Source of the DNA: Deferribacterales bacterium Deferri_01
Lineage (GTDB): Bacteria; Chrysiogenota; Deferribacteres; Deferribacterales; Geovibrionaceae
Assembly (NCBI GenBank): GCA_001603805.1
Contig: LUZY01000003.1
Coordinates: forward strand, 1 to 64,000
Reading direction: 5' to 3'
DNA length: 64,000 nucleotides
This document shows, in pieces, positions 1 to 64,000 of this stretch. The notes under the pieces are model-generated. The model was not told where the DNA came from and did no database searches. It worked only from the letters and a program-made list of their open reading frames with translations. Both the position numbers and the translations under genes were made by a program. Positions within the stretch are counted from its first letter, which is position 1. Each line of letters starts with the position of its first letter.

Positions 1-2832
1 GCGACAGCAGCAGTTTATGGCTGCGGCGGCTCCGGCGACGGCGGAAAAACATACATGGAAGAAGACGAGGAAAACCGTCCCTCCGCACCTGCGATAACTG
101 AAACTGTAATAATGGGTTCAACCCCTCACAACTGCGGCGGACGCTGTGTGAGTAAATATTACGTTAAAGACGGCGTTGTAAAAAGAATTACCACTGATGA
201 AAAAGGCGACAAAGGCATCAGCAACGGTGACGATCCTGAATACCGTTCATGCGTACGCTGTCGTTCAAGAAAACAGTGGTTCTACCGTAATGACCGTCTC
301 CTTTACCCTTTGAAACAGACAGGAGAAAGAGGCGACATAAACGGATTCGTCAGAATCTCATGGGAACAGGCATTCACTGAAATAGCTCAGAAAATGCAGA
401 CCATCAAGGCTCAGCACGGTCCTGCTGCATTCCACTCAATCTACTCTTCAGGCGATTCTACCGGCTGGTCAAGAAACTCTCTGCACAGAATGCTTATGCT
501 TAACGGCGGCTATTCATACTACTACACCAACTACAGCTTCCCCTCGCTTGAGCATATGGCTAAGTTCATGGAAGGAGCAAACGAAGGTACTCCTTTGGGC
601 AACGGACGTCAGGATGCAAAATTTGCTGATAAACTTGTTCTTTGGAGCTTTAACCCCAACGAAACAGTTTTCGGAACAAACACAGGCTGGTATCTTCAGC
701 AGATTAAGGAACTCGGCAAGGAAGTTATCTCTGTCGATTCCAGATACTCCAAAGCAACTGCAACTTCTGCTGATAAATACATTAACCTTCTGCCCGGAAC
801 AGATGCAGCGCTTCTTTCCGGTATGATCTACCACCTGCTCACCGATCGTATTGCTGATCTTGACATTCCCTGGATCAATGCGCGTATGTACGGTCTTTTC
901 GACAACGGACAGAGCCTTCTCCGTTCCGATGTTGACGTTGCAAGATATGCTATACCCGACGGCGGATCACTCTCAGCATTTATCCTTGGTGATGAAAACG
1001 ACCTTGTAACAGCAGGACACAACAACGACACTTCTATCTACCCAGACACCATCGGTTATGAAGTAAACGATGATGATCCCCTTTACGGCAAAACAGTAAG
1101 CATCTGGGGACAGAGAGCTAAAACTCCCGAATGGGCGGAAAAAATATGCGGTGTTCCCGCTCAGACTATCCGTGACCTTGCTGATATGTACCTTGATAAC
1201 AAGGTTACAACATGGATCGGCGGCGGATACCAGAGACATACAGAAGGCGAGCAGGCTATATGGCTTAACCGTGTTCTTTCTGTAATGACTAAAAACATCG
1301 GCGCAAGAGGATGTTCTTCCGGAAGAAATGCTAACAACAAATCTGCTTCTCTTCCCAACGTACAGATGTCAAGAGGCGTTACAAACCCTGTTAATCAGGA
1401 ACCTGATATCTACAATGCTGCGAGAGTTACTTCTCCTCTTACATACGTACACGCTGTACAGAGAAAGAATCTTCCAGTGTTTGTAATTCCTGATGCAGTT
1501 GAAAACGCTGCTTATGCCGGACGCAAGTCTAAATGGAACGACGGTCAGGTAAACCACGTTACTGTTCCCTACAAAGCTGTATTTGCTACGGGCGGTAACA
1601 TTATGGTTAACCAGTCTGGCGATGTTAACTATAACATGGCTATCTGGAAAGACAGAAGCAAAGCAGAGCTTCTCGTAAACTGCGACCATTTCCTTACTCC
1701 CTCAGCTGCAATAGCTGACTACGTTCTTCCCGCTACAATGATAGGCGAGAAACCCGGTGCGGTTAATGCGTGGGGTACAGGCGAAGTTGCTATCAAGATC
1801 AATAAGCTTGTTGATGCTCCCGGCGAAGTTATCAGTGAATACGAAATCTTTGAAGGTATTTCAAGAGCTCTCGGATACGGTGAAGAATACCTTGACGGAT
1901 ATGCTTCAGGTCAGGAAGGCATGGAAGCCCGTCTCAGAGACGGATGGGAATCAGGCAACCTTACCGCTAAATACGGCATGAGCTATGACGAATGGTGCGA
2001 AAAAGGCGTTGCTTCTCTCCATACTACTTACACAGAAGATGATTACTTTATCAAACATAAAGCATTCATTGAAAACCCTGTGCTTGCCAACGCACTTCTT
2101 ACCCCCACAGGTAAAATCGAAGCGTACTGCATGAACCTTATAGAAGACTACGAAGCACGCTACCACGACAACGTTGATACTGTTACTTCCGATGCTGGCG
2201 GTCAGACAACTCTTTACAACGGCGGAACAATCTACTCTGCACAGCATGGTGATTCAACTGCAAGAAGATTTGTTTACCCCATCGGTATGTACATACCCAC
2301 AATTGAGGGAAGACACGCAATAGATGCAACTAACCCCAATGATGAGCTTGCACATGATGACCCTCTGGGAATAAGGACTACATACCCCTTTACCCTGCAC
2401 ACATGGCACCTTATGTACAGATCACACTCAACTCTGAACAACGTTGCTTATCTGAACGAACAGTACAAACAGGATATTGATGGTAATGCTGCTTTCCTTG
2501 ATCCTAACCGTGACTGGACAGACGGCGTATGGGACGACAACGTATATGAAACAGTTGTTATGAACCCCGCACATGCTGCTTCACTCGGTCTTGAATCAGG
2601 TGACAGAGTTCTCATCAGCAACGACAGAGGTAAAATATACGCTTCAGTTCGTTTCTCCCAGACTGTTCCTCCCCATACTATATGTATAGGACAGGGAGCA
2701 TGGAGCAAACAGAACTCTCAGGGAATCGATGTTGGCGGTAACGCTAACACAGTTGTAACAGCCAGACCTTCAAGAATTTGCAAAGGTATGACTTCTGCTA
2801 CAGATTCCAGAGTCAAAATAGTGAAGGCGTAG
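1..2832 (+). CDS. dmsA: DMSO reductase-family molybdopterin oxidoreductase, catalytic subunit (DmsA-like), 5' end outside window
   Basis: The frame is open from base 1 (first residues ATAAVYGCGG, the tail of what looks like a Tat-type or lipobox signal), so the true start is upstream. The 943 visible residues follow E. coli DmsA along their length: a cysteine-rich Fe-S segment at bases 121-270, a Tyr-Ser at about base 535 where DmsA has its Mo-ligating serine, GTDAAL, a GYQRH segment and KTPEWA, and a C-terminal dinucleotide-binding domain. By family it is a periplasmic bis-MGD enzyme reducing an S-oxide, N-oxide or oxyanion; the substrate cannot be read from sequence. The Fe-S motif is odd: the position four residues before the first Cys of NCGGRC is Thr (bases 121-123), where DmsA has Cys, while an extra Cys (CVRC) appears at bases 259-261. 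The ferredoxin subunit follows 13 bases later. Confidence 0.85.
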   Translation, partial: ATAAVYGCGGSGDGGKTYMEEDEENRPSAPAITETVIMGSTPHNCGGRCVSKYYVKDGVVKRITTDEKGDKGISNGDDPEYRSCVRCRSRKQWFYRNDRLLYPLKQTGERGDINGFVRISWEQAFTEIAQKMQTIKAQHGPAAFHSIYSSGDSTGWSRNSLHRMLMLNGGYSYYYTNYSFPSLEHMAKFMEGANEGTPLGNGRQDAKFADKLVLWSFNPNETVFGTNTGWYLQQIKELGKEVISVDSRYSKATATSADKYINLLPGTDAALLSGMIYHLLTDRIADLDIPWINARMYGLFDNGQSLLRSDVDVARYAIPDGGSLSAFILGDENDLVTAGHNNDTSIYPDTIGYEVNDDDPLYGKTVSIWGQRAKTPEWAEKICGVPAQTIRDLADMYLDNKVTTWIGGGYQRHTEGEQAIWLNRVLSVMTKNIGARGCSSGRNANNKSASLPNVQMSRGVTNPVNQEPDIYNAARVTSPLTYVHAVQRKNLPVFVIPDAVENAAYAGRKSKWNDGQVNHVTVPYKAVFATGGNIMVNQSGDVNYNMAIWKDRSKAELLVNCDHFLTPSAAIADYVLPATMIGEKPGAVNAWGTGEVAIKINKLVDAPGEVISEYEIFEGISRALGYGEEYLDGYASGQEGMEARLRDGWESGNLTAKYGMSYDEWCEKGVASLHTTYTEDDYFIKHKAFIENPVLANALLTPTGKIEAYCMNLIEDYEARYHDNVDTVTSDAGGQTTLYNGGTIYSAQHGDSTARRFVYPIGMYIPTIEGRHAIDATNPNDELAHDDPLGIRTTYPFTLHTWHLMYRSHSTLNNVAYLNEQYKQDIDGNAAFLDPNRDWTDGVWDDNVYETVVMNPAHAASLGLESGDRVLISNDRGKIYASVRFSQTVPPHTICIGQGAWSKQNSQGIDVGGNANTVVTARPSRICKGMTSATDSRVKIVKA

Positions 2833-2845
2833 GGAGGATTAAACC

Positions 2846-3463
2846 ATGGCTAAACAGATGGCATTTTACTTTGACCAGAATAGATGCATGGGCTGCCACG
2901 CTTGCGTTGTAGCCTGCAAGGACTGGAATGATGTTAAACCCGGTAAAGCAAGCTGGAGAAAACTCAGCGTGAATGAAACCGGAGCTTTCCCGAATGTAAA
3001 GGTTTTTAACCTTGTACTTTCCTGCAACCATTGCGCAAACCCTGCCTGTACGGCAGCTTGCCCCGTGGGTGCGATTTATAAGAGAAAAGAGGACGGCATA
3101 GTCATAGTAGACCGTGACAAATGCCAGAACATCCGTTCCTGCGCTGTAGCGTGCCCTTACGGCGCTCCTCAGTTCGGAGACGATGAGTCCGAACCTGTTA
3201 AAAAGGCAAGCTGGGCAGTAGCTCACCCTGTGCAGAAATGTACTTTCTGCTGGGACAGACTTGATGATGGTCTTGCGCCTTCATGTGTGGCTGCATGCCC
3301 CCAGAGAGCACTTGACTTCGGCACAGTGGAAGAGATCAGTGCAAAATACCCCACCGCAGTAAGAACAGCGGTAGGTATGCCTGATTCATCAAAAGACTCA
3401 AACGGTAATACTCTTACTTCAGGAGATACAGTACCCTCCATCTTCTTTAAACCGAAGAATTAG
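2846..3463 (+). CDS. dmsB: Four-cluster ferredoxin subunit of the molybdoenzyme (DmsB-like)
   Basis: A protein of 205 residues, the same length as E. coli DmsB, preceded by the ribosome site GGGAGG. It passes electrons from the quinol side to the catalytic subunit through four Fe-S clusters. The Cys blocks are CMGCHACVVAC (residues 15-25), CNHCANPACTAACP, CQNIRSCAVACP (93-104) and CTFCWDRLDDG followed by SCVAACP. In the third block the second ligand is Ile96 (bases 3131-3133) instead of Cys: the motif is CxxIxxC. In E. coli DmsB the matching residue is Cys102, and NarH-type subunits carry Trp there and hold a [3Fe-4S] cluster, so I infer a [3Fe-4S] centre here. No DmsC or NrfD-type membrane anchor follows; the operon ends at the terminator 22 bases downstream. 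Confidence 0.9.
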   Translation: MAKQMAFYFDQNRCMGCHACVVACKDWNDVKPGKASWRKLSVNETGAFPNVKVFNLVLSCNHCANPACTAACPVGAIYKRKEDGIVIVDRDKCQNIRSCAVACPYGAPQFGDDESEPVKKASWAVAHPVQKCTFCWDRLDDGLAPSCVAACPQRALDFGTVEEISAKYPTAVRTAVGMPDSSKDSNGNTLTSGDTVPSIFFKPKN

Positions 3464-3484
3464 GAGCCGTAACAACCAAGGATG

Positions 3485-3517
3485 CCGCCCCCTTACAGGG
3501 GCGGTATTTCTTTTTTT
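3485..3517 (+). terminator. Rho-independent terminator after dmsB-like gene
   Basis: A 7-bp perfect stem (CCGCCCC / GGGGCGG) with loop CTTACA is followed within six bases by a run of seven T. It separates the structural dmsAB pair from the accessory operon downstream. Confidence 0.9.
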
Positions 3518-3523
3518 AAGGTC

Positions 3524-3552
3524 TTGATAAATTAGGCACTAAGCTTTATTTT
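3524..3552 (+). promoter_or_regulatory. Sigma-70-type promoter of the radical SAM/TorD operon
   Basis: TTGATA at 3524-3529 and TATTTT at 3547-3552 are separated by 17 bases, directly after the terminator and about 36 bases before the radical SAM start codon. The match is 5/6 and 4/6, so this is a reasonable but unproven promoter. Confidence 0.5.
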
Positions 3553-3588
3553 GTCTCTGAATTAAAAAATTAATTAAAGGACATTTGA

Positions 3589-4896
3589 ATGATTACAGAC
3601 ATAAATGATAAAACTCTGAATTTGATTAAAAATAAAACCTTCAGAGAAGACGCAGAAAGATATGTAATGCAGTATGCCGATTTCATGAAGTTTGCCGAAG
3701 ATTCGGGACTCAATGCAGTCGAGGGAGCCTCCCCAGATAGAATAGCCGTGGAGCGACTCTCTAAAACGGGTCGGATTAAGGACTATAACGCAAAAAGCCT
3801 TTCATACGGCTATCTCTCCCCCGCCTGCATTGATTGCCGAACCGGAGCAAACTCTAAAACCGTTTTCCATACGCTTACTTGCAACAGGGACTGCTACTTC
3901 TGCGCAAATATGAATCAGGAAGAATATGAATACTATACCAAAAATATAAATAATGCCGAAGAAGAACTGGATAAAACAATGGAAGGGAAGAAGGTTTCTT
4001 CTGTTGCTCTTACCGGCGGCGAACCTCTTCTTCTGCCTGAGAAGGCTCTTGCTTTTTTCAGGCATGTTTCCGAAAAATATCCGGAGGCTCATAAACGCCT
4101 TTACACCAACGGGGATCTGCTCACTGATGAGCTGGCTGAACAGCTTGCCGGGGCAGGATTGAATGAGATCCGCATAAGTGTAAAAATGGATAAGGACGGC
4201 TATCCTGCTGAAACTCTGGAGAAGCTGAAGATCGCAAAGAAATTCATTCCTGCGGTTATGGTTGAGATGCCTGTGATTCCGGGCACACTTGAGCATATGA
4301 AAGATCTGCTCATAAAAATGGAGGAGATAGGATGTGAGGGAATCAATATCCTTGAGTTTCTTTTTCCTTGGCTTGACCCTGAAGAGTATAAAAAATTAGG
4401 CTTCAGGATAAAAGAGCGCCCCTACCATGTTCTTTATTCCTATAACTATTCCGGCGGTCTTCCCATTGCCGGAAGCGAGGATGAATGCCTTAAACTGTTA
4501 GAGTTTGCTGTTGAAAAGAACCTGAAACTCGGTGTTCACTACTGTTCACTGGAAAACAAGCTCACATCGCAGATCTATTCCCAGAATGCCGGTGTGAAGC
4601 TGATGCCATTTGAAATAATGTCTGATAAAGACTATTTTATAAAAATCGCCCGTGTATACGGCGGAAACGCAGGCAAGGTTCAGAAATATTTAAGAAAAGC
4701 AGGAGTTCCTTTCCAGCGTATAGCAGGAACAGGGGCTCTGGAGTTCAACCCGAAATATATTTCAGAACTGAAAGGGGTGGACGAAGTTGCCCTCACATAC
4801 AATGTTGTAGAGAGCGACGGAACAAAATCCCACATGCGGGAAGTTAAAATAGATTTAGTAAATCCGGAATTATTTGATTTTGATAAGGATATATGA
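3589..4896 (+). CDS. Radical SAM protein in the molybdoenzyme accessory operon
   Basis: A 435-residue protein with the radical SAM cluster motif CNRDCYFC (Cys98, Cys102, Cys105) and the GGEP SAM-binding motif (ALTGGEPLLL, near residue 142). An extra CIDC pair (Cys80, Cys83) lies just before the main motif. The rest looks like the usual partial TIM barrel (YTNGDLL, ISVKMD, VIPGT). By family it cleaves SAM to a 5'-deoxyadenosyl radical; the substrate is unknown to me. It starts its own transcript after the dmsAB terminator and is followed by a TorD chaperone and a polyferredoxin, so I infer a role in maturing or modifying the molybdoenzyme or its cofactor. It is not a clear MoaA. The start ATG has AAGGAC seven bases upstream. 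Confidence 0.8.
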   Translation: MITDINDKTLNLIKNKTFREDAERYVMQYADFMKFAEDSGLNAVEGASPDRIAVERLSKTGRIKDYNAKSLSYGYLSPACIDCRTGANSKTVFHTLTCNRDCYFCANMNQEEYEYYTKNINNAEEELDKTMEGKKVSSVALTGGEPLLLPEKALAFFRHVSEKYPEAHKRLYTNGDLLTDELAEQLAGAGLNEIRISVKMDKDGYPAETLEKLKIAKKFIPAVMVEMPVIPGTLEHMKDLLIKMEEIGCEGINILEFLFPWLDPEEYKKLGFRIKERPYHVLYSYNYSGGLPIAGSEDECLKLLEFAVEKNLKLGVHYCSLENKLTSQIYSQNAGVKLMPFEIMSDKDYFIKIARVYGGNAGKVQKYLRKAGVPFQRIAGTGALEFNPKYISELKGVDEVALTYNVVESDGTKSHMREVKIDLVNPELFDFDKDI

Positions 4897-4905
4897 GGTG
4901 ACGTT

Positions 4906-5601
4906 ATGAACGTTAATGAGATATGTGAAACACACAAAGGAAGAGACGTAACATTCAATATTTTTTCAAGAGTCTTTATCGATGTGCCGGATGAAGCTTC
5001 CGATAAGCTTTTTGCCGATACCTGTGAATATCTTTTGTCTGTTGCGGAATTTTCTGAAAACGGAGACCTGAAAAAAGGCGCACAGATTCTGAATACTCTT
5101 CTGCCGGCGGATAAATCCGCTCTTGCAGGCTGGTTTGCCGAAAACAGACTGGAGAGAGCAAAGGATTACACTTTCCTTTTCGTTCTTGGTCAGGGGTCTG
5201 TATCCACTTTTGAGTCCGTTTACCGTTCTCCTGAAAGACTCATAAAGCAGGATCCATGGAGCGAAGTTAAGGCTGTTTACGCTGAAAACTGCTTCAAAAA
5301 AGCCGAAGGAAACAGACAGCTTGAGGATCATGTTTCTCTGGAACTGCAGTTTATGGGGCTAATGAGCAAGAAAATTGCTGAACTCTTCCAGAAGGAAGAT
5401 TTTGACGCTGCGGAAGCTAAACTCAATGTTCAGAAAAGCTTCTATGACAGCCATATCTTTAAATGGATTCCTGATTTTTGCGACAGAGTAATAGCAAAAT
5501 CAGAAAAGCTCCACTCTCAGTTTTATGTTGCATATGCTTATCTTCTTAAAGGATTCCTCACGGAAGACATGCTGTTTCTGGAAGACCTCCTCGGAGAATA
5601 A
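4906..5601 (+). CDS. TorD/DmsD-family molybdoenzyme assembly chaperone
   Basis: A 231-residue, all-helical, cytoplasmic protein with the family signature around residues 139-150 (LEDHVSLELQFM, compare the PDH.SLEL motif of TorD-like proteins). These chaperones bind the twin-arginine leader and the apo-form of a DMSO reductase-family catalytic subunit until the Mo cofactor is inserted. The nearby client is obviously the DmsA-like subunit at the left edge. GAGGTG precedes the ATG by four bases; the gene begins nine bases after the radical SAM stop and three bases before the next start, so it is translated in one operon. Confidence 0.85.
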   Translation: MNVNEICETHKGRDVTFNIFSRVFIDVPDEASDKLFADTCEYLLSVAEFSENGDLKKGAQILNTLLPADKSALAGWFAENRLERAKDYTFLFVLGQGSVSTFESVYRSPERLIKQDPWSEVKAVYAENCFKKAEGNRQLEDHVSLELQFMGLMSKKIAELFQKEDFDAAEAKLNVQKSFYDSHIFKWIPDFCDRVIAKSEKLHSQFYVAYAYLLKGFLTEDMLFLEDLLGE

Positions 5602-5604
5602 TAT

Positions 5605-6630
5605 ATGGGTGTTGTGGAAGGTGTATTTGAAAAACTTTCCGAATACTTTGTAATAAACAGTGCTTTGTGTGTGCGGGTTCGTCATAAAAACGCAGCCTGC
5701 ACCGCATGTACTGATGCATGCCCTGTTGAAGCGGTGCGCATCACCCGTGCAGGCGGCAAAGTGCTTGTGGACTGGTCATTATGCACTGACTGCGGAAAAT
5801 GCGTAAGCGCCTGCATGAACGGAGTGTTTACTCTCCGCAGGGCTGATGAGGCACGTCTTAACGCTTCCATTCCTGAGCAGATCAATGCTGCAGGCAGTGT
5901 AAAATACTCCTGCGCCCGTTCCAAATCCTCTGAAAACACAGCAAAAGTTTCCGCACTTGCCTACATCAACCGCAGACAGATAATAAAGGCTGCCTCAAAG
6001 GGAGCAGAAAGGCAGGAGTTCATTCACGGAGACTGCGATACCTGTCCTGCGGGCGGATGTCTTGACATGCTTTCGGAAGAGATAAAAGCTGCCTCTAAAA
6101 TACTGGAGCTTTGCGGAAAAGAACCCTCTTTTCTCATTCGCAGACCGGAAGAGGCTCCCATCTCCAAAAAAAAGAGCAGGCTTGCAGAGCGCCTTGGCGG
6201 AAAACAGGATGTTAAGCTTAGTCGGCGGGAGTTCTTCGGCTTTATCCGGAAAGGTGCTGAAAAATCCATGGGGAAAACCTTACAGTACCTTGGTGAAAAT
6301 GACGCTAACAGACAGAAAACAGTTCTTGAAGTAAAAGAAACCGCCGCTCCTCACAGAGAATACCTGAATTCTATAGAAACACTGGGCGGAGATATTCTCA
6401 TACGCAATATGCAGAGGGAAGGACTGCTGAAACGTGCTGAAATTGATTCTGAAAAATGTGTGAAATGCGGCATCTGCGCCCGCATGTGTCCGTTCCATAT
6501 ATTTGAGCCTGTCGTAGAAAAAATCAAAGGGCGTGATGTTACTCAGGTTATAAATGTGAAATCCGTTGGCTGTACAGGGTGCAATCTCTGCACTATATCG
6601 TGCCCGTACGGAGCAGTAAGCATCCGCTGA
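5605..6630 (+). CDS. Polyferredoxin with multiple [4Fe-4S] motifs
   Basis: A 341-residue protein without signal peptide or membrane segment. An N-terminal pair of clusters is marked by CTACTDACP and CTDCGKCVSAC (residues about 31-70), and a C-terminal pair by CVKCGICARMCP and CTGCNLCTISCP (about 285-340). A central DCDTCPAGGC adds three more cysteines, and the middle third is basic. The layout recalls NapF-like cytoplasmic ferredoxins, which act in molybdoenzyme maturation, but I cannot assign it further. It is the third gene of the radical SAM/TorD operon, three bases after torD, with ribosome site CGGAGAAT. It could feed electrons to the radical SAM cluster; this is inference. Confidence 0.8.
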   Translation: MGVVEGVFEKLSEYFVINSALCVRVRHKNAACTACTDACPVEAVRITRAGGKVLVDWSLCTDCGKCVSACMNGVFTLRRADEARLNASIPEQINAAGSVKYSCARSKSSENTAKVSALAYINRRQIIKAASKGAERQEFIHGDCDTCPAGGCLDMLSEEIKAASKILELCGKEPSFLIRRPEEAPISKKKSRLAERLGGKQDVKLSRREFFGFIRKGAEKSMGKTLQYLGENDANRQKTVLEVKETAAPHREYLNSIETLGGDILIRNMQREGLLKRAEIDSEKCVKCGICARMCPFHIFEPVVEKIKGRDVTQVINVKSVGCTGCNLCTISCPYGAVSIR

Positions 6631-6648
6631 CTTTCTTAGAAATATCTA

Positions 6649-6677
6649 TTAACTTTAAAGAAAACACGAATTATGCT
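6649..6677 (+). promoter_or_regulatory. Putative promoter of the MFS transporter gene
   Basis: TTAACT (6649-6654) and TATGCT (6672-6677) are spaced by 17 bases and lie 27 bases before the MFS start codon. Each hexamer matches consensus at 4/6 positions. Confidence 0.4.
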
Positions 6678-6703
6678 AATTTTCTGCATGGAGGAAGTGA
6701 TCC

Positions 6704-8014
6704 ATGAGAAAAACCGCCGTTTTTAAATCTGTTCTGGCTGATGATGATTCACTGGACAGAGCCTGCAAAAGTATACCGGAAGAGGCGTGCAGACATTCAA
6801 CACGCAATTATAAAGCAAACCTATACAACGGTGCGGCATCAAAACTTGCGGAGCAGACCGCAGGACCTAATCTTGTTATCCCGTGGCTGCTTCAGGCAAT
6901 AGGGGCTCCGGTGTGGATTCTGGGGTTTGCAATGCCCTTAAAACAGACTTTTTCACTTCTTCCGCAGATGATAACAGCAGGATATATAAGAACTCTCGCT
7001 GTCCGTAAAACCGTATGGACAATTTCCGGCTTTATTCAGGCTCTATGCCTCATTCTGATGATTCCCTCAGCAGTTTACCTTAACCCTTTTGAGGCAGGGG
7101 TAGCAGTGCTTTTTCTGCTTATTATTTACAGCACGGCAAGCGGTACTGCATCTGTGGCCTTTCAGGATGTTCTGGGAAAAACCATCGATAAAGGACAGAG
7201 AGGAAAGCTTCTTTCAGCAAGGGCATTCGCCGGCGGGGTGCTGACTATTGCCGCAGGGCTTATAATAAGCCGTGTCAAAGGCGGTTCCATTACAACTCTG
7301 TATTTGCTTCTTGTTGCGGGTGCGGTGTTATGGATTATCTCATCTTTGTTTTTTCAGAGTATAAAAGAGGAGCCGGGTGCGGTAAAAGGCGGCAGAAATG
7401 CCATTAAAGAAGCGGCTGCCGGAATTTATCTGTTTAAAAGATATAAAGGTTTCAGACGTTATCTTTATGCCAGACTTTCTCTTAATGTTATAGAAATAGC
7501 AGTTCCCTTCTACGCTTTTTACGCATCGGAACTTCTGGGTACATCAAAGGCAGGTTTGGGGCTTTTTATGATGGCGATAGGAGTGTCACAGGTTATAAGC
7601 AGTCCGTTCTGGGGCAGGGCGGCGGATGAAACAAGCAGAAAGGTACTGATTCAGAGTGCCTTGATTTCTGTTGCTGCATCAGTAGTTGCTGTGGTCTGTT
7701 ATTTCCTTACGGATCAGCTTGCTGTTTATGCAGGGCTTCTTGCGGCGTTTGTGCTTATGGGGCTAGCGGAAGCAGGCGTGAGGCTTGGGCGCAAAACATA
7801 CCTGGTAGATGCAACTCCGGCGGATAATAAGTCTACATTCACAGCATTCAGCAACAGCTTAGTCGGCGTTCTTTCTTTGGCGGCAGGGGTTCTAGGGCTT
7901 ATTGCGGAGAAAACAGGCGCAGCGGGGATAATAGCCGTGATCGGCGTTTTATCGCTCATAGCGGTATTTATTTCAGCCCATATGCCCGAAGCTGACGACA
8001 TGCTCAAAGAATAA
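6704..8014 (+). CDS. Major facilitator superfamily transporter
   Basis: A 436-residue integral membrane protein with about twelve hydrophobic segments, preceded by the strong ribosome site GGAGGAAG. The first roughly 45 residues are hydrophilic and form a cytoplasmic lead-in that is long for the family. A charged central loop (KEEPGAVKGGRN, near residue 230) separates the two six-helix halves. The loop WGRAADETSRK near residue 305 matches the MFS loop motif at the start of the second half. The substrate is not recognisable. It stands alone, with its own promoter-like sequence, and is probably monocistronic because a strong promoter for flavodoxin follows. Confidence 0.8.
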   Translation: MRKTAVFKSVLADDDSLDRACKSIPEEACRHSTRNYKANLYNGAASKLAEQTAGPNLVIPWLLQAIGAPVWILGFAMPLKQTFSLLPQMITAGYIRTLAVRKTVWTISGFIQALCLILMIPSAVYLNPFEAGVAVLFLLIIYSTASGTASVAFQDVLGKTIDKGQRGKLLSARAFAGGVLTIAAGLIISRVKGGSITTLYLLLVAGAVLWIISSLFFQSIKEEPGAVKGGRNAIKEAAAGIYLFKRYKGFRRYLYARLSLNVIEIAVPFYAFYASELLGTSKAGLGLFMMAIGVSQVISSPFWGRAADETSRKVLIQSALISVAASVVAVVCYFLTDQLAVYAGLLAAFVLMGLAEAGVRLGRKTYLVDATPADNKSTFTAFSNSLVGVLSLAAGVLGLIAEKTGAAGIIAVIGVLSLIAVFISAHMPEADDMLKE

Positions 8015-8043
8015 TACTTAAATTTATTTATAAAAAAATTCTC

Positions 8044-8072
8044 TTGACTTTCTGCTGTTCAAAAGTTAGATA
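8044..8072 (+). promoter_or_regulatory. Sigma-70 promoter of the flavodoxin gene
   Basis: TTGACT at 8044-8049 is followed after 17 bases by TAGATA (8067-8072), with an overlapping GATAAT at 8069-8074, in an AT-rich leader of about 60 bases before the flavodoxin ATG. Confidence 0.65.
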
Positions 8073-8132
8073 ATTTGAACAAATATAAATTAAACTAAAA
8101 TTTATAGTTATCTATAAGTCATGGAGGAGCCA

Positions 8133-8648
8133 ATGAGCAAAGTAGGTATTTTTTACGGCAGCAGCACCGGGGTAACCAAGAGCGCAGCGGAAGCAGTTGC
8201 TAAAGAACTTAAAAAATGCAGCATAGACGCCGATGTTCACAGCGCAGGCGATACAGATATTTCAACAATAACATCATACGGCGGGATTATTCTCGGTACA
8301 TCCACATGGGGCATGGGAGACTTGCAGGACGATTGGGAAGCTCTTCAGAAACCTCTTGCATCTTCCGACCTTAAAGGCAAAACAGTGGCTATTTTCGGAT
8401 CAGGGGATCAGGATGGCTACCCTGATACATTCGTTGACGGAATAGGCATTCTTTATGATGCAGTATCCTCCGCCGGTGCCAGTGTTGTGGGTTCTGTTGC
8501 CACTGACGGCTACACATATGACGCTTCTCTTGCTGAGAGAGACGGCGAATTTGTCGGACTTCCTATAGACGAGGATAATCAGGCGGATATGACTGATGAC
8601 CGTATTAAAGCATGGGTTGCTTCAATCTGCGAATCATTCGCAGGCTGA
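8133..8648 (+). CDS. Flavodoxin, long-chain type
   Basis: A 171-residue FMN protein of the long-chain flavodoxin family. The phosphate-binding loop YGSSTGVTKSAA occupies residues 9-20, and the WGMGDLQDDW and FGSGDQDGYPDTF segments are the two FMN ring-binding loops. It carries low-potential electrons between reductases and acceptors in place of ferredoxin, typically when iron is scarce. I chose ATG 8133 over the upstream in-frame ATG 8121, because the latter overlaps the ribosome site GGAGGAG that serves 8133. The DUF2023 gene follows immediately and is probably translationally coupled. Confidence 0.92.
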   Translation: MSKVGIFYGSSTGVTKSAAEAVAKELKKCSIDADVHSAGDTDISTITSYGGIILGTSTWGMGDLQDDWEALQKPLASSDLKGKTVAIFGSGDQDGYPDTFVDGIGILYDAVSSAGASVVGSVATDGYTYDASLAERDGEFVGLPIDEDNQADMTDDRIKAWVASICESFAG

Positions 8649-8649
8649 T

Positions 8650-8991
8650 ATGCAGGTTTTCAGCCATCACCTGTATGAATACAAGAAGGGTCTGAGAAGT
8701 CTGATCCTTCATACTGCAAAGGCGGAACTCAAGCCAATGTTTGAAAAGAAACTGGAAAGAAATGAGATCGCCTATTTTATACAGGATATTGACAGTACAA
8801 GGTTTAATATTTTTTTCGGTGATGAAAACTGCGTGAATGTTGTCAGGCAGTTCGGCGTTTCCCTGGACAAGCTGACTGATGAGCAGGACTTCATTCTGGG
8901 AGTTATGCTCGGCTATGACAGGATACTTCAGTGCAAGCGTTATTTATCCCGGAAAAATGCCGTGAAGAAGTGTGGTAAAATGGCAGTGTGA
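8650..8991 (+). CDS. DUF2023-family protein, flavodoxin partner
   Basis: A small protein of 113 residues starting at ATG 8650, one base after the flavodoxin stop codon. The sequence (MQVFSHHLYEYKKGLR start, FNIFFGD in the middle, DFILGVMLGYD near the end) matches my recollection of the DUF2023 family, which is repeatedly found next to long-chain flavodoxins. The biochemical role is not known to me. The tight spacing and weak ribosome site (GCAGG) indicate translational coupling to flavodoxin, so the two products are likely made together. A terminator lies about 65 bases downstream. Confidence 0.8.
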   Translation: MQVFSHHLYEYKKGLRSLILHTAKAELKPMFEKKLERNEIAYFIQDIDSTRFNIFFGDENCVNVVRQFGVSLDKLTDEQDFILGVMLGYDRILQCKRYLSRKNAVKKCGKMAV

Positions 8992-9055
8992 TTATTCGGG
9001 TATGGCTTTCTGCCGCCGTACCTTTATGAACTGATAGTGTTATTCAAACCCCTGA

Positions 9056-9088
9056 GGCGGACATTCTCCCTGTGTCCGCCGCTTTTTT
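9056..9088 (+). terminator. Rho-independent terminator after DUF2023 gene
   Basis: The stem GGCGGACA / TGTCCGCC is a perfect 8-bp pair with a nine-base loop, followed by GC and six T. Confidence 0.9.
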
Positions 9089-9179
9089 ATTTTTATTACG
9101 TTTAGCTGTAAATTATTTCCATATTATTTAAACCCCTGAACAGATAAGTGTTTTAGTATTAATAAAATCTAAAAACAGC

Positions 9180-9206
9180 TTGACAACAGTTCGTTCTTAT
9201 TATACT
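9180..9206 (+). promoter_or_regulatory. Promoter-like sequence of the TonB operon
   Basis: TTGACA (9180-9185, 6/6) is followed by TATACT (9201-9206, 5/6). The spacer is 15 bases, shorter than ideal, which is common in promoters needing an activator. No clear Fur box was seen nearby. Confidence 0.5.
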
Positions 9207-9347
9207 AGAAGGTTATTATTTAGTTAGTCAGTTCTAAAATTGTTACTAAATCCTTTGGGGCTGCCGGTTTGTGCTTTCTGCAAATTTTCACAGGTAATAA
9301 CATCTGTGTTTTTGCAAAAGAATTAAAAAGTTCCGGAGCAGGTTTTT

Positions 9348-9746
9348 ATGAAACTCATGCGGAGATACATCATTATTGCTGCTGTTTCGGTTCTCCTTAG
9401 CGGCATAGTTCCCCACCTTTATTCGGCAGTTTTTCCAAAGAACAATCCAGAGGCTGCTGTTAAAGAATATAGACTGGCGGAAACGGTTTATGAAGCAGTT
9501 TTCCCATTTGAGGTAAATACAGGGAGTCCGGACAGGTATCGGAGTCTTCATATAAGGCTCAGTGAAAAGCTGCATGCGGCTTTTATTTTCTCTGCTGTTG
9601 CAGCGGTTATTTATGCCGCAGTAAAAATTTTCGGCGGGAAAAAAGAACGCACGCTGCCGTATGATACAGCATTTGTGCTTGCCGGCGGGGTTTACGCTGT
9701 CTGCGCTTTGCTGCTTCTGGACGGATTCAGGAGGAATAAAATATGA
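9348..9746 (+). CDS. Small inner-membrane protein, first gene of TonB operon
   Basis: A 132-residue protein with three predicted hydrophobic segments (residues about 7-27, 75-95 and 105-122) and a hydrophilic loop of some 45 residues after the first, probably periplasmic. I do not recognise the family. Its last four bases overlap the start of the DUF3450 gene (ATGA), and it is preceded by GGAGC. Its position at the head of a TtpC-type TonB operon suggests a helper of that energising complex, but nothing in the sequence defines the role. Confidence 0.7.
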   Translation: MKLMRRYIIIAAVSVLLSGIVPHLYSAVFPKNNPEAAVKEYRLAETVYEAVFPFEVNTGSPDRYRSLHIRLSEKLHAAFIFSAVAAVIYAAVKIFGGKKERTLPYDTAFVLAGGVYAVCALLLLDGFRRNKI

Positions 9747-10495
9747 ACAAGATTATTGTCATGCTATGCGTGATGATTGCGGGTCCAACCGCCTTTGCTG
9801 CGGATGCGGACAAAATTCTGGATTTGCAGAAGGATATCCATGATAAAAAAAGCGGATTCTACTCTGAAAATGAGAAATGGCAGGAAGAGAAGATTAATCT
9901 CGAACAGCAGTACATACACTTAAAAAGAGCAGTTGCGGAGAAGGAAGCATACCTGAAAAGCCTTAAAACATCCGCAGAAGAACTTAAGGCGGAAGCTGAA
10001 AGAAGTAGAACACGCATAGCCGAAGGGCAGAAGCTTAAAACCGGTCTGGAAACGGCTCTTTCATATCTCCTTGAGAAACTGGGCAGAGAAGTGACTTCCG
10101 GTGATGATGCTGCCGTGCAGGAAAGGCTTGAACGCATAGAAAATCTCACTGCATTTGTTGCCGCACCGGATGTTCTCCCTTCGGAAAAAGTCCGCAGGGT
10201 TATGGAGGCTTACAAGGTCGAGGCAGATATGTCAAGATATGCCGAAATCCGCAATACCAGCATAACTGTAGGCGGTGAACAACTCAACGGATATCTTCTC
10301 CGGGCGGGTGCGCTTGCCTCTTTCTTTACAACTCCGGACGGAACCACTGCGGCGTTTTATAATCCATCCTCAAAACAGTTTGAAAAGCTTGATTCCAAGT
10401 ATTCAGAAGAGGTTATAATCGCAGGTGAGCTGGTTAACAGAAAAAGAATGCCGGCTCTTGTTACTCTGCCCGTGGGGAGGATAGAAGCACAATGA
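9743..10495 (+). CDS. Periplasmic coiled-coil protein, DUF3450 family
   Basis: A 250-residue secreted protein with signal peptide (MNKIIVMLCVMIAGPTAFAA, cleavage after AFA likely). Residues about 25-115 are a long Lys/Glu-rich coiled coil; the C-terminal half is a compact domain with GGEQLNGYLLRAGALASFF. The coiled coil followed by this LLRAG region is typical of DUF3450 proteins encoded just upstream of ExbB-like TtpC proteins in Vibrio-type TonB2 clusters. By context it sits in the periplasm and contacts the TtpC-like protein. It overlaps its neighbours by four bases on both sides, so translation is coupled. Confidence 0.8.
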   Translation: MNKIIVMLCVMIAGPTAFAADADKILDLQKDIHDKKSGFYSENEKWQEEKINLEQQYIHLKRAVAEKEAYLKSLKTSAEELKAEAERSRTRIAEGQKLKTGLETALSYLLEKLGREVTSGDDAAVQERLERIENLTAFVAAPDVLPSEKVRRVMEAYKVEADMSRYAEIRNTSITVGGEQLNGYLLRAGALASFFTTPDGTTAAFYNPSSKQFEKLDSKYSEEVIIAGELVNRKRMPALVTLPVGRIEAQ

Positions 10496-11850
10496 AAAAA
10501 ACAGCACTTTTCCTTGCGGCGGTTATGATAATTCCTGCCGTTGTATTCGCTAAAGACTTAAGAGTTATATATAAAGACCTTATTCAGGAATCAGAGACTG
10601 TTTCCAGAAATATAGAAAAAGAGCTACAGGCGCTCAGAAACGACAAAACAAAAATGAAGAGTGAAGTAGCTTCCCTTGAAAGGCAGCTTGCAGCACTTGA
10701 TGCCGAAGCAGACTCTCTGCGTAAAGAGAGCGAAGGCTATATAAAAGCAATCAACGGCAACCGTGAAGCTTTGGGACGTGAAAACAGCAACTTCACCCAG
10801 ATTGAAGCTTCTGTTGAAGCCTCTATGCAGGACTTTTTTGTAATGGCGCAGGAATATCCCGCTTATGCAGTTCCCGGCGGGCACGACTTTTTTATGAAAG
10901 GGGAAGAGCCTCTGACTAAGCTTAATTTTCTCGCCGACAGTTATCTGGATTTCATAAATTACTCATCCTCTGTAAGTCTTCGTGATATGTCAGTTACCGA
11001 TACGGACGGAACTCTGAAAGATGTTCAGGTGCTTTCTGTAGGTACCTTCGCCGACCTTTACAAAGATGGCGGGGAATACGGTTATCTTGCCAGAAGCATG
11101 GAAGGCGGATTGCAGAAAGTTGCAGGAGTTCCTTCAAAAGAGAGAGGACTCATAGAAGATTATTTTAAGGGCGATACCGATGATATGGCTCTTGATTTTT
11201 CCGGCGGAGCTGTCTTTAAACAGTGGGAAAATAAAATCACGCTTGCCTCGCAGCTCAAAAAGGGCGGTCTGCTGATCGTGCCTATTATCCTTGTTGCTGT
11301 ATTTGCCGTTCTGCTCATGTTTGAGAGGACATTCAGCCTGTATTTCAAAGGGCTCGGCGGGCTTAATATTGTGGATGAGATAGCTGAAAAGCTTGAAAAA
11401 GGAAAAGCAGATGATGCGCTTAACTCCGCAGAAGGGATAAAATCGACCCCTCTGGGCAGAGTGTGCATGGCGATAATCCCTTACCGCTCCTGCACATTGC
11501 AGGCGAGGGAGAATATACTCAATGAGGCTCTTCTCAAAGAAGTTCCTGTAATAGAAAGAAACCTTTCGCTGCTCTCAACCTGCGCAGCAGTCGCACCGAT
11601 GCTTGGTCTTCTCGGTACAGTTACTGGGATGATAGGAACTTTTCACGTAATAACCCTTTACGGCTCCGGTGACCCTAGGCTTATGGCAGGCGGTATCTCT
11701 GAAGCACTCATAACCACAATGTTCGGACTAATAGTGGCGATACCCGTTATGCTGGCGCATACCTTTTTCGCAAGACGTGCCGAAACTCTTCTGGACAGGC
11801 TTCAGGAAGCAGGGATGAAGGTTTTTAATTCTGCGGGAACTGAAAAATGA
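10492..11850 (+). CDS. TtpC-like MotA/TolQ/ExbB proton-channel protein with periplasmic coiled coil
   Basis: A 452-residue protein. A signal peptide (first about 20 residues) is followed by a coiled coil (25-110) and a periplasmic domain to about 250. A membrane helix near 258-275 (LLIVPIILVAVFAVLL) opens the MotA/TolQ/ExbB channel domain, which ends with the helices around CAAVAPMLGLLGTVTGMIGTF and ISEALITTMFGLIVAIPVM. The N-terminal extension distinguishes TtpC proteins, the fourth component of Vibrio TonB2 systems, from ordinary ExbB. It couples proton flow to TonB-dependent outer-membrane transport. A second, short ExbB follows directly, as in TtpC clusters. Confidence 0.88.
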   Translation: MKKTALFLAAVMIIPAVVFAKDLRVIYKDLIQESETVSRNIEKELQALRNDKTKMKSEVASLERQLAALDAEADSLRKESEGYIKAINGNREALGRENSNFTQIEASVEASMQDFFVMAQEYPAYAVPGGHDFFMKGEEPLTKLNFLADSYLDFINYSSSVSLRDMSVTDTDGTLKDVQVLSVGTFADLYKDGGEYGYLARSMEGGLQKVAGVPSKERGLIEDYFKGDTDDMALDFSGGAVFKQWENKITLASQLKKGGLLIVPIILVAVFAVLLMFERTFSLYFKGLGGLNIVDEIAEKLEKGKADDALNSAEGIKSTPLGRVCMAIIPYRSCTLQARENILNEALLKEVPVIERNLSLLSTCAAVAPMLGLLGTVTGMIGTFHVITLYGSGDPRLMAGGISEALITTMFGLIVAIPVMLAHTFFARRAETLLDRLQEAGMKVFNSAGTEK

Positions 11851-12392
11851 TAGGCGAAATTTTCAAAGTCGCAACCGATAACACTGTTCAGACAATGATA
11901 TTTTTTCTGAACATTTATATTTGGTTCTGCATTATAGACAGACTGTTTCTTTACGGTTGGCTTCTGCTCCCCTCAAAAGGGAGCGATGTGTCACGCATTA
12001 CAGAAAAGGTGCGTGCGGAGCTTAACGCTCTTCATATAGTTTATGAAAATGAGAAACAGCTTTCCCCTTATCTGGGCAAATACATAAGGCTCCTTGAACA
12101 CAGACTCTCCGGCATAAGGATAGGCACAGCCGCAGCGCCTATGCTGGGGCTTACGGGAACTGTTTGGGGCATGCTGATGGCGTTTATCGTAATGGCGGAA
12201 AGCGGAACAGGCGAACCCGCAATGATTGCCCACGGCATCTCAAGTGCGCTCTCCACAACAATGTGGGGGCTTGTGGCGGCGATACCCGGGCTTATTGCTC
12301 TTCCTTTTCTTCAGAGAATGAAGATAAGGCTTATCAACAAAATAAATGCTGAAAAAATAACATACATCGGAGGGCAGTCATGCAGCGTATAG
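11847..12392 (+). CDS. exbB: ExbB-type proton channel subunit
   Basis: A 181-residue inner-membrane protein of the MotA/TolQ/ExbB family. It has a helix near residues 15-40, a cytoplasmic loop, and the paired helices AAPMLGLTGTVWGMLMAF and ISSALSTTMWGLVAAIPGL with the small-residue packing typical of ExbB. With ExbD it forms the proton-driven motor for TonB. It overlaps the TtpC-like gene by four bases and exbD by thirteen. Confidence 0.92.
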   Translation: MIGEIFKVATDNTVQTMIFFLNIYIWFCIIDRLFLYGWLLLPSKGSDVSRITEKVRAELNALHIVYENEKQLSPYLGKYIRLLEHRLSGIRIGTAAAPMLGLTGTVWGMLMAFIVMAESGTGEPAMIAHGISSALSTTMWGLVAAIPGLIALPFLQRMKIRLINKINAEKITYIGGQSCSV

Positions 12393-12787
12393 CGAGACGT
12401 TCCTCAGGCAGTTCCACTGCTATAGATATGACACCGATGATCGACCTTATTTTCCTGCTTCTGATTTTTTTCATTGTAACCACAAGTTTTGTGAAAGAGA
12501 CAGGGGTTGAGGTTGAAAAACCCGTAGCCTCTACGGCTCAGAAGAGGGAGGATTCCTCTGTGCTGATAGCCGTGACAAGCGAGGGGCGCATCTTTATGGA
12601 TAATGAGGAAGTGGATATAAGAAGCGTAAGAGGGAGAGTCTCTGTTATGCTTTCCGACAACCCCAAAGCAGCGGCTGTGGTTATAGCTGATAAAAACGCA
12701 AGGGTTGAGACTGTGGTTGAAATAATGGATCAGTGCCGTCTTGCCGGTGTGAACCATGTGAGTCTGGCGGCGAAGGGCGGACAGTGA
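12380..12787 (+). CDS. exbD: ExbD-type motor subunit
   Basis: A 135-residue protein with a short cytoplasmic N-terminus, one transmembrane helix and a periplasmic domain. The helix begins IDMTPMIDLIFLLLIFF and carries the essential aspartate Asp22 (equivalent to Asp25 of E. coli ExbD). The start at 12380 lies inside exbB and has its own ribosome site GGAGGG. It partners ExbB and TonB in energy transfer to outer-membrane receptors. Confidence 0.93.
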   Translation: MQRIARRSSGSSTAIDMTPMIDLIFLLLIFFIVTTSFVKETGVEVEKPVASTAQKREDSSVLIAVTSEGRIFMDNEEVDIRSVRGRVSVMLSDNPKAAAVVIADKNARVETVVEIMDQCRLAGVNHVSLAAKGGQ

Positions 12788-13452
12788 GCAGGGCTTCTGC
12801 AATCGGCATAAACGTTCTGAAGTGGTTTCTGGCGTTTGTGATGACACTCCTGATCTTTGCTGTGTTCATCACCGTTAACCGTGAACATAATTTTGACACA
12901 TCAGATAAGAGTGATTCTTTTCGTGTGATGATGAGTGAAAAAGCAGCGGAAAATATTCAGCAGGAGAAACACGAACTCCCCAAAGAACCGGAAACAGAAC
13001 GTATGCCCACACCGCAGCCTGTTATGCAGGATATTCCATTGGAGGCAGATGTTGATGCAGGTGATACGGGTATTGCTATTCAGGTTTCGGAAGTCAAGGT
13101 TAAACCTGCTGATCTTCCCAGTATAAGCGCTCCGGTTTCGGTGCCTTCCGATGCTGTTTATAATCTGAGCGATCTGGATAACAAACCGAGACAGACTGTA
13201 AGCGTCAGACCGGATTACCCCCGTTATGCTGTGAATAACAGGATAGAAGGGAGTGTAACCGTCAGTTTTACGCTGGACAGGCAGGGCAATGTGGTAAATC
13301 CGCAGGCAGTTAAATCAGACCCTCCCAATGTTTTTGAAAACTCTGCCCTTGCTGCTGTGAGAAAATGGAAGTTCACCCCCGCTATTAAAGGGGGCGAGGC
13401 TGTTAATGTACGTATGGTAGTGGTCGTAAACTTTACGCTGGAGAGATTCTGA
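12784..13452 (+). CDS. tonB: TonB energy transducer
   Basis: About 222 residues if started at GTG 12784, which overlaps the exbD stop (GTGA). A longer reading from 12733 would overlap exbD by 55 bases and add a cysteine-rich tail unlike TonB, so I prefer the GTG. One membrane helix (about residues 8-28) is followed by a Pro/Glu-rich linker (KEPETERMPTPQP) and a C-terminal TonB domain, with YPRYAVNNRIEGSVTVSF and AVRKWKFTPAIKGGE. It spans the periplasm to contact TonB-box receptors; none is encoded in this window. Confidence 0.9.
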   Translation: MSRASAIGINVLKWFLAFVMTLLIFAVFITVNREHNFDTSDKSDSFRVMMSEKAAENIQQEKHELPKEPETERMPTPQPVMQDIPLEADVDAGDTGIAIQVSEVKVKPADLPSISAPVSVPSDAVYNLSDLDNKPRQTVSVRPDYPRYAVNNRIEGSVTVSFTLDRQGNVVNPQAVKSDPPNVFENSALAAVRKWKFTPAIKGGEAVNVRMVVVVNFTLERF

Positions 13453-14606
13453 TGAAAAAGCTGTTAATAATCCTCGTAGTGCTGGCATCCGCAGGTGCTT
13501 TTGCTGCCGAAGCGGAAAAAGATATATCGCCGGCGGTTCGTTCTGCTTATAACAAAGCCCATGATTACTATGACAAAGGCGAGTTAAGCAAGGCTGAGGA
13601 AGCTGTAAAAGAATACAGAACCAAATTTCCCGATGCCCCGCATGGTCTTCTCAGCATGATTATGGGTAATATCTGCCTGAAAAAGCAGGATAAAAAATGT
13701 GCCATGAAAGAATTTGAAGACAGCGCAAACTTCTATGAAAACAACAGGCAGATGTGGGAAAACGCCTCGCTTCTTGCATACGAAAATAAAGAATATAAAA
13801 AAGCCGAACAGCTTCTCGGCAAACTTGCCTCCCTCGGCGGTCTGAATATGCAGGAAAAGAAAATACTCGTTTCTGTATACTTTGCGCAGGAACAGTGGAG
13901 CAAGGCGGCATCTCTGTTTACTCCTGCGGAGTTTAAAAGCATGGATGATTCCGATGCCAGAGCTGTTCTGATGGCAACCCACAGAGCAGGAAGGAAGGAC
14001 TCCTTCTACTCAATGCTCAAGGAAAGGATAGATACATCGCAGAACCCTGAGTGGTGGAAATTTTATGCCGCTTTTGCCCTTGATGATAAGAGAATGAAAG
14101 AGGGCGTATCTGCTATGAAGACATATGTAAGGGCAGGCGGTGTGACAGCGGAAGAAAAAGTAACGGCTGCACGTCTTCTCGCCAGAGCCAAGGTTTATGA
14201 TGAATCCGCAGAACTATTCAGCGCAGCTATGAAAGAAACCCGTCTGGAGTGCCGTGACATGGTTTTCGCCGGCAATGTAGCGAGAAAAGCCGGACAGTTT
14301 GAAAACTCCATTAATATTCTGGACAAGGCTGTAGCCGCCGGATGCTCAGACAGGGCCTTAAGTTCAAAGGCTGTGGCATACTTTTATAAAAAGGACTATG
14401 GAAGAGCAGCAGAAACATTTGTGAGAGCAACAGAAAAAGAAGGCAACAGAGCTTACGGCTCTTATATGGCAGGCTTGTCATACTATAAAGCCGGAGATAG
14501 TGTAAATGCCCGCCGTTTCCTTAAAATGGCAGGCAGAAACAGCGAATACGGCAAACGTGCCGCAAAACTCCTTGAATATATGGATGAAAACGGCAAAAAC
14601 AGTTAA
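13452..14606 (+). CDS. Secreted TPR protein of the TonB operon
   Basis: A 384-residue protein with a signal peptide (MKKLLIILVVLASAGAFAA) and TPR-like helical repeats through most of its length (for example GELSKAEEAVKEYRTKFPD, KEYKKAEQLLGKLASLGG and KDYGRAAETFVRATEKEG). Its ATG overlaps the tonB stop by one base. TPR proteins close TtpC-type TonB clusters in vibrios and relatives, where they are thought to help the complex; that role is transferred from context. A strong terminator follows, so this is the last gene of the operon. Confidence 0.85.
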   Translation: MKKLLIILVVLASAGAFAAEAEKDISPAVRSAYNKAHDYYDKGELSKAEEAVKEYRTKFPDAPHGLLSMIMGNICLKKQDKKCAMKEFEDSANFYENNRQMWENASLLAYENKEYKKAEQLLGKLASLGGLNMQEKKILVSVYFAQEQWSKAASLFTPAEFKSMDDSDARAVLMATHRAGRKDSFYSMLKERIDTSQNPEWWKFYAAFALDDKRMKEGVSAMKTYVRAGGVTAEEKVTAARLLARAKVYDESAELFSAAMKETRLECRDMVFAGNVARKAGQFENSINILDKAVAAGCSDRALSSKAVAYFYKKDYGRAAETFVRATEKEGNRAYGSYMAGLSYYKAGDSVNARRFLKMAGRNSEYGKRAAKLLEYMDENGKNS

Positions 14607-14637
14607 GAATTATTTACCTCATTCGATATCTTAAAAG

Positions 14638-14670
14638 CCGTCCGCATTTACCGGCGGGCGGTATCTTTTT
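14638..14670 (+). terminator. Rho-independent terminator of the TonB operon
   Basis: The 8-bp stem CCGTCCGC / GCGGGCGG (one G-T pair) is followed by TATC and five or more T. Confidence 0.85.
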
Positions 14671-14738
14671 ATAATCTTGATCGCTGTCAATTATTTTATG
14701 TTTAAAATGCCGTAAACTCAGTGTAGTGGAGGCGGATT

Positions 14739-15101
14739 ATGAAGGATATTATTTTTCAGATGGCGGAAAAATGTGACGACGGCATACTGTATGTGGATGC
14801 TGATGGGAATATACGCTACTGGAACAGAGGCTGCGAAATGATTTTCGGTTTCAGTGCTGATGAAGTCACAGGCAGTAACCTTGATGTTATCATTCCCGAA
14901 AAGCACAGAAAAAGGCACTGGGACGGTTTTTACAGAGTTCTTGAAACAGGTCAGACAGCGTACAATGGCAAAATGCTGAAAGTTCCCGCCTTAAGGAAGG
15001 ACGGTGCGAAGCTTATCATTGAGTTCAGCATCCAGCTCATAGAGCTTAACGGAAAGAACGCAGGCTTTACATCTGTGATACGGGATGTGACCCCTAAATA
15101 A
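14739..15101 (+). CDS. Stand-alone PAS domain protein
   Basis: A 120-residue protein that is nothing but one PAS fold: MAEKCDDGILYVDADGNIRYWN, then the S-box-like GFSADEVTG, an IPEKHRKRHWDGF helix, and the closing TSVIRDVT strand. (The first stretch spans residues 8-29.) There is no kinase, cyclase or receptor module attached, and no signal peptide. PAS domains sense small ligands, redox or light and usually act through a partner. Whether it docks on the chemosensory proteins encoded 300 bases downstream is speculation. GGAGGCGG precedes the start, and a terminator follows, so it is monocistronic. Confidence 0.85.
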   Translation: MKDIIFQMAEKCDDGILYVDADGNIRYWNRGCEMIFGFSADEVTGSNLDVIIPEKHRKRHWDGFYRVLETGQTAYNGKMLKVPALRKDGAKLIIEFSIQLIELNGKNAGFTSVIRDVTPK

Positions 15102-15105
15102 AAAA

Positions 15106-15133
15106 AACGGGCGGAGTTGATCCGCCCGTTTAT
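15106..15133 (+). terminator. Terminator hairpin after PAS gene
   Basis: A perfect 10-bp stem (AACGGGCGGA / TCCGCCCGTT) with a five-base loop. The A run before it and short T run after it suggest it can also stop the minus-strand tRNA transcript. Confidence 0.8.
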
Positions 15134-15136
15134 AAA

Positions 15137-15210
15137 CGCCCTCGACATGATTCGAACATGTGGCCTATTGATTAGGAATCAATCGCTCTATCCTCCTGAG
15201 CTACGAGGGC
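15137..15210 (-). tRNA. tRNA-Arg, anticodon CCT
   Basis: On the minus strand the acceptor GCCCTCG (15204-15210) pairs with CGAGGGC (15138-15144), with discriminator G at 15137. The D arm reads GCTC-AGGAGGATA-GAGC, the anticodon stem ATTGA / TCAAT encloses loop TTCCTAA with anticodon CCT (reads AGG), and the T arm holds GTTCGAATC. The CCA end is not encoded. Confidence 0.95.
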
Positions 15211-15415
15211 GTGAGAAAAACTTCTATAACATGGCAAAATCATTGTCAAGAAATAATAAGGAATCGGTGCTTTTTTAATTGGATTGAACAGAAAACATTG
15301 CTTTCAGTGATAAAGCTGCTTTAAACGCTCATAATAAACTATGTCTTCTTTTTCAGAGGCTTAGAACATACTTATCTTGCGCTTGCAGCCTTCTGCATGG
15401 TATTATTCAGGCATT

Positions 15416-16204
15416 ATGGGAGAAGTAATTACTTTTGCGAATAAAAAAGGAGGGAGCGGCAAAACATCTGCCGTTCTGAATATAGGAGCAGCCGCCGGAG
15501 GCAAAGGGAAAAAGATTCTTATGATCGACCTTGATCCGCAGGCTCACCTTTCCTACTGGTCCGGCGTAAATACCTACGATACATACCCTAATATTTACGG
15601 GGCAGTGCTTGGAGAGTACACTGCGGCGGATGCTGTTTTTAAACCGGCACACGGTTTGTATGACATTATTCCTGCCTCAACAGGTTTTTCCCATCACGAT
15701 CTGCGCAAACTTCTTGATGGAGTCAGTGTTGAGGCGAAGCTAACCAGATGTATTTTCGATATTAAAGAAAAATATGACTACGTACTGATAGATACACCGC
15801 CCACTGTTGCCGTGCTTACCCTGAATGCCCTTGTGGCGTCCAGATTTGTCCTTATACCTGTTTTGCTTAACTTCCTTGCTATTGAAGGGCTGGCGCAGCT
15901 TGCTCAGAATATCTACCGCATAAACATGGCGCATAACCCCGAACTGCGGATTATGGGGATAATACCAAATCAGCACGATATAAGAAGCAACCACGCAAAA
16001 AAGGTGATGAAAGAGCTTTACGAGAACTTCGGTGAGGATATGGTAACTCCCCGCATAAGAAGCGATGTGAAAATCGCTGAAGCTCCGGAAGCAAGACTGC
16101 CTATGAATCTTTATGCCCCAACCAGCAGAGGCGCTATGGATTTCAGTATTCTGACCGATTACATCCTCAGTAAAATAGAGGAGGAGACGGGAGTGAAAAG
16201 ATGA
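15416..16204 (+). CDS. ParA-family ATPase heading the chemosensory operon
   Basis: A 262-residue ParA/MinD-type ATPase. The deviant Walker A KKGGSGKT lies at residues 9-16 with its signature lysine, Walker A' is LMIDLDPQAHLSYW, and Walker B is YVLIDTPPTV. I prefer ATG 15416 to an upstream in-frame TTG because the protein then begins, as usual, directly before the Walker A strand. No ParB or parS-like gene is adjacent; instead it overlaps an Hsp70 gene by four bases and opens a che operon. ParA homologues (ParC in Vibrio) position polar chemoreceptor arrays, so I infer a role in placing this cytoplasmic signalling cluster. Confidence 0.88.
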   Translation: MGEVITFANKKGGSGKTSAVLNIGAAAGGKGKKILMIDLDPQAHLSYWSGVNTYDTYPNIYGAVLGEYTAADAVFKPAHGLYDIIPASTGFSHHDLRKLLDGVSVEAKLTRCIFDIKEKYDYVLIDTPPTVAVLTLNALVASRFVLIPVLLNFLAIEGLAQLAQNIYRINMAHNPELRIMGIIPNQHDIRSNHAKKVMKELYENFGEDMVTPRIRSDVKIAEAPEARLPMNLYAPTSRGAMDFSILTDYILSKIEEETGVKR

Positions 16205-17700
16205 AGCGCTGCGTAGGAATAGATTTCGGCACAAGCAACTCTATGATAGCCGTCTGCAGAGAAGGCGGCGGAATAGATATAATAAGCTCTGAAAGCGGCA
16301 AGAGGTATCTGCCGTCTGTTATATATTTCAAGAATGAAAATGAGGCTGTGATAGGCGATAACGCCAAGAGTATGCAGCTTCTTGAGTCTGAACATACCAT
16401 TGCCAATATCAAAAGATACATGGGAACAGATATGCTGTTTCCTCTTTACGGCAGGGGGTACAGGGCGGAGGAACTTGCATCTCTTATCTTCCGCAAGCTT
16501 AAAAAAAGCTTTGTGGACTACTGCGGTGAAACCGAAGCAGATGCTGTGGTCACTGTGCCTGCTTATTTTGATCACTACCAGAGAGAAGCGGTGCGATCTG
16601 CCGCTGAGAATGCAGGTTTTAATGTCCTGCGCCTCTTGAACGAACCCACATCCGCCGCTCTTTTTTACAACAACATCGGCAAAAACACAGGTGATGTCTG
16701 CATGGTTTTCGACCTTGGCGGAGGCACGTTGGATATAAGCCTTATTGAGATGAATGAGGACTGCTGCAAAGTACTTTATACCGGCGGTTCAACTGAAATA
16801 GGGGGTGTGGATTTTGATGTTGCCGTTGCTGAATACTTTATAGAAAACTTCCGCCGTCAGCATGATATAGACTTGAAAAGCGACCCCATAGCATACCAGC
16901 AGCTTTTGTTTCAGGCTGAAAAAGCTAAGATGGAGCTTTCCTCTCTGAATGAGGTAAACCTTGTTGTGCCTTATATTACGGTTACTAAAAAAGGCGCCCT
17001 GCACTTTAAAGAGACGATCACCAGAGAGACTTTCGATGCGATCACTTCATCTCTGACTAAGGGGATCAGGAATATTATCGAAAACCTGCTTGAGTCAAAC
17101 GGATTAAAGACAGATGATATCGCAAAGGTTCTGCCTGTGGGCGGAGCTTCAAGAATACACAGTGTGCGCAGGCTTGTGTCGGATATTTTCGCTGATAAGG
17201 TGAGAAAAGATATGAACCCTGAGGAGGCTGTTGTCAGCGGTGCTGCGGTTAATGCCGCCATGATTTCCGGCGTGATAAAGGATAAGGTCTTTTATGATGT
17301 TACATCTCACAACCTTGGTGTTGAGGATGATAACGGGAATTTTGAAGTTATACTTAGAAAGAATGAAGTTTATCCGGTGGAATTTAGTATGATTTTCACC
17401 ACACCTGAACTGGAAAGGAAAAATATTACTGTTCATGTGCTTCAGGATATGGCAAAATCCTCATTAAATATAGGAAATTCCCTCGAAGAAAACCCTGAAC
17501 ATTTTGCTAGTTTGGGCAGATTTTCGGTGGAGCTGGATGAAAATGACGAGAGTGAGCCTTTAATAGACATTTCTTTCATGATAGATGAAAGCGGTATTAT
17601 AAACGTCAAAGCCAAGGATGTTCATACCGGAAAAGAAACAGATTTTACACTCAGGCTTAAAATAGAAAACGAAATATTGGATACATTGGAAATATTCTGA
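16201..17700 (+). CDS. Short Hsp70 (DnaK-like) protein in the chemosensory operon
   Basis: A 499-residue Hsp70 homologue with a complete actin-like ATPase domain: IDFGTSNSMIAV (phosphate 1, residues 6-17), VTVPAYFDHYQREA, LLNEPTSAALFY, VFDLGGGTLDISL (phosphate 2) and LPVGGASRIHSVRRLV (adenosine). The substrate-binding beta domain is shortened and the alpha-helical lid is missing; DnaK is about 640 residues. The start overlaps the ParA stop (ATGA). No DnaJ or GrpE is nearby. It may handle receptor-array proteins or act as an ATP-driven switch with ParA. I know no standard function for an Hsp70 in a che operon. Confidence 0.88.
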   Translation: MKRCVGIDFGTSNSMIAVCREGGGIDIISSESGKRYLPSVIYFKNENEAVIGDNAKSMQLLESEHTIANIKRYMGTDMLFPLYGRGYRAEELASLIFRKLKKSFVDYCGETEADAVVTVPAYFDHYQREAVRSAAENAGFNVLRLLNEPTSAALFYNNIGKNTGDVCMVFDLGGGTLDISLIEMNEDCCKVLYTGGSTEIGGVDFDVAVAEYFIENFRRQHDIDLKSDPIAYQQLLFQAEKAKMELSSLNEVNLVVPYITVTKKGALHFKETITRETFDAITSSLTKGIRNIIENLLESNGLKTDDIAKVLPVGGASRIHSVRRLVSDIFADKVRKDMNPEEAVVSGAAVNAAMISGVIKDKVFYDVTSHNLGVEDDNGNFEVILRKNEVYPVEFSMIFTTPELERKNITVHVLQDMAKSSLNIGNSLEENPEHFASLGRFSVELDENDESEPLIDISFMIDESGIINVKAKDVHTGKETDFTLRLKIENEILDTLEIF

Positions 17701-17718
17701 AATTATTCGGAGGAAACT

Positions 17719-19959
17719 ATGAAGAAACTGGCTAAGCCGTCGAGCCTTGAAGGCAGAACTGGGCTTGTGAAGAAAGAGGGAGAAGAGCTTCAGAGAAAAA
17801 GAGATGAAGCAAAAAGAAATGCCGCTGAAAAAGCGCGCAGCAGAACCCTTGCCAAGCAACAGGCAAATGCGGAAAGGCTTGCCACCGCTTCGGAGGAGAT
17901 GGCTTCAGCCATTGAGCAGTCCAGCAGTGCGGCCACCCAGCTCGGTTCAGCCATGGTTCAGGTAACTGTGGCATCTGCACAGGTCAGCAGAACCTCCGAC
18001 AATATCAAAAACGAAACAGTCCAGCTTGAACAGGTGAGCCGTAAGGTTTTTGATAACTCAATAAGATACGATGCAGCTGTAAGCCGGATGAACGACCGTG
18101 TTGAAAACACCGTGAACGCTGTGAAGGAACTTAGAGAAAGTGTTGATAATACGACTAATAAGGTTGTGGAATCCACTTCTCTTGTCGAACAGCTTAAGGA
18201 AAAAGCAGGCTCCATTGAGCAGATTGTTCAGGTTGTTAAAAAAATAGCCGACCAAACTAACCTTCTTGCCCTCAATGCCGCTATCGAGGCAGCAAGAGCA
18301 GGGGAACACGGCAAAGGCTTCGCCGTTGTGGCGGATGAGGTGCGTACTCTGGCGGAAGTTTCAGAAGGCGCAGCAAAAGATATTAAAATAGTCATAGACT
18401 CATCACTTGACCAGGTAAGCCGTGTGGTGGAAAAGGTCAATACCTTTACCAAACGCTCAAAGACAAACCTCTTCAAAGCTGATTTCATAAGCAATAAATG
18501 TACTGCCATCAATGATGCTGCCAAGGTTATGCGTGAGCAGGTAAGCAAAATTAAGACTGATTCAGAAAAGATTTGCATGGAATCGGGCAAATCCCTTGAT
18601 ATTGTAAACCGTCTTGCGGCAGCAACAGAACAGAATGCCACCGCATCTGAGGAAGTGAGCAAATTCACCGAAGAGCAGGCAAAGGCATTTGCCGAGCTTA
18701 CTGCGGCGGCTAATGAAATTGCTGAAATGTCTGAAGAGCTTAAAAACTCCACTGATATGTCTAAATCATCCGAAGAGGTTGCAGCGGCAGCGGAAGAGCT
18801 TTCCGCTACGATTGAAGAACTCAATGCCTCTGCGGAAGAGATTCTTAAGGCAATTGACCAGATAGACACCGGAACACAGGAAATGGGTGAAGAACTTGGC
18901 GGAATTAAGTACGAGTTTAACACTATGCAGAAGCTCCTCGACGAAGGTAACGAATGCTGGGCTGTTATGATGGTTGAAGGTGAAAAAATTCTGACAGATC
19001 AGGAAGATATAAAAGCTCTTGATCACATTGTATTCATAAACCAGCTCGAAGAAGCGATCAATAACAACACTGTATTTGAAGGACAGCTTGACCCCTCAAA
19101 ATGCCCGTTTGGTGCATGGTATCTTACATACAAGCCACACGACCATGACGAGGAAAAATGCTACCATGCAATCCGAGAACCTCACAACCATGTTCACCTC
19201 GGTGCGGGAGAAATAGTGCGTCTTATGGCTGAAGGCAAGCTTGGGGAAGCAAGAGAGATTTTTAAAAATAAAGTCCTGCCCGGCGTTGAAGGCTTCAAAC
19301 AGGAATACAGAGGTTTTCATAACGGAATAGAGCTTGTGGCTCTTGGTTTTGTGAAAAGCATTGAAAGCATCAGAGAGATAAGCACAGAAGTCAAACAACT
19401 TTACAAGTCATTCAGCAGTATAAGAAAAATTGTTGATACAATAAATAATGTCGCCATACAGACAAACATGCTCGCTGTTAACGGAAGCATTGAAGCAGCG
19501 CGTTCAGGTGAGTTCGGCAGAGGTTTTTCTGTCGTTGCATCGGATATACGCTCCCTCGCCAGCGAGTCGGCAGACAATGCGGATAAAATGAAGGATATTC
19601 TTGAGGAAATGTACGAACAGACAGATAATTTCCAGACGGAGCTTCAGGAGATAGGTCAGCTTATCCGTGTGCAGATCGAGAAATCGGAAGTTGCCGTTGT
19701 CAACCTTGTTGAAACAGTCAGGCTCAGATCCGCCGCCGCAGAAACACGCAGAGTTTCTCAGGCTTTCTTTGAAGAGGGTGAAAGCATGGTTGTAAGGGTG
19801 AACGAGGCATGCAATGAAAGTCTTGAAGTGGCGGAAAAGCTTAAAAAACTCACAGATGAGGCCAAGCTTGCTGCTGATGAGCAGGTGAAAGGACTTAATG
19901 AGATTTCTGCCGCTGCGGAGGAGGTTGCTTCTCTTGCTGATGAGATGCAGGCTTACTGA
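17719..19959 (+). CDS. Cytoplasmic chemoreceptor with two MCP signalling hairpins and a central CZB zinc-binding domain
   Basis: A 746-residue soluble methyl-accepting protein with no signal peptide or membrane segment; the N-terminus is a basic coiled coil. The first signalling tip spans residues 178-210 ([20 protein letters not shown]). A second tip begins near 579 ([20 protein letters not shown]). Between them a chemoreceptor zinc-binding domain shows His436, CPFGAWY (Cys462) and HNHVH (His489, His493). CZB domains bind zinc and respond to hypochlorous acid or zinc. Glu/Gln-rich ASEEM-type methylation sites flank both tips. A receptor with two complete tips in one chain is unusual. The ribosome site is CGGAGG. 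Confidence 0.9.
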
Positions 19960-19975
19960 TTTTTAAGGAGCAGTT

Positions 19976-21502
19976 ATGGCTAAATTAAGCCCCGAAGAGG
20001 TATTAAGCGGGGCGGAGCATTCTGATAAAAAGTATGTTTCGTTTACCGTTGGTTCAGAATACTTCGGAATACCTATAGACGAGGTCAGGCAGATTATCCG
20101 CCTGCCAAAGGTTACCCGTGTGCCTAAAATGCCAGCTTTTGTTTTAGGTATAAGCAACTTAAGAGGCAGCGTTCTTCCTGTTCTGGATCTTTCTCTGCGT
20201 CTTGGTTACATAAACCAGTGTGTCCACGGTGAGGATACAAGGGTTATTGTCACAGAAAAAAACGGTCTTGAGATTGGCTTTGTAGTGGAATCCGTAAGCG
20301 AGGTTAAGTCCACAGAATCCGGCTCTTATGAAGAACTTCCTGAAATGCTCAACGGCGGTGCTGATAAAAAGTTTATTGCCGGTGTTTTGAAAATGCACAC
20401 AAAGGAAGGGACAAGGCTTGTACAGGTTCTTGATTCCGGTGAGTTGGTGAATATATCGGAATTTCAGCGCAGGGTTGATGAAGCCGCCGTTCAGAGAGGA
20501 ATGCCGATCAAGGCTGAAGTGCCTGATAAAGAAATGTCCGACTACAGACGTTTTATAAGTTTCGAGATAGACGGACAGGGCTACGCAATTGAAATACATA
20601 AAATAAATGAGATTATCCGCCTGCCGGAATATGTTACTGTTCCCGGAATGGAAAGCTATGTCATAGGTATATTCTCCCTGCGTGAGCAGGTGATTCCTAT
20701 GATCTCGCTTCACAAAAAATTCGGCAGGAAAGCCGCATCAGAAACCGAAGACACAAGAGTGGTTATAATTGAGATCGAAAACACGCTTGTGGGTTTCGTT
20801 GCTGACAAAGTCAGCGAGGTATTGAGCGTATCCGAAGCATCCATAGAAGAACCCCCCAAGGTATTTGCTGAAAGCGGAAACGAAATTTCAGCAATTATCA
20901 AGGCAGAGCAGGGCGAAAGGCTTGTTATGATTCTGGAAAGCTCTAACCTGCTCCGTAACAAAGAGATCGAAGCTCTGAAAAAACTAGCAAAACAGGAAGG
21001 AGGAAGTTTGGTTATGGCAGATTCATCAGGTTCTTCCGCCGAAGAAAAACAGATAGTGACCTTCACTATTGAAGATGAGGAATACGGCATCTTTATTGAG
21101 AAGGTTCAGGAAATAAACAGATATACCAATGTGACCAGAGTACCGAAAACCCCTGCATTCGTGGAAGGAATAGTAAATCTCAGGGGCGAGGTTATACCGC
21201 TTATAGACTTAAGAAAACGCTTTGAACTCCCCGTCAGGGATAAGGATGAATTTACCAGAGTGATAATAGCCAACCTTTCCAGCATTCGTGTGGGCTTTGT
21301 TGTGGATTTCGTAGATGAAGTTCTCCGTGTGTCGGCTGACAGTATAGACTCTGTTCCTGCTGTTCTCGGTGCAGGTGTTGACAGCCAGTTTCTTGAGGGC
21401 GTGGTCAACTTAAGCGGAGAGCAGAGAATGATCCTTCTTCTGAATGTTGATGAGCTTTTCAGCAAAGCGGAGAAGAAGAAACTCGAAAAGATAAGCTCTT
21501 AA
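19976..21502 (+). CDS. Triple-CheW scaffold protein
   Basis: A 508-residue protein made of three successive CheW domains, about residues 16-155, 178-325 and 355-500. Each has the same landmarks: a YFGIPIDEVRQIIR-type opening, a VTRVPKMPAFVLGISNLRG-type middle and a GFVVESVSEV-type strand. CheW couples receptors to CheA in hexagonal arrays. Three domains in one chain could join several receptor or kinase contacts, which fits the two-tip receptor encoded just upstream. GGAGC precedes the ATG by six bases. Confidence 0.92.
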   Translation: MAKLSPEEVLSGAEHSDKKYVSFTVGSEYFGIPIDEVRQIIRLPKVTRVPKMPAFVLGISNLRGSVLPVLDLSLRLGYINQCVHGEDTRVIVTEKNGLEIGFVVESVSEVKSTESGSYEELPEMLNGGADKKFIAGVLKMHTKEGTRLVQVLDSGELVNISEFQRRVDEAAVQRGMPIKAEVPDKEMSDYRRFISFEIDGQGYAIEIHKINEIIRLPEYVTVPGMESYVIGIFSLREQVIPMISLHKKFGRKAASETEDTRVVIIEIENTLVGFVADKVSEVLSVSEASIEEPPKVFAESGNEISAIIKAEQGERLVMILESSNLLRNKEIEALKKLAKQEGGSLVMADSSGSSAEEKQIVTFTIEDEEYGIFIEKVQEINRYTNVTRVPKTPAFVEGIVNLRGEVIPLIDLRKRFELPVRDKDEFTRVIIANLSSIRVGFVVDFVDEVLRVSADSIDSVPAVLGAGVDSQFLEGVVNLSGEQRMILLLNVDELFSKAEKKKLEKISS

Positions 21503-21543
21503 AAAGTATTTCAGAGACTTTTAAAAACTACTGCGGGTACCGG

Positions 21544-22605
21544 ATGATAAAAGTTCTTATTGTGGATGATTCCGCTCTTATGCGGAAAAAAGTCAGGGAA
21601 ATGCTGGAGTCCGATCCGGACATAGAGGTTGTCGGTGCAGCAAGAGACGGTCAGGACGGCGTAACCAAAGCCCGTGCCCTTAAACCGGATGTCATTACAA
21701 TGGACATAAACATGCCTGTAATGGATGGTTTGACTGCGTTGTGCATTGTAATAGAAGAGAATATCTGCCCTGTTATAATGCTCAGTTCGCTCACGCAGGA
21801 GGGCGCAGCAACCACTTTTGAGGCTATGGAGCTTGGGGCATTTGACTATGTGGCAAAACCCGGCGGAACTGTTTCCATCAATATTGATGAAGTCAGGGAA
21901 GACCTTCTTACAAAAGTTAAAGCGGCTGTAAAGGCAGGTAATTCCAAACTACGCAGAAAAACAGCGAAACCTGTAAAAAAGAAGCTTGTTGTTGAGCAGG
22001 AAGAGGAAGAACCGCTTGAGCTGGATGAATACCCCGCTGTCTGCATAGGAATATCCACTGGCGGACCGAAAACCATTTTTGATGTCCTGCCAGAGCTTGA
22101 AAAAAACTTTCCCGCTGCGGTTTTCATGGTTCAGCATATGCCGCCGTCATTCACTGCCACATATGCCAGAAGACTTAATGAATACTGCCGCATTCATGTA
22201 AAAGAAGCGGAAGCCGGAGAGGAAGTGCGTCCGGGTGTGTGCTACCTTGGTAAAGGCGGCTTCCACATGACACTATACAAAAAACCAGGCGGTAAGATAA
22301 TTATAAGACTCACAAAAAAACCGGAGCATCATTTTGTACCCAGTGTGGACGTTATGATGGATTCTGTACAGAGCTGCTTCGGGGATAAAACAATCGGAAT
22401 TCTCATGACAGGCATGGGGGATGACGGCGCCAACAGTATGGTAAAAATACGCAAAGGAGGAGGCTTTACAATAGCCGAATCCGAAGAAAGCTGCATAGTC
22501 TTCGGTATGCCGAAAGAGGCAATCGCAAGGGGTGGAGCGGATGTTGTTATACCCAGTACAAAAATAGCCGGAGAACTCAGCAGGGTTGTTAAAAGGGGGT
22601 GGTGA
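21544..22605 (+). CDS. cheB: CheB, receptor glutamate methylesterase
   Basis: A 353-residue two-domain protein. The receiver (1-120) has VDDSALMRK, phospho-acceptor Asp54 and AKPGG. The methylesterase domain has the catalytic serine Ser171 in GISTGGPK, His198 in VQHMPPSF and Asp293 in MTGMGDDGA. A charged linker (VKKKLVVEQEEEEPLELDE) joins them. It removes methyl groups from receptors when phosphorylated by CheA, opposing the CheR encoded downstream. No ribosome site is strong; a weak CGGGTACCGG precedes the ATG. Confidence 0.95.
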   Translation: MIKVLIVDDSALMRKKVREMLESDPDIEVVGAARDGQDGVTKARALKPDVITMDINMPVMDGLTALCIVIEENICPVIMLSSLTQEGAATTFEAMELGAFDYVAKPGGTVSINIDEVREDLLTKVKAAVKAGNSKLRRKTAKPVKKKLVVEQEEEEPLELDEYPAVCIGISTGGPKTIFDVLPELEKNFPAAVFMVQHMPPSFTATYARRLNEYCRIHVKEAEAGEEVRPGVCYLGKGGFHMTLYKKPGGKIIIRLTKKPEHHFVPSVDVMMDSVQSCFGDKTIGILMTGMGDDGANSMVKIRKGGGFTIAESEESCIVFGMPKEAIARGGADVVIPSTKIAGELSRVVKRGW

Positions 22606-22606
22606 A

Positions 22607-22888
22607 ATGGATATAAGACCACTGAAATCAAAGCTTAAGATCGTTTTTCCCGAAGAGTGTGAAAACTTTATGGTAGAAGAAGCTTTGAGCGTGCTTAAAG
22701 AGACAAATCTTGCGGCAAAACCTGCTGCAGAAATAGATCTTTCAGCAGTGCGGACAATGGACACAACTTTTGTAAATATACTTGTCTCTCTCCTTAATAC
22801 ATTGAAGGAGAAGGGAATAAAATATGAAATAACAGGGAAAAGCAGTGAAGTCTCAAGGGTCATGGGACTTTACGGGCTGGGTATCTGA
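22607..22888 (+). CDS. STAS-domain protein of the chemosensory operon
   Basis: A 93-residue protein consisting of one STAS (anti-sigma-factor-antagonist) fold, with AAEIDLSAVRTMDTTFVNILVSL carrying the usual strand-helix and a residue pattern like the phospho-site region. (That stretch spans residues 40-62.) ATG 22607 sits one base after the cheB stop and is preceded by GGGGGTGG. Where SpoIIAA has a phosphorylatable serine, here the sequence reads MDTT, so phosphorylation is uncertain. STAS proteins act by protein-protein binding; a partner within this signalling complex is the natural guess. Confidence 0.75.
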   Translation: MDIRPLKSKLKIVFPEECENFMVEEALSVLKETNLAAKPAAEIDLSAVRTMDTTFVNILVSLLNTLKEKGIKYEITGKSSEVSRVMGLYGLGI

Positions 22889-22900
22889 CAGGGGGAAAAC

Positions 22901-23263
22901 TTGAAAAGGATACTGATAGTTGACGATGCCATAACCATGAGGCAGCTTGTCGCCGCTACGCTGAAGTCGGCGGGCTATGAAGTAGTAGACGCCCGTGACG
23001 GCAAGGATGCGCTGACTAAGCTTGAGAATGATAGATTTAATCTGATCATTTCCGACCTGAATATGCCCAATATGGACGGCATAACGCTTATTAAAGAAGT
23101 AAAAAATATGGCTAAACACAAGTTTACGCCAATTATCATGCTTACCACTGAATCTCAGGCGGAGAAGAAAGAGGAAGGCAGAAAAGCTGGTGCTAAAGCG
23201 TGGATTGTTAAGCCGTTTAAACCGGCTGATCTTCTGGCTGTAGTAAAAAAGATAGTACCCTGA
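22901..23263 (+). CDS. cheY: CheY-type single-domain response regulator (first)
   Basis: A 120-residue receiver with the acidic pair in IVDDAITMRQ, phospho-acceptor Asp52 (IISDLNMPNMDG), Thr in MLTTES and Lys in WIVKPF. It starts at TTG 22901, supported by AGGGGGAA seven bases upstream; no in-frame ATG fits the receiver start. It is phosphorylated by CheA and either drives the output or acts as a phosphate sink. Two further receivers lie in the same operon. Confidence 0.9.
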   Translation: MKRILIVDDAITMRQLVAATLKSAGYEVVDARDGKDALTKLENDRFNLIISDLNMPNMDGITLIKEVKNMAKHKFTPIIMLTTESQAEKKEEGRKAGAKAWIVKPFKPADLLAVVKKIVP

Positions 23264-23292
23264 CAATTTGATGTGAGCGCACGGAGAAGCAG

Positions 23293-24357
23293 ATGGATAT
23301 TCAGAGCATAAAGGCATCACTCCTGAATGAAGACGAAACTGAAAGACTATATGCTGTTGAGGACATAATAACTCTGCGTTCAGAGGAACTTATACCCGAA
23401 CTTATATCTGCTCTTGTAAGAGAGGACAGCCGCATGGTTAAGGAACTGATGGTGGAAGGGCTTAAGCTGCTTGATACAACACCGCATTTCTCTTCAATTG
23501 CGAAATTTTTTGAGTCATCCGACGCATTTATAAGAAACTGTGCCATTGAGATCTTCGGCTCAAAGGGTGAGGATGCGGTACCGTTTCTCACATCAATTAT
23601 GGATCACTCCGATAAAGAAGTACGCAAGCTGATTCTTGACAGCCTTGTTGCCACAGGATCAAAATACTGTATTCCTGCTCTGAGAGCTGCTTTGAAGGAT
23701 AAGGCGCCGAATGTGCAGATAACTGCTGTTGAATATCTGGGCAAAATAAACGATGAGGAATCTCTGGGTGATATTCTGGAGATTTTTGAGACTTCAAACG
23801 AACCCATGCTCCGTATCTCCTGTCTGGAAACTTTTACTCATTTCGCCAGACAGGAAGTGGTTGATACTGTTCTGGATATACTCGGAGGTGTGAACATGGA
23901 CAGCTTTTATAAGCCGTCTGTCTTCCGCATGGTTGCTGAGTGCGGCACAAGGGAGCATCTGCCGTTTTTGCTGACTTTTCTTAATAATAAAAACACATTG
24001 TTTTTCAATGAGATATCAGGCTCAATCCTGAAAATAATGATAAGAGATGATGTTGACGTTCTTCCGTTTGAGTATGAAAAATATGTAATCAACGGAGTGA
24101 AGGATCAAAACCTTGATTCGGATAACCGTATCACCTTTATGGGAATCGCTTTCAGGCTGTGCCTGAAGGACAAAGAAGATATCTTTGAAGAGTTTGTCGG
24201 AGAGGAAGACATGAATGTAATGCTTGCCGCTCTTGATAAACTTGCGGTACTGAACAGGGAGAGAGCCATTAAAATAATTGAACGCAGACTTAAGGTTGCT
24301 GAAGACGATGTTAAAGAAGAGCTTCTCAGCCTGAAGGCACTGATAGCGGAGCAGTAA
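23293..24357 (+). CDS. HEAT-repeat protein of the chemosensory operon
   Basis: A 354-residue cytoplasmic protein of alpha-alpha repeats of the HEAT/PBS-lyase type. Repeat units of about 30 residues are visible, such as DAVPFLTSIMDHSDKEVRK, YCIPALRAALKDKAPNVQI and SLGDILEIFETSNEPMLRI. It has no enzyme motif. HEAT proteins act as scaffolds, and similar genes occur in some delta-proteobacterial chemosensory operons. It abuts cheR exactly (TAA then ATG), so it may position or regulate CheR; this is inference. Confidence 0.8.
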   Translation: MDIQSIKASLLNEDETERLYAVEDIITLRSEELIPELISALVREDSRMVKELMVEGLKLLDTTPHFSSIAKFFESSDAFIRNCAIEIFGSKGEDAVPFLTSIMDHSDKEVRKLILDSLVATGSKYCIPALRAALKDKAPNVQITAVEYLGKINDEESLGDILEIFETSNEPMLRISCLETFTHFARQEVVDTVLDILGGVNMDSFYKPSVFRMVAECGTREHLPFLLTFLNNKNTLFFNEISGSILKIMIRDDVDVLPFEYEKYVINGVKDQNLDSDNRITFMGIAFRLCLKDKEDIFEEFVGEEDMNVMLAALDKLAVLNRERAIKIIERRLKVAEDDVKEELLSLKALIAEQ

Positions 24358-25191
24358 ATGTTTGTTGTTACGCTTGAGGACTACAAAGATCTTACTGCTT
24401 TTATCTATAAAAAGTCAGGGATAAATTTTGAAGATAAAAAGCGCTATTTTATAAATAAGAGACTGGAAAAGCGTCTTTTTGCCCTTGGCATAGAATCCGC
24501 CCGTGACTATATCCGTTTTCTGAAATTTAAGGACAGGGAAGGGATTGAGTTTCAGGAGCTTATGAACCTTCTAACTGTCAACGAGACATATTTTTTCCGT
24601 GAATTTGCAACTCTGGAAGTATTTGCAGAGTTCTGCCTTCAGGAAATAGCTGAGAAAAAAGAAAAAGAAAAAGATGACACGATCCGTATCTGGTCCGCAG
24701 GATGCTCCACAGGTGAGGAGCCTTATACCCTTGCCATCATCGTGCGTGAATTGCTGGATAAGCATGAGGACTGGAACGTGGAGATTGTTGCTACGGATAT
24801 TGATCTCTCTGCTCTGGAAAAAGCAAAGAACGCCCGCTATGACGACAGAAGTGTGAAAGATGTGCCCGAAGAGTATTATGAAAAATATTTTAACTACATT
24901 GACGGATCCCATGTTCCTGTGAAAGCCATAAGGGATATGGTGCGGTTTGAACATATAAACCTGAATGACAAAATGCAGATGAGAAGGCAGAGAGGCTTTG
25001 ACTTCATATTCTGCCGTAATGTACTCATCTATTTCGATGAAATTTCCAGAAAGCAGGTTGTGGATCACTATTACATAGCCCTTAACAGGGGCGGCTACAT
25101 CTTCCTTGGTCACAGCGAGTCTGTGGGACGCATTACAACCGCTTTCTCAATTAAAAGGTTCGGCAGAAATGTCGTTTATTACAAGGGGTAA
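24358..25191 (+). CDS. cheR: CheR, receptor glutamate methyltransferase
   Basis: A 277-residue SAM-dependent O-methyltransferase of the CheR family. The N-terminal helical domain (SGINFEDKKRYFINKRLEK) is followed by the SAM-binding motif WSAGCSTGEEPYTLAI, VEIVATDIDLSALEKA and FDFIFCRNVLIYFD. It methylates receptor glutamates during adaptation and is paired with CheB in this operon. The ATG immediately follows the stop of the HEAT gene, so it relies on coupled translation. Confidence 0.95.
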   Translation: MFVVTLEDYKDLTAFIYKKSGINFEDKKRYFINKRLEKRLFALGIESARDYIRFLKFKDREGIEFQELMNLLTVNETYFFREFATLEVFAEFCLQEIAEKKEKEKDDTIRIWSAGCSTGEEPYTLAIIVRELLDKHEDWNVEIVATDIDLSALEKAKNARYDDRSVKDVPEEYYEKYFNYIDGSHVPVKAIRDMVRFEHINLNDKMQMRRQRGFDFIFCRNVLIYFDEISRKQVVDHYYIALNRGGYIFLGHSESVGRITTAFSIKRFGRNVVYYKG

Positions 25192-25195
25192 GACA

Positions 25196-25561
25196 ATGGC
25201 GTTTAAAGTTCTTATAGTAGATGACTCGGACATGGTGAGGCATTTTCACGCCAATATCCTCAAATCCGCCGGCTTTGACACCGAACAGGCGATAGACGGC
25301 ATGGACGCCCTGGAAAAGTCTGTAAAAAATTCTTTTTCCCTTATTCTGTGTGATCTTAACATGCCCAGAATGGACGGTATAACGTTTATAAAAGAACTCA
25401 GAAAAACAGGGAAGGAAACACCTGTTATTATAATTACCACTCAGGAAGAGGCGGAAAACCGCAGAAAAGGCTATATGTCCGGTGCTAATCTGTACATAAC
25501 CAAGCCTGTGAAACCTGAGGAACTGATAATAAACATAAAAATGCTTCTTGGTATTTCCTGA
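25196..25561 (+). CDS. cheY: CheY-type single-domain response regulator (second)
   Basis: A 121-residue receiver with IVDDSDMVRHF, phospho-acceptor Asp53 (ILCDLNMPRMDG), Thr in IITTQEE and Lys in YITKPVKP. ATG 25196 has AAGGGG six bases before it, four bases after the cheR stop; longer upstream readings would run into cheR. It sits directly before cheA and is probably the main phosphotransfer target. Confidence 0.9.
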   Translation: MAFKVLIVDDSDMVRHFHANILKSAGFDTEQAIDGMDALEKSVKNSFSLILCDLNMPRMDGITFIKELRKTGKETPVIIITTQEEAENRRKGYMSGANLYITKPVKPEELIINIKMLLGIS

Positions 25562-25572
25562 CGGGGTGGGGT

Positions 25573-28509
25573 ATGGCTGAAATAGATATGGAAAAGTTCC
25601 GCAGGTCTTTCCTTGACGAAGCGTCGGAACTTCTTGAGCAGGTTAATGAAGATGTTCTCAAAATTGAAGCTGTTGATGACCCTGAACTTGTCAACTCGGT
25701 TTTTCGCTCCATCCACACTATAAAAGGTAGTGCGGCTGGGTTTGGTTTTGACCATATATCCGCTTTTACGCACCACCTTGAAACACTGCTGGACAAGCTT
25801 CGTAATAAAGAACTCAGCGTAACCAGCGAACTTGTGGACAGCATACTTAAAGCCGTTGACGGTATCTATGAGATGGTTTGTGCAGCGAAGGAAGGCAGAG
25901 AGTATGTTGTGGATGAAGAAGGAATCAGGCGTGAGCTTGAAAGCTATCACCTTTCCTCCGGCGAAGAAGATTCAGCCGAGAAACCTGCTGTTATCTCAGA
26001 TGAAACTGATGAAGTATCTGCTTATGTATCCTGCCCTGAAATACGCTCCAAGCTGAAAACAGCAGGGAGAAAAGGCGGAAAACCCTACAGAGCTGATTTC
26101 CACTTTACTTCAGAAATGCTTGAAAACGGCTATGATCCGCTCCCTGTTTTGTCCAACCTTAAAATGAGTTCGGCGGAGTATTTCTGCATCGCAGATAAGA
26201 CCTCTGTTCCTTCTATAGACAGCCTGAATCCTTTTGAAATATATCTTCAGCCGGAAGTCTACGGTATAAGCGATCTTGAGCCGGCTGATCTTGCTGATTT
26301 CGGGTTCGAGCCCGGTGTTATTTCAGTTTGTTCAGCATCTTTGGATGAGCCTGAAGCAAGTAAAGAGGAACCTTCTGTTACTGCGGCCAATGAGCAAAGC
26401 GCCCCTGAATCCGCACCTGCGGATTATATAACAATGGAGGGGATAGATGCTGAACTTCTGGGTGAACTTACTGCGAGCATAGATGATTATTTTGAATCAA
26501 TAGAATCAGTCACATTAAAGCTTGAAAAAGACGGAAGCGGCGGTGGACCGGGTATTGATGACCTTTTCCGTGTTTTCCACACCATCAAAGGTGACTGCGG
26601 TTACGTTGGTTTCCGTTTTCTTGAGGAGTTTGCTCATCTTGTTGAAAGTGTTCTGGATGATATAAGAAGCGGCCGAATCATGTTTGATAAGAAGGCTGCG
26701 GATATTATTCTTTCTGTTGTCAGTGATATCAGGGATATGCTTACAGGGCTTACAAGAAATGGAATGACCCCTGTTCCCGACTCTTACCGTGTGCTTAAAA
26801 AGCTTACTTCAAACCTTGAGAATATGAAAAGCTCAATGACTGTTGTCAATGAGGAAGTGAAGATATTTATCAAGCAGCTTGAACAGTTTATAGAAATAAT
26901 GAATATGGCGTCCGAAGGCGGGGAGCTTGATGTCAGGCAGGTGCTGAGAGGAGCCGGCGGGCTGAAAAACGCCGCCAAGTTTATAGGTTTTGACGATCTA
27001 TTCAGTATAGCGGAAGAACTTGAAAAATGTATAAAAGGGTCAAAGCCTTTTGATGCTCATATGGAGCGTATTCTTAAATACCTTGAGGATCTTAAATCGC
27101 CTCCTAAAATGCTTGGAGAGCTTCTTGTTCGTGACGGTAAGATAACAGAAGATGACATTCAGGATGCATTAAGCAAGCAGAAAAAACTCGGTGATATCCT
27201 TGTTGAAGAGGGTAAGCTCGGTAAGGATGAACTTGATAAAGCTCTGAAAAAACAGGAAGTTATGAAAGCTGTTTCCGGAACAGCGAAGGAAGGCACACCT
27301 GTCTCCGCAAAACAGCAGGCTGCGGGTGTTACTCAGCAGGAAGTCGGCTCTCAGACAATGAAGGTGGATCAGGAGAAAATAGACAAGTTTACCAATACTA
27401 TAGGCGAGCTTGTGGTAGCAAAAAATGCTAATGAATACCTCATTCAGAAGATAGCCCGTGAGTATGCGCTTCCTTCATCTCTGGTGAAGGAACTTAAGGA
27501 TAATGCAAATCTTATTGCACGTATTTCACAGGATCTGCAAAGGGATATACTCTCACTGCGTATGATCCCGATAAAACAGGTATTTCAGAAGTTTCCCAGA
27601 GTTGTAAGGGATATATCAAGGAAACAAAATAAACAGATCGACCTGCGTATAATCGGGGAAGATACAGAGATAGATAAAAAAGTTGCTGACCTTCTCAGTG
27701 ATCCTCTAGTGCATCTTCTCCGCAATTCATGCGATCACGGCATAGAAACAGCGGAGGAAAGGCAGGCATCCGGCAAAACACCTGTCGGCACAGTTATCCT
27801 TAAAGCTTATCAGGAAGGCAGCTTCGTTTATATTGAAGTAATAGATGACGGTAAGGGGATAAACACCGTTAAAGTAAGGGAAAAAGCTATCTCTAACAAG
27901 CTTGTGTCCGCCGATGCGGAGTTAAGCGAGAAGGAGATCATGCAGCTTATCCTTGAACCCGGCTTTTCAACCGCAGAAAAAGTTACTGACATATCCGGCA
28001 GAGGGGTCGGAATGGATGTGGTTAAGACCAGTGTCGTCAATCTCGGCGGCTTTGTAGACATACAATCAACCATGGGAGAAGGCTCAAGATTTGTTCTGAA
28101 AATACCTGTGACTATAGGTGTTTCCACTGCACTTCTGGTTAAGCTCAGTTCTGTTGTTTATGCAATACCCATTGAAAATGTTGCCGAAACAATCAAGCTG
28201 CCCAAGGAAAAAATCAAAGATCTGCATTATGGTCTTGCTGTGCATTACAGGGGGATGGTGCTGCCTCTCTACAGCATGAAAGGGCTTCTGGATGAAGAGC
28301 CCGGGGAGCTGCCGGATGAGGTCTGCATAGTAATCACCAATACCGATATGGGGAAAGTCGGGCTTATGGTGGATGAACTTATAAACCGCATTGATATAGC
28401 AATAAAACCTGTACCTGAATACTTCTCACACCTTTCTTATGTCGGCGGGATAACTATTCTTGGGGATGGTCAGGCGGTTTTGGTTCTTAATACGAACAAA
28501 CTCATATAG
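25573..28509 (+). CDS. cheA: CheA hybrid-free histidine kinase with multiple HPt modules
   Basis: A 978-residue kinase, larger than E. coli CheA (654). HPt1 (about 8-105) has phospho-His48 in SIHTIKG. A domain near 165-260 resembles the segment that follows HPt in many CheA/FrzE proteins. HPt2 (288-395) has His336 in VFHTIKG. A third HPt-like bundle (425-500) has Gly462 where His is expected (GGLKNAAKFIGF), so it cannot be phosphorylated. Two short LGxxLVxxG-type repeats (513-536, 538-561) precede the dimerisation helices. The ATPase domain has His714-Asn718 (HLLRNSCDHG), DDGKGI and GRGVGMDVV, and a CheW-like domain ends it. Confidence 0.93.
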   Translation: MAEIDMEKFRRSFLDEASELLEQVNEDVLKIEAVDDPELVNSVFRSIHTIKGSAAGFGFDHISAFTHHLETLLDKLRNKELSVTSELVDSILKAVDGIYEMVCAAKEGREYVVDEEGIRRELESYHLSSGEEDSAEKPAVISDETDEVSAYVSCPEIRSKLKTAGRKGGKPYRADFHFTSEMLENGYDPLPVLSNLKMSSAEYFCIADKTSVPSIDSLNPFEIYLQPEVYGISDLEPADLADFGFEPGVISVCSASLDEPEASKEEPSVTAANEQSAPESAPADYITMEGIDAELLGELTASIDDYFESIESVTLKLEKDGSGGGPGIDDLFRVFHTIKGDCGYVGFRFLEEFAHLVESVLDDIRSGRIMFDKKAADIILSVVSDIRDMLTGLTRNGMTPVPDSYRVLKKLTSNLENMKSSMTVVNEEVKIFIKQLEQFIEIMNMASEGGELDVRQVLRGAGGLKNAAKFIGFDDLFSIAEELEKCIKGSKPFDAHMERILKYLEDLKSPPKMLGELLVRDGKITEDDIQDALSKQKKLGDILVEEGKLGKDELDKALKKQEVMKAVSGTAKEGTPVSAKQQAAGVTQQEVGSQTMKVDQEKIDKFTNTIGELVVAKNANEYLIQKIAREYALPSSLVKELKDNANLIARISQDLQRDILSLRMIPIKQVFQKFPRVVRDISRKQNKQIDLRIIGEDTEIDKKVADLLSDPLVHLLRNSCDHGIETAEERQASGKTPVGTVILKAYQEGSFVYIEVIDDGKGINTVKVREKAISNKLVSADAELSEKEIMQLILEPGFSTAEKVTDISGRGVGMDVVKTSVVNLGGFVDIQSTMGEGSRFVLKIPVTIGVSTALLVKLSSVVYAIPIENVAETIKLPKEKIKDLHYGLAVHYRGMVLPLYSMKGLLDEEPGELPDEVCIVITNTDMGKVGLMVDELINRIDIAIKPVPEYFSHLSYVGGITILGDGQAVLVLNTNKLI

Positions 28510-28525
28510 TGCTACGGAGTGCCTG

Positions 28526-28888
28526 ATGAAAATATTTATTGTTGACGACAACGGCCTGCATCTGAAAATGTGCAATTTCATACTGACAAAGCTTGAACAT
28601 GAAGTTTTTATTTTCGATTCTTTGAAAAAATTGGATAATTTTTCTCACGAAAATAACATAATTCCTGATATATTGTTTATAGACTTTAGGCTTGGACCTA
28701 CTGAAACAGGTCTCGATGTTCTTGAAAATGTAAAAAATAAATACAAATGGAAATCAGCTAAGTGTATCGCCTTTACTGCGGACGTCTCGGAAGCTTCGCA
28801 GCTCAGGACAAGTGGGTTTGACAATGTTATTCTCAAACCTGTAACCGAAAATATGCTGAAGGAAGTTGTGGGAAAATACTCCAGATGA
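28526..28888 (+). CDS. CheY-type single-domain response regulator (third)
   Basis: A 120-residue receiver with IVDDNGLHLKM, phospho-acceptor Asp53 in LFIDFRLGPTETG, Thr in AFTADVSEA and Lys in VILKPVTE. ATG 28526 is preceded by ACGGAG and lies 16 bases after the cheA stop. It is more divergent than the two earlier CheY copies (FRLG in place of LNMP). It overlaps the next gene by four bases, so it may work with that protein. Confidence 0.85.
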   Translation: MKIFIVDDNGLHLKMCNFILTKLEHEVFIFDSLKKLDNFSHENNIIPDILFIDFRLGPTETGLDVLENVKNKYKWKSAKCIAFTADVSEASQLRTSGFDNVILKPVTENMLKEVVGKYSR

Positions 28889-30357
28889 TTCATCTCAATG
28901 AGCTTAAAAATGAGCTTACAGAATATTTTACTGAAATAGTCGATATCATAAACAGGCTGATGGAGCTGCGTGGCAGCAGCTTTGAAAGCATGCTTGAGAT
29001 TAACACATATCTTGAAAAATCAGCAAAAAGCTTTACGGACGATACTGCTGTCCTCATTGCTAAAATATCTGAAGACTTGAACAAAAAGGTTGTGAGAATA
29101 GATATAAAAACAATGAAGGATGATATCACTGACGCTTCGGAAACTTTCCTTAAAATTACTGATGATCTTGAGCTTTTATCTTACAATACAATCTGTACTA
29201 CCATGTCTCTTGGTGCTAAGGGTGCTACAATTGCCCATATAAGCAAGGAAATTAAGAAAAACTCTGCAGTCGCCAAAAATCTTCTGGAAAATATATCATC
29301 AATATTTACCCTTATTTATGATGATTTTAAAGAGATTAATACAACTTTCAGCGAAAACAGCTCAAAAGTGGAGCTTATGGCAGGCGGTGCAGATGAGCAA
29401 AGCGCACCACTTGAAGTTAGTTCTGATATATCAAGGCTCATTGAGTGCAGCCAGTTTCATGATATTATAATTCAGGAAATAGATGCAATCAGCCACGCTA
29501 TGATAGAATGCACAGATGATGACAGCTTTTGCCTCGGTAAAAGTTATGGCGTTCATGAACTGGCAATCTCAAAGATGGATGAAGTAAAGACAAAAATAAC
29601 TGAGATTTTTGAAGAAATAAAAGAGGTTATAAAAGAATTTCTTTACCACATAAATACTGATATTCAGAATATTGTCAGCCGTGCCAACCTTGTTAAGATG
29701 GAGTTTGAGCAGGCAAAGGAATACAGCGATTCCATTGAGAAGATAGTGGGCGGGCTGATCAACATGATCAGGCAGACAGAAAAAGAACTCAAAAACGCAG
29801 GAAACGGAATAATCACTTTAAAGAAATTCGGCAAGTCATTCAGAAATCTTGTTGTTATTACCGCTGTGGAAGTTGCCAGAATTGGCGACACTTCTTTGGA
29901 AAGTGTTGTCGTTTCCATGAGTGAAACTGAACGTATTCTTATGACACTTGTTGATAAGCTCGCTGTCAGTCTTAAACTCTGGGGAGAATTGAAGGGTGAT
30001 TTTGTTTCTGTTTTGAATGAGGCAGACACAAATATTAACCGCCTTCGTGAACTGCACTCTGAAGATCATATAAACGATCTGATGAAAAAATCCGGTGATC
30101 TTGACGGTGAACTTGAACATTTCAGAAACAATTTTTCGGGTGATGAGTTTATACAGCATCTTAATACGGGACTTTTTAAGATAAATGATTCCTTTGATGA
30201 GATCGACAGGCTTTTCAGAAAAAGTTTTGAAGCTCTTAAACGCAAGATTCCTCAGTCATTATACTCTGACCCCGATTTTGAAGCCGGGCGTTCATCTGCT
30301 TCCATTGTGGATGTCATGGCTAATGAAGAACAACACTCATCAATTGATTTCTTTTAG
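28885..30357 (+). CDS. Coiled-coil chemosensory protein resembling a degenerate two-tip receptor
   Basis: A 490-residue, soluble, almost wholly helical protein. It has no intact MCP tip, but residues 98-124 (LSYNTICTTMSLGAKGATIA...) align without gaps to the MCP tip [20 protein letters not shown], keeping Leu, Asn and Gly positions. Residues 323-335 (VVITAVEVARIGD) keep EVAR.GD of a second tip. Between them QFHDIIIQEIDAI has Asp193 and Gln197 in the DxxxQ spacing of the CheZ phosphatase. I read it as a decayed paralogue of the two-tip receptor, or a receptor-shaped phosphatase or scaffold. It is last in the operon and overlaps the third receiver gene. Confidence 0.7.
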   Translation: MIHLNELKNELTEYFTEIVDIINRLMELRGSSFESMLEINTYLEKSAKSFTDDTAVLIAKISEDLNKKVVRIDIKTMKDDITDASETFLKITDDLELLSYNTICTTMSLGAKGATIAHISKEIKKNSAVAKNLLENISSIFTLIYDDFKEINTTFSENSSKVELMAGGADEQSAPLEVSSDISRLIECSQFHDIIIQEIDAISHAMIECTDDDSFCLGKSYGVHELAISKMDEVKTKITEIFEEIKEVIKEFLYHINTDIQNIVSRANLVKMEFEQAKEYSDSIEKIVGGLINMIRQTEKELKNAGNGIITLKKFGKSFRNLVVITAVEVARIGDTSLESVVVSMSETERILMTLVDKLAVSLKLWGELKGDFVSVLNEADTNINRLRELHSEDHINDLMKKSGDLDGELEHFRNNFSGDEFIQHLNTGLFKINDSFDEIDRLFRKSFEALKRKIPQSLYSDPDFEAGRSSASIVDVMANEEQHSSIDFF

Positions 30358-30366
30358 TAAGCCTGT

Positions 30367-31098
30367 TCAGCCTCCACAGGTTTTGCAGTCGGGATTCCTT
30401 TTGAGTTCGATGTGTTTTGTTCTGTAGTTGCTCATGTCCATATAAAACATTTTGCTGCCGAGAGGTTCGCCGAAGCCGGTGATTATTTTCACTGCTTCAA
30501 TGGCAGTCAGACATCCTATTGTTCCGGATACTGCACCAAGAACGCCGAAGCCGAACTCTTCCCAGTCGTTAACGTCTTTTTCAACCATACAGTCAAGGCA
30601 GGCAGTTTTATGGGGATTGACCGTGAACATATAGGCGGTCATTCCATCCATAGCCGCTTCAATCATTGGAATATTCTCCTGAACGCATGCACGGTTAAGA
30701 TTTTTTCTTTCATAAAATGTTGGTCTGGCAGATACCGCAACCTGACAGCCTTTGATCAATTCTGCTGTATTTTCAGGAAGCAGTCTGACGTTGTGCATTT
30801 CCAGTTCCATATCCGGGTTCAGTTTTTTAAAAGCGTCAACGGCTATTTCCACCCTTGGTTCGCCGATACGCCCGCAATCCATAAGTATCTGGCGGTTCAT
30901 GTTGGTTTCGGTCAGGTTGCCGGAGTGGGCTATCACCAGCTTGCCGATTCCTGCCATTGCCAGGTATGCCGCAGTTGTTCCGCCCAGACCGCCTATGCCG
31001 CCTATGAAAACAGAGGAATTTTTCAGCTTAAGCTGTGCTTCTTCACCAAAATTATCCATTATCATCTGTCTTTTATATCTTCTGAAATAGCTTTCCAT
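30367..31098 (-). CDS. ThiF/MoeB/HesA-family adenylyltransferase
   Basis: A 243-residue E1-like enzyme. The nucleotide-binding GGIGGLGGTTAAYLA is at residues 33-47, followed by the arginine finger MNRQ. CLDC and a terminal CKTC form the zinc site. These enzymes adenylate the C-terminus of a ubiquitin-like sulfur carrier (ThiS, MoaD) for thiamine, molybdopterin or other sulfur transfer. No carrier protein is adjacent, so the partner is unknown; a MoeB role would suit an organism with a molybdoenzyme. The ribosome site GGAGGG stands before the ATG. It converges on the chemosensory operon with only nine bases between stops. Confidence 0.88.
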   Translation of the reverse strand: MESYFRRYKRQMIMDNFGEEAQLKLKNSSVFIGGIGGLGGTTAAYLAMAGIGKLVIAHSGNLTETNMNRQILMDCGRIGEPRVEIAVDAFKKLNPDMELEMHNVRLLPENTAELIKGCQVAVSARPTFYERKNLNRACVQENIPMIEAAMDGMTAYMFTVNPHKTACLDCMVEKDVNDWEEFGFGVLGAVSGTIGCLTAIEAVKIITGFGEPLGSKMFYMDMSNYRTKHIELKRNPDCKTCGG

Positions 31099-31336
31099 AT
31101 GCCCTCCGAAAAAATGATCTTATTACAATAAAGCACTTAGAGCAACCCCGCAGAAACAGCATAAAATTGTCCGTATTTACGTTCGGGATTTCAAATATGG
31201 ATATAAGATCCGAATATGCGGGTAATTTATTGATAATCATGATTAATTTAATTCAGGATGAAAAATAATGATAAAATATAAAAAAAAATTAAAATTCCGA
31301 TTGAACTATTATAGAAGTGATCTATCTTATCAATAT

Positions 31337-31418
31337 AAAGAGACTTTCACGCGGGTAAAACCGCATATTTCCCCTGTAGGTTATATTATGGAATAGCAGG
31401 CCGCAAGGCCTGCTTTTT
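31337..31418 (+). ncRNA. Candidate small RNA with intrinsic terminator
   Basis: No coding gene on the plus strand leads into the terminator at 31395-31418, yet the hairpin has its T run on the plus side. Reading back, a hairpin GCGG-GTAAAA-CCGC (about 31351-31363) and a promoter-like pair at 31301-31330 suggest a transcript of about 80-90 bases. No known RNA family is recognised. The start is approximate. Confidence 0.3.
31395..31418 (+). terminator. Intrinsic terminator on plus strand in gene-free gap
   Basis: A perfect stem GCAGGCC / GGCCTGC with loop GCAA is followed by five T on the plus strand. On the minus strand, where cysS would need it, no T run follows. Confidence 0.75.
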
Positions 31419-31434
31419 CATTTTAAAACTGCTG

Positions 31435-32871
31435 TTAGTCTCTTATTTTTTTAGCCCTGAATTTTGTCCCCGCAGGGGTGTCAAGAAGTTCTATACCTTT
31501 TGCTGACAACTCTTTGCGTATTTCATCGGCACGTTCAAAATTCTTTTCCTTTCTTGAGTTCTGCCTTTCTTCTATGAGTGCTTCAAGTTCGCTTACAGGG
31601 ATTTCGAGATTAGCCTTAAACCATTCTTCCGGGGTTTTCACTATTACGCCAAGAACATCATTTACGGCGCTGAAAACTTTTTCCGCAGATTTCCGGAGGG
31701 CTTCGAAGGTGTCCTTATTAGGTTTATCTGCGAGTATTTTATTTATTTTGCGTACCACTTCAAATATTGCTGCAAGTGCGACCGGAGTGTTAAAGTCATC
31801 ATCCATTGCACGTTCAAATTCAGCCACAAATTCAGATGCCACATTTTCCGCCTCATTTATGACACTGACACCTTTTTTCCCTGCGGTGAATCCGTGCAGC
31901 TCATCAAGCATGGTGTATATTCTGTCCAGAGAGCTTTCAGCATCTTTGAGCTTTTCATCACTAAAATCCAGAGCGCTTCTGTAGTGTGTGGTGAGGAGGA
32001 AGAAACGGACTATCTCCGGATCAAATTTTTCTGTTACGTCTCTGATTGTAAAGAAGTTTCCGAGGGATTTAGACATCTTTTCCTCGTTTATGTTCACAAA
32101 TCCGTTGTGCATCCAGTATCTTGCAAACTCACATCCGCATGCTGCTTCCGACTGTGCAATCTCATTTTCGTGATGTGGGAAAACAAGGTCTTTACCGCCG
32201 CCGTGTATATCAAAGGGAAGTCCGAGAATTTTCTCACTCATCACGCTGCATTCAATGTGCCAGCCGGGTCTGCCCGGTCCCCATGGGCTTTCCCATGAGG
32301 GTTCGTTAGGCTTTGAGCTTTTCCATAGAACGAAGTCATATGGGTTTTCTTTACGTTCGTTTACCTCAACCCTTGCCCCCGCCATCATTTCATCAAGGTG
32401 GCGGTGCGAGAGCTTTCCGTATTCAGAAAAGCTTTCCACTCTGTAATAGACATCACCATCAGAAACATAGGCGTGACCTTTTGCTATAAGGTTCTCGCAC
32501 ATTGCGATCATCTCACTTATAAAGTCTGTTGCTTTGGGAGTCTGGTCGGGTCTCTTAACATTGAGGGAGTCCATGTCTGCGTCGTGGGCTTCCATATATT
32601 TTTTAGTGAGTTCACGCCAGCTCACGGATGTTTCATTGCTTCTTTTGATGATTTTATCGTCAATATCGGTAAAATTTTTCACAAATGTAACGTCATAGCC
32701 TCTGTAAAGAAAATAGCGGCGGATAACGTCAAACACAACTGCGCTTCTAGCGTGTCCTATGTGGCAGAGGTCATAAACCGTGACTCCGCAAACATACATG
32801 CCGACTTTATTATCATTAAGAGGTTTAAAATCTTCCTTCTCTTTTTTTAATGTATTAAAAACTTTGATCAT
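31435..32871 (-). CDS. cysS: Cysteinyl-tRNA synthetase
   Basis: A 478-residue class I synthetase charging tRNA-Cys. The HIGH motif is CHIGHARS (residues 36-43), KMSKS is EEKMSKSLGNFF, and zinc ligands include Cys28 (YVCGVT), the Cys of HIECSVMS and the HHENEIAQSE segment. AAGGAG precedes the ATG by about nine bases. It lies 19 bases after the ABC ATPase gene on the same strand, so the two probably share a transcript. Confidence 0.97.
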   Translation of the reverse strand: MIKVFNTLKKEKEDFKPLNDNKVGMYVCGVTVYDLCHIGHARSAVVFDVIRRYFLYRGYDVTFVKNFTDIDDKIIKRSNETSVSWRELTKKYMEAHDADMDSLNVKRPDQTPKATDFISEMIAMCENLIAKGHAYVSDGDVYYRVESFSEYGKLSHRHLDEMMAGARVEVNERKENPYDFVLWKSSKPNEPSWESPWGPGRPGWHIECSVMSEKILGLPFDIHGGGKDLVFPHHENEIAQSEAACGCEFARYWMHNGFVNINEEKMSKSLGNFFTIRDVTEKFDPEIVRFFLLTTHYRSALDFSDEKLKDAESSLDRIYTMLDELHGFTAGKKGVSVINEAENVASEFVAEFERAMDDDFNTPVALAAIFEVVRKINKILADKPNKDTFEALRKSAEKVFSAVNDVLGVIVKTPEEWFKANLEIPVSELEALIEERQNSRKEKNFERADEIRKELSAKGIELLDTPAGTKFRAKKIRD

Positions 32872-32890
32872 TTATCTATCTCCTTGATAA

Positions 32891-33670
32891 TCAGCGGTAA
32901 ACACAGGCTTCCAACAGCTTTTTGGTGTATTCCTCCCTAGGACTGTGGATTACTTGTTCGGCTGTTCCTCTTTCCACGATTTTTCCTTTGTGCATCACAA
33001 TCACCTCATCACACAGGAATGATACCACGGCAAGGTCGTGGGATATGAGGACAAGAGTTATATTATTTTCTTTTGAAAGTTTTTTCAACAGGTTAAGTAT
33101 CTGCGCCTGAACAGAAACATCCAAAGAACTGACAGGCTCATCCGCAATTATAATTTCAGGATCAAGACTGAGCGCTCTGGCTATTGAAACCCTTTGTCTC
33201 TGACCGCCGGAGAATTCATGCGGGAATCTGTCCAGATGCTCTTTCTCGAGCCCCACCATCTCCATAAGAGTTTCACATTTTTCTCTTATTTCGGTTTTAG
33301 TAAGGGACGAATGTGCAGCTATTCCATCATACATGGCAGAGAAAACAGTGAGCTTAGGGTTCAGGCTGGTGTAAGGATCCTGAAAAATCATCTGAACATT
33401 TTTGCGGTATTCAGCGTACCCTTTGCCGAGGGCTTTTATATTTCTGCCCTTGTAAAGTGCTTCACCGGAGTCCGGCTGAATGATATCACAGATAATCTTT
33501 GCAACAGTGGTCTTCCCGCTGCCGGATTCGCCGACTATACCGAGGTTTTTTCCCTGTTCAAGAGTGATACTTATATCATCGGCAGCTTTAAAGCTTGTAC
33601 CTGAGCCCGCAAAGAGTCCTTCAAAAGCTGTGTAGATTTTGGTTGCGTTTATAAGTTCCAGAAGTTTCAT
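32891..33670 (-). CDS. Orphan ABC transporter ATPase, oligopeptide/dipeptide (OppF/DppF) type
   Basis: A 259-residue ABC ATPase with Walker A GESGSGKTT, Q-loop MIFQDPYTSLNPK, signature SGGQRQRVSIARAL, Walker B IIIADEPVSSLD and the H-loop ISHDLAVV. The DPYTSLNP and DEPVSSLDVSVQAQILNLL segments are typical of the Opp/Dpp/Nik importer group. The usual C-terminal extension with Cys-rich oligopeptide motif is missing; the protein ends soon after the HKGKIVERG strand. No permease, binding protein or second ATPase is adjacent. No clear ribosome site precedes ATG 33670. It is followed by cysS. Confidence 0.85.
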   Translation of the reverse strand: MKLLELINATKIYTAFEGLFAGSGTSFKAADDISITLEQGKNLGIVGESGSGKTTVAKIICDIIQPDSGEALYKGRNIKALGKGYAEYRKNVQMIFQDPYTSLNPKLTVFSAMYDGIAAHSSLTKTEIREKCETLMEMVGLEKEHLDRFPHEFSGGQRQRVSIARALSLDPEIIIADEPVSSLDVSVQAQILNLLKKLSKENNITLVLISHDLAVVSFLCDEVIVMHKGKIVERGTAEQVIHSPREEYTKKLLEACVYR

Positions 33671-33771
33671 TATGATATATTACACAAACATTCGCCGCTG
33701 GAAAAGGCATTTTCCCCTTTGCGAAAAATCAGTATTCATTTATTATGCACACAGGCGGAGGTAATGAACAA

Positions 33772-34263
33772 ATGGAAAAAATAAACATCATCGCAGAACT
33801 GGAAGATTTGTGCAAAGCATCAGACACTGTAAGCAGGGGAAGTTCCTTCAGACCCTTTAGATATTACAAGAATGTGCAGGGAAGGAATATTCCTGTATTT
33901 TTTGTTGGTGTACCGGGGCTTACTGTTGCGGTCGCCATGTCACTTCTGCTTATTATTACGGTTTATCTTATTACATTGCCGTTCAATGTCTTTGTGTGGA
34001 CTGCCTATCTGTTTCTTGCCGCAATAGTTATACGTTTCGCCATGAAAGTGGACAAGGCAAAGCAGATCCGCTATATGGTTTCCTGCCTTTGCAGACAGTC
34101 TCTTATGATGCTTGAAAAAGCCAATGAAGAGCTTCACCAGAAGGAGAAACTCGCCGGACAGGCGAAATATCTCCTTGAGCGTGCCCATAAATGGGTTGAC
34201 GAACCTTCAATCCACAAACAGATAGAGGAACTGAAGGATTATAAAAGTGTGGTTTTTGAATAA
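33772..34263 (+). CDS. Membrane protein of unknown function with two central helices
   Basis: About 163 residues from ATG 33772; an in-frame ATG at 33745 is possible, but GGCGGAGG at 33755-33761 fits 33772 better. A hydrophilic N-terminus of some 45 residues, with FRPFRYYKNVQGRNIP, is followed by two adjacent membrane helices (VAVAMSLLLIITVYLI and FVWTAYLFLAAIVIRF) and a C-terminal coiled coil rich in Lys and Glu. I do not recognise the family. It is divergent from the ABC ATPase and convergent with the DUF1847 gene, so it is monocistronic. Confidence 0.7.
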   Translation: MEKINIIAELEDLCKASDTVSRGSSFRPFRYYKNVQGRNIPVFFVGVPGLTVAVAMSLLLIITVYLITLPFNVFVWTAYLFLAAIVIRFAMKVDKAKQIRYMVSCLCRQSLMMLEKANEELHQKEKLAGQAKYLLERAHKWVDEPSIHKQIEELKDYKSVVFE

Positions 34264-34269
34264 GTTTTT

Positions 34270-34860
34270 TTACAGCAGCTTACGTTTGTAATAGTTTGAA
34301 TATATAGCGGCAGCCGGATTATGTGCCAGCACTCTGTCCTTCACAATAAAGGTTGTGCAGGGAGCCTTGGAGTATTTTGAAAATAAAATATCATGCCCCA
34401 CGCATAAACCGACTATAAGGTTAATATCCGTGCCGATGCTGTTAAGCACCTCTGCCTGTCCCGCAGGATTACAGGTTGCCTCGTATCTTTCCTTTTTCAG
34501 GTGTGGAATGCCGTAATCATCCTTGTTTATTCCTCCGTTTTTGCAGCACACGGAGTGTACTTCAAATTCCTTAGACAGAATCTTTGTCAGGATATCCGCC
34601 TCAGCAGAGAGCCCCACACATGACGCTATGCCGATTTTTCTGTATTCCATCAGGCGGCAGAACTCCATTATCTCTTCCAGACGGGTGTATTTCATATAAT
34701 GTTCAACCTCAATTCTTCCCGCAACAGTGAGGATTTTATTGTCTTCCTCCTGTTCGTAAATATTACGTGCCTTTGTGGCAGCATCACTGAAGTCGTACCC
34801 TTTTGCGCAATCTTTTCCCTGATAACACACATTTGATTTACAGTTTGAGCAGTTGTACAT
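34270..34860 (-). CDS. DUF1847-family cysteine-rich protein
   Basis: A 196-residue protein beginning MYNCSNCKSNVCYQGKDC, a cluster of cysteines likely to bind metal, followed by an alpha/beta domain with KIGIASCVGLSAEA, a CCKNGGI segment and NLIVGLCVGHDILF. The layout matches my recollection of DUF1847, a family of anaerobes with no proven function. AAGGAG stands seven bases before the ATG. It lies downstream of the lyase/anion-transporter operon on the same strand but after a hairpin terminator, so it is probably separate. Confidence 0.8.
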   Translation of the reverse strand: MYNCSNCKSNVCYQGKDCAKGYDFSDAATKARNIYEQEEDNKILTVAGRIEVEHYMKYTRLEEIMEFCRLMEYRKIGIASCVGLSAEADILTKILSKEFEVHSVCCKNGGINKDDYGIPHLKKERYEATCNPAGQAEVLNSIGTDINLIVGLCVGHDILFSKYSKAPCTTFIVKDRVLAHNPAAAIYSNYYKRKLL

Positions 34861-34882
34861 TTCATACTCCTTGAAAATAAGT

Positions 34883-34910
34883 GAGCAGACCCCCGTCAGG
34901 GAGTCTGCTC
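34883..34910 (-). terminator. Hairpin terminator of lyase/transporter operon
   Basis: Read on the minus strand, GAGCAGAC-T-CCC pairs with GGG-G-GTCTGCTC around loop TGAC, followed by ACTTATTTTC. The T run is weak, so termination may be partial and allow read-through to the DUF1847 gene. Confidence 0.6.
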
Positions 34911-34973
34911 TTCAGATATATCACCTTACGTCAGATGAATGCAATGTCAGATGAACTCAATACATGACAGCGG

Positions 34974-36386
34974 CTACCAAAGTCCGATAACCTTCCACCA
35001 TGCAAGACCGACTGTGAAAGTGATAAGAACATTAATGCTTACAACGACGAAATTCAGTTTATAGAACCTCGGGCGTTCATAATACCCTTGAGCAAAATAG
35101 ATAGGTCCGGGTCCTCCGCCGTATTCTGTAAGACCCCACATAAGGTTACCGAAGATACCAAAGCATATGGCCACCATTACAGACGGCGCACCCGCTGTTA
35201 TTGCTGTGGCGAGGAACATGGGATACATGGCGGCAACGTGTCCGCTGGCGGTGGCAAAGAAATAGTGAATATAGATATAAATCAGACCCAGAGCTATAAA
35301 TGTCCAAATCCATGACCAGCCTGAGAATATGTGTCCGAAGTAGTTTGTCATCCATGATATGAACCCGAGATCTGAAAGACCTGTTGCAAGGCTGATAATT
35401 GCTCCGAACCATATGACTGTATCCCACGCTGCATAGTCACGGAGAACAGATTTCCACTCCACAACTCTGAAAATAAACAGCAGTGCGACAACGCATAAAC
35501 CGACGGTTGTTGCGCTGAGTTTGGTTATCAGGCTTGTTGCCCAGCCGAGAAGAGCCAGAAGGAATATGATTGTGAGGGCTATTTCCTTTTTGCTCATTGA
35601 ACCCAGAGAGGCAAGGGACTGCCTGCCCATCTCTTTTCCTTCCGGTGTGCGTTTCATTTCCGGATTAACAAGCTTGTAAATAACATAAGGAGTAACGGCA
35701 AAACACAGAAGCATGGGGACAATCGCCGCTGCTGCCCAGCCAGCCCAGGTTATCTCTATACCAAGCGTCTTTTCCGCAAGGCTTGTGGCAAGGGGGTTAG
35801 CCGCCATACCTGTCATGAATATCGCACCGGTTACAGGGGTGATCTGAAAGCAGGAGAGGATAAGGAAGTCGCCTATTTTCTTGCCTGTCGGACCCGGCTT
35901 GGAATCCAGAGCATCATTTATAGACTTTGCGATCGGGAGAATAACTCCGCCGGAACGTGCAGTCACAGAAGGTGTGGCTGGTGCTATAAACAGATCCGCT
36001 ATGCCGAGGGCGTAGGCTATACCGAGACTGCTTCCGCCGAACATTGAGAGCATTTTATATGCTATGCGTCTTCCGAGACCGGTTTCCACGAATCCCAAAG
36101 AAAGCACATATGCGCTGAAAATAAGCCATACTGTTCCGCTGGCAAAACCAGAAAGGGCTTTAGCCTGCGACAGAGTGGTTGTTACGATTGCAACGCAAAG
36201 ACCGATAAGCATTATTGCGCCGGAGGGGAGCGGCTGTGTGAGTATCGCTATGATAACGGCGATGAATATGGCAAACATGTGCCATGCCTGAACCGTAAGC
36301 CCTTCCGGAGCGGGAATTAACCATAATACAGCAAGAACCGCAAGTGGAACTGCCGCTGATAATAAACTTTTCAATTTACCTGACAT
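34974..36386 (-). CDS. DASS-family sodium-coupled anion symporter
   Basis: A 470-residue transporter with about twelve hydrophobic segments. It has the features of the divalent anion:Na+ symporter family (SLC13/CitT-TtdT type): the ATPSVTARSGGVILPIA segment, the QITPVTGAIFMTGMAANPLA hairpin and TEYGGGPGPIYFAQGYY near the C-terminus. Members import or exchange di- and tricarboxylates such as succinate, fumarate, tartrate and citrate. It lies 33 bases after the fumarase-superfamily lyase in one operon, so the transported anion is probably the lyase substrate or product. Confidence 0.9.
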   Translation of the reverse strand: MSGKLKSLLSAAVPLAVLAVLWLIPAPEGLTVQAWHMFAIFIAVIIAILTQPLPSGAIMLIGLCVAIVTTTLSQAKALSGFASGTVWLIFSAYVLSLGFVETGLGRRIAYKMLSMFGGSSLGIAYALGIADLFIAPATPSVTARSGGVILPIAKSINDALDSKPGPTGKKIGDFLILSCFQITPVTGAIFMTGMAANPLATSLAEKTLGIEITWAGWAAAAIVPMLLCFAVTPYVIYKLVNPEMKRTPEGKEMGRQSLASLGSMSKKEIALTIIFLLALLGWATSLITKLSATTVGLCVVALLFIFRVVEWKSVLRDYAAWDTVIWFGAIISLATGLSDLGFISWMTNYFGHIFSGWSWIWTFIALGLIYIYIHYFFATASGHVAAMYPMFLATAITAGAPSVMVAICFGIFGNLMWGLTEYGGGPGPIYFAQGYYERPRFYKLNFVVVSINVLITFTVGLAWWKVIGLW

Positions 36387-36419
36387 ATTGACCTCCCGGT
36401 CCGATTGTCGTTAAATGAA

Positions 36420-37793
36420 TTAAAAGCCTTGCCTTTTTGAGTAAGCAAGAGTGTGTTCTATCATCTCGGAGGTTACACCGAGATAGTTTGCCGGATTAGT
36501 AAGTCCCTCTATTTCCTCACGGTTAAGGTGAGCAGTAACTTCAGGGATATGAGAAAGTGCTTCCGCGAGACTTCCCCCTCTCTCATTCACTGTTCTGCAC
36601 GCCGCATAAACAATATCGTGTGCCTGCTGCCTGCCCGTGTAAGGAGCCAAACCCATCATAACAGCCTCAGCCACTATCAGCCCGTTTGTTATACCAAGGT
36701 TTTTCCTCATTCTGTCTTCATCAACAATCAGCCCGCCAAGCATAAATTTTGCCTGTTTCAGCGCTCCGGCAGTGAGAACAAAACTTTCAGGAATTGCTAT
36801 CCACTCCGTATGCCACGGACCTGTGGCTCTTTCAAAGTCCTGAATCATGGAGTCGAGCATAAGCCCTGCGTGCTGTCTTACTCCTTTGGCGCAGGCAAGC
36901 ATCAGTTCGCTTGAAATAGGGTTGCGCTTCTGGGGCATTGTGCTGCTGGCGCCTCTTCCTGTGACGAATGGTTCAAAGACCTCACCGAATTCATTGGATG
37001 CTAAGATCATCACATCGTAGGCTATTTTCCCCATAGTGCCTGTTACCAGACCGAGAAAATTCAGCGCTTCGGCAAAACCGTCCCTTGCCACATGCCATGT
37101 TGACTGCGGCACACCCAGACCTAGCTCATCCATAAGCGCTTTCTGAACTTCAAGCCCTTTATTATCAAGAGATGCAAGTGTTCCTGCTGCTCCTGCGAAC
37201 TCTCCGGTCAGAACTCTTGGGCGTAGCTGTTTTATCCTTTCTGCATGTCTGTCAAACATTGCAAGCCATATGGAGGTTTTGTGACCGAAGGTGATGGGAA
37301 GCGCATGCTGAAGGTGTGTGCGTCCCGCCATGATCGTGTCTTTATAACGTTCTGTAAGTGAAATTAGTATTTTGCGCAGCTCGTTGATGTCACGCTCAAT
37401 TACTTCAAGCCCGTCACGAACCTGAAGAACAACTGCCGTATCCATTATATCCTGCGTTGTGGCTCCCCAGTGTATGTATCTGCCCGCTTCACCGCACTGC
37501 TTCACAAGCTGATGAACGAGAGGGAGTATAGGATAACCGACTATGTCTGTTTCCTGACGCAGAAAGTCAAAATCAAGCTTTTCGATGTCGGCAAGTTCAG
37601 TAATCTTCTGTGCCGCATCAGCAGGTATTACCCCGCATTTTGCCTCTGCTCTGGCAAGTGCCGTTTCCACCTCCACATAACGCCTGATCAGAGATAAGTC
37701 GGAGAAAATATCTCTCATCTCCTGTGTTCCAAATGCGTCTCTGTAAAGGATAGAATCCATTACTGTTGTTGATTGATGTTTGTTGTCTATCAT
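36420..37793 (-). CDS. Fumarase/aspartase-superfamily lyase, adenylosuccinate lyase/PcaB-like
   Basis: A 457-residue member of the superfamily that includes adenylosuccinate lyase and 3-carboxymuconate cycloisomerase. It has the signature GASSTMPQKRNP with the catalytic serine loop, HWGATTQDIMDTA and GRTHLQHALPITFGHK. I set the start at ATG 37793 because AAGGAGCATATCTG precedes it; the reading from 37874 runs through the promoter. It is not next to purine genes; it is co-transcribed with a DASS anion carrier and controlled by a divergent GntR regulator. I infer a catabolic lyase that frees fumarate (or a related acid) from an imported carboxylate adduct. The exact substrate is unknown. Confidence 0.85.
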   Translation of the reverse strand: MIDNKHQSTTVMDSILYRDAFGTQEMRDIFSDLSLIRRYVEVETALARAEAKCGVIPADAAQKITELADIEKLDFDFLRQETDIVGYPILPLVHQLVKQCGEAGRYIHWGATTQDIMDTAVVLQVRDGLEVIERDINELRKILISLTERYKDTIMAGRTHLQHALPITFGHKTSIWLAMFDRHAERIKQLRPRVLTGEFAGAAGTLASLDNKGLEVQKALMDELGLGVPQSTWHVARDGFAEALNFLGLVTGTMGKIAYDVMILASNEFGEVFEPFVTGRGASSTMPQKRNPISSELMLACAKGVRQHAGLMLDSMIQDFERATGPWHTEWIAIPESFVLTAGALKQAKFMLGGLIVDEDRMRKNLGITNGLIVAEAVMMGLAPYTGRQQAHDIVYAACRTVNERGGSLAEALSHIPEVTAHLNREEIEGLTNPANYLGVTSEMIEHTLAYSKRQGF

Positions 37794-37838
37794 CAGATAT
37801 GCTCCTTTTTGGACTGCGCATGTCCATACAATAAAATT

Positions 37839-37848
37839 TGTACGTACA
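37839..37848. promoter_or_regulatory. Palindromic operator TGTACGTACA, likely GntR/HutC site
   Basis: A perfect 10-bp palindrome TGTACGTACA sits where transcription of the lyase operon should begin, seven bases after its -10 box. HutC-type regulators often bind TGTATATACA-like palindromes, and such a regulator is encoded 84 bases away in the divergent direction. Confidence 0.6.
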
Positions 37849-37854
37849 TAATAT

Positions 37855-37882
37855 ATTATATTATGGCTGGACATAATGTCAA
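37855..37882 (-). promoter_or_regulatory. Consensus sigma-70 promoter of lyase/transporter operon
   Basis: On the minus strand TTGACA (37877-37882) and TATAAT (37855-37860) both match consensus at 6/6 and are separated by 16 bases. The predicted start falls at the palindrome at 37839-37848, so repression by blocking initiation is expected. Confidence 0.8.
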
Positions 37883-37931
37883 GTTACTTGTTATCTTATT
37901 TCCCAGAGACAAATGATAAGGTGAAAACATA

Positions 37932-38654
37932 ATGAAAGAAGCACTTTACGTGCAGACCGCACGCATTCTTGCAGAAAGAATTGCCTCCGGTCATTATCCG
38001 AAAGACTCTCTTCTTCCCACTGAGATGGAACTGTGCAAAGAGTTTCAGGTGAGCCGCCACACAATCAGGGCGGCAATAAGAGAGCTTCAGGAGCTGGGGC
38101 TTGTATCCAGAAAGAAAAAAGCAGGAACCAAAATAGAAGAAGCCCCCGCGTCCTCTAAATACAGCTATTCACTGGCATCGCAGGAAGAACTCTCTGACTT
38201 CGGCACAAGGCACAGGCGTTCTGTTCAGAAAATAGAAACTATTGTAGTTGATCAGGCACTCAGTAAAGAGCTTGCCTGTTCTCCCGGTGTGCGCAAGCTC
38301 CGCATATCAAGCTTGAGGCTTGATGAAGGCGACACCCCGCCTGTGGGATGGACTGATGTTTATGTTGACCCTTCATACACCGATCTGCCTGCTATTATGG
38401 AGGAGTCTCCCGAAATGCTTGTCAGCTCTCTGCTGGAAACAAGGTACGGAAGAAGGATTACAGGCATAAAGCAGGACATATACGCAGTGACTGTACCGGA
38501 ACATCTTATTGATGTCCTCCAGACAGATGCCTCAACCCCGGCGCTTAAGATTATAAGATATTATTATGATTCGGCTAACAAGGCAGCAGAAGTGTCTGTA
38601 ACTATACATCCGGCAGGCAGATTTGTTTTTTCAACCAGACTTTCAAAGAAATAA
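37932..38654 (+). CDS. GntR-family transcriptional regulator, HutC/UTRA type
   Basis: A 240-residue regulator. Residues 5-75 are the winged helix-turn-helix (LLPTEMELCKEFQVSRHTIRAAIRELQELG shortened here: key part EFQVSRHTIR). Residues about 90-235 are a UTRA ligand-binding domain, ending YYDSANKAAEVSVTIHPAGRF. HutC-type members bind a pathway metabolite and usually repress the adjacent catabolic operon. Here the target is the divergent lyase/DASS operon; the shared 138-base spacer has the palindrome TGTACGTACA. Its own promoter may be TGGACA (37868) with TATCTT (37892). TAAGGTG precedes the ATG. Confidence 0.9.
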   Translation: MKEALYVQTARILAERIASGHYPKDSLLPTEMELCKEFQVSRHTIRAAIRELQELGLVSRKKKAGTKIEEAPASSKYSYSLASQEELSDFGTRHRRSVQKIETIVVDQALSKELACSPGVRKLRISSLRLDEGDTPPVGWTDVYVDPSYTDLPAIMEESPEMLVSSLLETRYGRRITGIKQDIYAVTVPEHLIDVLQTDASTPALKIIRYYYDSANKAAEVSVTIHPAGRFVFSTRLSKK

Positions 38655-38660
38655 ACATAT

Positions 38661-38691
38661 AAAAAAAGAAGCGGGCTGTTAAGCCCGCTTC
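38661..38691 (-). terminator. Terminator of pckA, bidirectional with GntR gene
   Basis: A perfect 10-bp stem GAAGCGGGCT / AGCCCGCTTC with loop GTTA. On the minus strand it is followed by TTTTTTT, closing pckA; it also lies directly after the GntR stop on the plus strand. Confidence 0.85.
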
Positions 38692-38698
38692 GTATTCA

Positions 38699-40288
38699 TT
38701 AAAGTGCAGGTCCGCCTTTTGTGATTTCGGGGTCCATTCCTTCTTCAAACTTTTTAAAGTTTTCTGCAAACTTGGCTGCGAGGCTTTTAAGGGTCTCGTC
38801 ATATGCCTGTTTGCTTGACCATCCGAATGACGGGTCAAGAACTTCTTCCGGTACTCCGGGGATATGCTGTGGTATGCCGAATCCGAAAACAGAGTCTGTT
38901 TTGAAATCGGTTTTATTAAGCTCTCCGGTAAGGATAGCTTTGATAATCGCCCTTGTGTACTTAATGGAGAAGCGTTTGCCCACTCCGTAAGGTCCGCCGG
39001 TGAGACCTGTGTTAACAAGCCAGCACTGAACGTTTTTCTCTTTGACTTTGTCACCGAGAAGTTTTGCGTAAACGGAAGGATGCCATACCATAAAGGGAGC
39101 GCCGAAGCATGTTGAGAAAACTGCTTTGGGTTCTGTAACCCCTTTTTCAGTTCCTGCAACTCTTGCTGTGTAGCCTGATATAAAGTGGTACATAGCCTGA
39201 GGAATGCTGAGTTTTGAAACGGGAGGCAGAACTCCGAACGCATCGTATGTGAGGAAAATAACGTTTTTGGGGTGTCCGCCTTTACCTGATTCAACAATTT
39301 TAGGAAGCTGGGTCAGGGGGTATGATGCCCTTGTATTTTCCGTAAGGCTGTTATCGTCAAGGTCTATAGCTCTTGAAGTCATATCAACAGCAACGTTTTC
39401 AAGGATAGTGCCGAATTGTCTGGTGCATTCATATATGTCGGGCTCTGCTTCTTTGGAAAGGTTGATAACCTTGGCGTAGCAGCCGCCTTCTATGTTGAAA
39501 ACCCCGTCACTGTTCCAGCCGTGTTCATCGTCTCCGATGAGGTATCTTTCGGGATCAGTGGAAAGGGTGGTTTTTCCTGTTCCTGAAAGACCGAAAAATA
39601 CGGCTGTGTCCCCGTCTTCGCCTATGTTGGCGGAGCAGTGCATGCTCATCACGCTCTGTTTGGGGAGGAGGTAGTTCATAACGGTGAAGATCGACTTCTT
39701 GATCTCTCCCGCATAGCTTGTACCGCCTATCATGACGATTTTTCTTTTAAAGTTAACTATTATGAAGGTTTCAGAGTTTGTTCCGTCCTCTTCGGGAACC
39801 GCATGGAAGCGGGGGCAGTTTACCACTGTGAAATCGGGAGCGAAGTTTTTAAGAACTTCCTGATCCCTTTCAGTGATGAACATGTTCCTTGCAAAAAGGC
39901 TGTGCCAAGCTGTTTCGGTGATGACACGCACTTTAAGTCTGGTGTTAGCGTCAGCTCCGGCGTAGCATTCCTGAACGAAAACTTCTTTCGTTTGAAGGTA
40001 GGAAGCCATTTTACTGAAGAGTTTGTCAAACTGTTCTTCTGTGAATTTTTTGTTGTCTTTTGACCAATATACATCATTGGTCGTAGTGGGCTCATCAACC
40101 ACAAATTTGTCGTTAGGCGAGCGTCCGGTGTGGTGTCCGGTTCTGGCTACTACTGGTCCGAGATGAGAGAGGATAGCTTCCTTTCTCATGATAATCTGCT
40201 CATAAAGGGCGGGCGTAGGCAGATTCCAGTTTATGCGGGCCAGGTTCCTGAAACCGTACTCCTCAAGTCCGGTGTTTTCGGTCTTCAT
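38699..40288 (-). CDS. pckA: Phosphoenolpyruvate carboxykinase (ATP)
   Basis: A 529-residue ATP-dependent PEP carboxykinase, near the 540 residues of E. coli PckA. It shows the kinase loop GLSGTGKTTLS, the metal-binding GDDEHGW, IGGTSYAGEIKKS with the catalytic lysine, and the C-terminal NTGLTGGPYGVGKR. It interconverts oxaloacetate plus ATP with PEP plus CO2 and joins the citric acid cycle to gluconeogenesis. I placed the start at ATG 40288 because GGAGGGG precedes it by five bases; an in-frame start 42 bases upstream has no such site. Confidence 0.96.
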   Translation of the reverse strand: MKTENTGLEEYGFRNLARINWNLPTPALYEQIIMRKEAILSHLGPVVARTGHHTGRSPNDKFVVDEPTTTNDVYWSKDNKKFTEEQFDKLFSKMASYLQTKEVFVQECYAGADANTRLKVRVITETAWHSLFARNMFITERDQEVLKNFAPDFTVVNCPRFHAVPEEDGTNSETFIIVNFKRKIVMIGGTSYAGEIKKSIFTVMNYLLPKQSVMSMHCSANIGEDGDTAVFFGLSGTGKTTLSTDPERYLIGDDEHGWNSDGVFNIEGGCYAKVINLSKEAEPDIYECTRQFGTILENVAVDMTSRAIDLDDNSLTENTRASYPLTQLPKIVESGKGGHPKNVIFLTYDAFGVLPPVSKLSIPQAMYHFISGYTARVAGTEKGVTEPKAVFSTCFGAPFMVWHPSVYAKLLGDKVKEKNVQCWLVNTGLTGGPYGVGKRFSIKYTRAIIKAILTGELNKTDFKTDSVFGFGIPQHIPGVPEEVLDPSFGWSSKQAYDETLKSLAAKFAENFKKFEEGMDPEITKGGPAL

Positions 40289-40470
40289 AAACCCCTCCAA
40301 GGTTGTTTTATAGCTTTTTGAAAAAGGCAAACGGATTCTAACGGATTACTTGTTTCTGATCTATAGGAAATCGTAATGATTTTGCATTTTTTTTGCATTT
40401 TTTTATGTGCAATTCTTAAATATCTGGAAATCAAAGGGTTTACTGCCTTATATCCTGTGTAATTAAGGTG

Positions 40471-40499
40471 TTGATAATGTTAATCCTCTATTATATACT
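40471..40499 (+). promoter_or_regulatory. Sigma-70 promoter of the HNH-alaS operon
   Basis: TTGATA (5/6) and TATACT (5/6) are separated by exactly 17 bases and lie about 60 bases before the HNH endonuclease start codon. Confidence 0.75.
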
Positions 40500-40559
40500 C
40501 ATCGACTACGTAAGAAGGCGCATGCGTACCTATGTGCTTTCGCTTCACTCCTGAGATAC

Positions 40560-40869
40560 ATGATGGATATACACTTTTTTGATACAGCGGATGAAAAACA
40601 CATCCGGAAAGAGAAAGAAAAAGCCCGTGAGCTGCGGCGCAAACAATGGTGGCGGGGCAAGGTTGACCAAGGCATATGCCACTACTGCGGAAGGCAGTTT
40701 CCGCCGGAAGAGATAACTATGGATCACATTGTTCCCATAGCCAGAGGCGGAACAAGCACAAAAGGAAATGTTGTGCCTGCCTGCAAGGAATGTAACAGCA
40801 AAAAGAAATATCTGCTCCCGATGGAATGGGAGGAGTACCTTAACGGATTCAAAGATAAGGAGAACATAG

Positions 40870-40895
<26 letters not shown>
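40560..40895 (+). CDS. Small HNH endonuclease
   Basis: A 111-residue protein with a compact HNH nuclease: CHYCGRQF and CKECNSKK form a structural zinc site, and the catalytic motif is MDHIVPIARGGTSTKGNVVPAC. (That motif spans residues 60-81.) The N-terminus is highly charged. It overlaps the start of alaS by 26 bases, so the two are co-transcribed from the promoter at 40471. Stand-alone HNH proteins of this size are widespread, and their target is seldom known; nothing here marks an intron, intein or restriction system. A second ATG at 40563 is an equally possible start. Confidence 0.82.
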
Positions 40896-43483
<2,588 letters not shown>

Positions 43484-43503
<20 letters not shown>

Positions 43504-44056
43504 GGATATAAGAGAGGCTCTGGCGGGGTATAAAAGGCGTACTCTGCCGGAAACTCCGGTGCAGGCGGCAGTTCTTATTCCTGTTATTACGGGGGGCTGC
43601 TGCTCGGAGATTCTCTTCACCAAACGTCCTGTAATGCTAAATGCCCACGGAGGCGAGGTTTCCTTTCCCGGCGGGGTTTATGAAAACGGAGATGCGAATC
43701 TTCAGGAAACGGCTCTGCGGGAGACACTTGAGGAAGTTGGGATAGAGAGCAAACGGATAGAGATAGCCGGTGTGCTGGACGACCAGCTTTCCAAAGCCGG
43801 CTTCCGTGTGACCCCTTACGTAGGGCTGATCAGCAAGCCTTTTAATATGACTGTCTCTCCCGATGAGGTGGACAGAATATACAAAGTTCCGGTGGATTAT
43901 TTTTTTGATCACAGGACATCATGGACTGAGCAGTGGGTTCGTGAAGGCGAGGTCAGAACAGTTTTCTTTCACAGATATGATGATGATATAATCTGGGGTC
44001 TTACTGCGAAGTTTATAGATAACTTTCTTAGATGTATAAAAGCATTGGACATTTAA
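43484..44056 (+). CDS. NUDIX hydrolase, CoA pyrophosphatase (NudL/YeaB) type
   Basis: About 190 residues. The NUDIX box begins in GGVYENGD and carries LRETLEEVGI with catalytic glutamates. The preceding LFTKRPVMLNAHGGEVSFPGG is the UPF0035 signature of coenzyme A pyrophosphatases, which cleave CoA to 4'-phosphopantetheine and 3',5'-ADP. There is no ATG in the right region: TTG 43484 (or TTG 43481) inside the last codons of alaS fits best, with AAAGG five bases before 43484. The start is uncertain. Confidence 0.85.
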
Positions 44057-44102
44057 CCTTTTTTGAATTAACTTAATTTAAAAGCTTACGGAGGGGGAAC
44101 CG

Positions 44103-44573
44103 ATGAAGGCGGAACTTGTAAATCCCTTTATATCTTCAACAATCAGTGTTTTTGATACAATGGTGGGACTTGAAGTAAAAAAAGGGGATCTTTACATAAA
44201 GTCTGATGAACGCCTGTATTACGACATTTCCGGCGCTATCGGCGTTGTGGGTGATTTTATAGGCTTTGTTTCCATCAGTTTTCCTGAAGACCTTGCCCTT
44301 GAGGTCACAAGCAAGTTCCTTGGCGAACCCCTCACCGAACTCAATAACGATGCAGGTGACGCAGTTGGCGAACTTATCAATATGATAGCCGGCAGCACAA
44401 AAAAACACTTCTCTGACAAAGCAAGAAGATTCAACATCTCTGTTCCCAACGTAATCGTCGGTAAAGGGCACACAATCCAGCGCCCGGCAAACCTTATCTG
44501 CATCGGGGTTAAATTCCACCTGAATAACAAAATCTTTGTTCTTGAAGTGGCTCTGAAAGAAAAAACACAGTAA
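44103..44573 (+). CDS. cheX: CheX-family CheY-phosphate phosphatase
   Basis: A 156-residue protein of the CheC/CheX/FliY phosphatase fold. The CheX motif ExxN lies in DAVGELINMIAGSTK (near residues 86-100), where Glu and Asn supply the catalytic pair that dephosphorylates CheY-P. The N-terminal VNPFISSTISVFDTM is typical of CheX. It is separate from the main chemosensory operon (15416-30357), which has no obvious CheX or CheC. The ribosome site is GGAGGGGG. Confidence 0.9.
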   Translation: MKAELVNPFISSTISVFDTMVGLEVKKGDLYIKSDERLYYDISGAIGVVGDFIGFVSISFPEDLALEVTSKFLGEPLTELNNDAGDAVGELINMIAGSTKKHFSDKARRFNISVPNVIVGKGHTIQRPANLICIGVKFHLNNKIFVLEVALKEKTQ

Positions 44574-44587
44574 AGCTGTCTCATAAA

Positions 44588-44621
44588 CATGCAAATTCCC
44601 TGAATTCCCGGAGTTTGCATG
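44588..44621. repeat. Long inverted repeat after cheX
   Basis: CATGCAAATTCC and GGAGTTTGCATG pair over 12 bp (one G-T) around a ten-base loop. No T run follows, so it is a stable RNA hairpin or protein-binding palindrome instead of a standard terminator. A second weak hairpin (GGCGG...CCGCC, 44630-44650) is followed by T-rich sequence and may terminate. Confidence 0.6.
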
Positions 44622-44750
44622 TATCCTTGTGGCGGTGGTTCTGTCTCCGCCTTATTATCTCTTTTCTTTTTTTCTTAAATCCTAAATCTTCCAGCCATAT
44701 TCATTTTATTTTCTTTTGTGTTATAATTGCCAAAATTGCGGAGGTTCATT

Positions 44751-45329
44751 ATGGAGCTTGAGAAATTTCTTTCGGAGTTGGAAGAGTTCGGGAACAGAAA
44801 TGATTCATCCAAGACTGACAGAACCCAAAAAATGCTTAATATCACAAAAGACACAGGTGAATTTCTCACTGTGTTCATCAAAGCCGCAAAATCAAGGAGT
44901 ATCCTTGAGATAGGGACATCTAACGGATACTCAACCATATGGCTTGCAGTGGGAGCAAAATACACAGGCGGCAGAATAACCACGATAGACTTTTCCGAAG
45001 CGAAGGCGGAAATGGCTAAAAACAACTTTGAAAAGGCGGAACTCACCGGACTTATTGAGCAGGTTGTTGATGATGCAGGTAATTTTCTGGAAAATGCTCA
45101 GGCGGATGCCTACGACTTCATTTTTCTTGATTCACAGAGATCAGCATACACTGCATGGCTCGGTGATATAAAACGGATTTTGAAAAGAGGCGGAACTCTG
45201 ATAGTTGACAATGCCTTATCCCACAAGGACGAGATGGATGCCTTTATGGCTCTTGTGGACTGCGATACTGATTTTACAACATGCCTTCTGTCAGTGGGCA
45301 ACGGGCAGTATATCGCTGTAAGAGAGTAA
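44751..45329 (+). CDS. Class I SAM-dependent O-methyltransferase
   Basis: A 192-residue protein of the catechol O-methyltransferase-like family. Motif I is ILEIGTSNGYSTIWLA, followed by ITTIDFSEAKAEMAK, the YDFIFLDSQRSAY motif with the metal-binding Asp, and GGTLIVDNALSH. The substrate is not predictable. GCGGAGG lies six bases before ATG 44751, which I chose over an in-frame ATG 24 bases upstream that overlaps a TATAAT box at 44722-44727. Confidence 0.87.
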   Translation: MELEKFLSELEEFGNRNDSSKTDRTQKMLNITKDTGEFLTVFIKAAKSRSILEIGTSNGYSTIWLAVGAKYTGGRITTIDFSEAKAEMAKNNFEKAELTGLIEQVVDDAGNFLENAQADAYDFIFLDSQRSAYTAWLGDIKRILKRGGTLIVDNALSHKDEMDAFMALVDCDTDFTTCLLSVGNGQYIAVRE

Positions 45330-45622
45330 TCCGCCTGTAAAAAAATGTATTTTTTTATAATAACAAATGTAAATTCATTATTCAGTTTTCTTTCTTATTA
45401 ATTTTTATCTGTAATTATGCCTTAATCTTCTTTTGTGGGGATGAGTTTACATGTTTTTTTCAGGCGTTATGAACCAAAATGGCTAACAAGGGTGCTGAAA
45501 ACCTCTTAGGTGTTATACTGTTTTCAAAGTAATCTCCTTGTGTTAACATATGCTTAGTGTACATGCACAGATAGGGCGTTTATGCGTCTGTGTCTTATTA
45601 ACTCGATGTAACGGGGTGTTTT

Positions 45623-48600
45623 ATGAACAGTTTCTCAACTATTTCCTGCCTCACCAGAAATGACCTTGCGAAATATAAGGGAACGCAGTTTGACCAGCGG
45701 CACAAAAAGGTATTTGCCGAATACAAAGGCAAGCCTTTCTATGAATTCGCAAAAGTTCTCATGAACCATCTGCCGCAAAATTTCGTGGGCTTTCTGTCTG
45801 ATGAGGATATGGTAGGGCTTTATAAACACCTATACGCAAAGCTTGAGGGACGGAAGAAAAAGAAGATCTCCGTTTGCGCTGATCTAACAGAAGAACTGCC
45901 GTTTTTTATCGGGAATTTCTGCATTTTTTCCATCGCAACGGACGACAGACCATTCATTTTCGATTCGCTCTGGGAATATCTTCAGAATATAAGAGAACAT
46001 AAGATATTTGTAATTCACCCTATTTTTGGAATAGAAAGAAGCCGTGCAGGCGAGATAACAAAAATTACCGAATCCCGTCTCGGTGTAAGTAATGAATCAT
46101 TCGTTGTGATATTCCTTGAAGGGTTGGACAAAAGCGAAGTTTCGGACATTAAAAAAGAGATAACTTCAATATATGAGAATGTTGCTGCTGCGGTTGATGA
46201 TTTCCCAAAAATCAAAGAGGTCATGAGTTCCCTTTTTATGGAATATCGTGAGCGCAACGGAGATGTAGCTAAGTTTATTCAGTGGCTGATGGATGAAAAC
46301 TTTATTTGTCAGGGAACCCGCATTGTGGAAATAGACGAGGCAATGGGTGTTAATACATACTCTGACACAGGGGTTTTCTCCCTGATTGGGCAGGACCCTA
46401 ATTATTCTCTTCTCGCCAAGTCTGTAAAAGACGGACGGCTTAACACCGTGGACGGTTATCCGGTTATTGTGGATAAAGCCGTCGGTATAAGCAAGGTGAA
46501 GCGCCGCACAAACTTTGACAGAGTAATGTTTCTGGACAGGCAGGGAACAAAAATGCGCCTGATTTATCTTACAGGGCTTTTTTCCAGTAAGGCACACAAA
46601 TGCCCGCCCCACGAAATAAGCATTCTAAGGGATAAAATTAAGGCAACTCTGGATTACTTTAATTTTGTCACAGGCTCTCACGACTATAAATGGGTGCGTG
46701 ATATTCTTGACGATTACCCTAAAATTGAGATTTTTAACCTTTCCAGCCGTGCGCTGACAGAGGTTCTTGAACTTATACTCACAATGCAGGGCGCAAACCA
46801 GATCCGTATTTCATATCACGATTTCCGTCCTCTGAAAAACCTCATATTCTTTATGGCAATGCCGCTTTCCCGGTATTCCTCAGAATTTGTGATGGATATC
46901 AAAGATTTTCTCGAAGATTATTTCGGCGCAAATATGATGGATATCTCTGTCAGGGAAGATCAGCATAAACGCAGTTTTCTTCATTTTCACATGATGCTTC
47001 ATGATACATCAGTGCTTGAAAATATTGATGAAAGAGAGCTTAAAAATAAAATAACCTCAATGCTCAAAGACTGGGATTCTGCACTTTATGAGGTTCTCCG
47101 TGATCGTCTGGGTGCAGAGTGTGACGAGGTTTTTGCCGGATTTGAGTCCTATTTCGGTGAGGCGTACAAAAGCAAAAACACGCCAGAAGACGCTTATCTG
47201 GATATAGTGCGTATCCGCAGATATGACGAAATATCTTCTCTTCTCCATCACAGCTGCGGCAAGGCGGTTCTGCGAATATATTCCAAAAAGCGCCTTCTGC
47301 TCACCGAGCTTATGCCTATTATCGACAACCTCGGTCTTAATGTTTATGAACAGGATATTTTTGAGCCCTCTGCGGACGGACACGGGCTTTACATAAATGT
47401 GGTGTATCTCACAAATATTGAAGATCCCGAAGAATTCGCTGAAACCTACAAGGTTATTCTTCCTGAGCTTGTGACTGCTGTCATAGGAGGAAGAGCTGAA
47501 AACGACAGGCTCAACTCACTCTCTGTTACAAGAAAACTCACATGGCGGCAGACAGATATACTCCGAACTTTTGTATATTTCGCAAAGCAGATCGAAAGCA
47601 GTTTTCTTATCAAGTCTCTTATGTCTGCTCTTATAAGTAATGCCGAAATAGCGGAAAAGCTTGTAAACTTCTTTGAAATCAAGTTTGACCCTGACAATAA
47701 AAAGACTTCCACTGCTGAAATAGAGCAGGATCTCCTTAGCCTGATTGAAGGTGTTATCTCCGTGAGCGAAGATAAGGCGCTGCGCTATTTTATGCGTATT
47801 ATTCAGGGAACTGTCCGCACAAACTACTTTATGCAGCCCATGAGAGATTATATCTCCATCAAGGTTAAGAGCCGTGAGATGCCCATTATAGCAGAGCCCA
47901 GACCTATGTTTGAGGTGTACGTCCACAGTGCAGAGATGGAGGGCGTCCATCTCAGGGGCGGTAAGGTTGCAAGGGGCGGAATACGCTTCAGTGACCGTAA
48001 TGACGATTTCCGCACTGAAATTCTCGGTCTGGTGAAAACCCAGATGGTGAAAAACTCCGTTATTGTCCCTGTCGGGTCCAAGGGCGGCTTTATAGTCAAG
48101 AAACGTTTTAAAGACAGAGAGCAGGACAGGGCAAACACTATAAAACAGTACGGCACGCTGATCAAAGGCCTGCTGGATATAACAGACAACTACAAAGGCA
48201 ATAAAATCGTTCATCCGCAGAGAGTCAGGATGTATGACGAGAGTGACCCGTACCTTGTTGTTGCGGCGGATAAAGGAACTGCAACCTTCAGTGATATAGC
48301 TAACGGAATATCCGTCAGCTACGGCTTCTGGCTTGGGGATGCTTTTGCTTCGGGCGGCAGCGTGGGTTATGACCATAAAAAAGTGGGGATAACCGCAAGA
48401 GGAGCATGGGAAAGTGTTAAACGCCACTTCAGGGAACTCGGCAAGGATATCCAGAAGGAAGAGTTTACTGTCATAGGCATAGGCGATATGGCGGGTGATG
48501 TTTTCGGAAACGGAATGCTTCTTTCTCCCAAAATCAATCTTCTGGCTGCGTTTAACCATGTGCATATATTCCTTGATCCGGCTCCGGATGCTGAAAAGAG

Positions 48601-50326
48601 TTTTTCTGAAAGGCAGAGGCTTTTCAAAAACCCCTCTCTGTCGTGGAAGGATTACAATAAAGATCTTATATCAAAAGGCGGCGGAATTTTTGACAGAACA
48701 GCAAAGCGAATAGAACTTTCTCAGGAAGTCCGGATGATGCTCGGCTGTGCTGAAACCATCGTAACCGGAGCGGAGTTGATAAGACTTATACTCAAGGCTG
48801 AGGCTGAACTTCTTTGGAACGGCGGTATCGGAACATATGTCAAGGCTTCCTCTGAAACAGACAGAGATGTGGGCGATTCCATGAATGATGATGTCCGTGT
48901 GAATGCCGGCGAACTTCGTGTAAAAGTTGCGGGGGAGGGCGGAAATCTCGGTTTCACACAGTCTGCCCGCATAGAGTTTGCTGAAAACGGCGGGCACATA
49001 TACACCGATGCTCTGGACAACTCCGGCGGAGTTGACATGTCCGATCATGAGGTAAACCTCAAGATCATTTTCAATCACCTTGTGGAAACTAAAGTGATGA
49101 AAGATGTTAAGGAACGTAATGCTTACATTAAAAAACTCACTTCTGCGGTTACCGATCATGTGCTTGCCACAAACTACCGCCAGTCACAGGCTGTAAGCTG
49201 CGATTTGATACGCTTCGCATCCAGCCCCGTAACATTCAGGGAGGCTGCCAAGCATCTCCGTAATGAGGGTTTGCTTGATTTCCGCATAGAGAAGCTTGTA
49301 TTCCCTAATAAGGATAAAAATGCAACAGCGCCGGAACTTGCAGTTCTTCTGGCTTATATGAAAATATACCTCTACAACAATGTGGAGGGCTCTCTCAATC
49401 TTGATAACCCCCTTGTCAGATCCGAATATATGGATTACTACCCTAAGGATACTGTTGCAAAATATGGTGAAAAACTGTTCGGGCACAAACTGATAAGAGA
49501 AATAGCCGCCACAGTGACTGTGAACAGAGCACTGAACCAGACAGGAATATCATTTTTCTATGAGCTTATGAAAAGCACAAACAGACCTCTGAGCGAAATT
49601 CTTGAGTGCTACCTTCTGGCGGAGCAGATTGTCGGCTGCCGCAAGCTTCGGGACGATATCTGCGCTCTGGACGGCAAAGCAGATGCGCAGGAACAGTACA
49701 AAGCACTTATAGAGCTTGATAAAACACTTAAGGTTGCTGTTGAGTGGCTTATTGATCCGAGAAATATGGCGCTTTATAAAAAGAAAGGCGATATGCTGAA
49801 AGAAGTATTTCCTCTTGTCACCAAATATATGACAAACGGAATGAAGGAAAAGTACACTGCTCTGGTCGAGGAGTTCAAAAATGCAGGTCTTCCTGCACCT
49901 CTGGCAGCGGCAGTATGCGCAGTGCGTTATTCCAAGCCTGCGTTTGATGTTTTTCGTATTATGGCCGAAACAGGGGCAGAAGCGAAAAGTGTTCTCAAGC
50001 GTTACTATGAAATCGGCGGCAGATTCGGCATAAACTTCCTTACGCTGAAGATGAAGCATATAAAAATAAGGGATGAGTGGGAACGCATCAACCGTGACGG
50101 TCTTCTGATGAAGCTTAAAAAAATACAGATGAACCTTGCATTCGCCTACAGCGGGGGTGACAAGGGCTGGCTGAAAAATCTCCTTGACACAGAAAAGAGG
50201 TTTGTAGAAAACTATGATAAGTTTATAGATTCGGCCGCTAAAGACGAAATAGATTCTCTTGTTCCTTTTAACGTAATGATAGAATCCTTTGCAAATGTGG
50301 CTGAAAAATACGGAGCTGGTGGATGA
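45623..50326 (+). CDS. NAD-specific glutamate dehydrogenase, large (180 kDa) class
   Basis: A 1567-residue protein of the GDH-180 class, converting glutamate to 2-oxoglutarate and ammonia with NAD. The N-terminal half (to about 720) holds ACT-like regulatory regions. The catalytic region has RGGKVARGGIRFSDR and FRTEILGLVKTQMVKNSVIV (about residues 780-820), with SKGGFIVKK supplying active-site lysines, then IGDMAGDVFGNGML and KINLLAAFNHVHIFLD of the NAD domain, and a helical C-terminal domain. It supports growth on amino acids. Its stop overlaps the M16 peptidase start, forming an operon. ACGGGG precedes the ATG. Confidence 0.95.
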   Translation: MNSFSTISCLTRNDLAKYKGTQFDQRHKKVFAEYKGKPFYEFAKVLMNHLPQNFVGFLSDEDMVGLYKHLYAKLEGRKKKKISVCADLTEELPFFIGNFCIFSIATDDRPFIFDSLWEYLQNIREHKIFVIHPIFGIERSRAGEITKITESRLGVSNESFVVIFLEGLDKSEVSDIKKEITSIYENVAAAVDDFPKIKEVMSSLFMEYRERNGDVAKFIQWLMDENFICQGTRIVEIDEAMGVNTYSDTGVFSLIGQDPNYSLLAKSVKDGRLNTVDGYPVIVDKAVGISKVKRRTNFDRVMFLDRQGTKMRLIYLTGLFSSKAHKCPPHEISILRDKIKATLDYFNFVTGSHDYKWVRDILDDYPKIEIFNLSSRALTEVLELILTMQGANQIRISYHDFRPLKNLIFFMAMPLSRYSSEFVMDIKDFLEDYFGANMMDISVREDQHKRSFLHFHMMLHDTSVLENIDERELKNKITSMLKDWDSALYEVLRDRLGAECDEVFAGFESYFGEAYKSKNTPEDAYLDIVRIRRYDEISSLLHHSCGKAVLRIYSKKRLLLTELMPIIDNLGLNVYEQDIFEPSADGHGLYINVVYLTNIEDPEEFAETYKVILPELVTAVIGGRAENDRLNSLSVTRKLTWRQTDILRTFVYFAKQIESSFLIKSLMSALISNAEIAEKLVNFFEIKFDPDNKKTSTAEIEQDLLSLIEGVISVSEDKALRYFMRIIQGTVRTNYFMQPMRDYISIKVKSREMPIIAEPRPMFEVYVHSAEMEGVHLRGGKVARGGIRFSDRNDDFRTEILGLVKTQMVKNSVIVPVGSKGGFIVKKRFKDREQDRANTIKQYGTLIKGLLDITDNYKGNKIVHPQRVRMYDESDPYLVVAADKGTATFSDIANGISVSYGFWLGDAFASGGSVGYDHKKVGITARGAWESVKRHFRELGKDIQKEEFTVIGIGDMAGDVFGNGMLLSPKINLLAAFNHVHIFLDPAPDAEKSFSERQRLFKNPSLSWKDYNKDLISKGGGIFDRTAKRIELSQEVRMMLGCAETIVTGAELIRLILKAEAELLWNGGIGTYVKASSETDRDVGDSMNDDVRVNAGELRVKVAGEGGNLGFTQSARIEFAENGGHIYTDALDNSGGVDMSDHEVNLKIIFNHLVETKVMKDVKERNAYIKKLTSAVTDHVLATNYRQSQAVSCDLIRFASSPVTFREAAKHLRNEGLLDFRIEKLVFPNKDKNATAPELAVLLAYMKIYLYNNVEGSLNLDNPLVRSEYMDYYPKDTVAKYGEKLFGHKLIREIAATVTVNRALNQTGISFFYELMKSTNRPLSEILECYLLAEQIVGCRKLRDDICALDGKADAQEQYKALIELDKTLKVAVEWLIDPRNMALYKKKGDMLKEVFPLVTKYMTNGMKEKYTALVEEFKNAGLPAPLAAAVCAVRYSKPAFDVFRIMAETGAEAKSVLKRYYEIGGRFGINFLTLKMKHIKIRDEWERINRDGLLMKLKKIQMNLAFAYSGGDKGWLKNLLDTEKRFVENYDKFIDSAAKDEIDSLVPFNVMIESFANVAEKYGAGG

Positions 50327-51624
50327 AGAAACTCTTCTTCTTACTGATAGTCTTGATAATTTCGGGGGTGCGGGTGTTTGCCGCTGTGGATACTGTAAGT
50401 TTTGAAAACGGCGTAAAGATGGTTTACAGAAATATTCCCTCAACGGGAGTTGTTTCGGTACATGTATGGATGAAAACCGGTTCTGTGAATGAAAACACGG
50501 AAAATAACGGTATTTCCCATTTCCTTGAGCATATGGTTTTTAAAGGGACAGAGTCCTACGCTCCCGGTGCTATAGATGAGGTTGTGGAAAGTGCAGGCGG
50601 AAGTATGAACGCCGCCACCAGTAAGGATTACACATTTTACCACATAACTCTGCCTTCATATAATGCCGAAACCGCATTCAAGGTTTTGAGCGAAATGCTT
50701 TTCGAGGCAAAGTTTATCCCAGATGAGATAGAGAAGGAAAAGCCTGTTGTAGTGCAGGAGATTAAGCGTAAGTTTGATAAGCCGACCTACGACATGTGGT
50801 CTTATCTCTATGAGGCTCTTTTCAGGGACTCACCATATGAAATGGAAGTCATCGGCACTGAAGATACTGTAAACTCCTTTACCCGTGAAACACTTGTGGA
50901 TTATTACGGCAGATACTATCATCCTCAGAATATGACCCTTGTTATAGCGGGAGATATAGATAAGAAAACTGCAGAGTCTCTGGGACGTAAATATTTCAGC
51001 AAAACCAAAGACGGACAGGGCAAGCGGTATGACGGTAATGCTCAGAAAAAATATGCTGAAAACTATCGTAAGGATTTTCATCGTCAGGTGGTACAGGAAA
51101 CAGGGGTTATCGCTTTCCCTGCCGATGCGCTGAACGAAAAGAATATTTTTGCCTATGAAGTTCTGGGTGAGATACTGTCCGGCGGCGAATATTCTGTATT
51201 AAGCACAATAATTAAAAACGAACTGCGTCTTGCAAGCTCCATAAACGCAGGTTATCTGGGTATGAAGCACGGCGGTTCGTTCATATTCACCTATACATGC
51301 CCTGTCGGCAACAGTGATAAAGTTAAAGATGCTGTGCTTAAGGTTATCGCATCCATTGATAAATTTGTGGATAAAAAGAGCCTGGAAAAGTGTGAAAACA
51401 GGCTGAAAAGCCAGATAGCATTCCAGAGAGAGCGTGCCTCAAGCGAGGCAAGAGACATAGGATACTCCTATACTCTTGACATTCCTGCTTATTATCATAA
51501 TTTTCTTAATAAGATGAGCGGAATGCAGCCGGAGGAAATCACCTCCCTCGCCGCTGAAATATTCTCCCGTCCTTACATTGATTTAAGGACACTTCCGGAG
51601 GACGGCGGGAAAAAAGAGGAATAA
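50323..51624 (+). CDS. Secreted M16-family zinc metallopeptidase
   Basis: A 433-residue protein with a signal peptide (MKKLFFLLIVLIISGVRVFA). The inverted zinc motif HFLEH is at residues 66-70, with the third ligand Glu in VVVQEIKRKFD about 75 residues later. The C-terminal half is the inactive partner domain, with a VIAGDID-type strand between. The length is that of the one-pair pitrilysin/MPP-like family, such as PqqL-related and YmxG-like proteases. It is likely periplasmic. It overlaps the GDH stop and the next start, so is co-translated in an odd operon of metabolic enzyme, protease and STAND ATPase. Confidence 0.9.
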   Translation: MKKLFFLLIVLIISGVRVFAAVDTVSFENGVKMVYRNIPSTGVVSVHVWMKTGSVNENTENNGISHFLEHMVFKGTESYAPGAIDEVVESAGGSMNAATSKDYTFYHITLPSYNAETAFKVLSEMLFEAKFIPDEIEKEKPVVVQEIKRKFDKPTYDMWSYLYEALFRDSPYEMEVIGTEDTVNSFTRETLVDYYGRYYHPQNMTLVIAGDIDKKTAESLGRKYFSKTKDGQGKRYDGNAQKKYAENYRKDFHRQVVQETGVIAFPADALNEKNIFAYEVLGEILSGGEYSVLSTIIKNELRLASSINAGYLGMKHGGSFIFTYTCPVGNSDKVKDAVLKVIASIDKFVDKKSLEKCENRLKSQIAFQRERASSEARDIGYSYTLDIPAYYHNFLNKMSGMQPEEITSLAAEIFSRPYIDLRTLPEDGGKKEE

Positions 51625-54287
51625 TGCGGGATTTTGAACTGAAGGGCATGGACGGGTTTATAAGCCCATTCCGTGAGTTTTTTGCGCTTAATAAAAGCGG
51701 CGTTGTGCGTATAAAAGGGGAAGGCGGGTCAGGCAAAAGTGAAATATTGTCAGCTTTCAGGTTGATGCCGGAAATAGCTGATCCTGCTGTTGTCAGCGCT
51801 TCCCTTGATTTTTCCCTTCAGGTAAATACCGACTGTGAACTTGGCTTGCTCGCTCTGCGCAATGAACTTATCAGGCATTACAAAATAAATTTCAGCTTCT
51901 TTGATGTTGCCTACGCACTGTATCTGGTGCGCACTAATCCTAATAAAAAGCTAGATCGTGATCTGGATCTTTACACCAACAGCAAGATTCTTAATGAGGT
52001 GCTGGGAGTTGCCGGCGCCAAGGGTGATGAGCTTGTAAATAAGCTTTACTTCACTGTGGAAAGGGGCAAGCCCGCCGTGACCGAATGGTGGAAGAATGAA
52101 GGCGGGGCAGAGCTTAACAGGCTTATGGAGGAAACTCCGGAAGCTGTCCGTAAAAATCTCACCGCTCAGTGGGCAAAAGATTTAAAGCTTGCCCTGCAAG
52201 GCAGAAAATGCGTTCTCATGATCGATTCCTTTGAAAACATCTACGGAGATGATGAATCAGGCAGAAAACAGAACGCTGACAGTTGGATCAGAGAGCTTAT
52301 TTCTCTTCTGCCTGAGGTTTGCTTTATCCTTTCCGGCAGGCAGATGCCGGAAGCTGAGGAAGGCAAAGCACCTGAACACCTTCTTGAGCTTGAGACAAGT
52401 GTTCTCGATAGGAACGGTACTGCATATCTTCTGGAAAAAAATGAACTTAAAGATAAAAAACTGTGTGATGCGGTTTTCGCCTCTGCCAGAGGGGATAAAC
52501 TGCTTACCACGCTTCTTGTCGCAGGGCTTGCCGCAATTAAGAAAGAAACAGGGAAGGAACCTTCCGCAGAACAGGTTGAATACGGCGCAAAAGAGATAAT
52601 GCTTTTTTATAACGCCTCCTCTGAAGGGCGTGAGGGTGATATGGCTCGTCTTCTTTCGGTTTGCAGGTTTTTTACGAAGGAAGTGTTTGAATATCTCGTG
52701 TATGAATTCATACCCGAAGGGGTCAACTTCACTTTCAGCGACTACTGTATGCTGCCGTCAGTGAGCCCGAATATAGGTCAGGATTGCGCCTGCCTGAAGA
52801 AACCCTTCAAGGAAGAGCTTTATTCTTCGCTTAACAGTGACCAGAAGGATAATGTCCATTTCTCTCTTTTTAACTTTTATCTCAAAAAGATAGACAGAGA
52901 AAAAGGGTCATTCAAAACATACGGCTTTTACCTTAACTTCCGTGAATGCTTCCACCATGCTAAATCCGCTCTGGACGGAGAGGGCTTTGTGGACTGGTTC
53001 ATGGATTCACATGCGAAATATTTCTCAAATGATAAAATGGGCTTCTGGATAGGGCTTCACAGCGAGGTTGTGGAGTATCTCAAGGGGCTTATGGGGCTTA
53101 TTAATCCATACACCGCACTGTGTATGGAAAGACTGGCTCAGATGTATGTGAACATAGAAGACTACTCAAAAGCGGAGCCTCTATTAAAGAGGATGGTTAA
53201 CATCCGTGAAAAGCTCGGCGGGGTTGACAGTCAGGACACTGTGAGAAGCCGCAACAAGCTTGCCTCCATGTACACCGCAAAGGGCGACTTCGCATCCGCA
53301 ATGGATATTGTGGAGAAAAATGCCGAGATAAAGTCACGCACTGACGGACCGGATCATCCGGATACGCTGAAATATCTTCAGAAGCTTGCCCTGCTAGCCA
53401 TGAAGAATAAAGACTTCAAGACCGCAGCGGATGTTGGGGAAAGATCCCTCCGCCTGCATATACAAAGACTGGGCAGGGAAAACGCCGATACTGTCAGGGC
53501 GATGAGCGAACTTGCCTCCATTCAGGAGGTGGCGGGAGACTTTGACCGTGCGTGTGAGCTGTTTAAGGAAGTGCTTGAAATCAGAGAGAAATCTCTCGGC
53601 GGAAACCATCCTGAAACTGCAAAAAGCATAAGCCAGCTTGCCTTCTATTTTTACAGAAGAGGGGAGTACGATTCCGCAGAGCCCCTTTTTTACAGGGCTC
53701 TGGAGGCAAAAGAGGAGCAGCTTGGGCGTAATCATCCGCTGATAGCATCATACTGCAATAACCTCGGCTACATCTATTACTGCCGTGAAAAATTTGACAG
53801 GGCTGAAGCTATGTATGAAAAAGCCCTGAAGATAAAAGAGAAAAATTTCGGTGCATCTCACCCGTCAACTCTCGCCGGAGTTGCAAACCTTGCCGCTCTT
53901 AAGTTCAGAAAAGGCGAGGCGGAGGAGGCAGAAACTCTTTTCCGCAAGGTTCTGGAACAGAGTATCAGCACTTATGGGGGTAAATCGTCCGAAACAGCAA
54001 CAGATATGGCTAATCTTGCTTACGTTGTTTCAAGAAGGGGTGAATTCGGTGAGGCAGAGTCACTGTGCCGCAGTGCCCTTAGTATGCGTGATGAAGATGA
54101 TCCTCAGGATATAGCTGTAAACCTTAACAATCTCGGTGAGGTTCTTTTCAGGAAAGGGGATATAAACGAAGCTTCAGAAGCTCTGGAACAGGCATACAGC
54201 GCTGCTGAGTCAGCCTTTGGGGATGAACACCCTGTTTCAAAGCGGATTCGGGCTAACCTTGAAAAAGTAAGGGACAGGGTTCATTAA
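51624..54287 (+). CDS. STAND-type P-loop ATPase with C-terminal TPR array
   Basis: An 887-residue protein. The N-terminal P-loop GEGGSGKS is at residues 32-39 and Walker B is CVLMIDSFEN (Asp201), followed by a helical domain. Residues about 500-875 are kinesin-light-chain-type TPRs of 42 residues, such as DFDRACELFKEVLEIREK and KFDRAEAMYEKALKIKEK. This NTPase-plus-sensor-repeat plan is that of STAND signalling proteins, which oligomerise on ligand binding. No effector domain (TIR, caspase, nuclease) is fused, unlike known antiphage Avs proteins. It overlaps the M16 gene by one base. Its role is unknown. Confidence 0.85.
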   Translation: MRDFELKGMDGFISPFREFFALNKSGVVRIKGEGGSGKSEILSAFRLMPEIADPAVVSASLDFSLQVNTDCELGLLALRNELIRHYKINFSFFDVAYALYLVRTNPNKKLDRDLDLYTNSKILNEVLGVAGAKGDELVNKLYFTVERGKPAVTEWWKNEGGAELNRLMEETPEAVRKNLTAQWAKDLKLALQGRKCVLMIDSFENIYGDDESGRKQNADSWIRELISLLPEVCFILSGRQMPEAEEGKAPEHLLELETSVLDRNGTAYLLEKNELKDKKLCDAVFASARGDKLLTTLLVAGLAAIKKETGKEPSAEQVEYGAKEIMLFYNASSEGREGDMARLLSVCRFFTKEVFEYLVYEFIPEGVNFTFSDYCMLPSVSPNIGQDCACLKKPFKEELYSSLNSDQKDNVHFSLFNFYLKKIDREKGSFKTYGFYLNFRECFHHAKSALDGEGFVDWFMDSHAKYFSNDKMGFWIGLHSEVVEYLKGLMGLINPYTALCMERLAQMYVNIEDYSKAEPLLKRMVNIREKLGGVDSQDTVRSRNKLASMYTAKGDFASAMDIVEKNAEIKSRTDGPDHPDTLKYLQKLALLAMKNKDFKTAADVGERSLRLHIQRLGRENADTVRAMSELASIQEVAGDFDRACELFKEVLEIREKSLGGNHPETAKSISQLAFYFYRRGEYDSAEPLFYRALEAKEEQLGRNHPLIASYCNNLGYIYYCREKFDRAEAMYEKALKIKEKNFGASHPSTLAGVANLAALKFRKGEAEEAETLFRKVLEQSISTYGGKSSETATDMANLAYVVSRRGEFGEAESLCRSALSMRDEDDPQDIAVNLNNLGEVLFRKGDINEASEALEQAYSAAESAFGDEHPVSKRIRANLEKVRDRVH

Positions 54288-55603
54288 GCTTTGAATTTGC
54301 TGATGTAACTTTCCACATCGAATTTGCGTTTCAAACCTGCGAAGTTCATGTAACGCACCTTGCCGAATATGGCACGTTCCTGCCAGGGTCTGTCATGTTT
54401 GCCGAAACACCATAAAACTCCGGCAAATCCGTTTGGATCACGCCCGTCAAGGCTGTATTTATCATTCAGACTTATCGCTGTTCTGTAAGCCTCTTCCGGT
54501 GTTTCTGTCCATTCAATTATCTTTTTGCCCCAGTACATACGCATGTAGCCGTGCATCTTTCCTGTTGATCGCATTTCTCTCTGGGCTGCATTCCACGCCT
54601 CGTCATGTGTTTCTGCATTTTCAAGCTCTTCGTATGTATAAATGTATGTCCTGACATCCTTTACGTGTTCATTGAGCGTGTTTGCCGCCCAAGGGTGCAG
54701 ATGTTTCATGTTGTCATACTCCGCATTGAAATTAACCATATTCATCGCCAGTTCCCGCCTGACTATAAGCTCTTCAAGAAAAGAGGCGGAGGCTGGATGA
54801 TCTTTCACAGCCAGTGTTGTTTCAAGGGGTGATATGTTTCCGAAGTGAATATACGGGCTTAATCCGCTTTGGGCATCCTTTGTTGGGTCATTGCGGAGTT
54901 TGTCATAGTCATCCAGTTTTTCATCAATAAATATTCCAAGCAGTTTTGCAGCCTCGTCCTCTCCGCCTGTGAAGGACTTTACAGGTGAAACGCTTCTGTC
55001 TATGTTCAGTTTAGTTATATCAGGCACACAGCTTTCAAAATCCGGCATGAAGTCTTTTATTTTAAGCTCCCGCTGCTCCAGAGGAACAAGGAATTTGTCA
55101 AGCTGTCTGTTTATTTTCGGGCGTATAGTATAGGCAGCGAACTCTTCCTTGGTGCTTGCTGTTTCCACAGGAACAACGGCGTCACTCTCCACCTGAACCA
55201 CAGTGCATGGGGCTGTTCTGCCGACCTCCCGTCTCCACTGCTTCTGTACCCGCAGGTAGCCTCTGTCCATGACAATCATTTCCGCATTTTTCCCCAGACT
55301 CACCACCTCTTCCGGAGGGTTCCCATAGCGGAAAAGCAGGTTAATTCCCCGCTGTTTGAGGTTAAGTTTGAGGTTTTCAAGCCCTTCAAACATGAAAGTA
55401 TAATGACGGAGGTTTGCGTTTGGGAATCCGTCAGTTATCACAAAACAGGCAAACAGAGGGAGCTTAAGGGCATTTGCCTGATTGACGGCAAACTCAAGGG
55501 CATGGTTATATCTGGTTCTCTGCGACTGCTGTATCCAGAGCAGAACATATTTTCCGTTTTCTGACGGCTTGTTAAGGATAACTACCCGTTCGTCATGTAT
55601 CAT
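54284..55603 (-). CDS. Class II CPD DNA photolyase
   Basis: About 439 residues of the photolyase/cryptochrome family. The N-terminal alpha/beta domain begins YVLLWIQQSQRTRYNHAL, typical of class II enzymes, and the C-terminal FAD domain has MRMYWGKKIIEWT, SLNDKYSLDGRDPNGFAG and the terminal NFAGLKRKFDVE. It uses blue light to split cyclobutane pyrimidine dimers. Start ATG 55603 or 55606 is preceded by AGGTG; an upstream TTG at 55663 is less likely. Its stop overlaps the STAND gene's stop in convergent orientation, and its 5' side faces metH. Confidence 0.92.
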   Translation of the reverse strand: MIHDERVVILNKPSENGKYVLLWIQQSQRTRYNHALEFAVNQANALKLPLFACFVITDGFPNANLRHYTFMFEGLENLKLNLKQRGINLLFRYGNPPEEVVSLGKNAEMIVMDRGYLRVQKQWRREVGRTAPCTVVQVESDAVVPVETASTKEEFAAYTIRPKINRQLDKFLVPLEQRELKIKDFMPDFESCVPDITKLNIDRSVSPVKSFTGGEDEAAKLLGIFIDEKLDDYDKLRNDPTKDAQSGLSPYIHFGNISPLETTLAVKDHPASASFLEELIVRRELAMNMVNFNAEYDNMKHLHPWAANTLNEHVKDVRTYIYTYEELENAETHDEAWNAAQREMRSTGKMHGYMRMYWGKKIIEWTETPEEAYRTAISLNDKYSLDGRDPNGFAGVLWCFGKHDRPWQERAIFGKVRYMNFAGLKRKFDVESYISKFKA

Positions 55604-55695
55604 CATGCACCTATAAACAGTTGCCGTATTTTGTTTTATAATGATACTATAGTTTCCTTTCAATTTAAAGTGCGTGCGTATGCCAAGGAGTAGTT

Positions 55696-58600
55696 ATGTT
55701 CAGGAAATTCGCCTCGGAAAATATTGTTCTTTTTGATGGTGCAATGGGTACATCCATACAGAACTTTGAAATCGGCGAAGATATATGGCAGGGTAAAAGC
55801 GGTTGCAGTGAATGGCTTAACATCGCCGCTCCGCATATTATAGAATCCATTCACAAAAGCTATCTGGATGCCGGTGCGGATGTTGTGGAAACAAATACTT
55901 TCGGCGGAACAGAGCTTGTAATGCGTGAGTACGGACTTGAGGATATGGTGGATGAAATCAACCTCAAGGGCGCTCAGATAGCAGTGAAAACAGCAACGGA
56001 ATACGGAAAGTTTGCAGCAGGCTCCATCGGTCCGGGTACACGTCTCCCCAGTCTGGGACAGATATCATTTGATGATATGCATGCGATGTACATGCGTCAG
56101 GCTAAAAGTCTCATCAAAGGCGGTGTGCATCTGCTTATTATAGAAACATGTCAGGATTTGCTTCAGGTCAAGGCGGCTATTCTCGGCGTTTTTGACGCTA
56201 TGAAAGAGGAAAACGCAGATCTTCCCGTAATGGTTTCTGTAACCGTGGAAAGCACAGGCAGTATGCTGATGGGTACTGACCTCTCCGCTGTATGCACTGT
56301 TTTAAGCGGTTATCCCATTCATTCTGTTGGGCTGAACTGCGCAACCGGACCGGACATGATGTTCGGACCGGTGAAAACCATCTCTGAAAACTGGAATGGT
56401 GATATTTCGTGCATACCTAACGCCGGTCTGCCGGAAAATATCGGCGGAAAAACTGTTTACAGCATGACTCCTGAAAAGCTTGCCGCAATAGCCGGTGAGC
56501 TTATGGATAAATATCCGGTGAATATAACTGGCGGATGCTGCGGGACAACTCCTGCACATATTAAAGCCCTCCGTGGGGTTATCGACACCAAGAAACGAAA
56601 AGAACCTGTAATAAAGCCATACATCGGTGTATGTGCCAGTCTTTACACATCCATGCCCCTCAGCCAGAACCCTGCACCTTCTCTCATTGGAGAAAGGGCA
56701 AACTCAAACGGGAGCAAAGCCTTCCGTGAACTGCTCCTGGCAGGAGACTCTGACGGGATGCTCGCAGTAGCCAGAAATCAGGAAGGGGAAGGTGCCCACT
56801 TCATAGACGCATGCGTTGCCTACGCAGGCAGAAACGAAGCGCAGGACATGGGCAGCTTCATCTTTGAGCTTAACAAAACACTCACTGTGCCTGTTGTTAT
56901 AGACTCCACAGAGCCTGCTGTTCTGGAAAAGTCTCTCAAACTCTGCGGCGGAAAACCTGTAATTAACTCCATAAACTTTGAAGACGGCGGAGAAAAACTG
57001 CACACAATCCTTAAAATGATAAAAAGATTCCCGTCGGCTTCCATTGCTCTCACCATAGACGAAAAAGGGATGGCAATGACAGCGGAGGAGAAATTCTCCA
57101 TAGCCGAAAAGCTTTATAATGTCTGGAGCGGTGAATACGGTCTCCCGCCGGAGGATATTATAATAGATCCGCTGACATTCTCCATCGGCAGCGGTGATGA
57201 AACCTTAAGAATGGCTGCTGTGGAGACACTGAACGCCATAAAGATGATAAAGGAAAGGCTTAAGGGTGCGAAAACTGTTCTGGGGCTCAGTAATGTGTCC
57301 TTCGGTCTTTCCGCACAGAGCAGACCTGTTCTTAACTCTGTTTTCCTCCACGAAGCTGTTAAAGCGGGGCTTGACATGGCTATTGTCCATGCGGGCAAGA
57401 TTCTTCCACCCGCTATGATAAACGATGAGGATATGAAGCTCAGTCTGGATCTAATTAATGGAAAAGAGGGTGCGCTCACCGCATTCATAAACCACTTTCA
57501 GGACAGAACAGCAGTCAGGGATGAACAGGCTGATGCACAGCTTCCCCCTGCGGAGAGGATAAAGAGCATGATACTCCGTGGTGAGAAAAAAGGGCTGAAA
57601 GAGGTTCTTGATTCTCTTCAGTGTGAGCGTAAAGCTATTGATATAATTAATAATCTTATGCTTCCTGCAATGCAGGAGGTAGGTGAGCTTTTCGGCAGCG
57701 GCAAGATGCTTCTTCCTTTTGTTCTTCAGTCCGCTGAGGTGATGAAAGAGGGAGTGAAGATCCTTGAACCGTTCATGGAAAAGAATGAGACTGAATCAAA
57801 AGGCAAAATAGTTCTCGCTACTGTAAAGGGGGACGTTCATGATATAGGCAAAAACCTTGTGGATATAATACTCTCCAACAACGGCTTCACTGTCTACAAT
57901 CTTGGGATTAAGGTTCCGGTTGAGGAAATGATCAAAAAAGCCATTGAAGTCGGTGCTGATGCCATAGGGATGAGCGGTCTTCTTGTGAAGTCCACAGTTA
58001 TAATGAAAGAAAATATTGAGGAGCTTAAAAAGCACGGGCTTGAGAAAAAGGTTCTTCTCGGCGGAGCAGCGCTGACAGAAGGATTTGTGGCAAACGAATG
58101 TGATACCATCATGCCCGGACATGTTTTCTACTGCCGTGACGCCTTCGATGCTCTTAAGGTTCTGGACGGAAGAACACAGGCTAAAAAAGAAACAAAACCT
58201 GCTAAAGTTAAAACGTCATACGAAACAGTTGAGGAAAAAACAGAACCGATTACTTACGGGGATATCCCTGTTCCGCCTTTTTTCGGCAATAAAATTGTTT
58301 TTGATATTGACCCTGCTGAAGTGGAAAAATACTTAAATAAAACGACCCTTTTTACAAACAGATGGTCATATAAAAAGAAGGGGCTCACTGAAAAGGAGTT
58401 TGACCGCCTGATAATGGAAACCGCATTTCCTGAATACAGGGAGATTTATAAAAATGCTCTGGCGAAAGGTCTTCTGAACCCCGCAGTTTCATATGGATAC
58501 TACCCCTGCAATACAGAGGGAGATTATCTGGTTATATATGAGGCAGATAAAAAAACTGAGAAAACACGTTTTCTGTTCCCCCGCCAGCCAAAAGGAGCGC

Positions 58601-59055
58601 AGCTCTGCCTTGCGGACTATTTTCTACCGAAAGAGCAGGGGTTTGATGTGGTAGGCTTAAGCCTTGTTACCATAGGTAAAAGACCGGAGGAGTTCTCCGC
58701 CAAGCTGTATGCAGCGGGCGATTATAAGAAGTATTTTATGTATCACGGGCTTTTCACGGAGTTCACCGAGGCTTTGGCGGAATACTGGCACAAGGTGATG
58801 AGAAAAGAGATGGGTATCGACGGCTTGGACGCAAAAACGCCGGACGGTATAATCTCCATGAAATATCAGGGGCGCAGATACAGCTTCGGCTACCCTGCGT
58901 GCCCCGATCTGGACGGAAACGCAGTGATGGCGGATGTGCTTGAAGCTGACATGCTGGGAATTCATGTTACTGAGAACGGCGAGATGGTTCCTGAGTTTAC
59001 CACCAGTGCCATTATTGTTCATAACCGCCATACAAAATACTTTGTTATAAAATAG
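55696..59055 (+). CDS. metH: Cobalamin-dependent methionine synthase
   Basis: A 1119-residue enzyme, about 100 residues shorter than E. coli MetH (1227). In order: the homocysteine-binding domain (DGAMGTSIQ, zinc ligands in LNCATGPD and GGCCGTTPAH), the methyltetrahydrofolate pterin domain (GERANSNGSKAF), the cobalamin cap and binding domains (GDVHDIGKNLV with the lower-ligand His), and the SAM reactivation domain ending RYSFGYPACPDLD. It transfers methyl groups from 5-methyl-THF to homocysteine. AAGGAG precedes the ATG. A promoter-like TTGCCG...TACTAT (55621-55650, 18-base spacer) lies just before. Confidence 0.97.
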   Translation: MFRKFASENIVLFDGAMGTSIQNFEIGEDIWQGKSGCSEWLNIAAPHIIESIHKSYLDAGADVVETNTFGGTELVMREYGLEDMVDEINLKGAQIAVKTATEYGKFAAGSIGPGTRLPSLGQISFDDMHAMYMRQAKSLIKGGVHLLIIETCQDLLQVKAAILGVFDAMKEENADLPVMVSVTVESTGSMLMGTDLSAVCTVLSGYPIHSVGLNCATGPDMMFGPVKTISENWNGDISCIPNAGLPENIGGKTVYSMTPEKLAAIAGELMDKYPVNITGGCCGTTPAHIKALRGVIDTKKRKEPVIKPYIGVCASLYTSMPLSQNPAPSLIGERANSNGSKAFRELLLAGDSDGMLAVARNQEGEGAHFIDACVAYAGRNEAQDMGSFIFELNKTLTVPVVIDSTEPAVLEKSLKLCGGKPVINSINFEDGGEKLHTILKMIKRFPSASIALTIDEKGMAMTAEEKFSIAEKLYNVWSGEYGLPPEDIIIDPLTFSIGSGDETLRMAAVETLNAIKMIKERLKGAKTVLGLSNVSFGLSAQSRPVLNSVFLHEAVKAGLDMAIVHAGKILPPAMINDEDMKLSLDLINGKEGALTAFINHFQDRTAVRDEQADAQLPPAERIKSMILRGEKKGLKEVLDSLQCERKAIDIINNLMLPAMQEVGELFGSGKMLLPFVLQSAEVMKEGVKILEPFMEKNETESKGKIVLATVKGDVHDIGKNLVDIILSNNGFTVYNLGIKVPVEEMIKKAIEVGADAIGMSGLLVKSTVIMKENIEELKKHGLEKKVLLGGAALTEGFVANECDTIMPGHVFYCRDAFDALKVLDGRTQAKKETKPAKVKTSYETVEEKTEPITYGDIPVPPFFGNKIVFDIDPAEVEKYLNKTTLFTNRWSYKKKGLTEKEFDRLIMETAFPEYREIYKNALAKGLLNPAVSYGYYPCNTEGDYLVIYEADKKTEKTRFLFPRQPKGAQLCLADYFLPKEQGFDVVGLSLVTIGKRPEEFSAKLYAAGDYKKYFMYHGLFTEFTEALAEYWHKVMRKEMGIDGLDAKTPDGIISMKYQGRRYSFGYPACPDLDGNAVMADVLEADMLGIHVTENGEMVPEFTTSAIIVHNRHTKYFVIK

Positions 59056-59087
59056 ATAGAAAACAAGATAAAATAAGTATTAATATC

Positions 59088-59116
59088 TTGCAAAAATCTT
59101 AATTGCGGGATAGGAT
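59088..59116 (+). promoter_or_regulatory. Putative promoter of superoxide reductase gene
   Basis: TTGCAA and TAGGAT (4/6 each) with a 17-base spacer lie 60 bases before the ribosome site. The weak match suggests that an activator or another element may contribute. Confidence 0.35.
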
Positions 59117-59129
59117 GTTCTTACTAAGT

Positions 59130-59146
59130 TTAAGTGATATACTTAA
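59130..59146. promoter_or_regulatory. Palindrome TTAAGT-N5-ACTTAA in superoxide reductase leader
   Basis: Perfect six-base arms around GATAT, about 30 bases before the ribosome site and just downstream of the predicted transcription start. A peroxide or iron regulator could bind here; no regulator is identified in the window. Confidence 0.45.
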
Positions 59147-59177
59147 CAAAGCATATAAATTAAAAGGAGGCAGCAAA

Positions 59178-59567
59178 ATGGCAATAGGACAATTTGTTAA
59201 AAGCGCAGACTTCAAAAGCGAGAAACACGTTCCGGTTATCGAACTCCCCGCAGGTGTAAAAGCCGGCGAGCCTTTCGTTGTTACGGTTTCAGTGGGTAAA
59301 GAAATTCCCCACCCCAACACCACAGAGCATTTCATTAACTGGATAGCGCTGTACTTCAAACCCGAAGGTGAAGGTCCCGTTACCCAGCTTGCCAAATTTG
59401 AGTTTGTCGCTCACGGCGAATCAACCAAAGGCGCAAATCAGGGTTCGGCTTATACAGAACCTTTCGGCACTGCAAAGGTTAAACTCAACGCTCCCGGAAC
59501 ACTTCTTGCAGTGAGCTACTGTAATATCCACGGCTTGTGGGAATCATCAGCAGAAGTTAAGTTTTAA
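59178..59567 (+). CDS. Class II superoxide reductase (neelaredoxin)
   Basis: A 129-residue single-domain superoxide reductase. The iron site is visible: EKHVP (with the His and the mobile Glu/Lys pair), HPNTTEHF with two His, and CNIHGLW with the axial Cys and the fourth His. There is no N-terminal desulforedoxin domain, so it is the 1Fe (neelaredoxin) type. It reduces superoxide to peroxide without producing oxygen, as suits anaerobes. AAAAGGAGG precedes ATG 59178; a longer reading from 59103 would run through the leader palindrome. Confidence 0.93.
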   Translation: MAIGQFVKSADFKSEKHVPVIELPAGVKAGEPFVVTVSVGKEIPHPNTTEHFINWIALYFKPEGEGPVTQLAKFEFVAHGESTKGANQGSAYTEPFGTAKVKLNAPGTLLAVSYCNIHGLWESSAEVKF

Positions 59568-59591
59568 GGATTTTTTTTAACTTGAAAATAC

Positions 59592-59623
59592 AAAAGGCGG
59601 AGCTTAAAGCCCCGCCTTTTTTT
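59592..59623. terminator. Bidirectional terminator between superoxide reductase and DUF4198 genes
   Basis: AAAAGGCGG and CCGCCTTTT pair, with T runs on both strands, so the hairpin ends both convergent transcripts. Confidence 0.85.
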
Positions 59624-59642
59624 ATTGCCGCACTCAGGCAGC

Positions 59643-60464
59643 TTATTTCATATCCTTTACCTGAACCCAAATAACAGCATCCTGGCTAAGTTCTTTGCCT
59701 TTATACTGGTCATCAGAGCCGACACCAAGAGCAGCGAATCCCCACCATCCGGCTTTAGGAAGACCGAAAGTGAATTTTCCGTTCTGATCTGCTTTGATTC
59801 CCAGAGTCACGAAGCTGTCCTGAGGAGCCTTAACCTTTGCTTTGCCCATGGCATTTTTAGCCAGATCAACGTCATGGTTAAGGTACTCGACCTCTATTTC
59901 AGCAAAAGGAACAGGTTTTCCTTCACTCATTACTATGCCTGTGAAGGTTGAGCCTGTCCAGATGGAGTAGGGTTTTGTAAGAGGAACAATTTCTGCTTTA
60001 AGTCCGAGGTCAGCGTCCCAATCAGTTGGTGCGCCGGCAACATTCACAACAACTTTGGTTATCTGCTGAATGTATGCCTCTTCATTTGCTTCATAGTAAG
60101 GAGCAGGAACGATTACAAGCACATGGTCACCCATGCTTCTTGCTTTATATTCAGATGCAAAGCCTTTGCCGGAGTTTTCGTTTCCTTTGAATTCAATGGG
60201 TTTGAGAGTGCTTTTAAGGTCTGTTTTTTTCTCTTTGTTCACCACAAAAAATTCTTCCACAGGGGCAAGGGTGTCGCTGTCATGCTGTTTACCCATGTCC
60301 ATTGTGTGTTCATCTGCAAAGGGGTGAGTGAAAACATGTCTGAGTTGAATTGTTTCACCTTTGTCAAGGGCTGATTCAGGGGTGTAAAGCATCTGAAAAT
60401 GTGCAGATGCGCTCATTGCGGTAAAAACCGTGAGCGCAAGGGTAAGCATAATCGCTTTTTTCAT
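59643..60464 (-). CDS. Secreted DUF4198 (NikK-like) metal-binding protein
   Basis: A 273-residue periplasmic protein. The signal peptide ends in SASA, so the mature protein would start with His (HFQMLYTP). His-rich TMDMGKQHDSD follows within 50 residues. The family is DUF4198, whose members include NikK, the periplasmic accessory of some nickel ECF-type importers; they begin AH in the same way. Here no nikMQO is adjacent; the gene is downstream of feoAB on the same strand, so I infer a role in handling ferrous iron or another divalent metal. GGAG stands six bases before ATG 60464; ATG 60467 is possible. Confidence 0.82.
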   Translation of the reverse strand: MKKAIMLTLALTVFTAMSASAHFQMLYTPESALDKGETIQLRHVFTHPFADEHTMDMGKQHDSDTLAPVEEFFVVNKEKKTDLKSTLKPIEFKGNENSGKGFASEYKARSMGDHVLVIVPAPYYEANEEAYIQQITKVVVNVAGAPTDWDADLGLKAEIVPLTKPYSIWTGSTFTGIVMSEGKPVPFAEIEVEYLNHDVDLAKNAMGKAKVKAPQDSFVTLGIKADQNGKFTFGLPKAGWWGFAALGVGSDDQYKGKELSQDAVIWVQVKDMK

Positions 60465-60503
60465 CATTGACTCCTTTCCTTAATTAAATTTGTGCTTATT
60501 TAA

Positions 60504-60528
60504 ACAAAAGCCTGCTCCGCAGCAGGCT
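60504..60528 (-). terminator. Intrinsic terminator between small secreted protein and DUF4198 gene
   Basis: A perfect 8-bp stem AGCCTGCT / AGCAGGCT with loop of four, followed on the minus strand by TTTTGTTT. It may attenuate expression of the DUF4198 gene from the feo transcript, unless that gene has its own promoter. Confidence 0.75.
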
Positions 60529-60533
60529 GTTTG

Positions 60534-60836
60534 TCAGTTTATATCCTTGCTCTGAACTACAACTTTGTGACCTGCGCCTGCATCAAGAACAGCCTGATAA
60601 TCGCCTGCTGGTTTTTTGAAGTTGATTTCACTGTTTTCGTTGAACTTCCCTTCAAAAACTGTTTTTCCGCCTGCTTCAACACGAAATTTAGTGCCGCTTG
60701 CACTGCTTCCGTCACTGAATCCGCCTTCGCATGTAACTGTTCCGTCACCCTCATCAAAGCAAGCCATAAGTGCCGTGTGGGCAAACGCCATTGATGCTGA
60801 AAGTACAACAGCAAGAACAATAATTAACTTTTTCAT
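60534..60836 (-). CDS. Small secreted protein, NikL-like, next to feoB
   Basis: A 100-residue protein with a signal peptide ending AFA, so the predicted mature N-terminus is HTALMACF: His first, then Cys six residues later. A second Cys and an AGAGHKVVVQ segment near the C-terminus recall the D.G.GH motif of NikL/CbiL-like periplasmic parts of nickel and cobalt importers. It is a beta-rich small domain. Located 45 bases after feoB on the same strand, with ribosome site AGAGGTGG. The combination with DUF4198 downstream mirrors the NikK/NikL pair but beside a ferrous iron transporter. Confidence 0.75.
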   Translation of the reverse strand: MKKLIIVLAVVLSASMAFAHTALMACFDEGDGTVTCEGGFSDGSSASGTKFRVEAGGKTVFEGKFNENSEINFKKPAGDYQAVLDAGAGHKVVVQSKDIN

Positions 60837-60881
60837 AATTCCACCTCTTTATTTCTTTCGCCGTTTACGGCGTTATCGCTT

Positions 60882-63323
60882 TTACTGGTTTTTTTCAAGA
60901 TACCCGCCTTTCCAGTTGATTGATTTTCCTTTGACAAAGCCTAGTATTATGGCTGAAGCAAGCATGAACAGATAAAATGCAAACATGGTCTGGACGCCTG
61001 TGAGACTGAACAGCATGCCTATGTTAAAGAATACCGAAGCCATAACCACACCCAGAAGCATGGGAAAGAAGATGGCAAAAACCATCCATTTATATGAACC
61101 TGACTGCATGCGGACAACTATCATTGTCGCTATGCAGGGCGGTGTGAGTATCATGAATATGAGCATGGCAACTGCATGCAGAGGTGTGTAGAGACCGTCT
61201 TCTGATATGGCTTCCTCTGCTCTGGCATCAGTTTTGCCTGATTCATATATTGAGCCGATGGTGGCAACAGCGCTTTCCCTTGCGGCAAATGAGCTTAAGA
61301 AGGCAACGTTCACACGCCAGTCAAATCCTGCAAACTGAGTCACAGGTTCCAGCGATTTGCCGAACATGCCGAGGAAAGAGGTTTCAATCTTTTCGGATTT
61401 CAGTTTATTAAGGATAGTCTGGCTTGCTCTGGCGAGCCCTCTCACTTCTCTGTTGATTTTTTTCTGATCCGCATCATCCGGAGAGATGAACCCGAAAAGC
61501 ACAGGGTTAGCTTCTCTGAACGCCACATCAAGCTTTTCTGCGGCCTCCGGTGAGGAGGCGATCATTTTTTGAGCCCTGTAGGAGTTATACAGATTTACCA
61601 GTTTATACACATTTTCTTTATCTTTAAGAGTTTCATAATATTGGGTTTTCTTGGCAGTTTGATCAAACTTGACAAGCGCCGCATCGGCATCTGCCCTCAT
61701 TTCACTTACAACTTCGTCAGAAGCTCCGGGAAACTGCAGGAGAACAAAAAGCACCACCGCAACGGCAAGGACTATACTGCCAACTTTTTTGATGTAAAGC
61801 CAAACCCTTTGGAATGAACGGAGAACAACCCCTTTGAGTGTAGGAAGGTGGTAAGGGGGAAGCTCCATTACGAACGGAGCGGTTTCTCTGTTTTTAAGGA
61901 AAGTAAGGGTGATGATTCTGGCAACACTGAGAGCAATAAATATTGTCACTGTTGATATAAAAAACATCATTGTTGTCATCTGCCCTTCAAAAAAAGCGCC
62001 AAGGAGAAGAGCATAAAAAGGAACTTTTGCAAGGCAGTTCATATAAGGCACTGTCAGAATAGTGGCAAGCCTTGCCCTGTCATCGGCTATTCCTTTTGTT
62101 GCCATTATGCCGGGAACGGCGCAGCCTCCGATAAACGCTCCTCCGAGGACAAGGGGCAGGGTGGACTGACCGTGCAGCCCGAAACGTTTGAACAGTCTAT
62201 CCAGAATGAATGCTATGCGGGGCATATAGCCTATATCTTCTATTATCGCAATTAGAGCGAACAGTATAAGGAATATGGGAACGTAGTTCAGCAGCGCAAG
62301 GGCACTGTTGGTCATCCAAATACCGAAATCAGTAAGCATAGGCACATCAATGAACTGCGGTTCAGGCAGAATTGAGATTATAAAATTTTTGACCATAGCA
62401 AGATAAGGCCATGTGTAATTTGTCAGTTTGTAACCCAGAACTATTGAAAGCTGATAAACCAGATAAATTACACCGGCAAGAAAAGGGAACGCCAGCCAGC
62501 GGTTAAGGATTATCTTATCTGCCTTGGAGGTGAGTGTTTCCTTCTTTTCCGATGCTTCCTTAACAGATTTATGATACAGGTAGTCTGCGCTCTGGTATCT
62601 TATTGCGGCAAGGAAAGAGTCTATATCAATGTTATGCTCGGAGTGAATCTTCTTGTACTGCGCATCCATCTCCTCTTTGGGTATTCCTGCTTTGGCAAGA
62701 ACCGTATCATCGGCCTCCAGTGCTTTTATGGCAAACCATCTGGGTGCGATTTCCGATTCAATGCTGATCTTTTCTGTGAAACGGGCTATGTAGGGCTCAA
62801 GTTCTTCGTAGTTTATTTCAAATCCTGTTGCCTTGTGGGAGTTGGCTTCCAGAATGGATGAAAGAATATCTTTTTTGCCGATATTCCTTGAACCGACAGC
62901 CTCGACCACTCTGACCTTGAGCATTTCTGAAAGCTTGCCTGCATCTATATCCAGCCCTCGTCTTTTTGCCACATCCATCATATTAAGGACTATGACGACC
63001 GGTCTGCCCAGCTCCAGAAGCTGAAAAGTGAGGTAAAGACTTCTCTTAATGTTAGAAGCGTCAATAATGTTGAGGATTACATCAGGGTTTTCGTCAATCA
63101 GATAGTTTTTTGCCACTCTTTCTTCAAGTGAAAAAGAACTGAATGAATAGGTTCCGGGCAAGTCCACAACCTCGATTTTTTCACCGCCGTGGCTGAGGTA
63201 TGCTGTTTTTTTATCAACAGTAACGCCGGGGTAGTTGGCTATGTGCTGATTAACGCCACTGAGCATTGTAAAAATAGTGGATTTACCGCAGTTTGGCTGT
63301 CCTGCCAGTGCAACTTTTATCAT
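60882..63323 (-). CDS. feoB: Ferrous iron transporter FeoB
   Basis: An 813-residue inner-membrane transporter. The N-terminal G domain has G1 AGQPNCGKST, G3 VVDLPGTYSF and G4 LNMMDV, followed by a guanine-dissociation-inhibitor-like helical domain. The membrane part carries two Gate motifs: GGAFIGGCAVPGIMATKG near residue 400 and a second in the C-terminal half, with a long periplasmic/cytoplasmic insert around 560-640 of unusual length (rich in Lys, Ala and Asp). It overlaps feoA by four bases. It imports Fe(II) powered by or gated by GTP. Confidence 0.96.
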   Translation of the reverse strand: MIKVALAGQPNCGKSTIFTMLSGVNQHIANYPGVTVDKKTAYLSHGGEKIEVVDLPGTYSFSSFSLEERVAKNYLIDENPDVILNIIDASNIKRSLYLTFQLLELGRPVVIVLNMMDVAKRRGLDIDAGKLSEMLKVRVVEAVGSRNIGKKDILSSILEANSHKATGFEINYEELEPYIARFTEKISIESEIAPRWFAIKALEADDTVLAKAGIPKEEMDAQYKKIHSEHNIDIDSFLAAIRYQSADYLYHKSVKEASEKKETLTSKADKIILNRWLAFPFLAGVIYLVYQLSIVLGYKLTNYTWPYLAMVKNFIISILPEPQFIDVPMLTDFGIWMTNSALALLNYVPIFLILFALIAIIEDIGYMPRIAFILDRLFKRFGLHGQSTLPLVLGGAFIGGCAVPGIMATKGIADDRARLATILTVPYMNCLAKVPFYALLLGAFFEGQMTTMMFFISTVTIFIALSVARIITLTFLKNRETAPFVMELPPYHLPTLKGVVLRSFQRVWLYIKKVGSIVLAVAVVLFVLLQFPGASDEVVSEMRADADAALVKFDQTAKKTQYYETLKDKENVYKLVNLYNSYRAQKMIASSPEAAEKLDVAFREANPVLFGFISPDDADQKKINREVRGLARASQTILNKLKSEKIETSFLGMFGKSLEPVTQFAGFDWRVNVAFLSSFAARESAVATIGSIYESGKTDARAEEAISEDGLYTPLHAVAMLIFMILTPPCIATMIVVRMQSGSYKWMVFAIFFPMLLGVVMASVFFNIGMLFSLTGVQTMFAFYLFMLASAIILGFVKGKSINWKGGYLEKNQ

Positions 63324-63562
63324 ATTACTTCCACTTCGATTATTTTTGCTTCGTCTTTTCTGATTGTCACAAAATAGTTCTGAATCATAACTTCTATGGG
63401 ATCCATTAAAGGCGCTGTCCGCACCATGAGGATCTCAGAGCCCGGAACAAAGCCCATATTATACAGCTTCTGTTTCAGAAGCCCCTGAACGGAATATGTT
63501 CTGATTCGACCTTTCTGGTTGGTCTGCATCTCAGAGAGAGGCAGAATTTTCTTTTCGGACAT
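63320..63562 (-). CDS. feoA: FeoA, small partner of FeoB
   Basis: An 80-residue SH3-like FeoA protein, with LLKQKLYNMGFVPGSEILMVRTA and MDPIEVMIQNYFVTIRKDEA features (residues 29-51 and 55-74). It binds FeoB and is needed for Fe(II) uptake. AGGTGG precedes the ATG, and feoB begins in its last codons. It faces a divergent second feoA-like gene. Confidence 0.93.
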   Translation of the reverse strand: MSEKKILPLSEMQTNQKGRIRTYSVQGLLKQKLYNMGFVPGSEILMVRTAPLMDPIEVMIQNYFVTIRKDEAKIIEVEVI

Positions 63563-63736
63563 GCGCCACCTGATTTCAAATTATTGTATTAGACATGTTT
63601 AATAAACTTAGCTTTTAATATATTAGTTTTTTTTATGCAATGATTTTTTTTATTTTTTTGATTATTAAGTGAGGTAACATTTTTATATAGAGCGAAAAAT
63701 GAAAACATATTAAGAACGGTAGTTAGAAAATAAATA

Positions 63737-63751
63737 TGATATTAACTATCA
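63737..63751. promoter_or_regulatory. Fur-box-like palindrome in divergent feo region
   Basis: TGATATT-A-ACTATCA matches the 7-1-7 Fur site TGATAAT-N-ATTATCA at 12 of 14 positions. It lies between the two divergent feoA genes, 15 bases before a TTGACA box, where iron-bound Fur could block expression. Confidence 0.6.
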
Positions 63752-63766
63752 ATTAAACATTCCCTA

Positions 63767-63795
63767 TTGACATGCTAGGAACATAGTTATATATC
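63767..63795 (+). promoter_or_regulatory. Putative promoter of the second feoA-like gene
   Basis: TTGACA (63767-63772, 6/6) is followed after 17 bases by TATATC (63790-63795, 4/6). Confidence 0.55.
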
Positions 63796-63858
63796 GCTAA
63801 TTAATTTTAGATTGCATAATATATATAGGTACTCTAAGTAAAATTGGAGGAGGTTAAT

Positions 63859-64000
63859 TTGGAAGTCTTATTAAGAAATATGAAGGTTAACCAGAAAGGC
63901 AAGGTTACCAAAATAAACTGTGAAGGCGAAGTCTGCCGCCGCATACGTGACATAGGTATTTCCGTGGGTGCTGAAATATTTGTCACAGGCAGAGCGCCTC
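63859..64000 (+). CDS. feoA: Second FeoA-domain protein, 3' end outside window
   Basis: Frame open to the window edge. It starts at TTG 63859 (MEVLLRNMKVNQKGKVTKI), with AGGAGG six bases upstream; ATG 63880 is an alternative but has no ribosome site. The 47 visible residues show the FeoA pattern: KGKVTKINCEGEVCRRIRDIG followed by VGAEIFVTGRAP. (The first stretch spans residues 13-33.) A second feo operon divergent from feoA-feoB is therefore likely, beginning here. The Cys pair (CEGEVC) is not usual for FeoA. Confidence 0.8.
   Translation, partial: MEVLLRNMKVNQKGKVTKINCEGEVCRRIRDIGISVGAEIFVTGRAP

Follow-up and report, generated by a model that had tools for sequence, protein, structure and literature searches.

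A radical SAM protein encoded with TorD and a polyferredoxin as a candidate module for maturing a class of DMSO-reductase-type enzymes

Behind a dmsAB-like gene pair of Deferribacterales bacterium Deferri_01, genes for a radical SAM protein (rSAM), a TorD-family chaperone and a polyferredoxin follow one another on the same strand. Because of their gene order, the shared history of the three helpers and the co-occurrence described below, we consider that they probably form a module that matures a class of DMSO-reductase-type enzymes. We further propose, with a rough probability of 0.45, that the rSAM modifies the catalytic subunit or its Mo-bisPGD in a way so far unrecognised while TorD holds the apo-enzyme, and that this applies to the whole class. 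Such a change on the TorD-held client would most likely be on the chain, and a change of the cofactor is rated next.

DMSO-reductase-family enzymes are among the best-studied anaerobic respiratory enzymes, and their known maturation involves chaperones, FdhD-type sulfuration and NapF-type helpers. A chaperone-based maturation module is of an already known kind, and the rSAM component is what is new. If the proposal is true, some enzymes of this family bear an unrecognised modification, and a dedicated rSAM step could explain failed production in other hosts. Among the papers searched, none joined radical SAM, TorD and molybdopterin. The main text of one review (PMC10609526) contains no word starting with 'radical', the relevant passages of another paper treat radical SAM and TorD in separate systems (PMC2147049), the term occurs in two papers in the reference lists only (PMC6650914, PMC7759655), and in a further one radical SAM is unmentioned (PMC9732548).

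The locus and its client enzyme

The window, which is the whole analysed stretch of 64,000 nucleotides (G000:C3:1-64000), comes from a source genome of 2.85 Mb in 14 contigs. The initial annotation had read three ORFs on one strand at 3589-6630, behind a terminator that follows dmsAB. The coordinates were correct, all three ORFs lie on the plus strand and each exceeded its Pfam cut-off, and in the gap behind dmsB lies a hairpin that resembles a terminator and is followed by a T run (Table 1). The genes are closely packed, with 10 bases between the rSAM gene and torD and 4 bases between torD and the polyferredoxin gene. The remark that an rSAM gene beside torD is foreign to the E. coli dms system also held, as neither type of gene adjoins E. 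coli dmsABC.

Table 1. Features at the start of the window
Feature	Position	Strand	Remark
dmsA-like, catalytic Mo-bisPGD subunit	1..2832	+	5' end lost at contig end
dmsB-like, ferredoxin-type electron transfer subunit	2846..3463	+	
Intrinsic-terminator-like hairpin with T run, between dmsB and rSAM gene	3480..3509	+	
Radical SAM protein, 435 aa	3589..4896	+	PF04055
TorD-family chaperone (torD), 231 aa	4906..5601	+	PF02613
Polyferredoxin, 341 aa	5605..6630	+	several Fer4 models; NapF-like

By sequence, the upstream pair is DmsA/DmsB-like, with NCBIfam scores under the curated cut-offs (DmsA, 414.6 bits against 777.7 for TIGR02166; DmsB, 167.3 bits against 214.1 for TIGR02951). The residue at the Mo-ligand position of the DmsA class is Ser, as in E. 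coli DmsA, where the aligned Ser ligates Mo. The start of the contig truncates dmsA, so that the greater part of the Tat signal known from its relatives is missing. In these relatives the signal ends in a lipobox-like YGCGG, and the window keeps the last part; by their signal sequences, the clients are Tat-exported.

In relatives, dmsAB is often preceded by genes for a putative porin (about 480 aa, exported, with no Pfam or NCBIfam match) and for a cytochrome with 5-6 CxxCH motifs, which in the window would lie off the contig. This arrangement resembles DmsEFAB, and the client enzyme may therefore act at the outer membrane. The Shewanella operon dmsEFABGH combines DmsA, DmsB and a TorD-type DmsG with a c-type cytochrome and a protein of the outer membrane. 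In the present loci, however, an rSAM and a polyferredoxin are added, and the cytochrome has 5-6 CxxCH motifs against the ten haem motifs of Shewanella DmsE. The Shewanella operon is described as encoding an extracellular DMSO/iodate reductase, and includes a further cytoplasmic protein, DmsH, of unassigned function (PMC11302344).

The rSAM protein and its partner proteins

The rSAM belongs to the radical SAM superfamily according to its CxxxCxxC and GGEP motifs, its match to PF04055 (69.5 bits, cut-off 29.5) and radical-SAM-type fold matches with Z up to 17.3. The SAM-cluster motif is C98xxxC102xxC105, and the extra CxxC reported in the initial annotation was located N-terminal to it as C80xxC83. 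A further invariant Cys, C319, which that annotation had not mentioned, lies late in the protein. These six Cys were invariant in all 34 full-length members of the phylum and in 9/9 outside relatives (43 aligned sequences), where 3 of the 37 phylum members were omitted as broken or truncated, and two length-picked ORFs were excluded from the outside set as non-rSAM. Besides these Cys, the residues invariant among the 34 members include S77, G86, the GGEP motif, E193, R195, E226, N253, K324, Q328 and E342. Since three Cys beyond the SAM-binding motif are conserved, we propose that C80, C83 and C319 could hold an auxiliary [4Fe-4S] cluster on three Cys, leaving one site free. MoaA and four other enzymes have been described as carrying a second cluster of this kind (PMC5352715).

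Among the 25 of 39 NCBIfam matches listed, the rSAM scored below the curated cut-offs (HxsC, 48.9 against 267.9; MoaA, 39.7 against 284.05; TIGR04311, 29.8 against 400), and on these profiles it is outside every named family tested. An AlphaFold2 model built from 28 of the 34 member sequences had a mean pLDDT of 90.3. The best solved fold neighbours were NifB chains (Z 17.3, 16.8 and 16.7; for 6y1x, Z 17.3 and rmsd 3.1 over 207 residues). No more than about 2 Z units behind these came viperin, PFL-activating enzyme, GDGT-MAS and Mmp10, and since several rSAM enzymes lie this near, the fold match says little on function. The C-terminal domain (residues 338-435) folded confidently alone (pLDDT 94.1), and its best fold match reached only Z 4.6 (UreE chains), with no Foldseek match at E < 0.001; peptide-recognition and SPASM-type folds were absent among the matches listed.

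The rSAM was not assigned to the SPASM/twitch peptide maturases, in which a Cys-rich C-terminal domain carries auxiliary clusters, since a single invariant Cys lies C-terminal to its core. It was not taken as NifB either, as C319 is the only Cys beyond the core that is invariant and no His is. Finally, the locus L040 (Membranihabitans), found by the single-sequence scan of genome contigs, showed 38% identity over 76 residues, was unmatched by the rSAM profile and was taken as a chance hit. The quinohemoprotein amine dehydrogenase locus likewise encodes an rSAM, which we take to be QhpD, beside a redox enzyme, but the client, helper genes and rSAM details differ, and no SPASM-type Cys-rich end was seen in our protein. 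Formation of a built-in cofactor has been proposed for the rSAM of that locus (PMC2147049).

The ORF downstream of the rSAM gene scored 86.4 bits against PF02613 (cut-off 22.2), which assigns it by profile to the TorD/NarJ family and agrees with the chaperone predicted there. The rSAM-linked TorDs did not form a single clade (rejected, p-AU 0.0008), a point against the module reading. TorD is described as binding the apo-enzyme and the signal peptide ahead of Tat export (PMC10609526).

The third protein had been called a polyferredoxin, and several Fer4 models over the cut-off supported this. It consists of N- and C-terminal dicluster ferredoxin parts, with the additional residues C103, C144 and C147, and an internal SRRxFFG motif between the two parts, of which both Arg were invariant in 23/23 sequences. 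The protein shares with NapF several [4Fe-4S] motifs, the C-x7-9-CxxCxxxC pattern and an SRR motif; in Cys spacing, the second half of E. coli NapF resembles the first half of the polyferredoxin, and the halves look swapped. In contrast, the polyferredoxin is twice as long, and its SRRxFF lies between the halves while the SRRGIL of E. coli NapF is near its start. The likeness is one of pattern only, the score against the NapF model TIGR00402 being 33.5 bits, under the cut-off of 102.2. NapF is described as having a cytoplasmic role in NapA maturation, where it helps NapA to gain its Fe-S cluster (PMC10609526). The polyferredoxin might plausibly feed electrons to the rSAM, and by analogy it might serve Fe-S insertion; given the role of NapF in NapA maturation, we regard Fe-S supply as about as likely as the reductant role.

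The resemblance to NapF and the NifB chains at the head of the fold matches would both fit the idea that the rSAM or the polyferredoxin assembles or repairs the Fe-S clusters of DmsA/DmsB and leaves no lasting chemical change. The N-terminal and late Cys of the rSAM lie near the K-cluster ligands of its nearest solved fold when range ends are counted without gaps. However, with the CxxC N-terminal and the single Cys C-terminal, the layout is the reverse of that in NifB, an extra C-terminal domain is present, and the K-cluster His and second Cys (H31/C115) have no invariant counterpart. In addition, fold likeness is no proof of function, and elsewhere DmsA is presumed to be supplied by the general Fe-S machinery. 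We consider this alternative improbable, the least probable of those weighed here. The K-cluster ligands of NifB are described as an N-terminal Cys, a His and a Cys on strands, and two C-terminal Cys (PMC9692996).

Neighbourhoods, co-occurrence and exchange of clients

The initial annotation had suggested that the block matures a molybdoenzyme and expected rSAM-TorD pairs next to DmsA-like genes. In 50 genomes of the phylum we found 37 rSAM places, 29 of them (in 25 genomes) in the subfamily of the window and 8 in a distant clade. In the 29 subfamily loci, torD was adjacent in 18 and the polyferredoxin gene in 22, and dmsB was just upstream in 15. At least one of torD and the polyferredoxin gene stood beside the rSAM gene on the same strand in 28/29 loci, the exception being a broken gene in G029, compared with 0/8 in the distant clade. 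The rSAM was accompanied by TorD alone in six loci (L041, L049, L050, L054, L055 and L069, with torD ahead of the rSAM gene in L055) and by the polyferredoxin alone in 10, and TorD occurred with the polyferredoxin alone once (L123).

Eleven subfamily loci had neither torD nor dmsAB adjacent, and 10 of these contained the polyferredoxin gene. Ten of the 11 torD-less loci were from one family (f7), in the order rSAM gene then polyferredoxin gene, and in 9/10 of the f7 loci two genes of fixed size preceded the rSAM gene; in L052 and L057 these look like glyS and a gene for a histidine kinase. Outside the phylum, two genomes (G086 and G231) carried a near relative of the rSAM with torD not adjacent. 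Among wider relatives the neighbours were unrelated, and molybdoenzyme neighbours were not found with the profiles used. Since these relatives share all six Cys, the core chemistry may not be specific to molybdenum. Maturation of molybdoenzymes is thus favoured for the subfamily, by its neighbourhoods (18/29 and 15/29) and by co-occurrence; the 11/29 loci lying away and the wider family without molybdoenzymes count against it.

The torD-less loci, most of which lie behind the glyS-like and histidine-kinase-like genes, and the unrelated neighbours of relatives outside the subfamily would also be expected if the rSAM acts on a small molecule or another protein and torD is near it by hitch-hiking in an anaerobic-respiration island. 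Against this, 28/29 loci keep torD or the polyferredoxin gene on the same strand, torD adjacency recurs in several contexts, once with the order reversed, and rSAM presence follows the DmsA class within three genera, as described below. We therefore judge hitch-hiking unlikely.

For co-occurrence, the DmsA class was defined by at least 700 bits to a profile of 13 DmsAs, a line drawn after the scores were known. Below it fell the split homologues G041:C25 and G047:C173, and G038:C24 (539 bits), in genomes already counted as class-bearing. Single-sequence matches had given 15 strong genomes, since insertions split longer homologues; the profile count exceeds this, and also reveals the counter-example G036. 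Of the 50 genomes, 19 contained both rSAM and class DmsA, 6 rSAM only, 1 class DmsA only and 24 neither (Fisher p 1.9e-7, a significance that kinship inflates). In genomes at least 90% complete the numbers were 17, 3, 1 and 18, respectively. Three genera (g2, g4 and g8) contained pair-bearing and pair-less species side by side, always with both or neither. The putative porin tracked the rSAM less well than class DmsA did (22/25 rSAM genomes and 5/25 others).

Discordant genomes included G029 with the broken rSAM gene, G045 and G048 (both <65% complete), G031 (88% complete) and G049, in which the contig is broken just past dmsB. G039 and G036 are true problems for co-occurrence. G039, a single-contig genome, has the rSAM-polyferredoxin pair but lacks class DmsA (about 300 bits for its best match), with a DmsA-like protein, DmsB, TorD, porin and cytochrome set elsewhere, and G036 has class DmsA and no rSAM. 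Copies of class DmsA without an adjacent rSAM were found at contig ends (G000:C6 and C13) and in G018, where torD and the polyferredoxin gene come after four porin-cytochrome-dmsAB units in a row, and an rSAM-torD pair, likewise behind porin and cytochrome genes, lies apart from them. For such copies, the rSAM would need to act in trans.

The histories of helpers and clients were compared in 11 operons, 9 with the polyferredoxin, after omitting 4 of the 15 dmsB-upstream loci as cut or broken. Pairwise identities correlated strongly between rSAM and TorD (0.96), rSAM and polyferredoxin (0.98) and TorD and polyferredoxin (0.97). DmsA correlated far less with the helpers (rSAM 0.47, TorD 0.50, polyferredoxin 0.36), DmsB was intermediate (0.82-0.89), and with 10 operons the values were 0.98 (rSAM-TorD) and 0.45 (rSAM-DmsA). 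The window and L043, from the same genus, were 83% identical in rSAM, 81% in TorD and 84% in polyferredoxin but 47% in DmsA, and the DmsA of L043 was 82% identical to that of L047 from another genus. Similarly, L047 and L048 shared 79% in rSAM and 49% in DmsA, and L046 and L048 51% and 70%, respectively. Because helper identities agree while DmsA diverges, DmsA genes have been exchanged before a constant helper block; by this evidence, the block is fixed and the client exchanged across the 11 operons. The species tree partly accounts for the shared history of the helpers. No rSAM or polyferredoxin match was found in the plasmids searched, and their DmsA matches were only enzymes of 26-30% identity from Enterobacterales and Azospirillum.

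Target of the rSAM and expression of the helpers

If the main reading is true, a fixed rSAM-TorD-ferredoxin block serves interchangeable clients, and their exchange offers a direct route to the target, namely whatever all clients share. The exchange of clients beside a constant rSAM-TorD pair is easily explained by a target common to them all, as it would be if the rSAM altered the TorD-held Mo-bisPGD, in its pterin or guanine part, or a ligand of it; the free site of the second cluster could then bind the nucleotide. MoaA uses its second cluster for substrate binding, and the PDB profile matches of the rSAM include MoaA chains. TorD is also reported to bind Mo-bisPGD, which was co-purified with a TorD homologue (PMC10609526). 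However, the PDB sequence matches, MoaA included, extend over no more than the shared core, and the source genome contains 20 Molydop_binding places and 10 TorDs against two subfamily rSAMs. As the rSAMs are so few, a change of the general cofactor pool is unlikely, and we consider alteration of the cofactor rather unlikely overall, though less so than hitch-hiking.

Our tentative choice of target is a side chain close to the Mo site in the catalytic subunit. In class-specific comparison of DmsA, 25 columns stood out, including D152 and Y316 (numbering of the 943-aa open ORF; 24/24 in the class and 5/5 in a related group); they may mark the clade only, and none is claimed as a modification target. 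As a possible, still speculative, scheme of a cytoplasmic module in which the TorD-bound client is modified before export, we infer a physical complex, the second cluster, electron flow, target and product as follows. TorD would keep the apo catalytic subunit open ahead of export, as is established for its family, and the polyferredoxin would provide electrons of low potential and perhaps, in the manner of NapF with NapA, Fe-S clusters too. The rSAM would split SAM at the CxxxCxxC cluster, with the second cluster on C80, C83 and C319, and make a one-time change on the TorD-bound client, after which Mo-bisPGD would be locked in and the enzyme exported.

A hairpin with a T-rich tail was found in 7 of the 10 dmsB-rSAM gaps examined, that of the window included; the seven have differing stems, and two are copies of one sequence. 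A separate transcript for the helpers, as claimed initially, was not borne out by the promoter scan, which gave 5 sites against 6.8 expected by chance, though one of them (3524-3552) lies in the right gap. The hairpin would hold the helper level below that of the enzyme, which may be read either as a separate transcript or as read-through. Further downstream of the helper genes, a flavodoxin gene is located at 8121-8648.

Related operons and gene arrays

In the window's own genome (G000), the radical SAM (rSAM) protein of a second dmsA-dmsB-rSAM-torD operon is 40% identical to that of the window, and this operon is without the polyferredoxin gene. The respiratory gene array of the related genome G018 consists of four tandem units, each with genes for a putative porin, a 5-CxxCH cytochrome, a DmsA-like and a DmsB-like protein, and the torD and polyferredoxin genes come after the four units. 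The clients encoded in this array are 52-67% identical to the window's DmsA.

Four contig ends of G000 lie in copies of dmsA or the porin gene, so that the breaks in the assembly fall within dms units present in repeated copies. Therefore, the window's dms operon probably extends further upstream than is seen. DmsA-like proteins of about 1050-1200 aa show large expansions in G037 (27 matches) and in other genomes of its family, f7, several of which also have several porin copies.

Coordinates of the features described in this part.
Feature	Genome	Position	Remark
Second dmsA-dmsB-rSAM-torD operon	G000	C6:25195-30892 (L041:9195-14892)	
Respiratory gene array	G018	L122:341-20000 + L123:1-5415 (C1:193001-223000)	
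Contig ends within dmsA/porin copies	G000	window 1; C6:107650-110427; C13:1-2766; C3:322072-322311	
Long-chain flavodoxin gene	G000	window 8121-8648	3′ of MFS gene (6704-8014)
Class DmsA remnant	G018	L068:7671-8549 (C1:692596-693546)	
Interrupted subfamily rSAM gene	G029	L066:8572-9896	

Polyferredoxin motif and flavodoxin

The ferredoxin encoded at window 5605-6630 contains an internal SRRxFF motif, the RR of which is invariant (23/23). This motif might act as a mimic of the Tat signal to which TorD could bind. The downstream flavodoxin is a possible alternative electron donor to the rSAM protein.

Possibly decayed clients and helpers

A subfamily rSAM gene is interrupted by an internal TAG in G029, a genome without class DmsA. 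Elsewhere in G018, at L068, the rSAM-torD-polyferredoxin block is preceded by a class DmsA remnant (last third only, with TAG inside), where the client has perhaps been outlived by its helpers.

Follow-up and report, generated by a model that had tools for sequence, protein, structure and literature searches.

A complete F9-class chemosensory operon in Deferribacteres headed by genes for a ParA-type ATPase and a lidless Hsp70

We analyzed a 64,000-nucleotide stretch of contig LUZY01000003.1 from Deferribacterales bacterium Deferri_01 (hereafter the window) and found that, judged from its genes, it carries a complete chemosensory operon of class F9 in a variant form that includes a ParA-type ATPase and an Hsp70 without its C-terminal lid. 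The combination of a DosM receptor and CheW3 is the published signature of class F9 (PMC9321776, PMC7534058). In Vibrio cholerae, this class builds cytoplasmic arrays of two layers. These arrays have been imaged, and we know of no description of their function or of how their assembly is controlled. With moderate confidence, we favor a reading in which the window encodes an F9 operon with a lineage-specific pair of ATPases, where DosM and CheW3 would form the array, a CZB domain would provide input, ParA would position the array, and Hsp70 would remodel it.

The operon consists of 13 genes on the forward strand at positions 15416–30357, with intergenic gaps of −4 to 41 nt. All 13 genes are present where the preliminary description had placed them, with two starts corrected: the STAS gene now begins at 22607 and the REC3 gene at 28526, the latter read from its open reading frame. 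Pfam profiles upheld the part identities given there (ParA, Hsp70, MCP tips, CheW3, CheA, CheB, CheR, STAS, HEAT, and receivers). A tRNA gene on the reverse strand (15137–15210; Rfam RF00005, 67.5 bits) lies between an upstream PAS gene and parA and marks the 5′ boundary of the operon. A terminator-like hairpin (15105–15131) also separates the PAS gene from the operon. Upstream consensus matches to a promoter barely exceeded those in shuffled sequence, and no clear promoter was found in the upstream stretch, which is conserved across three same-genus genomes.

The receptor gene (17719–19959) encodes tandem MCP signaling domains, seen as two stretches of PF00015, and the following gene (19976–21502) encodes CheW3, with three concatenated CheW domains (PF01584, three stretches, 1e-102). 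Next are genes for a CheB methylesterase with a receiver (21544–22605; PF01339, 6e-59, and PF00072), a HEAT-repeat protein that is a usual F9 component (23293–24357; PF13646, HEAT_2, 8e-25), and a CheR methyltransferase (24358–25191; PF01739, 7e-58). REC2, a single-domain response regulator, takes the CheY position (25196–25561; PF00072, 2e-30) ahead of CheA (25573–28509), which has 978 amino acids and several Hpt domains (PF01627 in three stretches, PF02895, PF02518, and PF01584). The same core order, DosM-CheW3-CheB-(HEAT)-CheR-REC-CheA, is found at F9 loci on plasmids of Methylobacterium, Methylosinus, Eleftheria, Sphaerotilus, and Azospirillum, where the HEAT gene likewise sits between cheB and cheR. 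The window operon shares with F9 of Vibrio cholerae (cluster I) the two-tip receptor, triple CheW, HEAT, CheB, CheR, CheY, and CheA, together with the lack of a transmembrane receptor and a core order as on the proteobacterial plasmids. The earlier claim that these parts are rarely found together is therefore rejected as stated, because F9 systems usually have DosM, CheW3, and HEAT, and most of the set, including CheB, CheR, CheY, and CheA, is known from proteobacterial plasmids. Relative to the class, the window adds ParA and the lidless Hsp70 at the operon head, a STAS-domain protein (22607–22888; PF13466, 4e-8), two extra single-domain response regulators (REC1, 22901–23263, PF00072, 5e-30; REC3, 28526–28888, PF00072, 1e-11), a 490-amino acid helical protein, and a CZB domain inside DosM. 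The dedicated Hsp70 is the component without an earlier description; the rest is mostly a known system.

DosM has two tip motifs (residues 186 and 588), which it shares, along with a conserved N-terminal RxRTLAKQQ signature, with other DosMs. Its maximum hydropathy over 19 residues is 0.93, compared with 3.07 in a membrane control, so it is soluble and has no transmembrane segment. Together with class membership by DosM and CheW3, this supports the cytoplasmic array proposed in the preliminary description. The CZB zinc-binding domain, overlooked at that stage, lies between the two tips at residues 436–500 (19024–19218; PF13682, 6e-11). Residues His436, Cys462, and His489/491/493 are invariant in 11 orthologues, and the zinc site is intact in most members of the lineage. 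CZB was absent from the other DosMs tested. The same 3His/1Cys zinc core has been reported for TlpD and DgcZ (PMC8262984), and the window CZB differs from these in its placement between two receptor tips.

The identical 13-gene order recurs in 11 other genomes at protein identities of 33%–98%, which excludes chance; the last two genes are inverted in one of the 11. CheW3 and the short Hsp70 occur together in 12 Deferribacteres genomes, with Hsp70 at the same operon position, and neither was found alone in the other Deferribacteres searched. Genomes of the same genus and family that lack both also exist (G007 and G018). An order of ParA, Hsp70, and receptor is kept in all 12 system-bearing relatives, across two families. 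The expected linkage of the che genes to ParA and Hsp70 thus holds within the phylum and breaks down beyond it, where F9 occurs without Hsp70 and often without ParA. Among 19 triple-CheW clusters from other phyla, none has a lidless Hsp70 and three have ParA, so neither protein is required for F9 as such. A contig scan using CheW3 domain 2 as the query was too narrow, returning six loci. No F9-type Hsp70 above 700 bits was found outside the phylum among 385 genomes. A search of 783 genomes from two other phyla likewise gave no match at E ≤ 1e-180, although an empty result in that set counts as weak evidence of absence. Their absence from most F9 clusters elsewhere is what one would expect if ParA and Hsp70 were functionally unlinked to the array and merely carried with the operon. 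We consider this very improbable given their co-occurrence in 12 of 12 genomes over two families, always at the same position and overlapping or closely spaced, under strong purifying selection.

The first gene encodes the ParA-type ATPase (15416–16204; 262 amino acids; PF13614, AAA_31, 2.1e-42), whose nearest solved chains are Soj/ParA. It is conserved in 12 Deferribacteres loci. It has the deviant Walker A motif KKGGSGKT and no ParB partner among the operon's proteins, both as in PpfA-type ATPases of che operons. The ParA-like PpfA of Rhodobacter partitions cytoplasmic arrays via the receptor N-terminus (PMC3964821), and ppfA lies within che operons of 37% of surveyed species (PMC2829493), so a ParA in a che operon is in itself common. 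We consider it fairly likely that the window ParA positions the array, as previously suggested, with PpfA as the documented precedent. CheOp3 of Rhodobacter sphaeroides likewise places a ParA homologue beside a soluble receptor (TlpT) and has no ParB; its gene set, however, is not F9, and stimulation of ParA by the N-terminus of the window DosM is hypothetical. DosM does have a basic N-terminus, but so do DosMs without ParA. We therefore rejected the basic tail as a ParA-specific feature, and it lends no support to a ParA-receptor link.

The Hsp70 gene (16201–17700; PF00012, 6.5e-119) shares the 4 nt ATGA at its start with the end of parA. Its product has 499 amino acids and, in an alignment to E. 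coli DnaK, ends 12 residues beyond DnaK position 505, confirming that it is lidless. The AlphaFold 2 model (pLDDT 86) contains only the nucleotide-binding domain and SBD-β, and the best PDB matches are DnaK. With both domains present and the DnaK ATP-site residues D8, K70, E171, and T199 all retained in the alignment, the protein belongs to the Hsp70 superfamily. It is not the housekeeping DnaK, as it lacks the C-terminal lid and scores under both NCBIfam DnaK equivalog cut-offs (413.6 bits versus 648 and 406.9 versus 822.55). A full-length DnaK-like gene, with an open frame of 646 amino acids, is present separately in the window genome. The interdomain linker reads [KR]xFxD versus VLLLD in DnaK, and the J-domain contact R167 varies within the F9-group Hsp70s; ATP-coupled binding may therefore be altered or lost. 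The dN/dS ratio is ~0.03, equally low as that of DosM.

In an Hsp70 without a lid, binding and release of exposed segments should be rapid, and we therefore infer a remodeler of DosM, CheW3, and CheA assemblies rather than a general refolder. It is plausible that it acts on array components, remodeling or switching their assembly. A simpler role would be a mere folding helper at synthesis for the long coiled-coil DosM, CheA, and the 490-amino acid protein, with no part in array dynamics. Its co-translation with these proteins from the operon head would suit such a helper, as would its SBD-β positions (DnaK I401, F426, V436, and I438), which are mostly still hydrophobic. However, the lid stabilizes client binding (PMC6843406), and a weak hold on clients is expected without it. 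No J-protein or GrpE is encoded within the operon, and F9 proteins elsewhere manage without Hsp70. We regard the folding role as improbable.

Less improbable, though still unlikely in our judgment, is a regulatory signaling protein that would sense nucleotide, unfolded protein, or surface contact and feed the chemosensory pathway. In Myxococcus xanthus, the Hsp70 homologue StkA functions upstream of the chemosensory Dif proteins and is not induced by heat; the authors of that study allow an Ssz1-like regulatory role (PMC4319316). The changed linker and variable J-contact would suit a non-canonical cycle of this kind. DnaK1 of cyanobacteria is also a specialized Hsp70 in a pilus/chemosensory pathway context (PMC9239167). 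However, the stk genes form their own locus (stkA upstream of stkB and stkC), DnaK1 has the partner DnaJ3, and the two papers report neither an F9 operon nor a lidless form. Strict linkage to DosM and CheW3 would equally suit a structural partner.

A regulatory role is also consistent with a second lidless Hsp70 in Chrysiogenetes, of the same phylum, which lies inside a flagellar switch operon (fliM-cheY-cheZ-cheA; L032–L034 and L090); CheW3 was not found in the genomes bearing it. The colinear flagellar operon of the window genome has no Hsp70. The Chrysiogenetes protein is likewise ~499 amino acids long and lidless, but it is encoded between fliN/Y and cheY, has a DnaK-like linker (LILVD), and forms a separate tree branch. 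A single origin of both groups is not the arrangement that the tree favors, but neither is it rejected (p-AU 0.298), and the branches are long. One tentative extension, to which we give a low probability, is that lidless Hsp70s form a recurrent class of dedicated chemosensory partners, with the F9 Hsp70 and ParA as an ATP-driven pair that would dismantle or reshape the array for segregation and let it re-form on a redox signal.

The last gene (28885–30357) encodes an all-helical coiled-coil protein of no trusted family, 490 amino acids long in 11 of 12 orthologues. In the alignment and the AlphaFold 2 model, the helices turn at 108 and 334, where the sequence is MCP-tip-like. A short SQFHDIxxQ motif at 189–197 resembles FQDxTxQ, and hhalign against the CheZ family profile was not significant. 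Matches to MCPsignal are weak (E 0.26 in three of 12 members). The hhalign comparison with MCP (E 0.2) was also not significant, although the tips aligned and the model has a hairpin turn at the aligned spot. A fold search returned generic coiled coils only; an MCP structure ranked 40th (E 0.1). Profile comparison therefore gave no basis for an assignment to CheZ and no significant support for one to MCP.

In our preferred reading, with array remodeling by Hsp70, DosM and CheW3 would form a two-layered array in the cytoplasm that holds CheA, by analogy with the geometry of Vibrio F9. Input would come at least partly via the zinc/redox CZB domain midway along DosM, adaptation would depend on CheR and CheB, and the output would be carried or ended by the receivers together with the helical protein. 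The PpfA-like ParA, acting without ParB, would position and share out the array along the nucleoid, as PpfA/TlpT suggests. The lidless Hsp70 would be a specialized ATP-driven binder dedicated to the array, and its remodeling may serve as an assembly checkpoint or as disassembly before segregation or upon a redox change. The second lidless Hsp70, in the flagellar operon of the sister class Chrysiogenetes, suggests that Hsp70s may have entered bacterial sensing more than once. In the Deferribacteres lineage, an array always paired with its own Hsp70 and ParA, and mostly with an intact CZB, offers three handles on how arrays are built, moved, and switched.

Open reading frames and Pfam matches recovered all 13 chemosensory genes that the preliminary description had placed in one direction between 15416 and 30357 (+ strand). 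They encode, in order, ParA, Hsp70, the two-tip receptor, CheW3 (a triple CheW), CheB, STAS, REC1, HEAT, CheR, REC2, CheA, REC3 (REC1–3 are single-domain receivers), and a 490-aa helical protein. Intergenic distances are -4 to 41 nt, with a 4-nt overlap of the parA stop and the Hsp70 start. Between parA and an upstream PAS gene lie a terminator-like hairpin and a tRNA on the opposite strand, and therefore the transcription unit probably begins with parA. Upstream of the operon (10492–14606), ORF translations show ExbB/TolQ-, ExbD-, and TonB-like genes, then a TPR protein (profile match). The genome also has two further CheAs and many other receptors.

Class F9 is defined by DosM, a receptor with two tandem signaling domains, and a triple CheW (PMC9321776). 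F9 arrays in Vibrio cholerae are two-layered and purely cytoplasmic, with unknown function (PMC7534058). The receptor here has both tips, no hydrophobic segment, and the N-terminal signature R-x-R-T-L-A-K-Q-Q common to several other DosMs. The order DosM-CheW3-CheB-HEAT-CheR-REC-CheA recurs on plasmid F9 loci of Methylobacterium, Methylosinus, Eleftheria, Sphaerotilus, and Azospirillum, so the HEAT protein is an ordinary F9 component; the Agrobacterium and Novosphingobium plasmid loci have neither HEAT nor a receiver adjoining CheR. The parts had been described as rarely found together, which does not hold for much of the set, as it is that of F9, but does hold for the dedicated lidless Hsp70.

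Between the two tips lies a CZB zinc-binding domain (19024–19218, DosM residues 436–500), unmentioned in the preliminary description. Its 3His/1Cys core (His436, Cys462, and three His at 489–493) is invariant in 11 Deferribacteraceae DosMs; CZB is absent from the DosM of the most distant relative and from five DosMs tested in other phyla. TlpD and DgcZ, whose CZB domains share this core, use them to sense HOCl/zinc (PMC8262984). Because 98% of DosMs in a Campylobacterota survey lack a sensory domain (PMC9321776), the Deferribacteraceae CZB-DosM is an exception.

The F9 Hsp70s form a single, fully supported clade on a long stem. Alignment to DnaK shows that the ATP-site residues are kept, the interdomain linker V389-L390-L391 is replaced by [KR]-x-F, M404 in the substrate arch is Asp, SBD-beta carries an 11-residue insert, and the C-terminus ends 12 residues beyond DnaK 505, short of the lid. 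DnaK is the best structural match of the AF2 model (pLDDT 86), which superposes more closely on ATP-bound DnaK (4b9q, TM 0.81) than on the post-hydrolysis form (2v7y, TM 0.69). A housekeeping DnaK was rejected, with scores far under DnaK cut-offs. Within the genus, dN/dS is ~0.03, a rough ratio with synonymous sites near saturation.

Searching 60 genomes with both proteins returned the short Hsp70 (51–90% identity) and CheW3 in the same 12, including Seleniivibrio, Denitrovibrio, and other Deferribacteraceae. The proposed conservation of the ParA-Hsp70-receptor order was borne out: the 13-gene order is kept in 12/12, apart from an inversion of the last two genes (REC3 and the helical protein) in the most distant genome. 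Two same-genus or same-family genomes (G007, G018) have neither protein. One cheW3 frame (G009, L026:6846–8357) is interrupted by a single TAG stop, which may be a sequencing error or recent lesion. A lidless Hsp70 is missing from all 19 triple-CheW clusters examined outside this group (seven plasmids plus loci L049–L051, L053, and L075–L082). At L050, L051, L077, and L078 (four genera, family f90), the housekeeping heat-shock operon hrcA-grpE-dnaK is found within a few kb of the cluster, which may be a single inherited neighborhood.

Another lidless Hsp70 (495–499 aa) occurs in a sister lineage of the same phylum, where three genomes (G048–G050; L032, L033, L034/L090) encode it within a flagellar operon ordered CheB-FliM-FliN/Y-Hsp70-CheY-CheZ-CheA. 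We take this lineage to be Chrysiogenetes, and one genome to be Desulfurispirillum. The colinear flagellar operon of the window genome (L088:8345–15329) has no Hsp70 gene. The two groups may have separate origins; a tree test does not reject a single one. The open-licence papers searched gave no account of an Hsp70 gene belonging to a che operon, whether F9 or flagellar.

The last gene (28885–30357) encodes 490 aa in 11/12 orthologues (36–85% identity). AF2 predicts helical hairpins whose turns (residues 108–109 and 334–335) coincide with MCP-tip-like sequence (LELLSYNTICTTMSLG/AKGA...), and an invariant SQFHDIxxQ motif resembles the CheZ active site FQDxTxQ. Since no profile comparison was significant, these resemblances are only a lead toward a possible degenerate receptor or phosphatase. 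The joint inversion with REC3 fits a putative receiver-phosphatase pair.

ParA genes follow the F9 cluster on the Methylobacterium and Methylosinus plasmids and lie within it at L053; genes for PpfA, the Rhodobacter ParA homologue, are frequent in che operons (PMC2829493). By analogy with systems partly documented elsewhere, DosM and CheW3 likely scaffold a cytoplasmic double layer, with input via CZB and sharing out by ParA, while Hsp70 would bind and release array parts in an ATP-dependent manner. StkA of Myxococcus xanthus (PMC4319316) and cyanobacterial DnaK1 (PMC9239167) are precedents for Hsp70s acting on chemosensory or pilus pathways, both from other systems. Class F9 thus accounts for much of the apparent oddity of this gene combination; three features remain new and testable: the operon's own lidless Hsp70, the CZB domain within DosM, and the other lidless Hsp70 encoded by the sister class.
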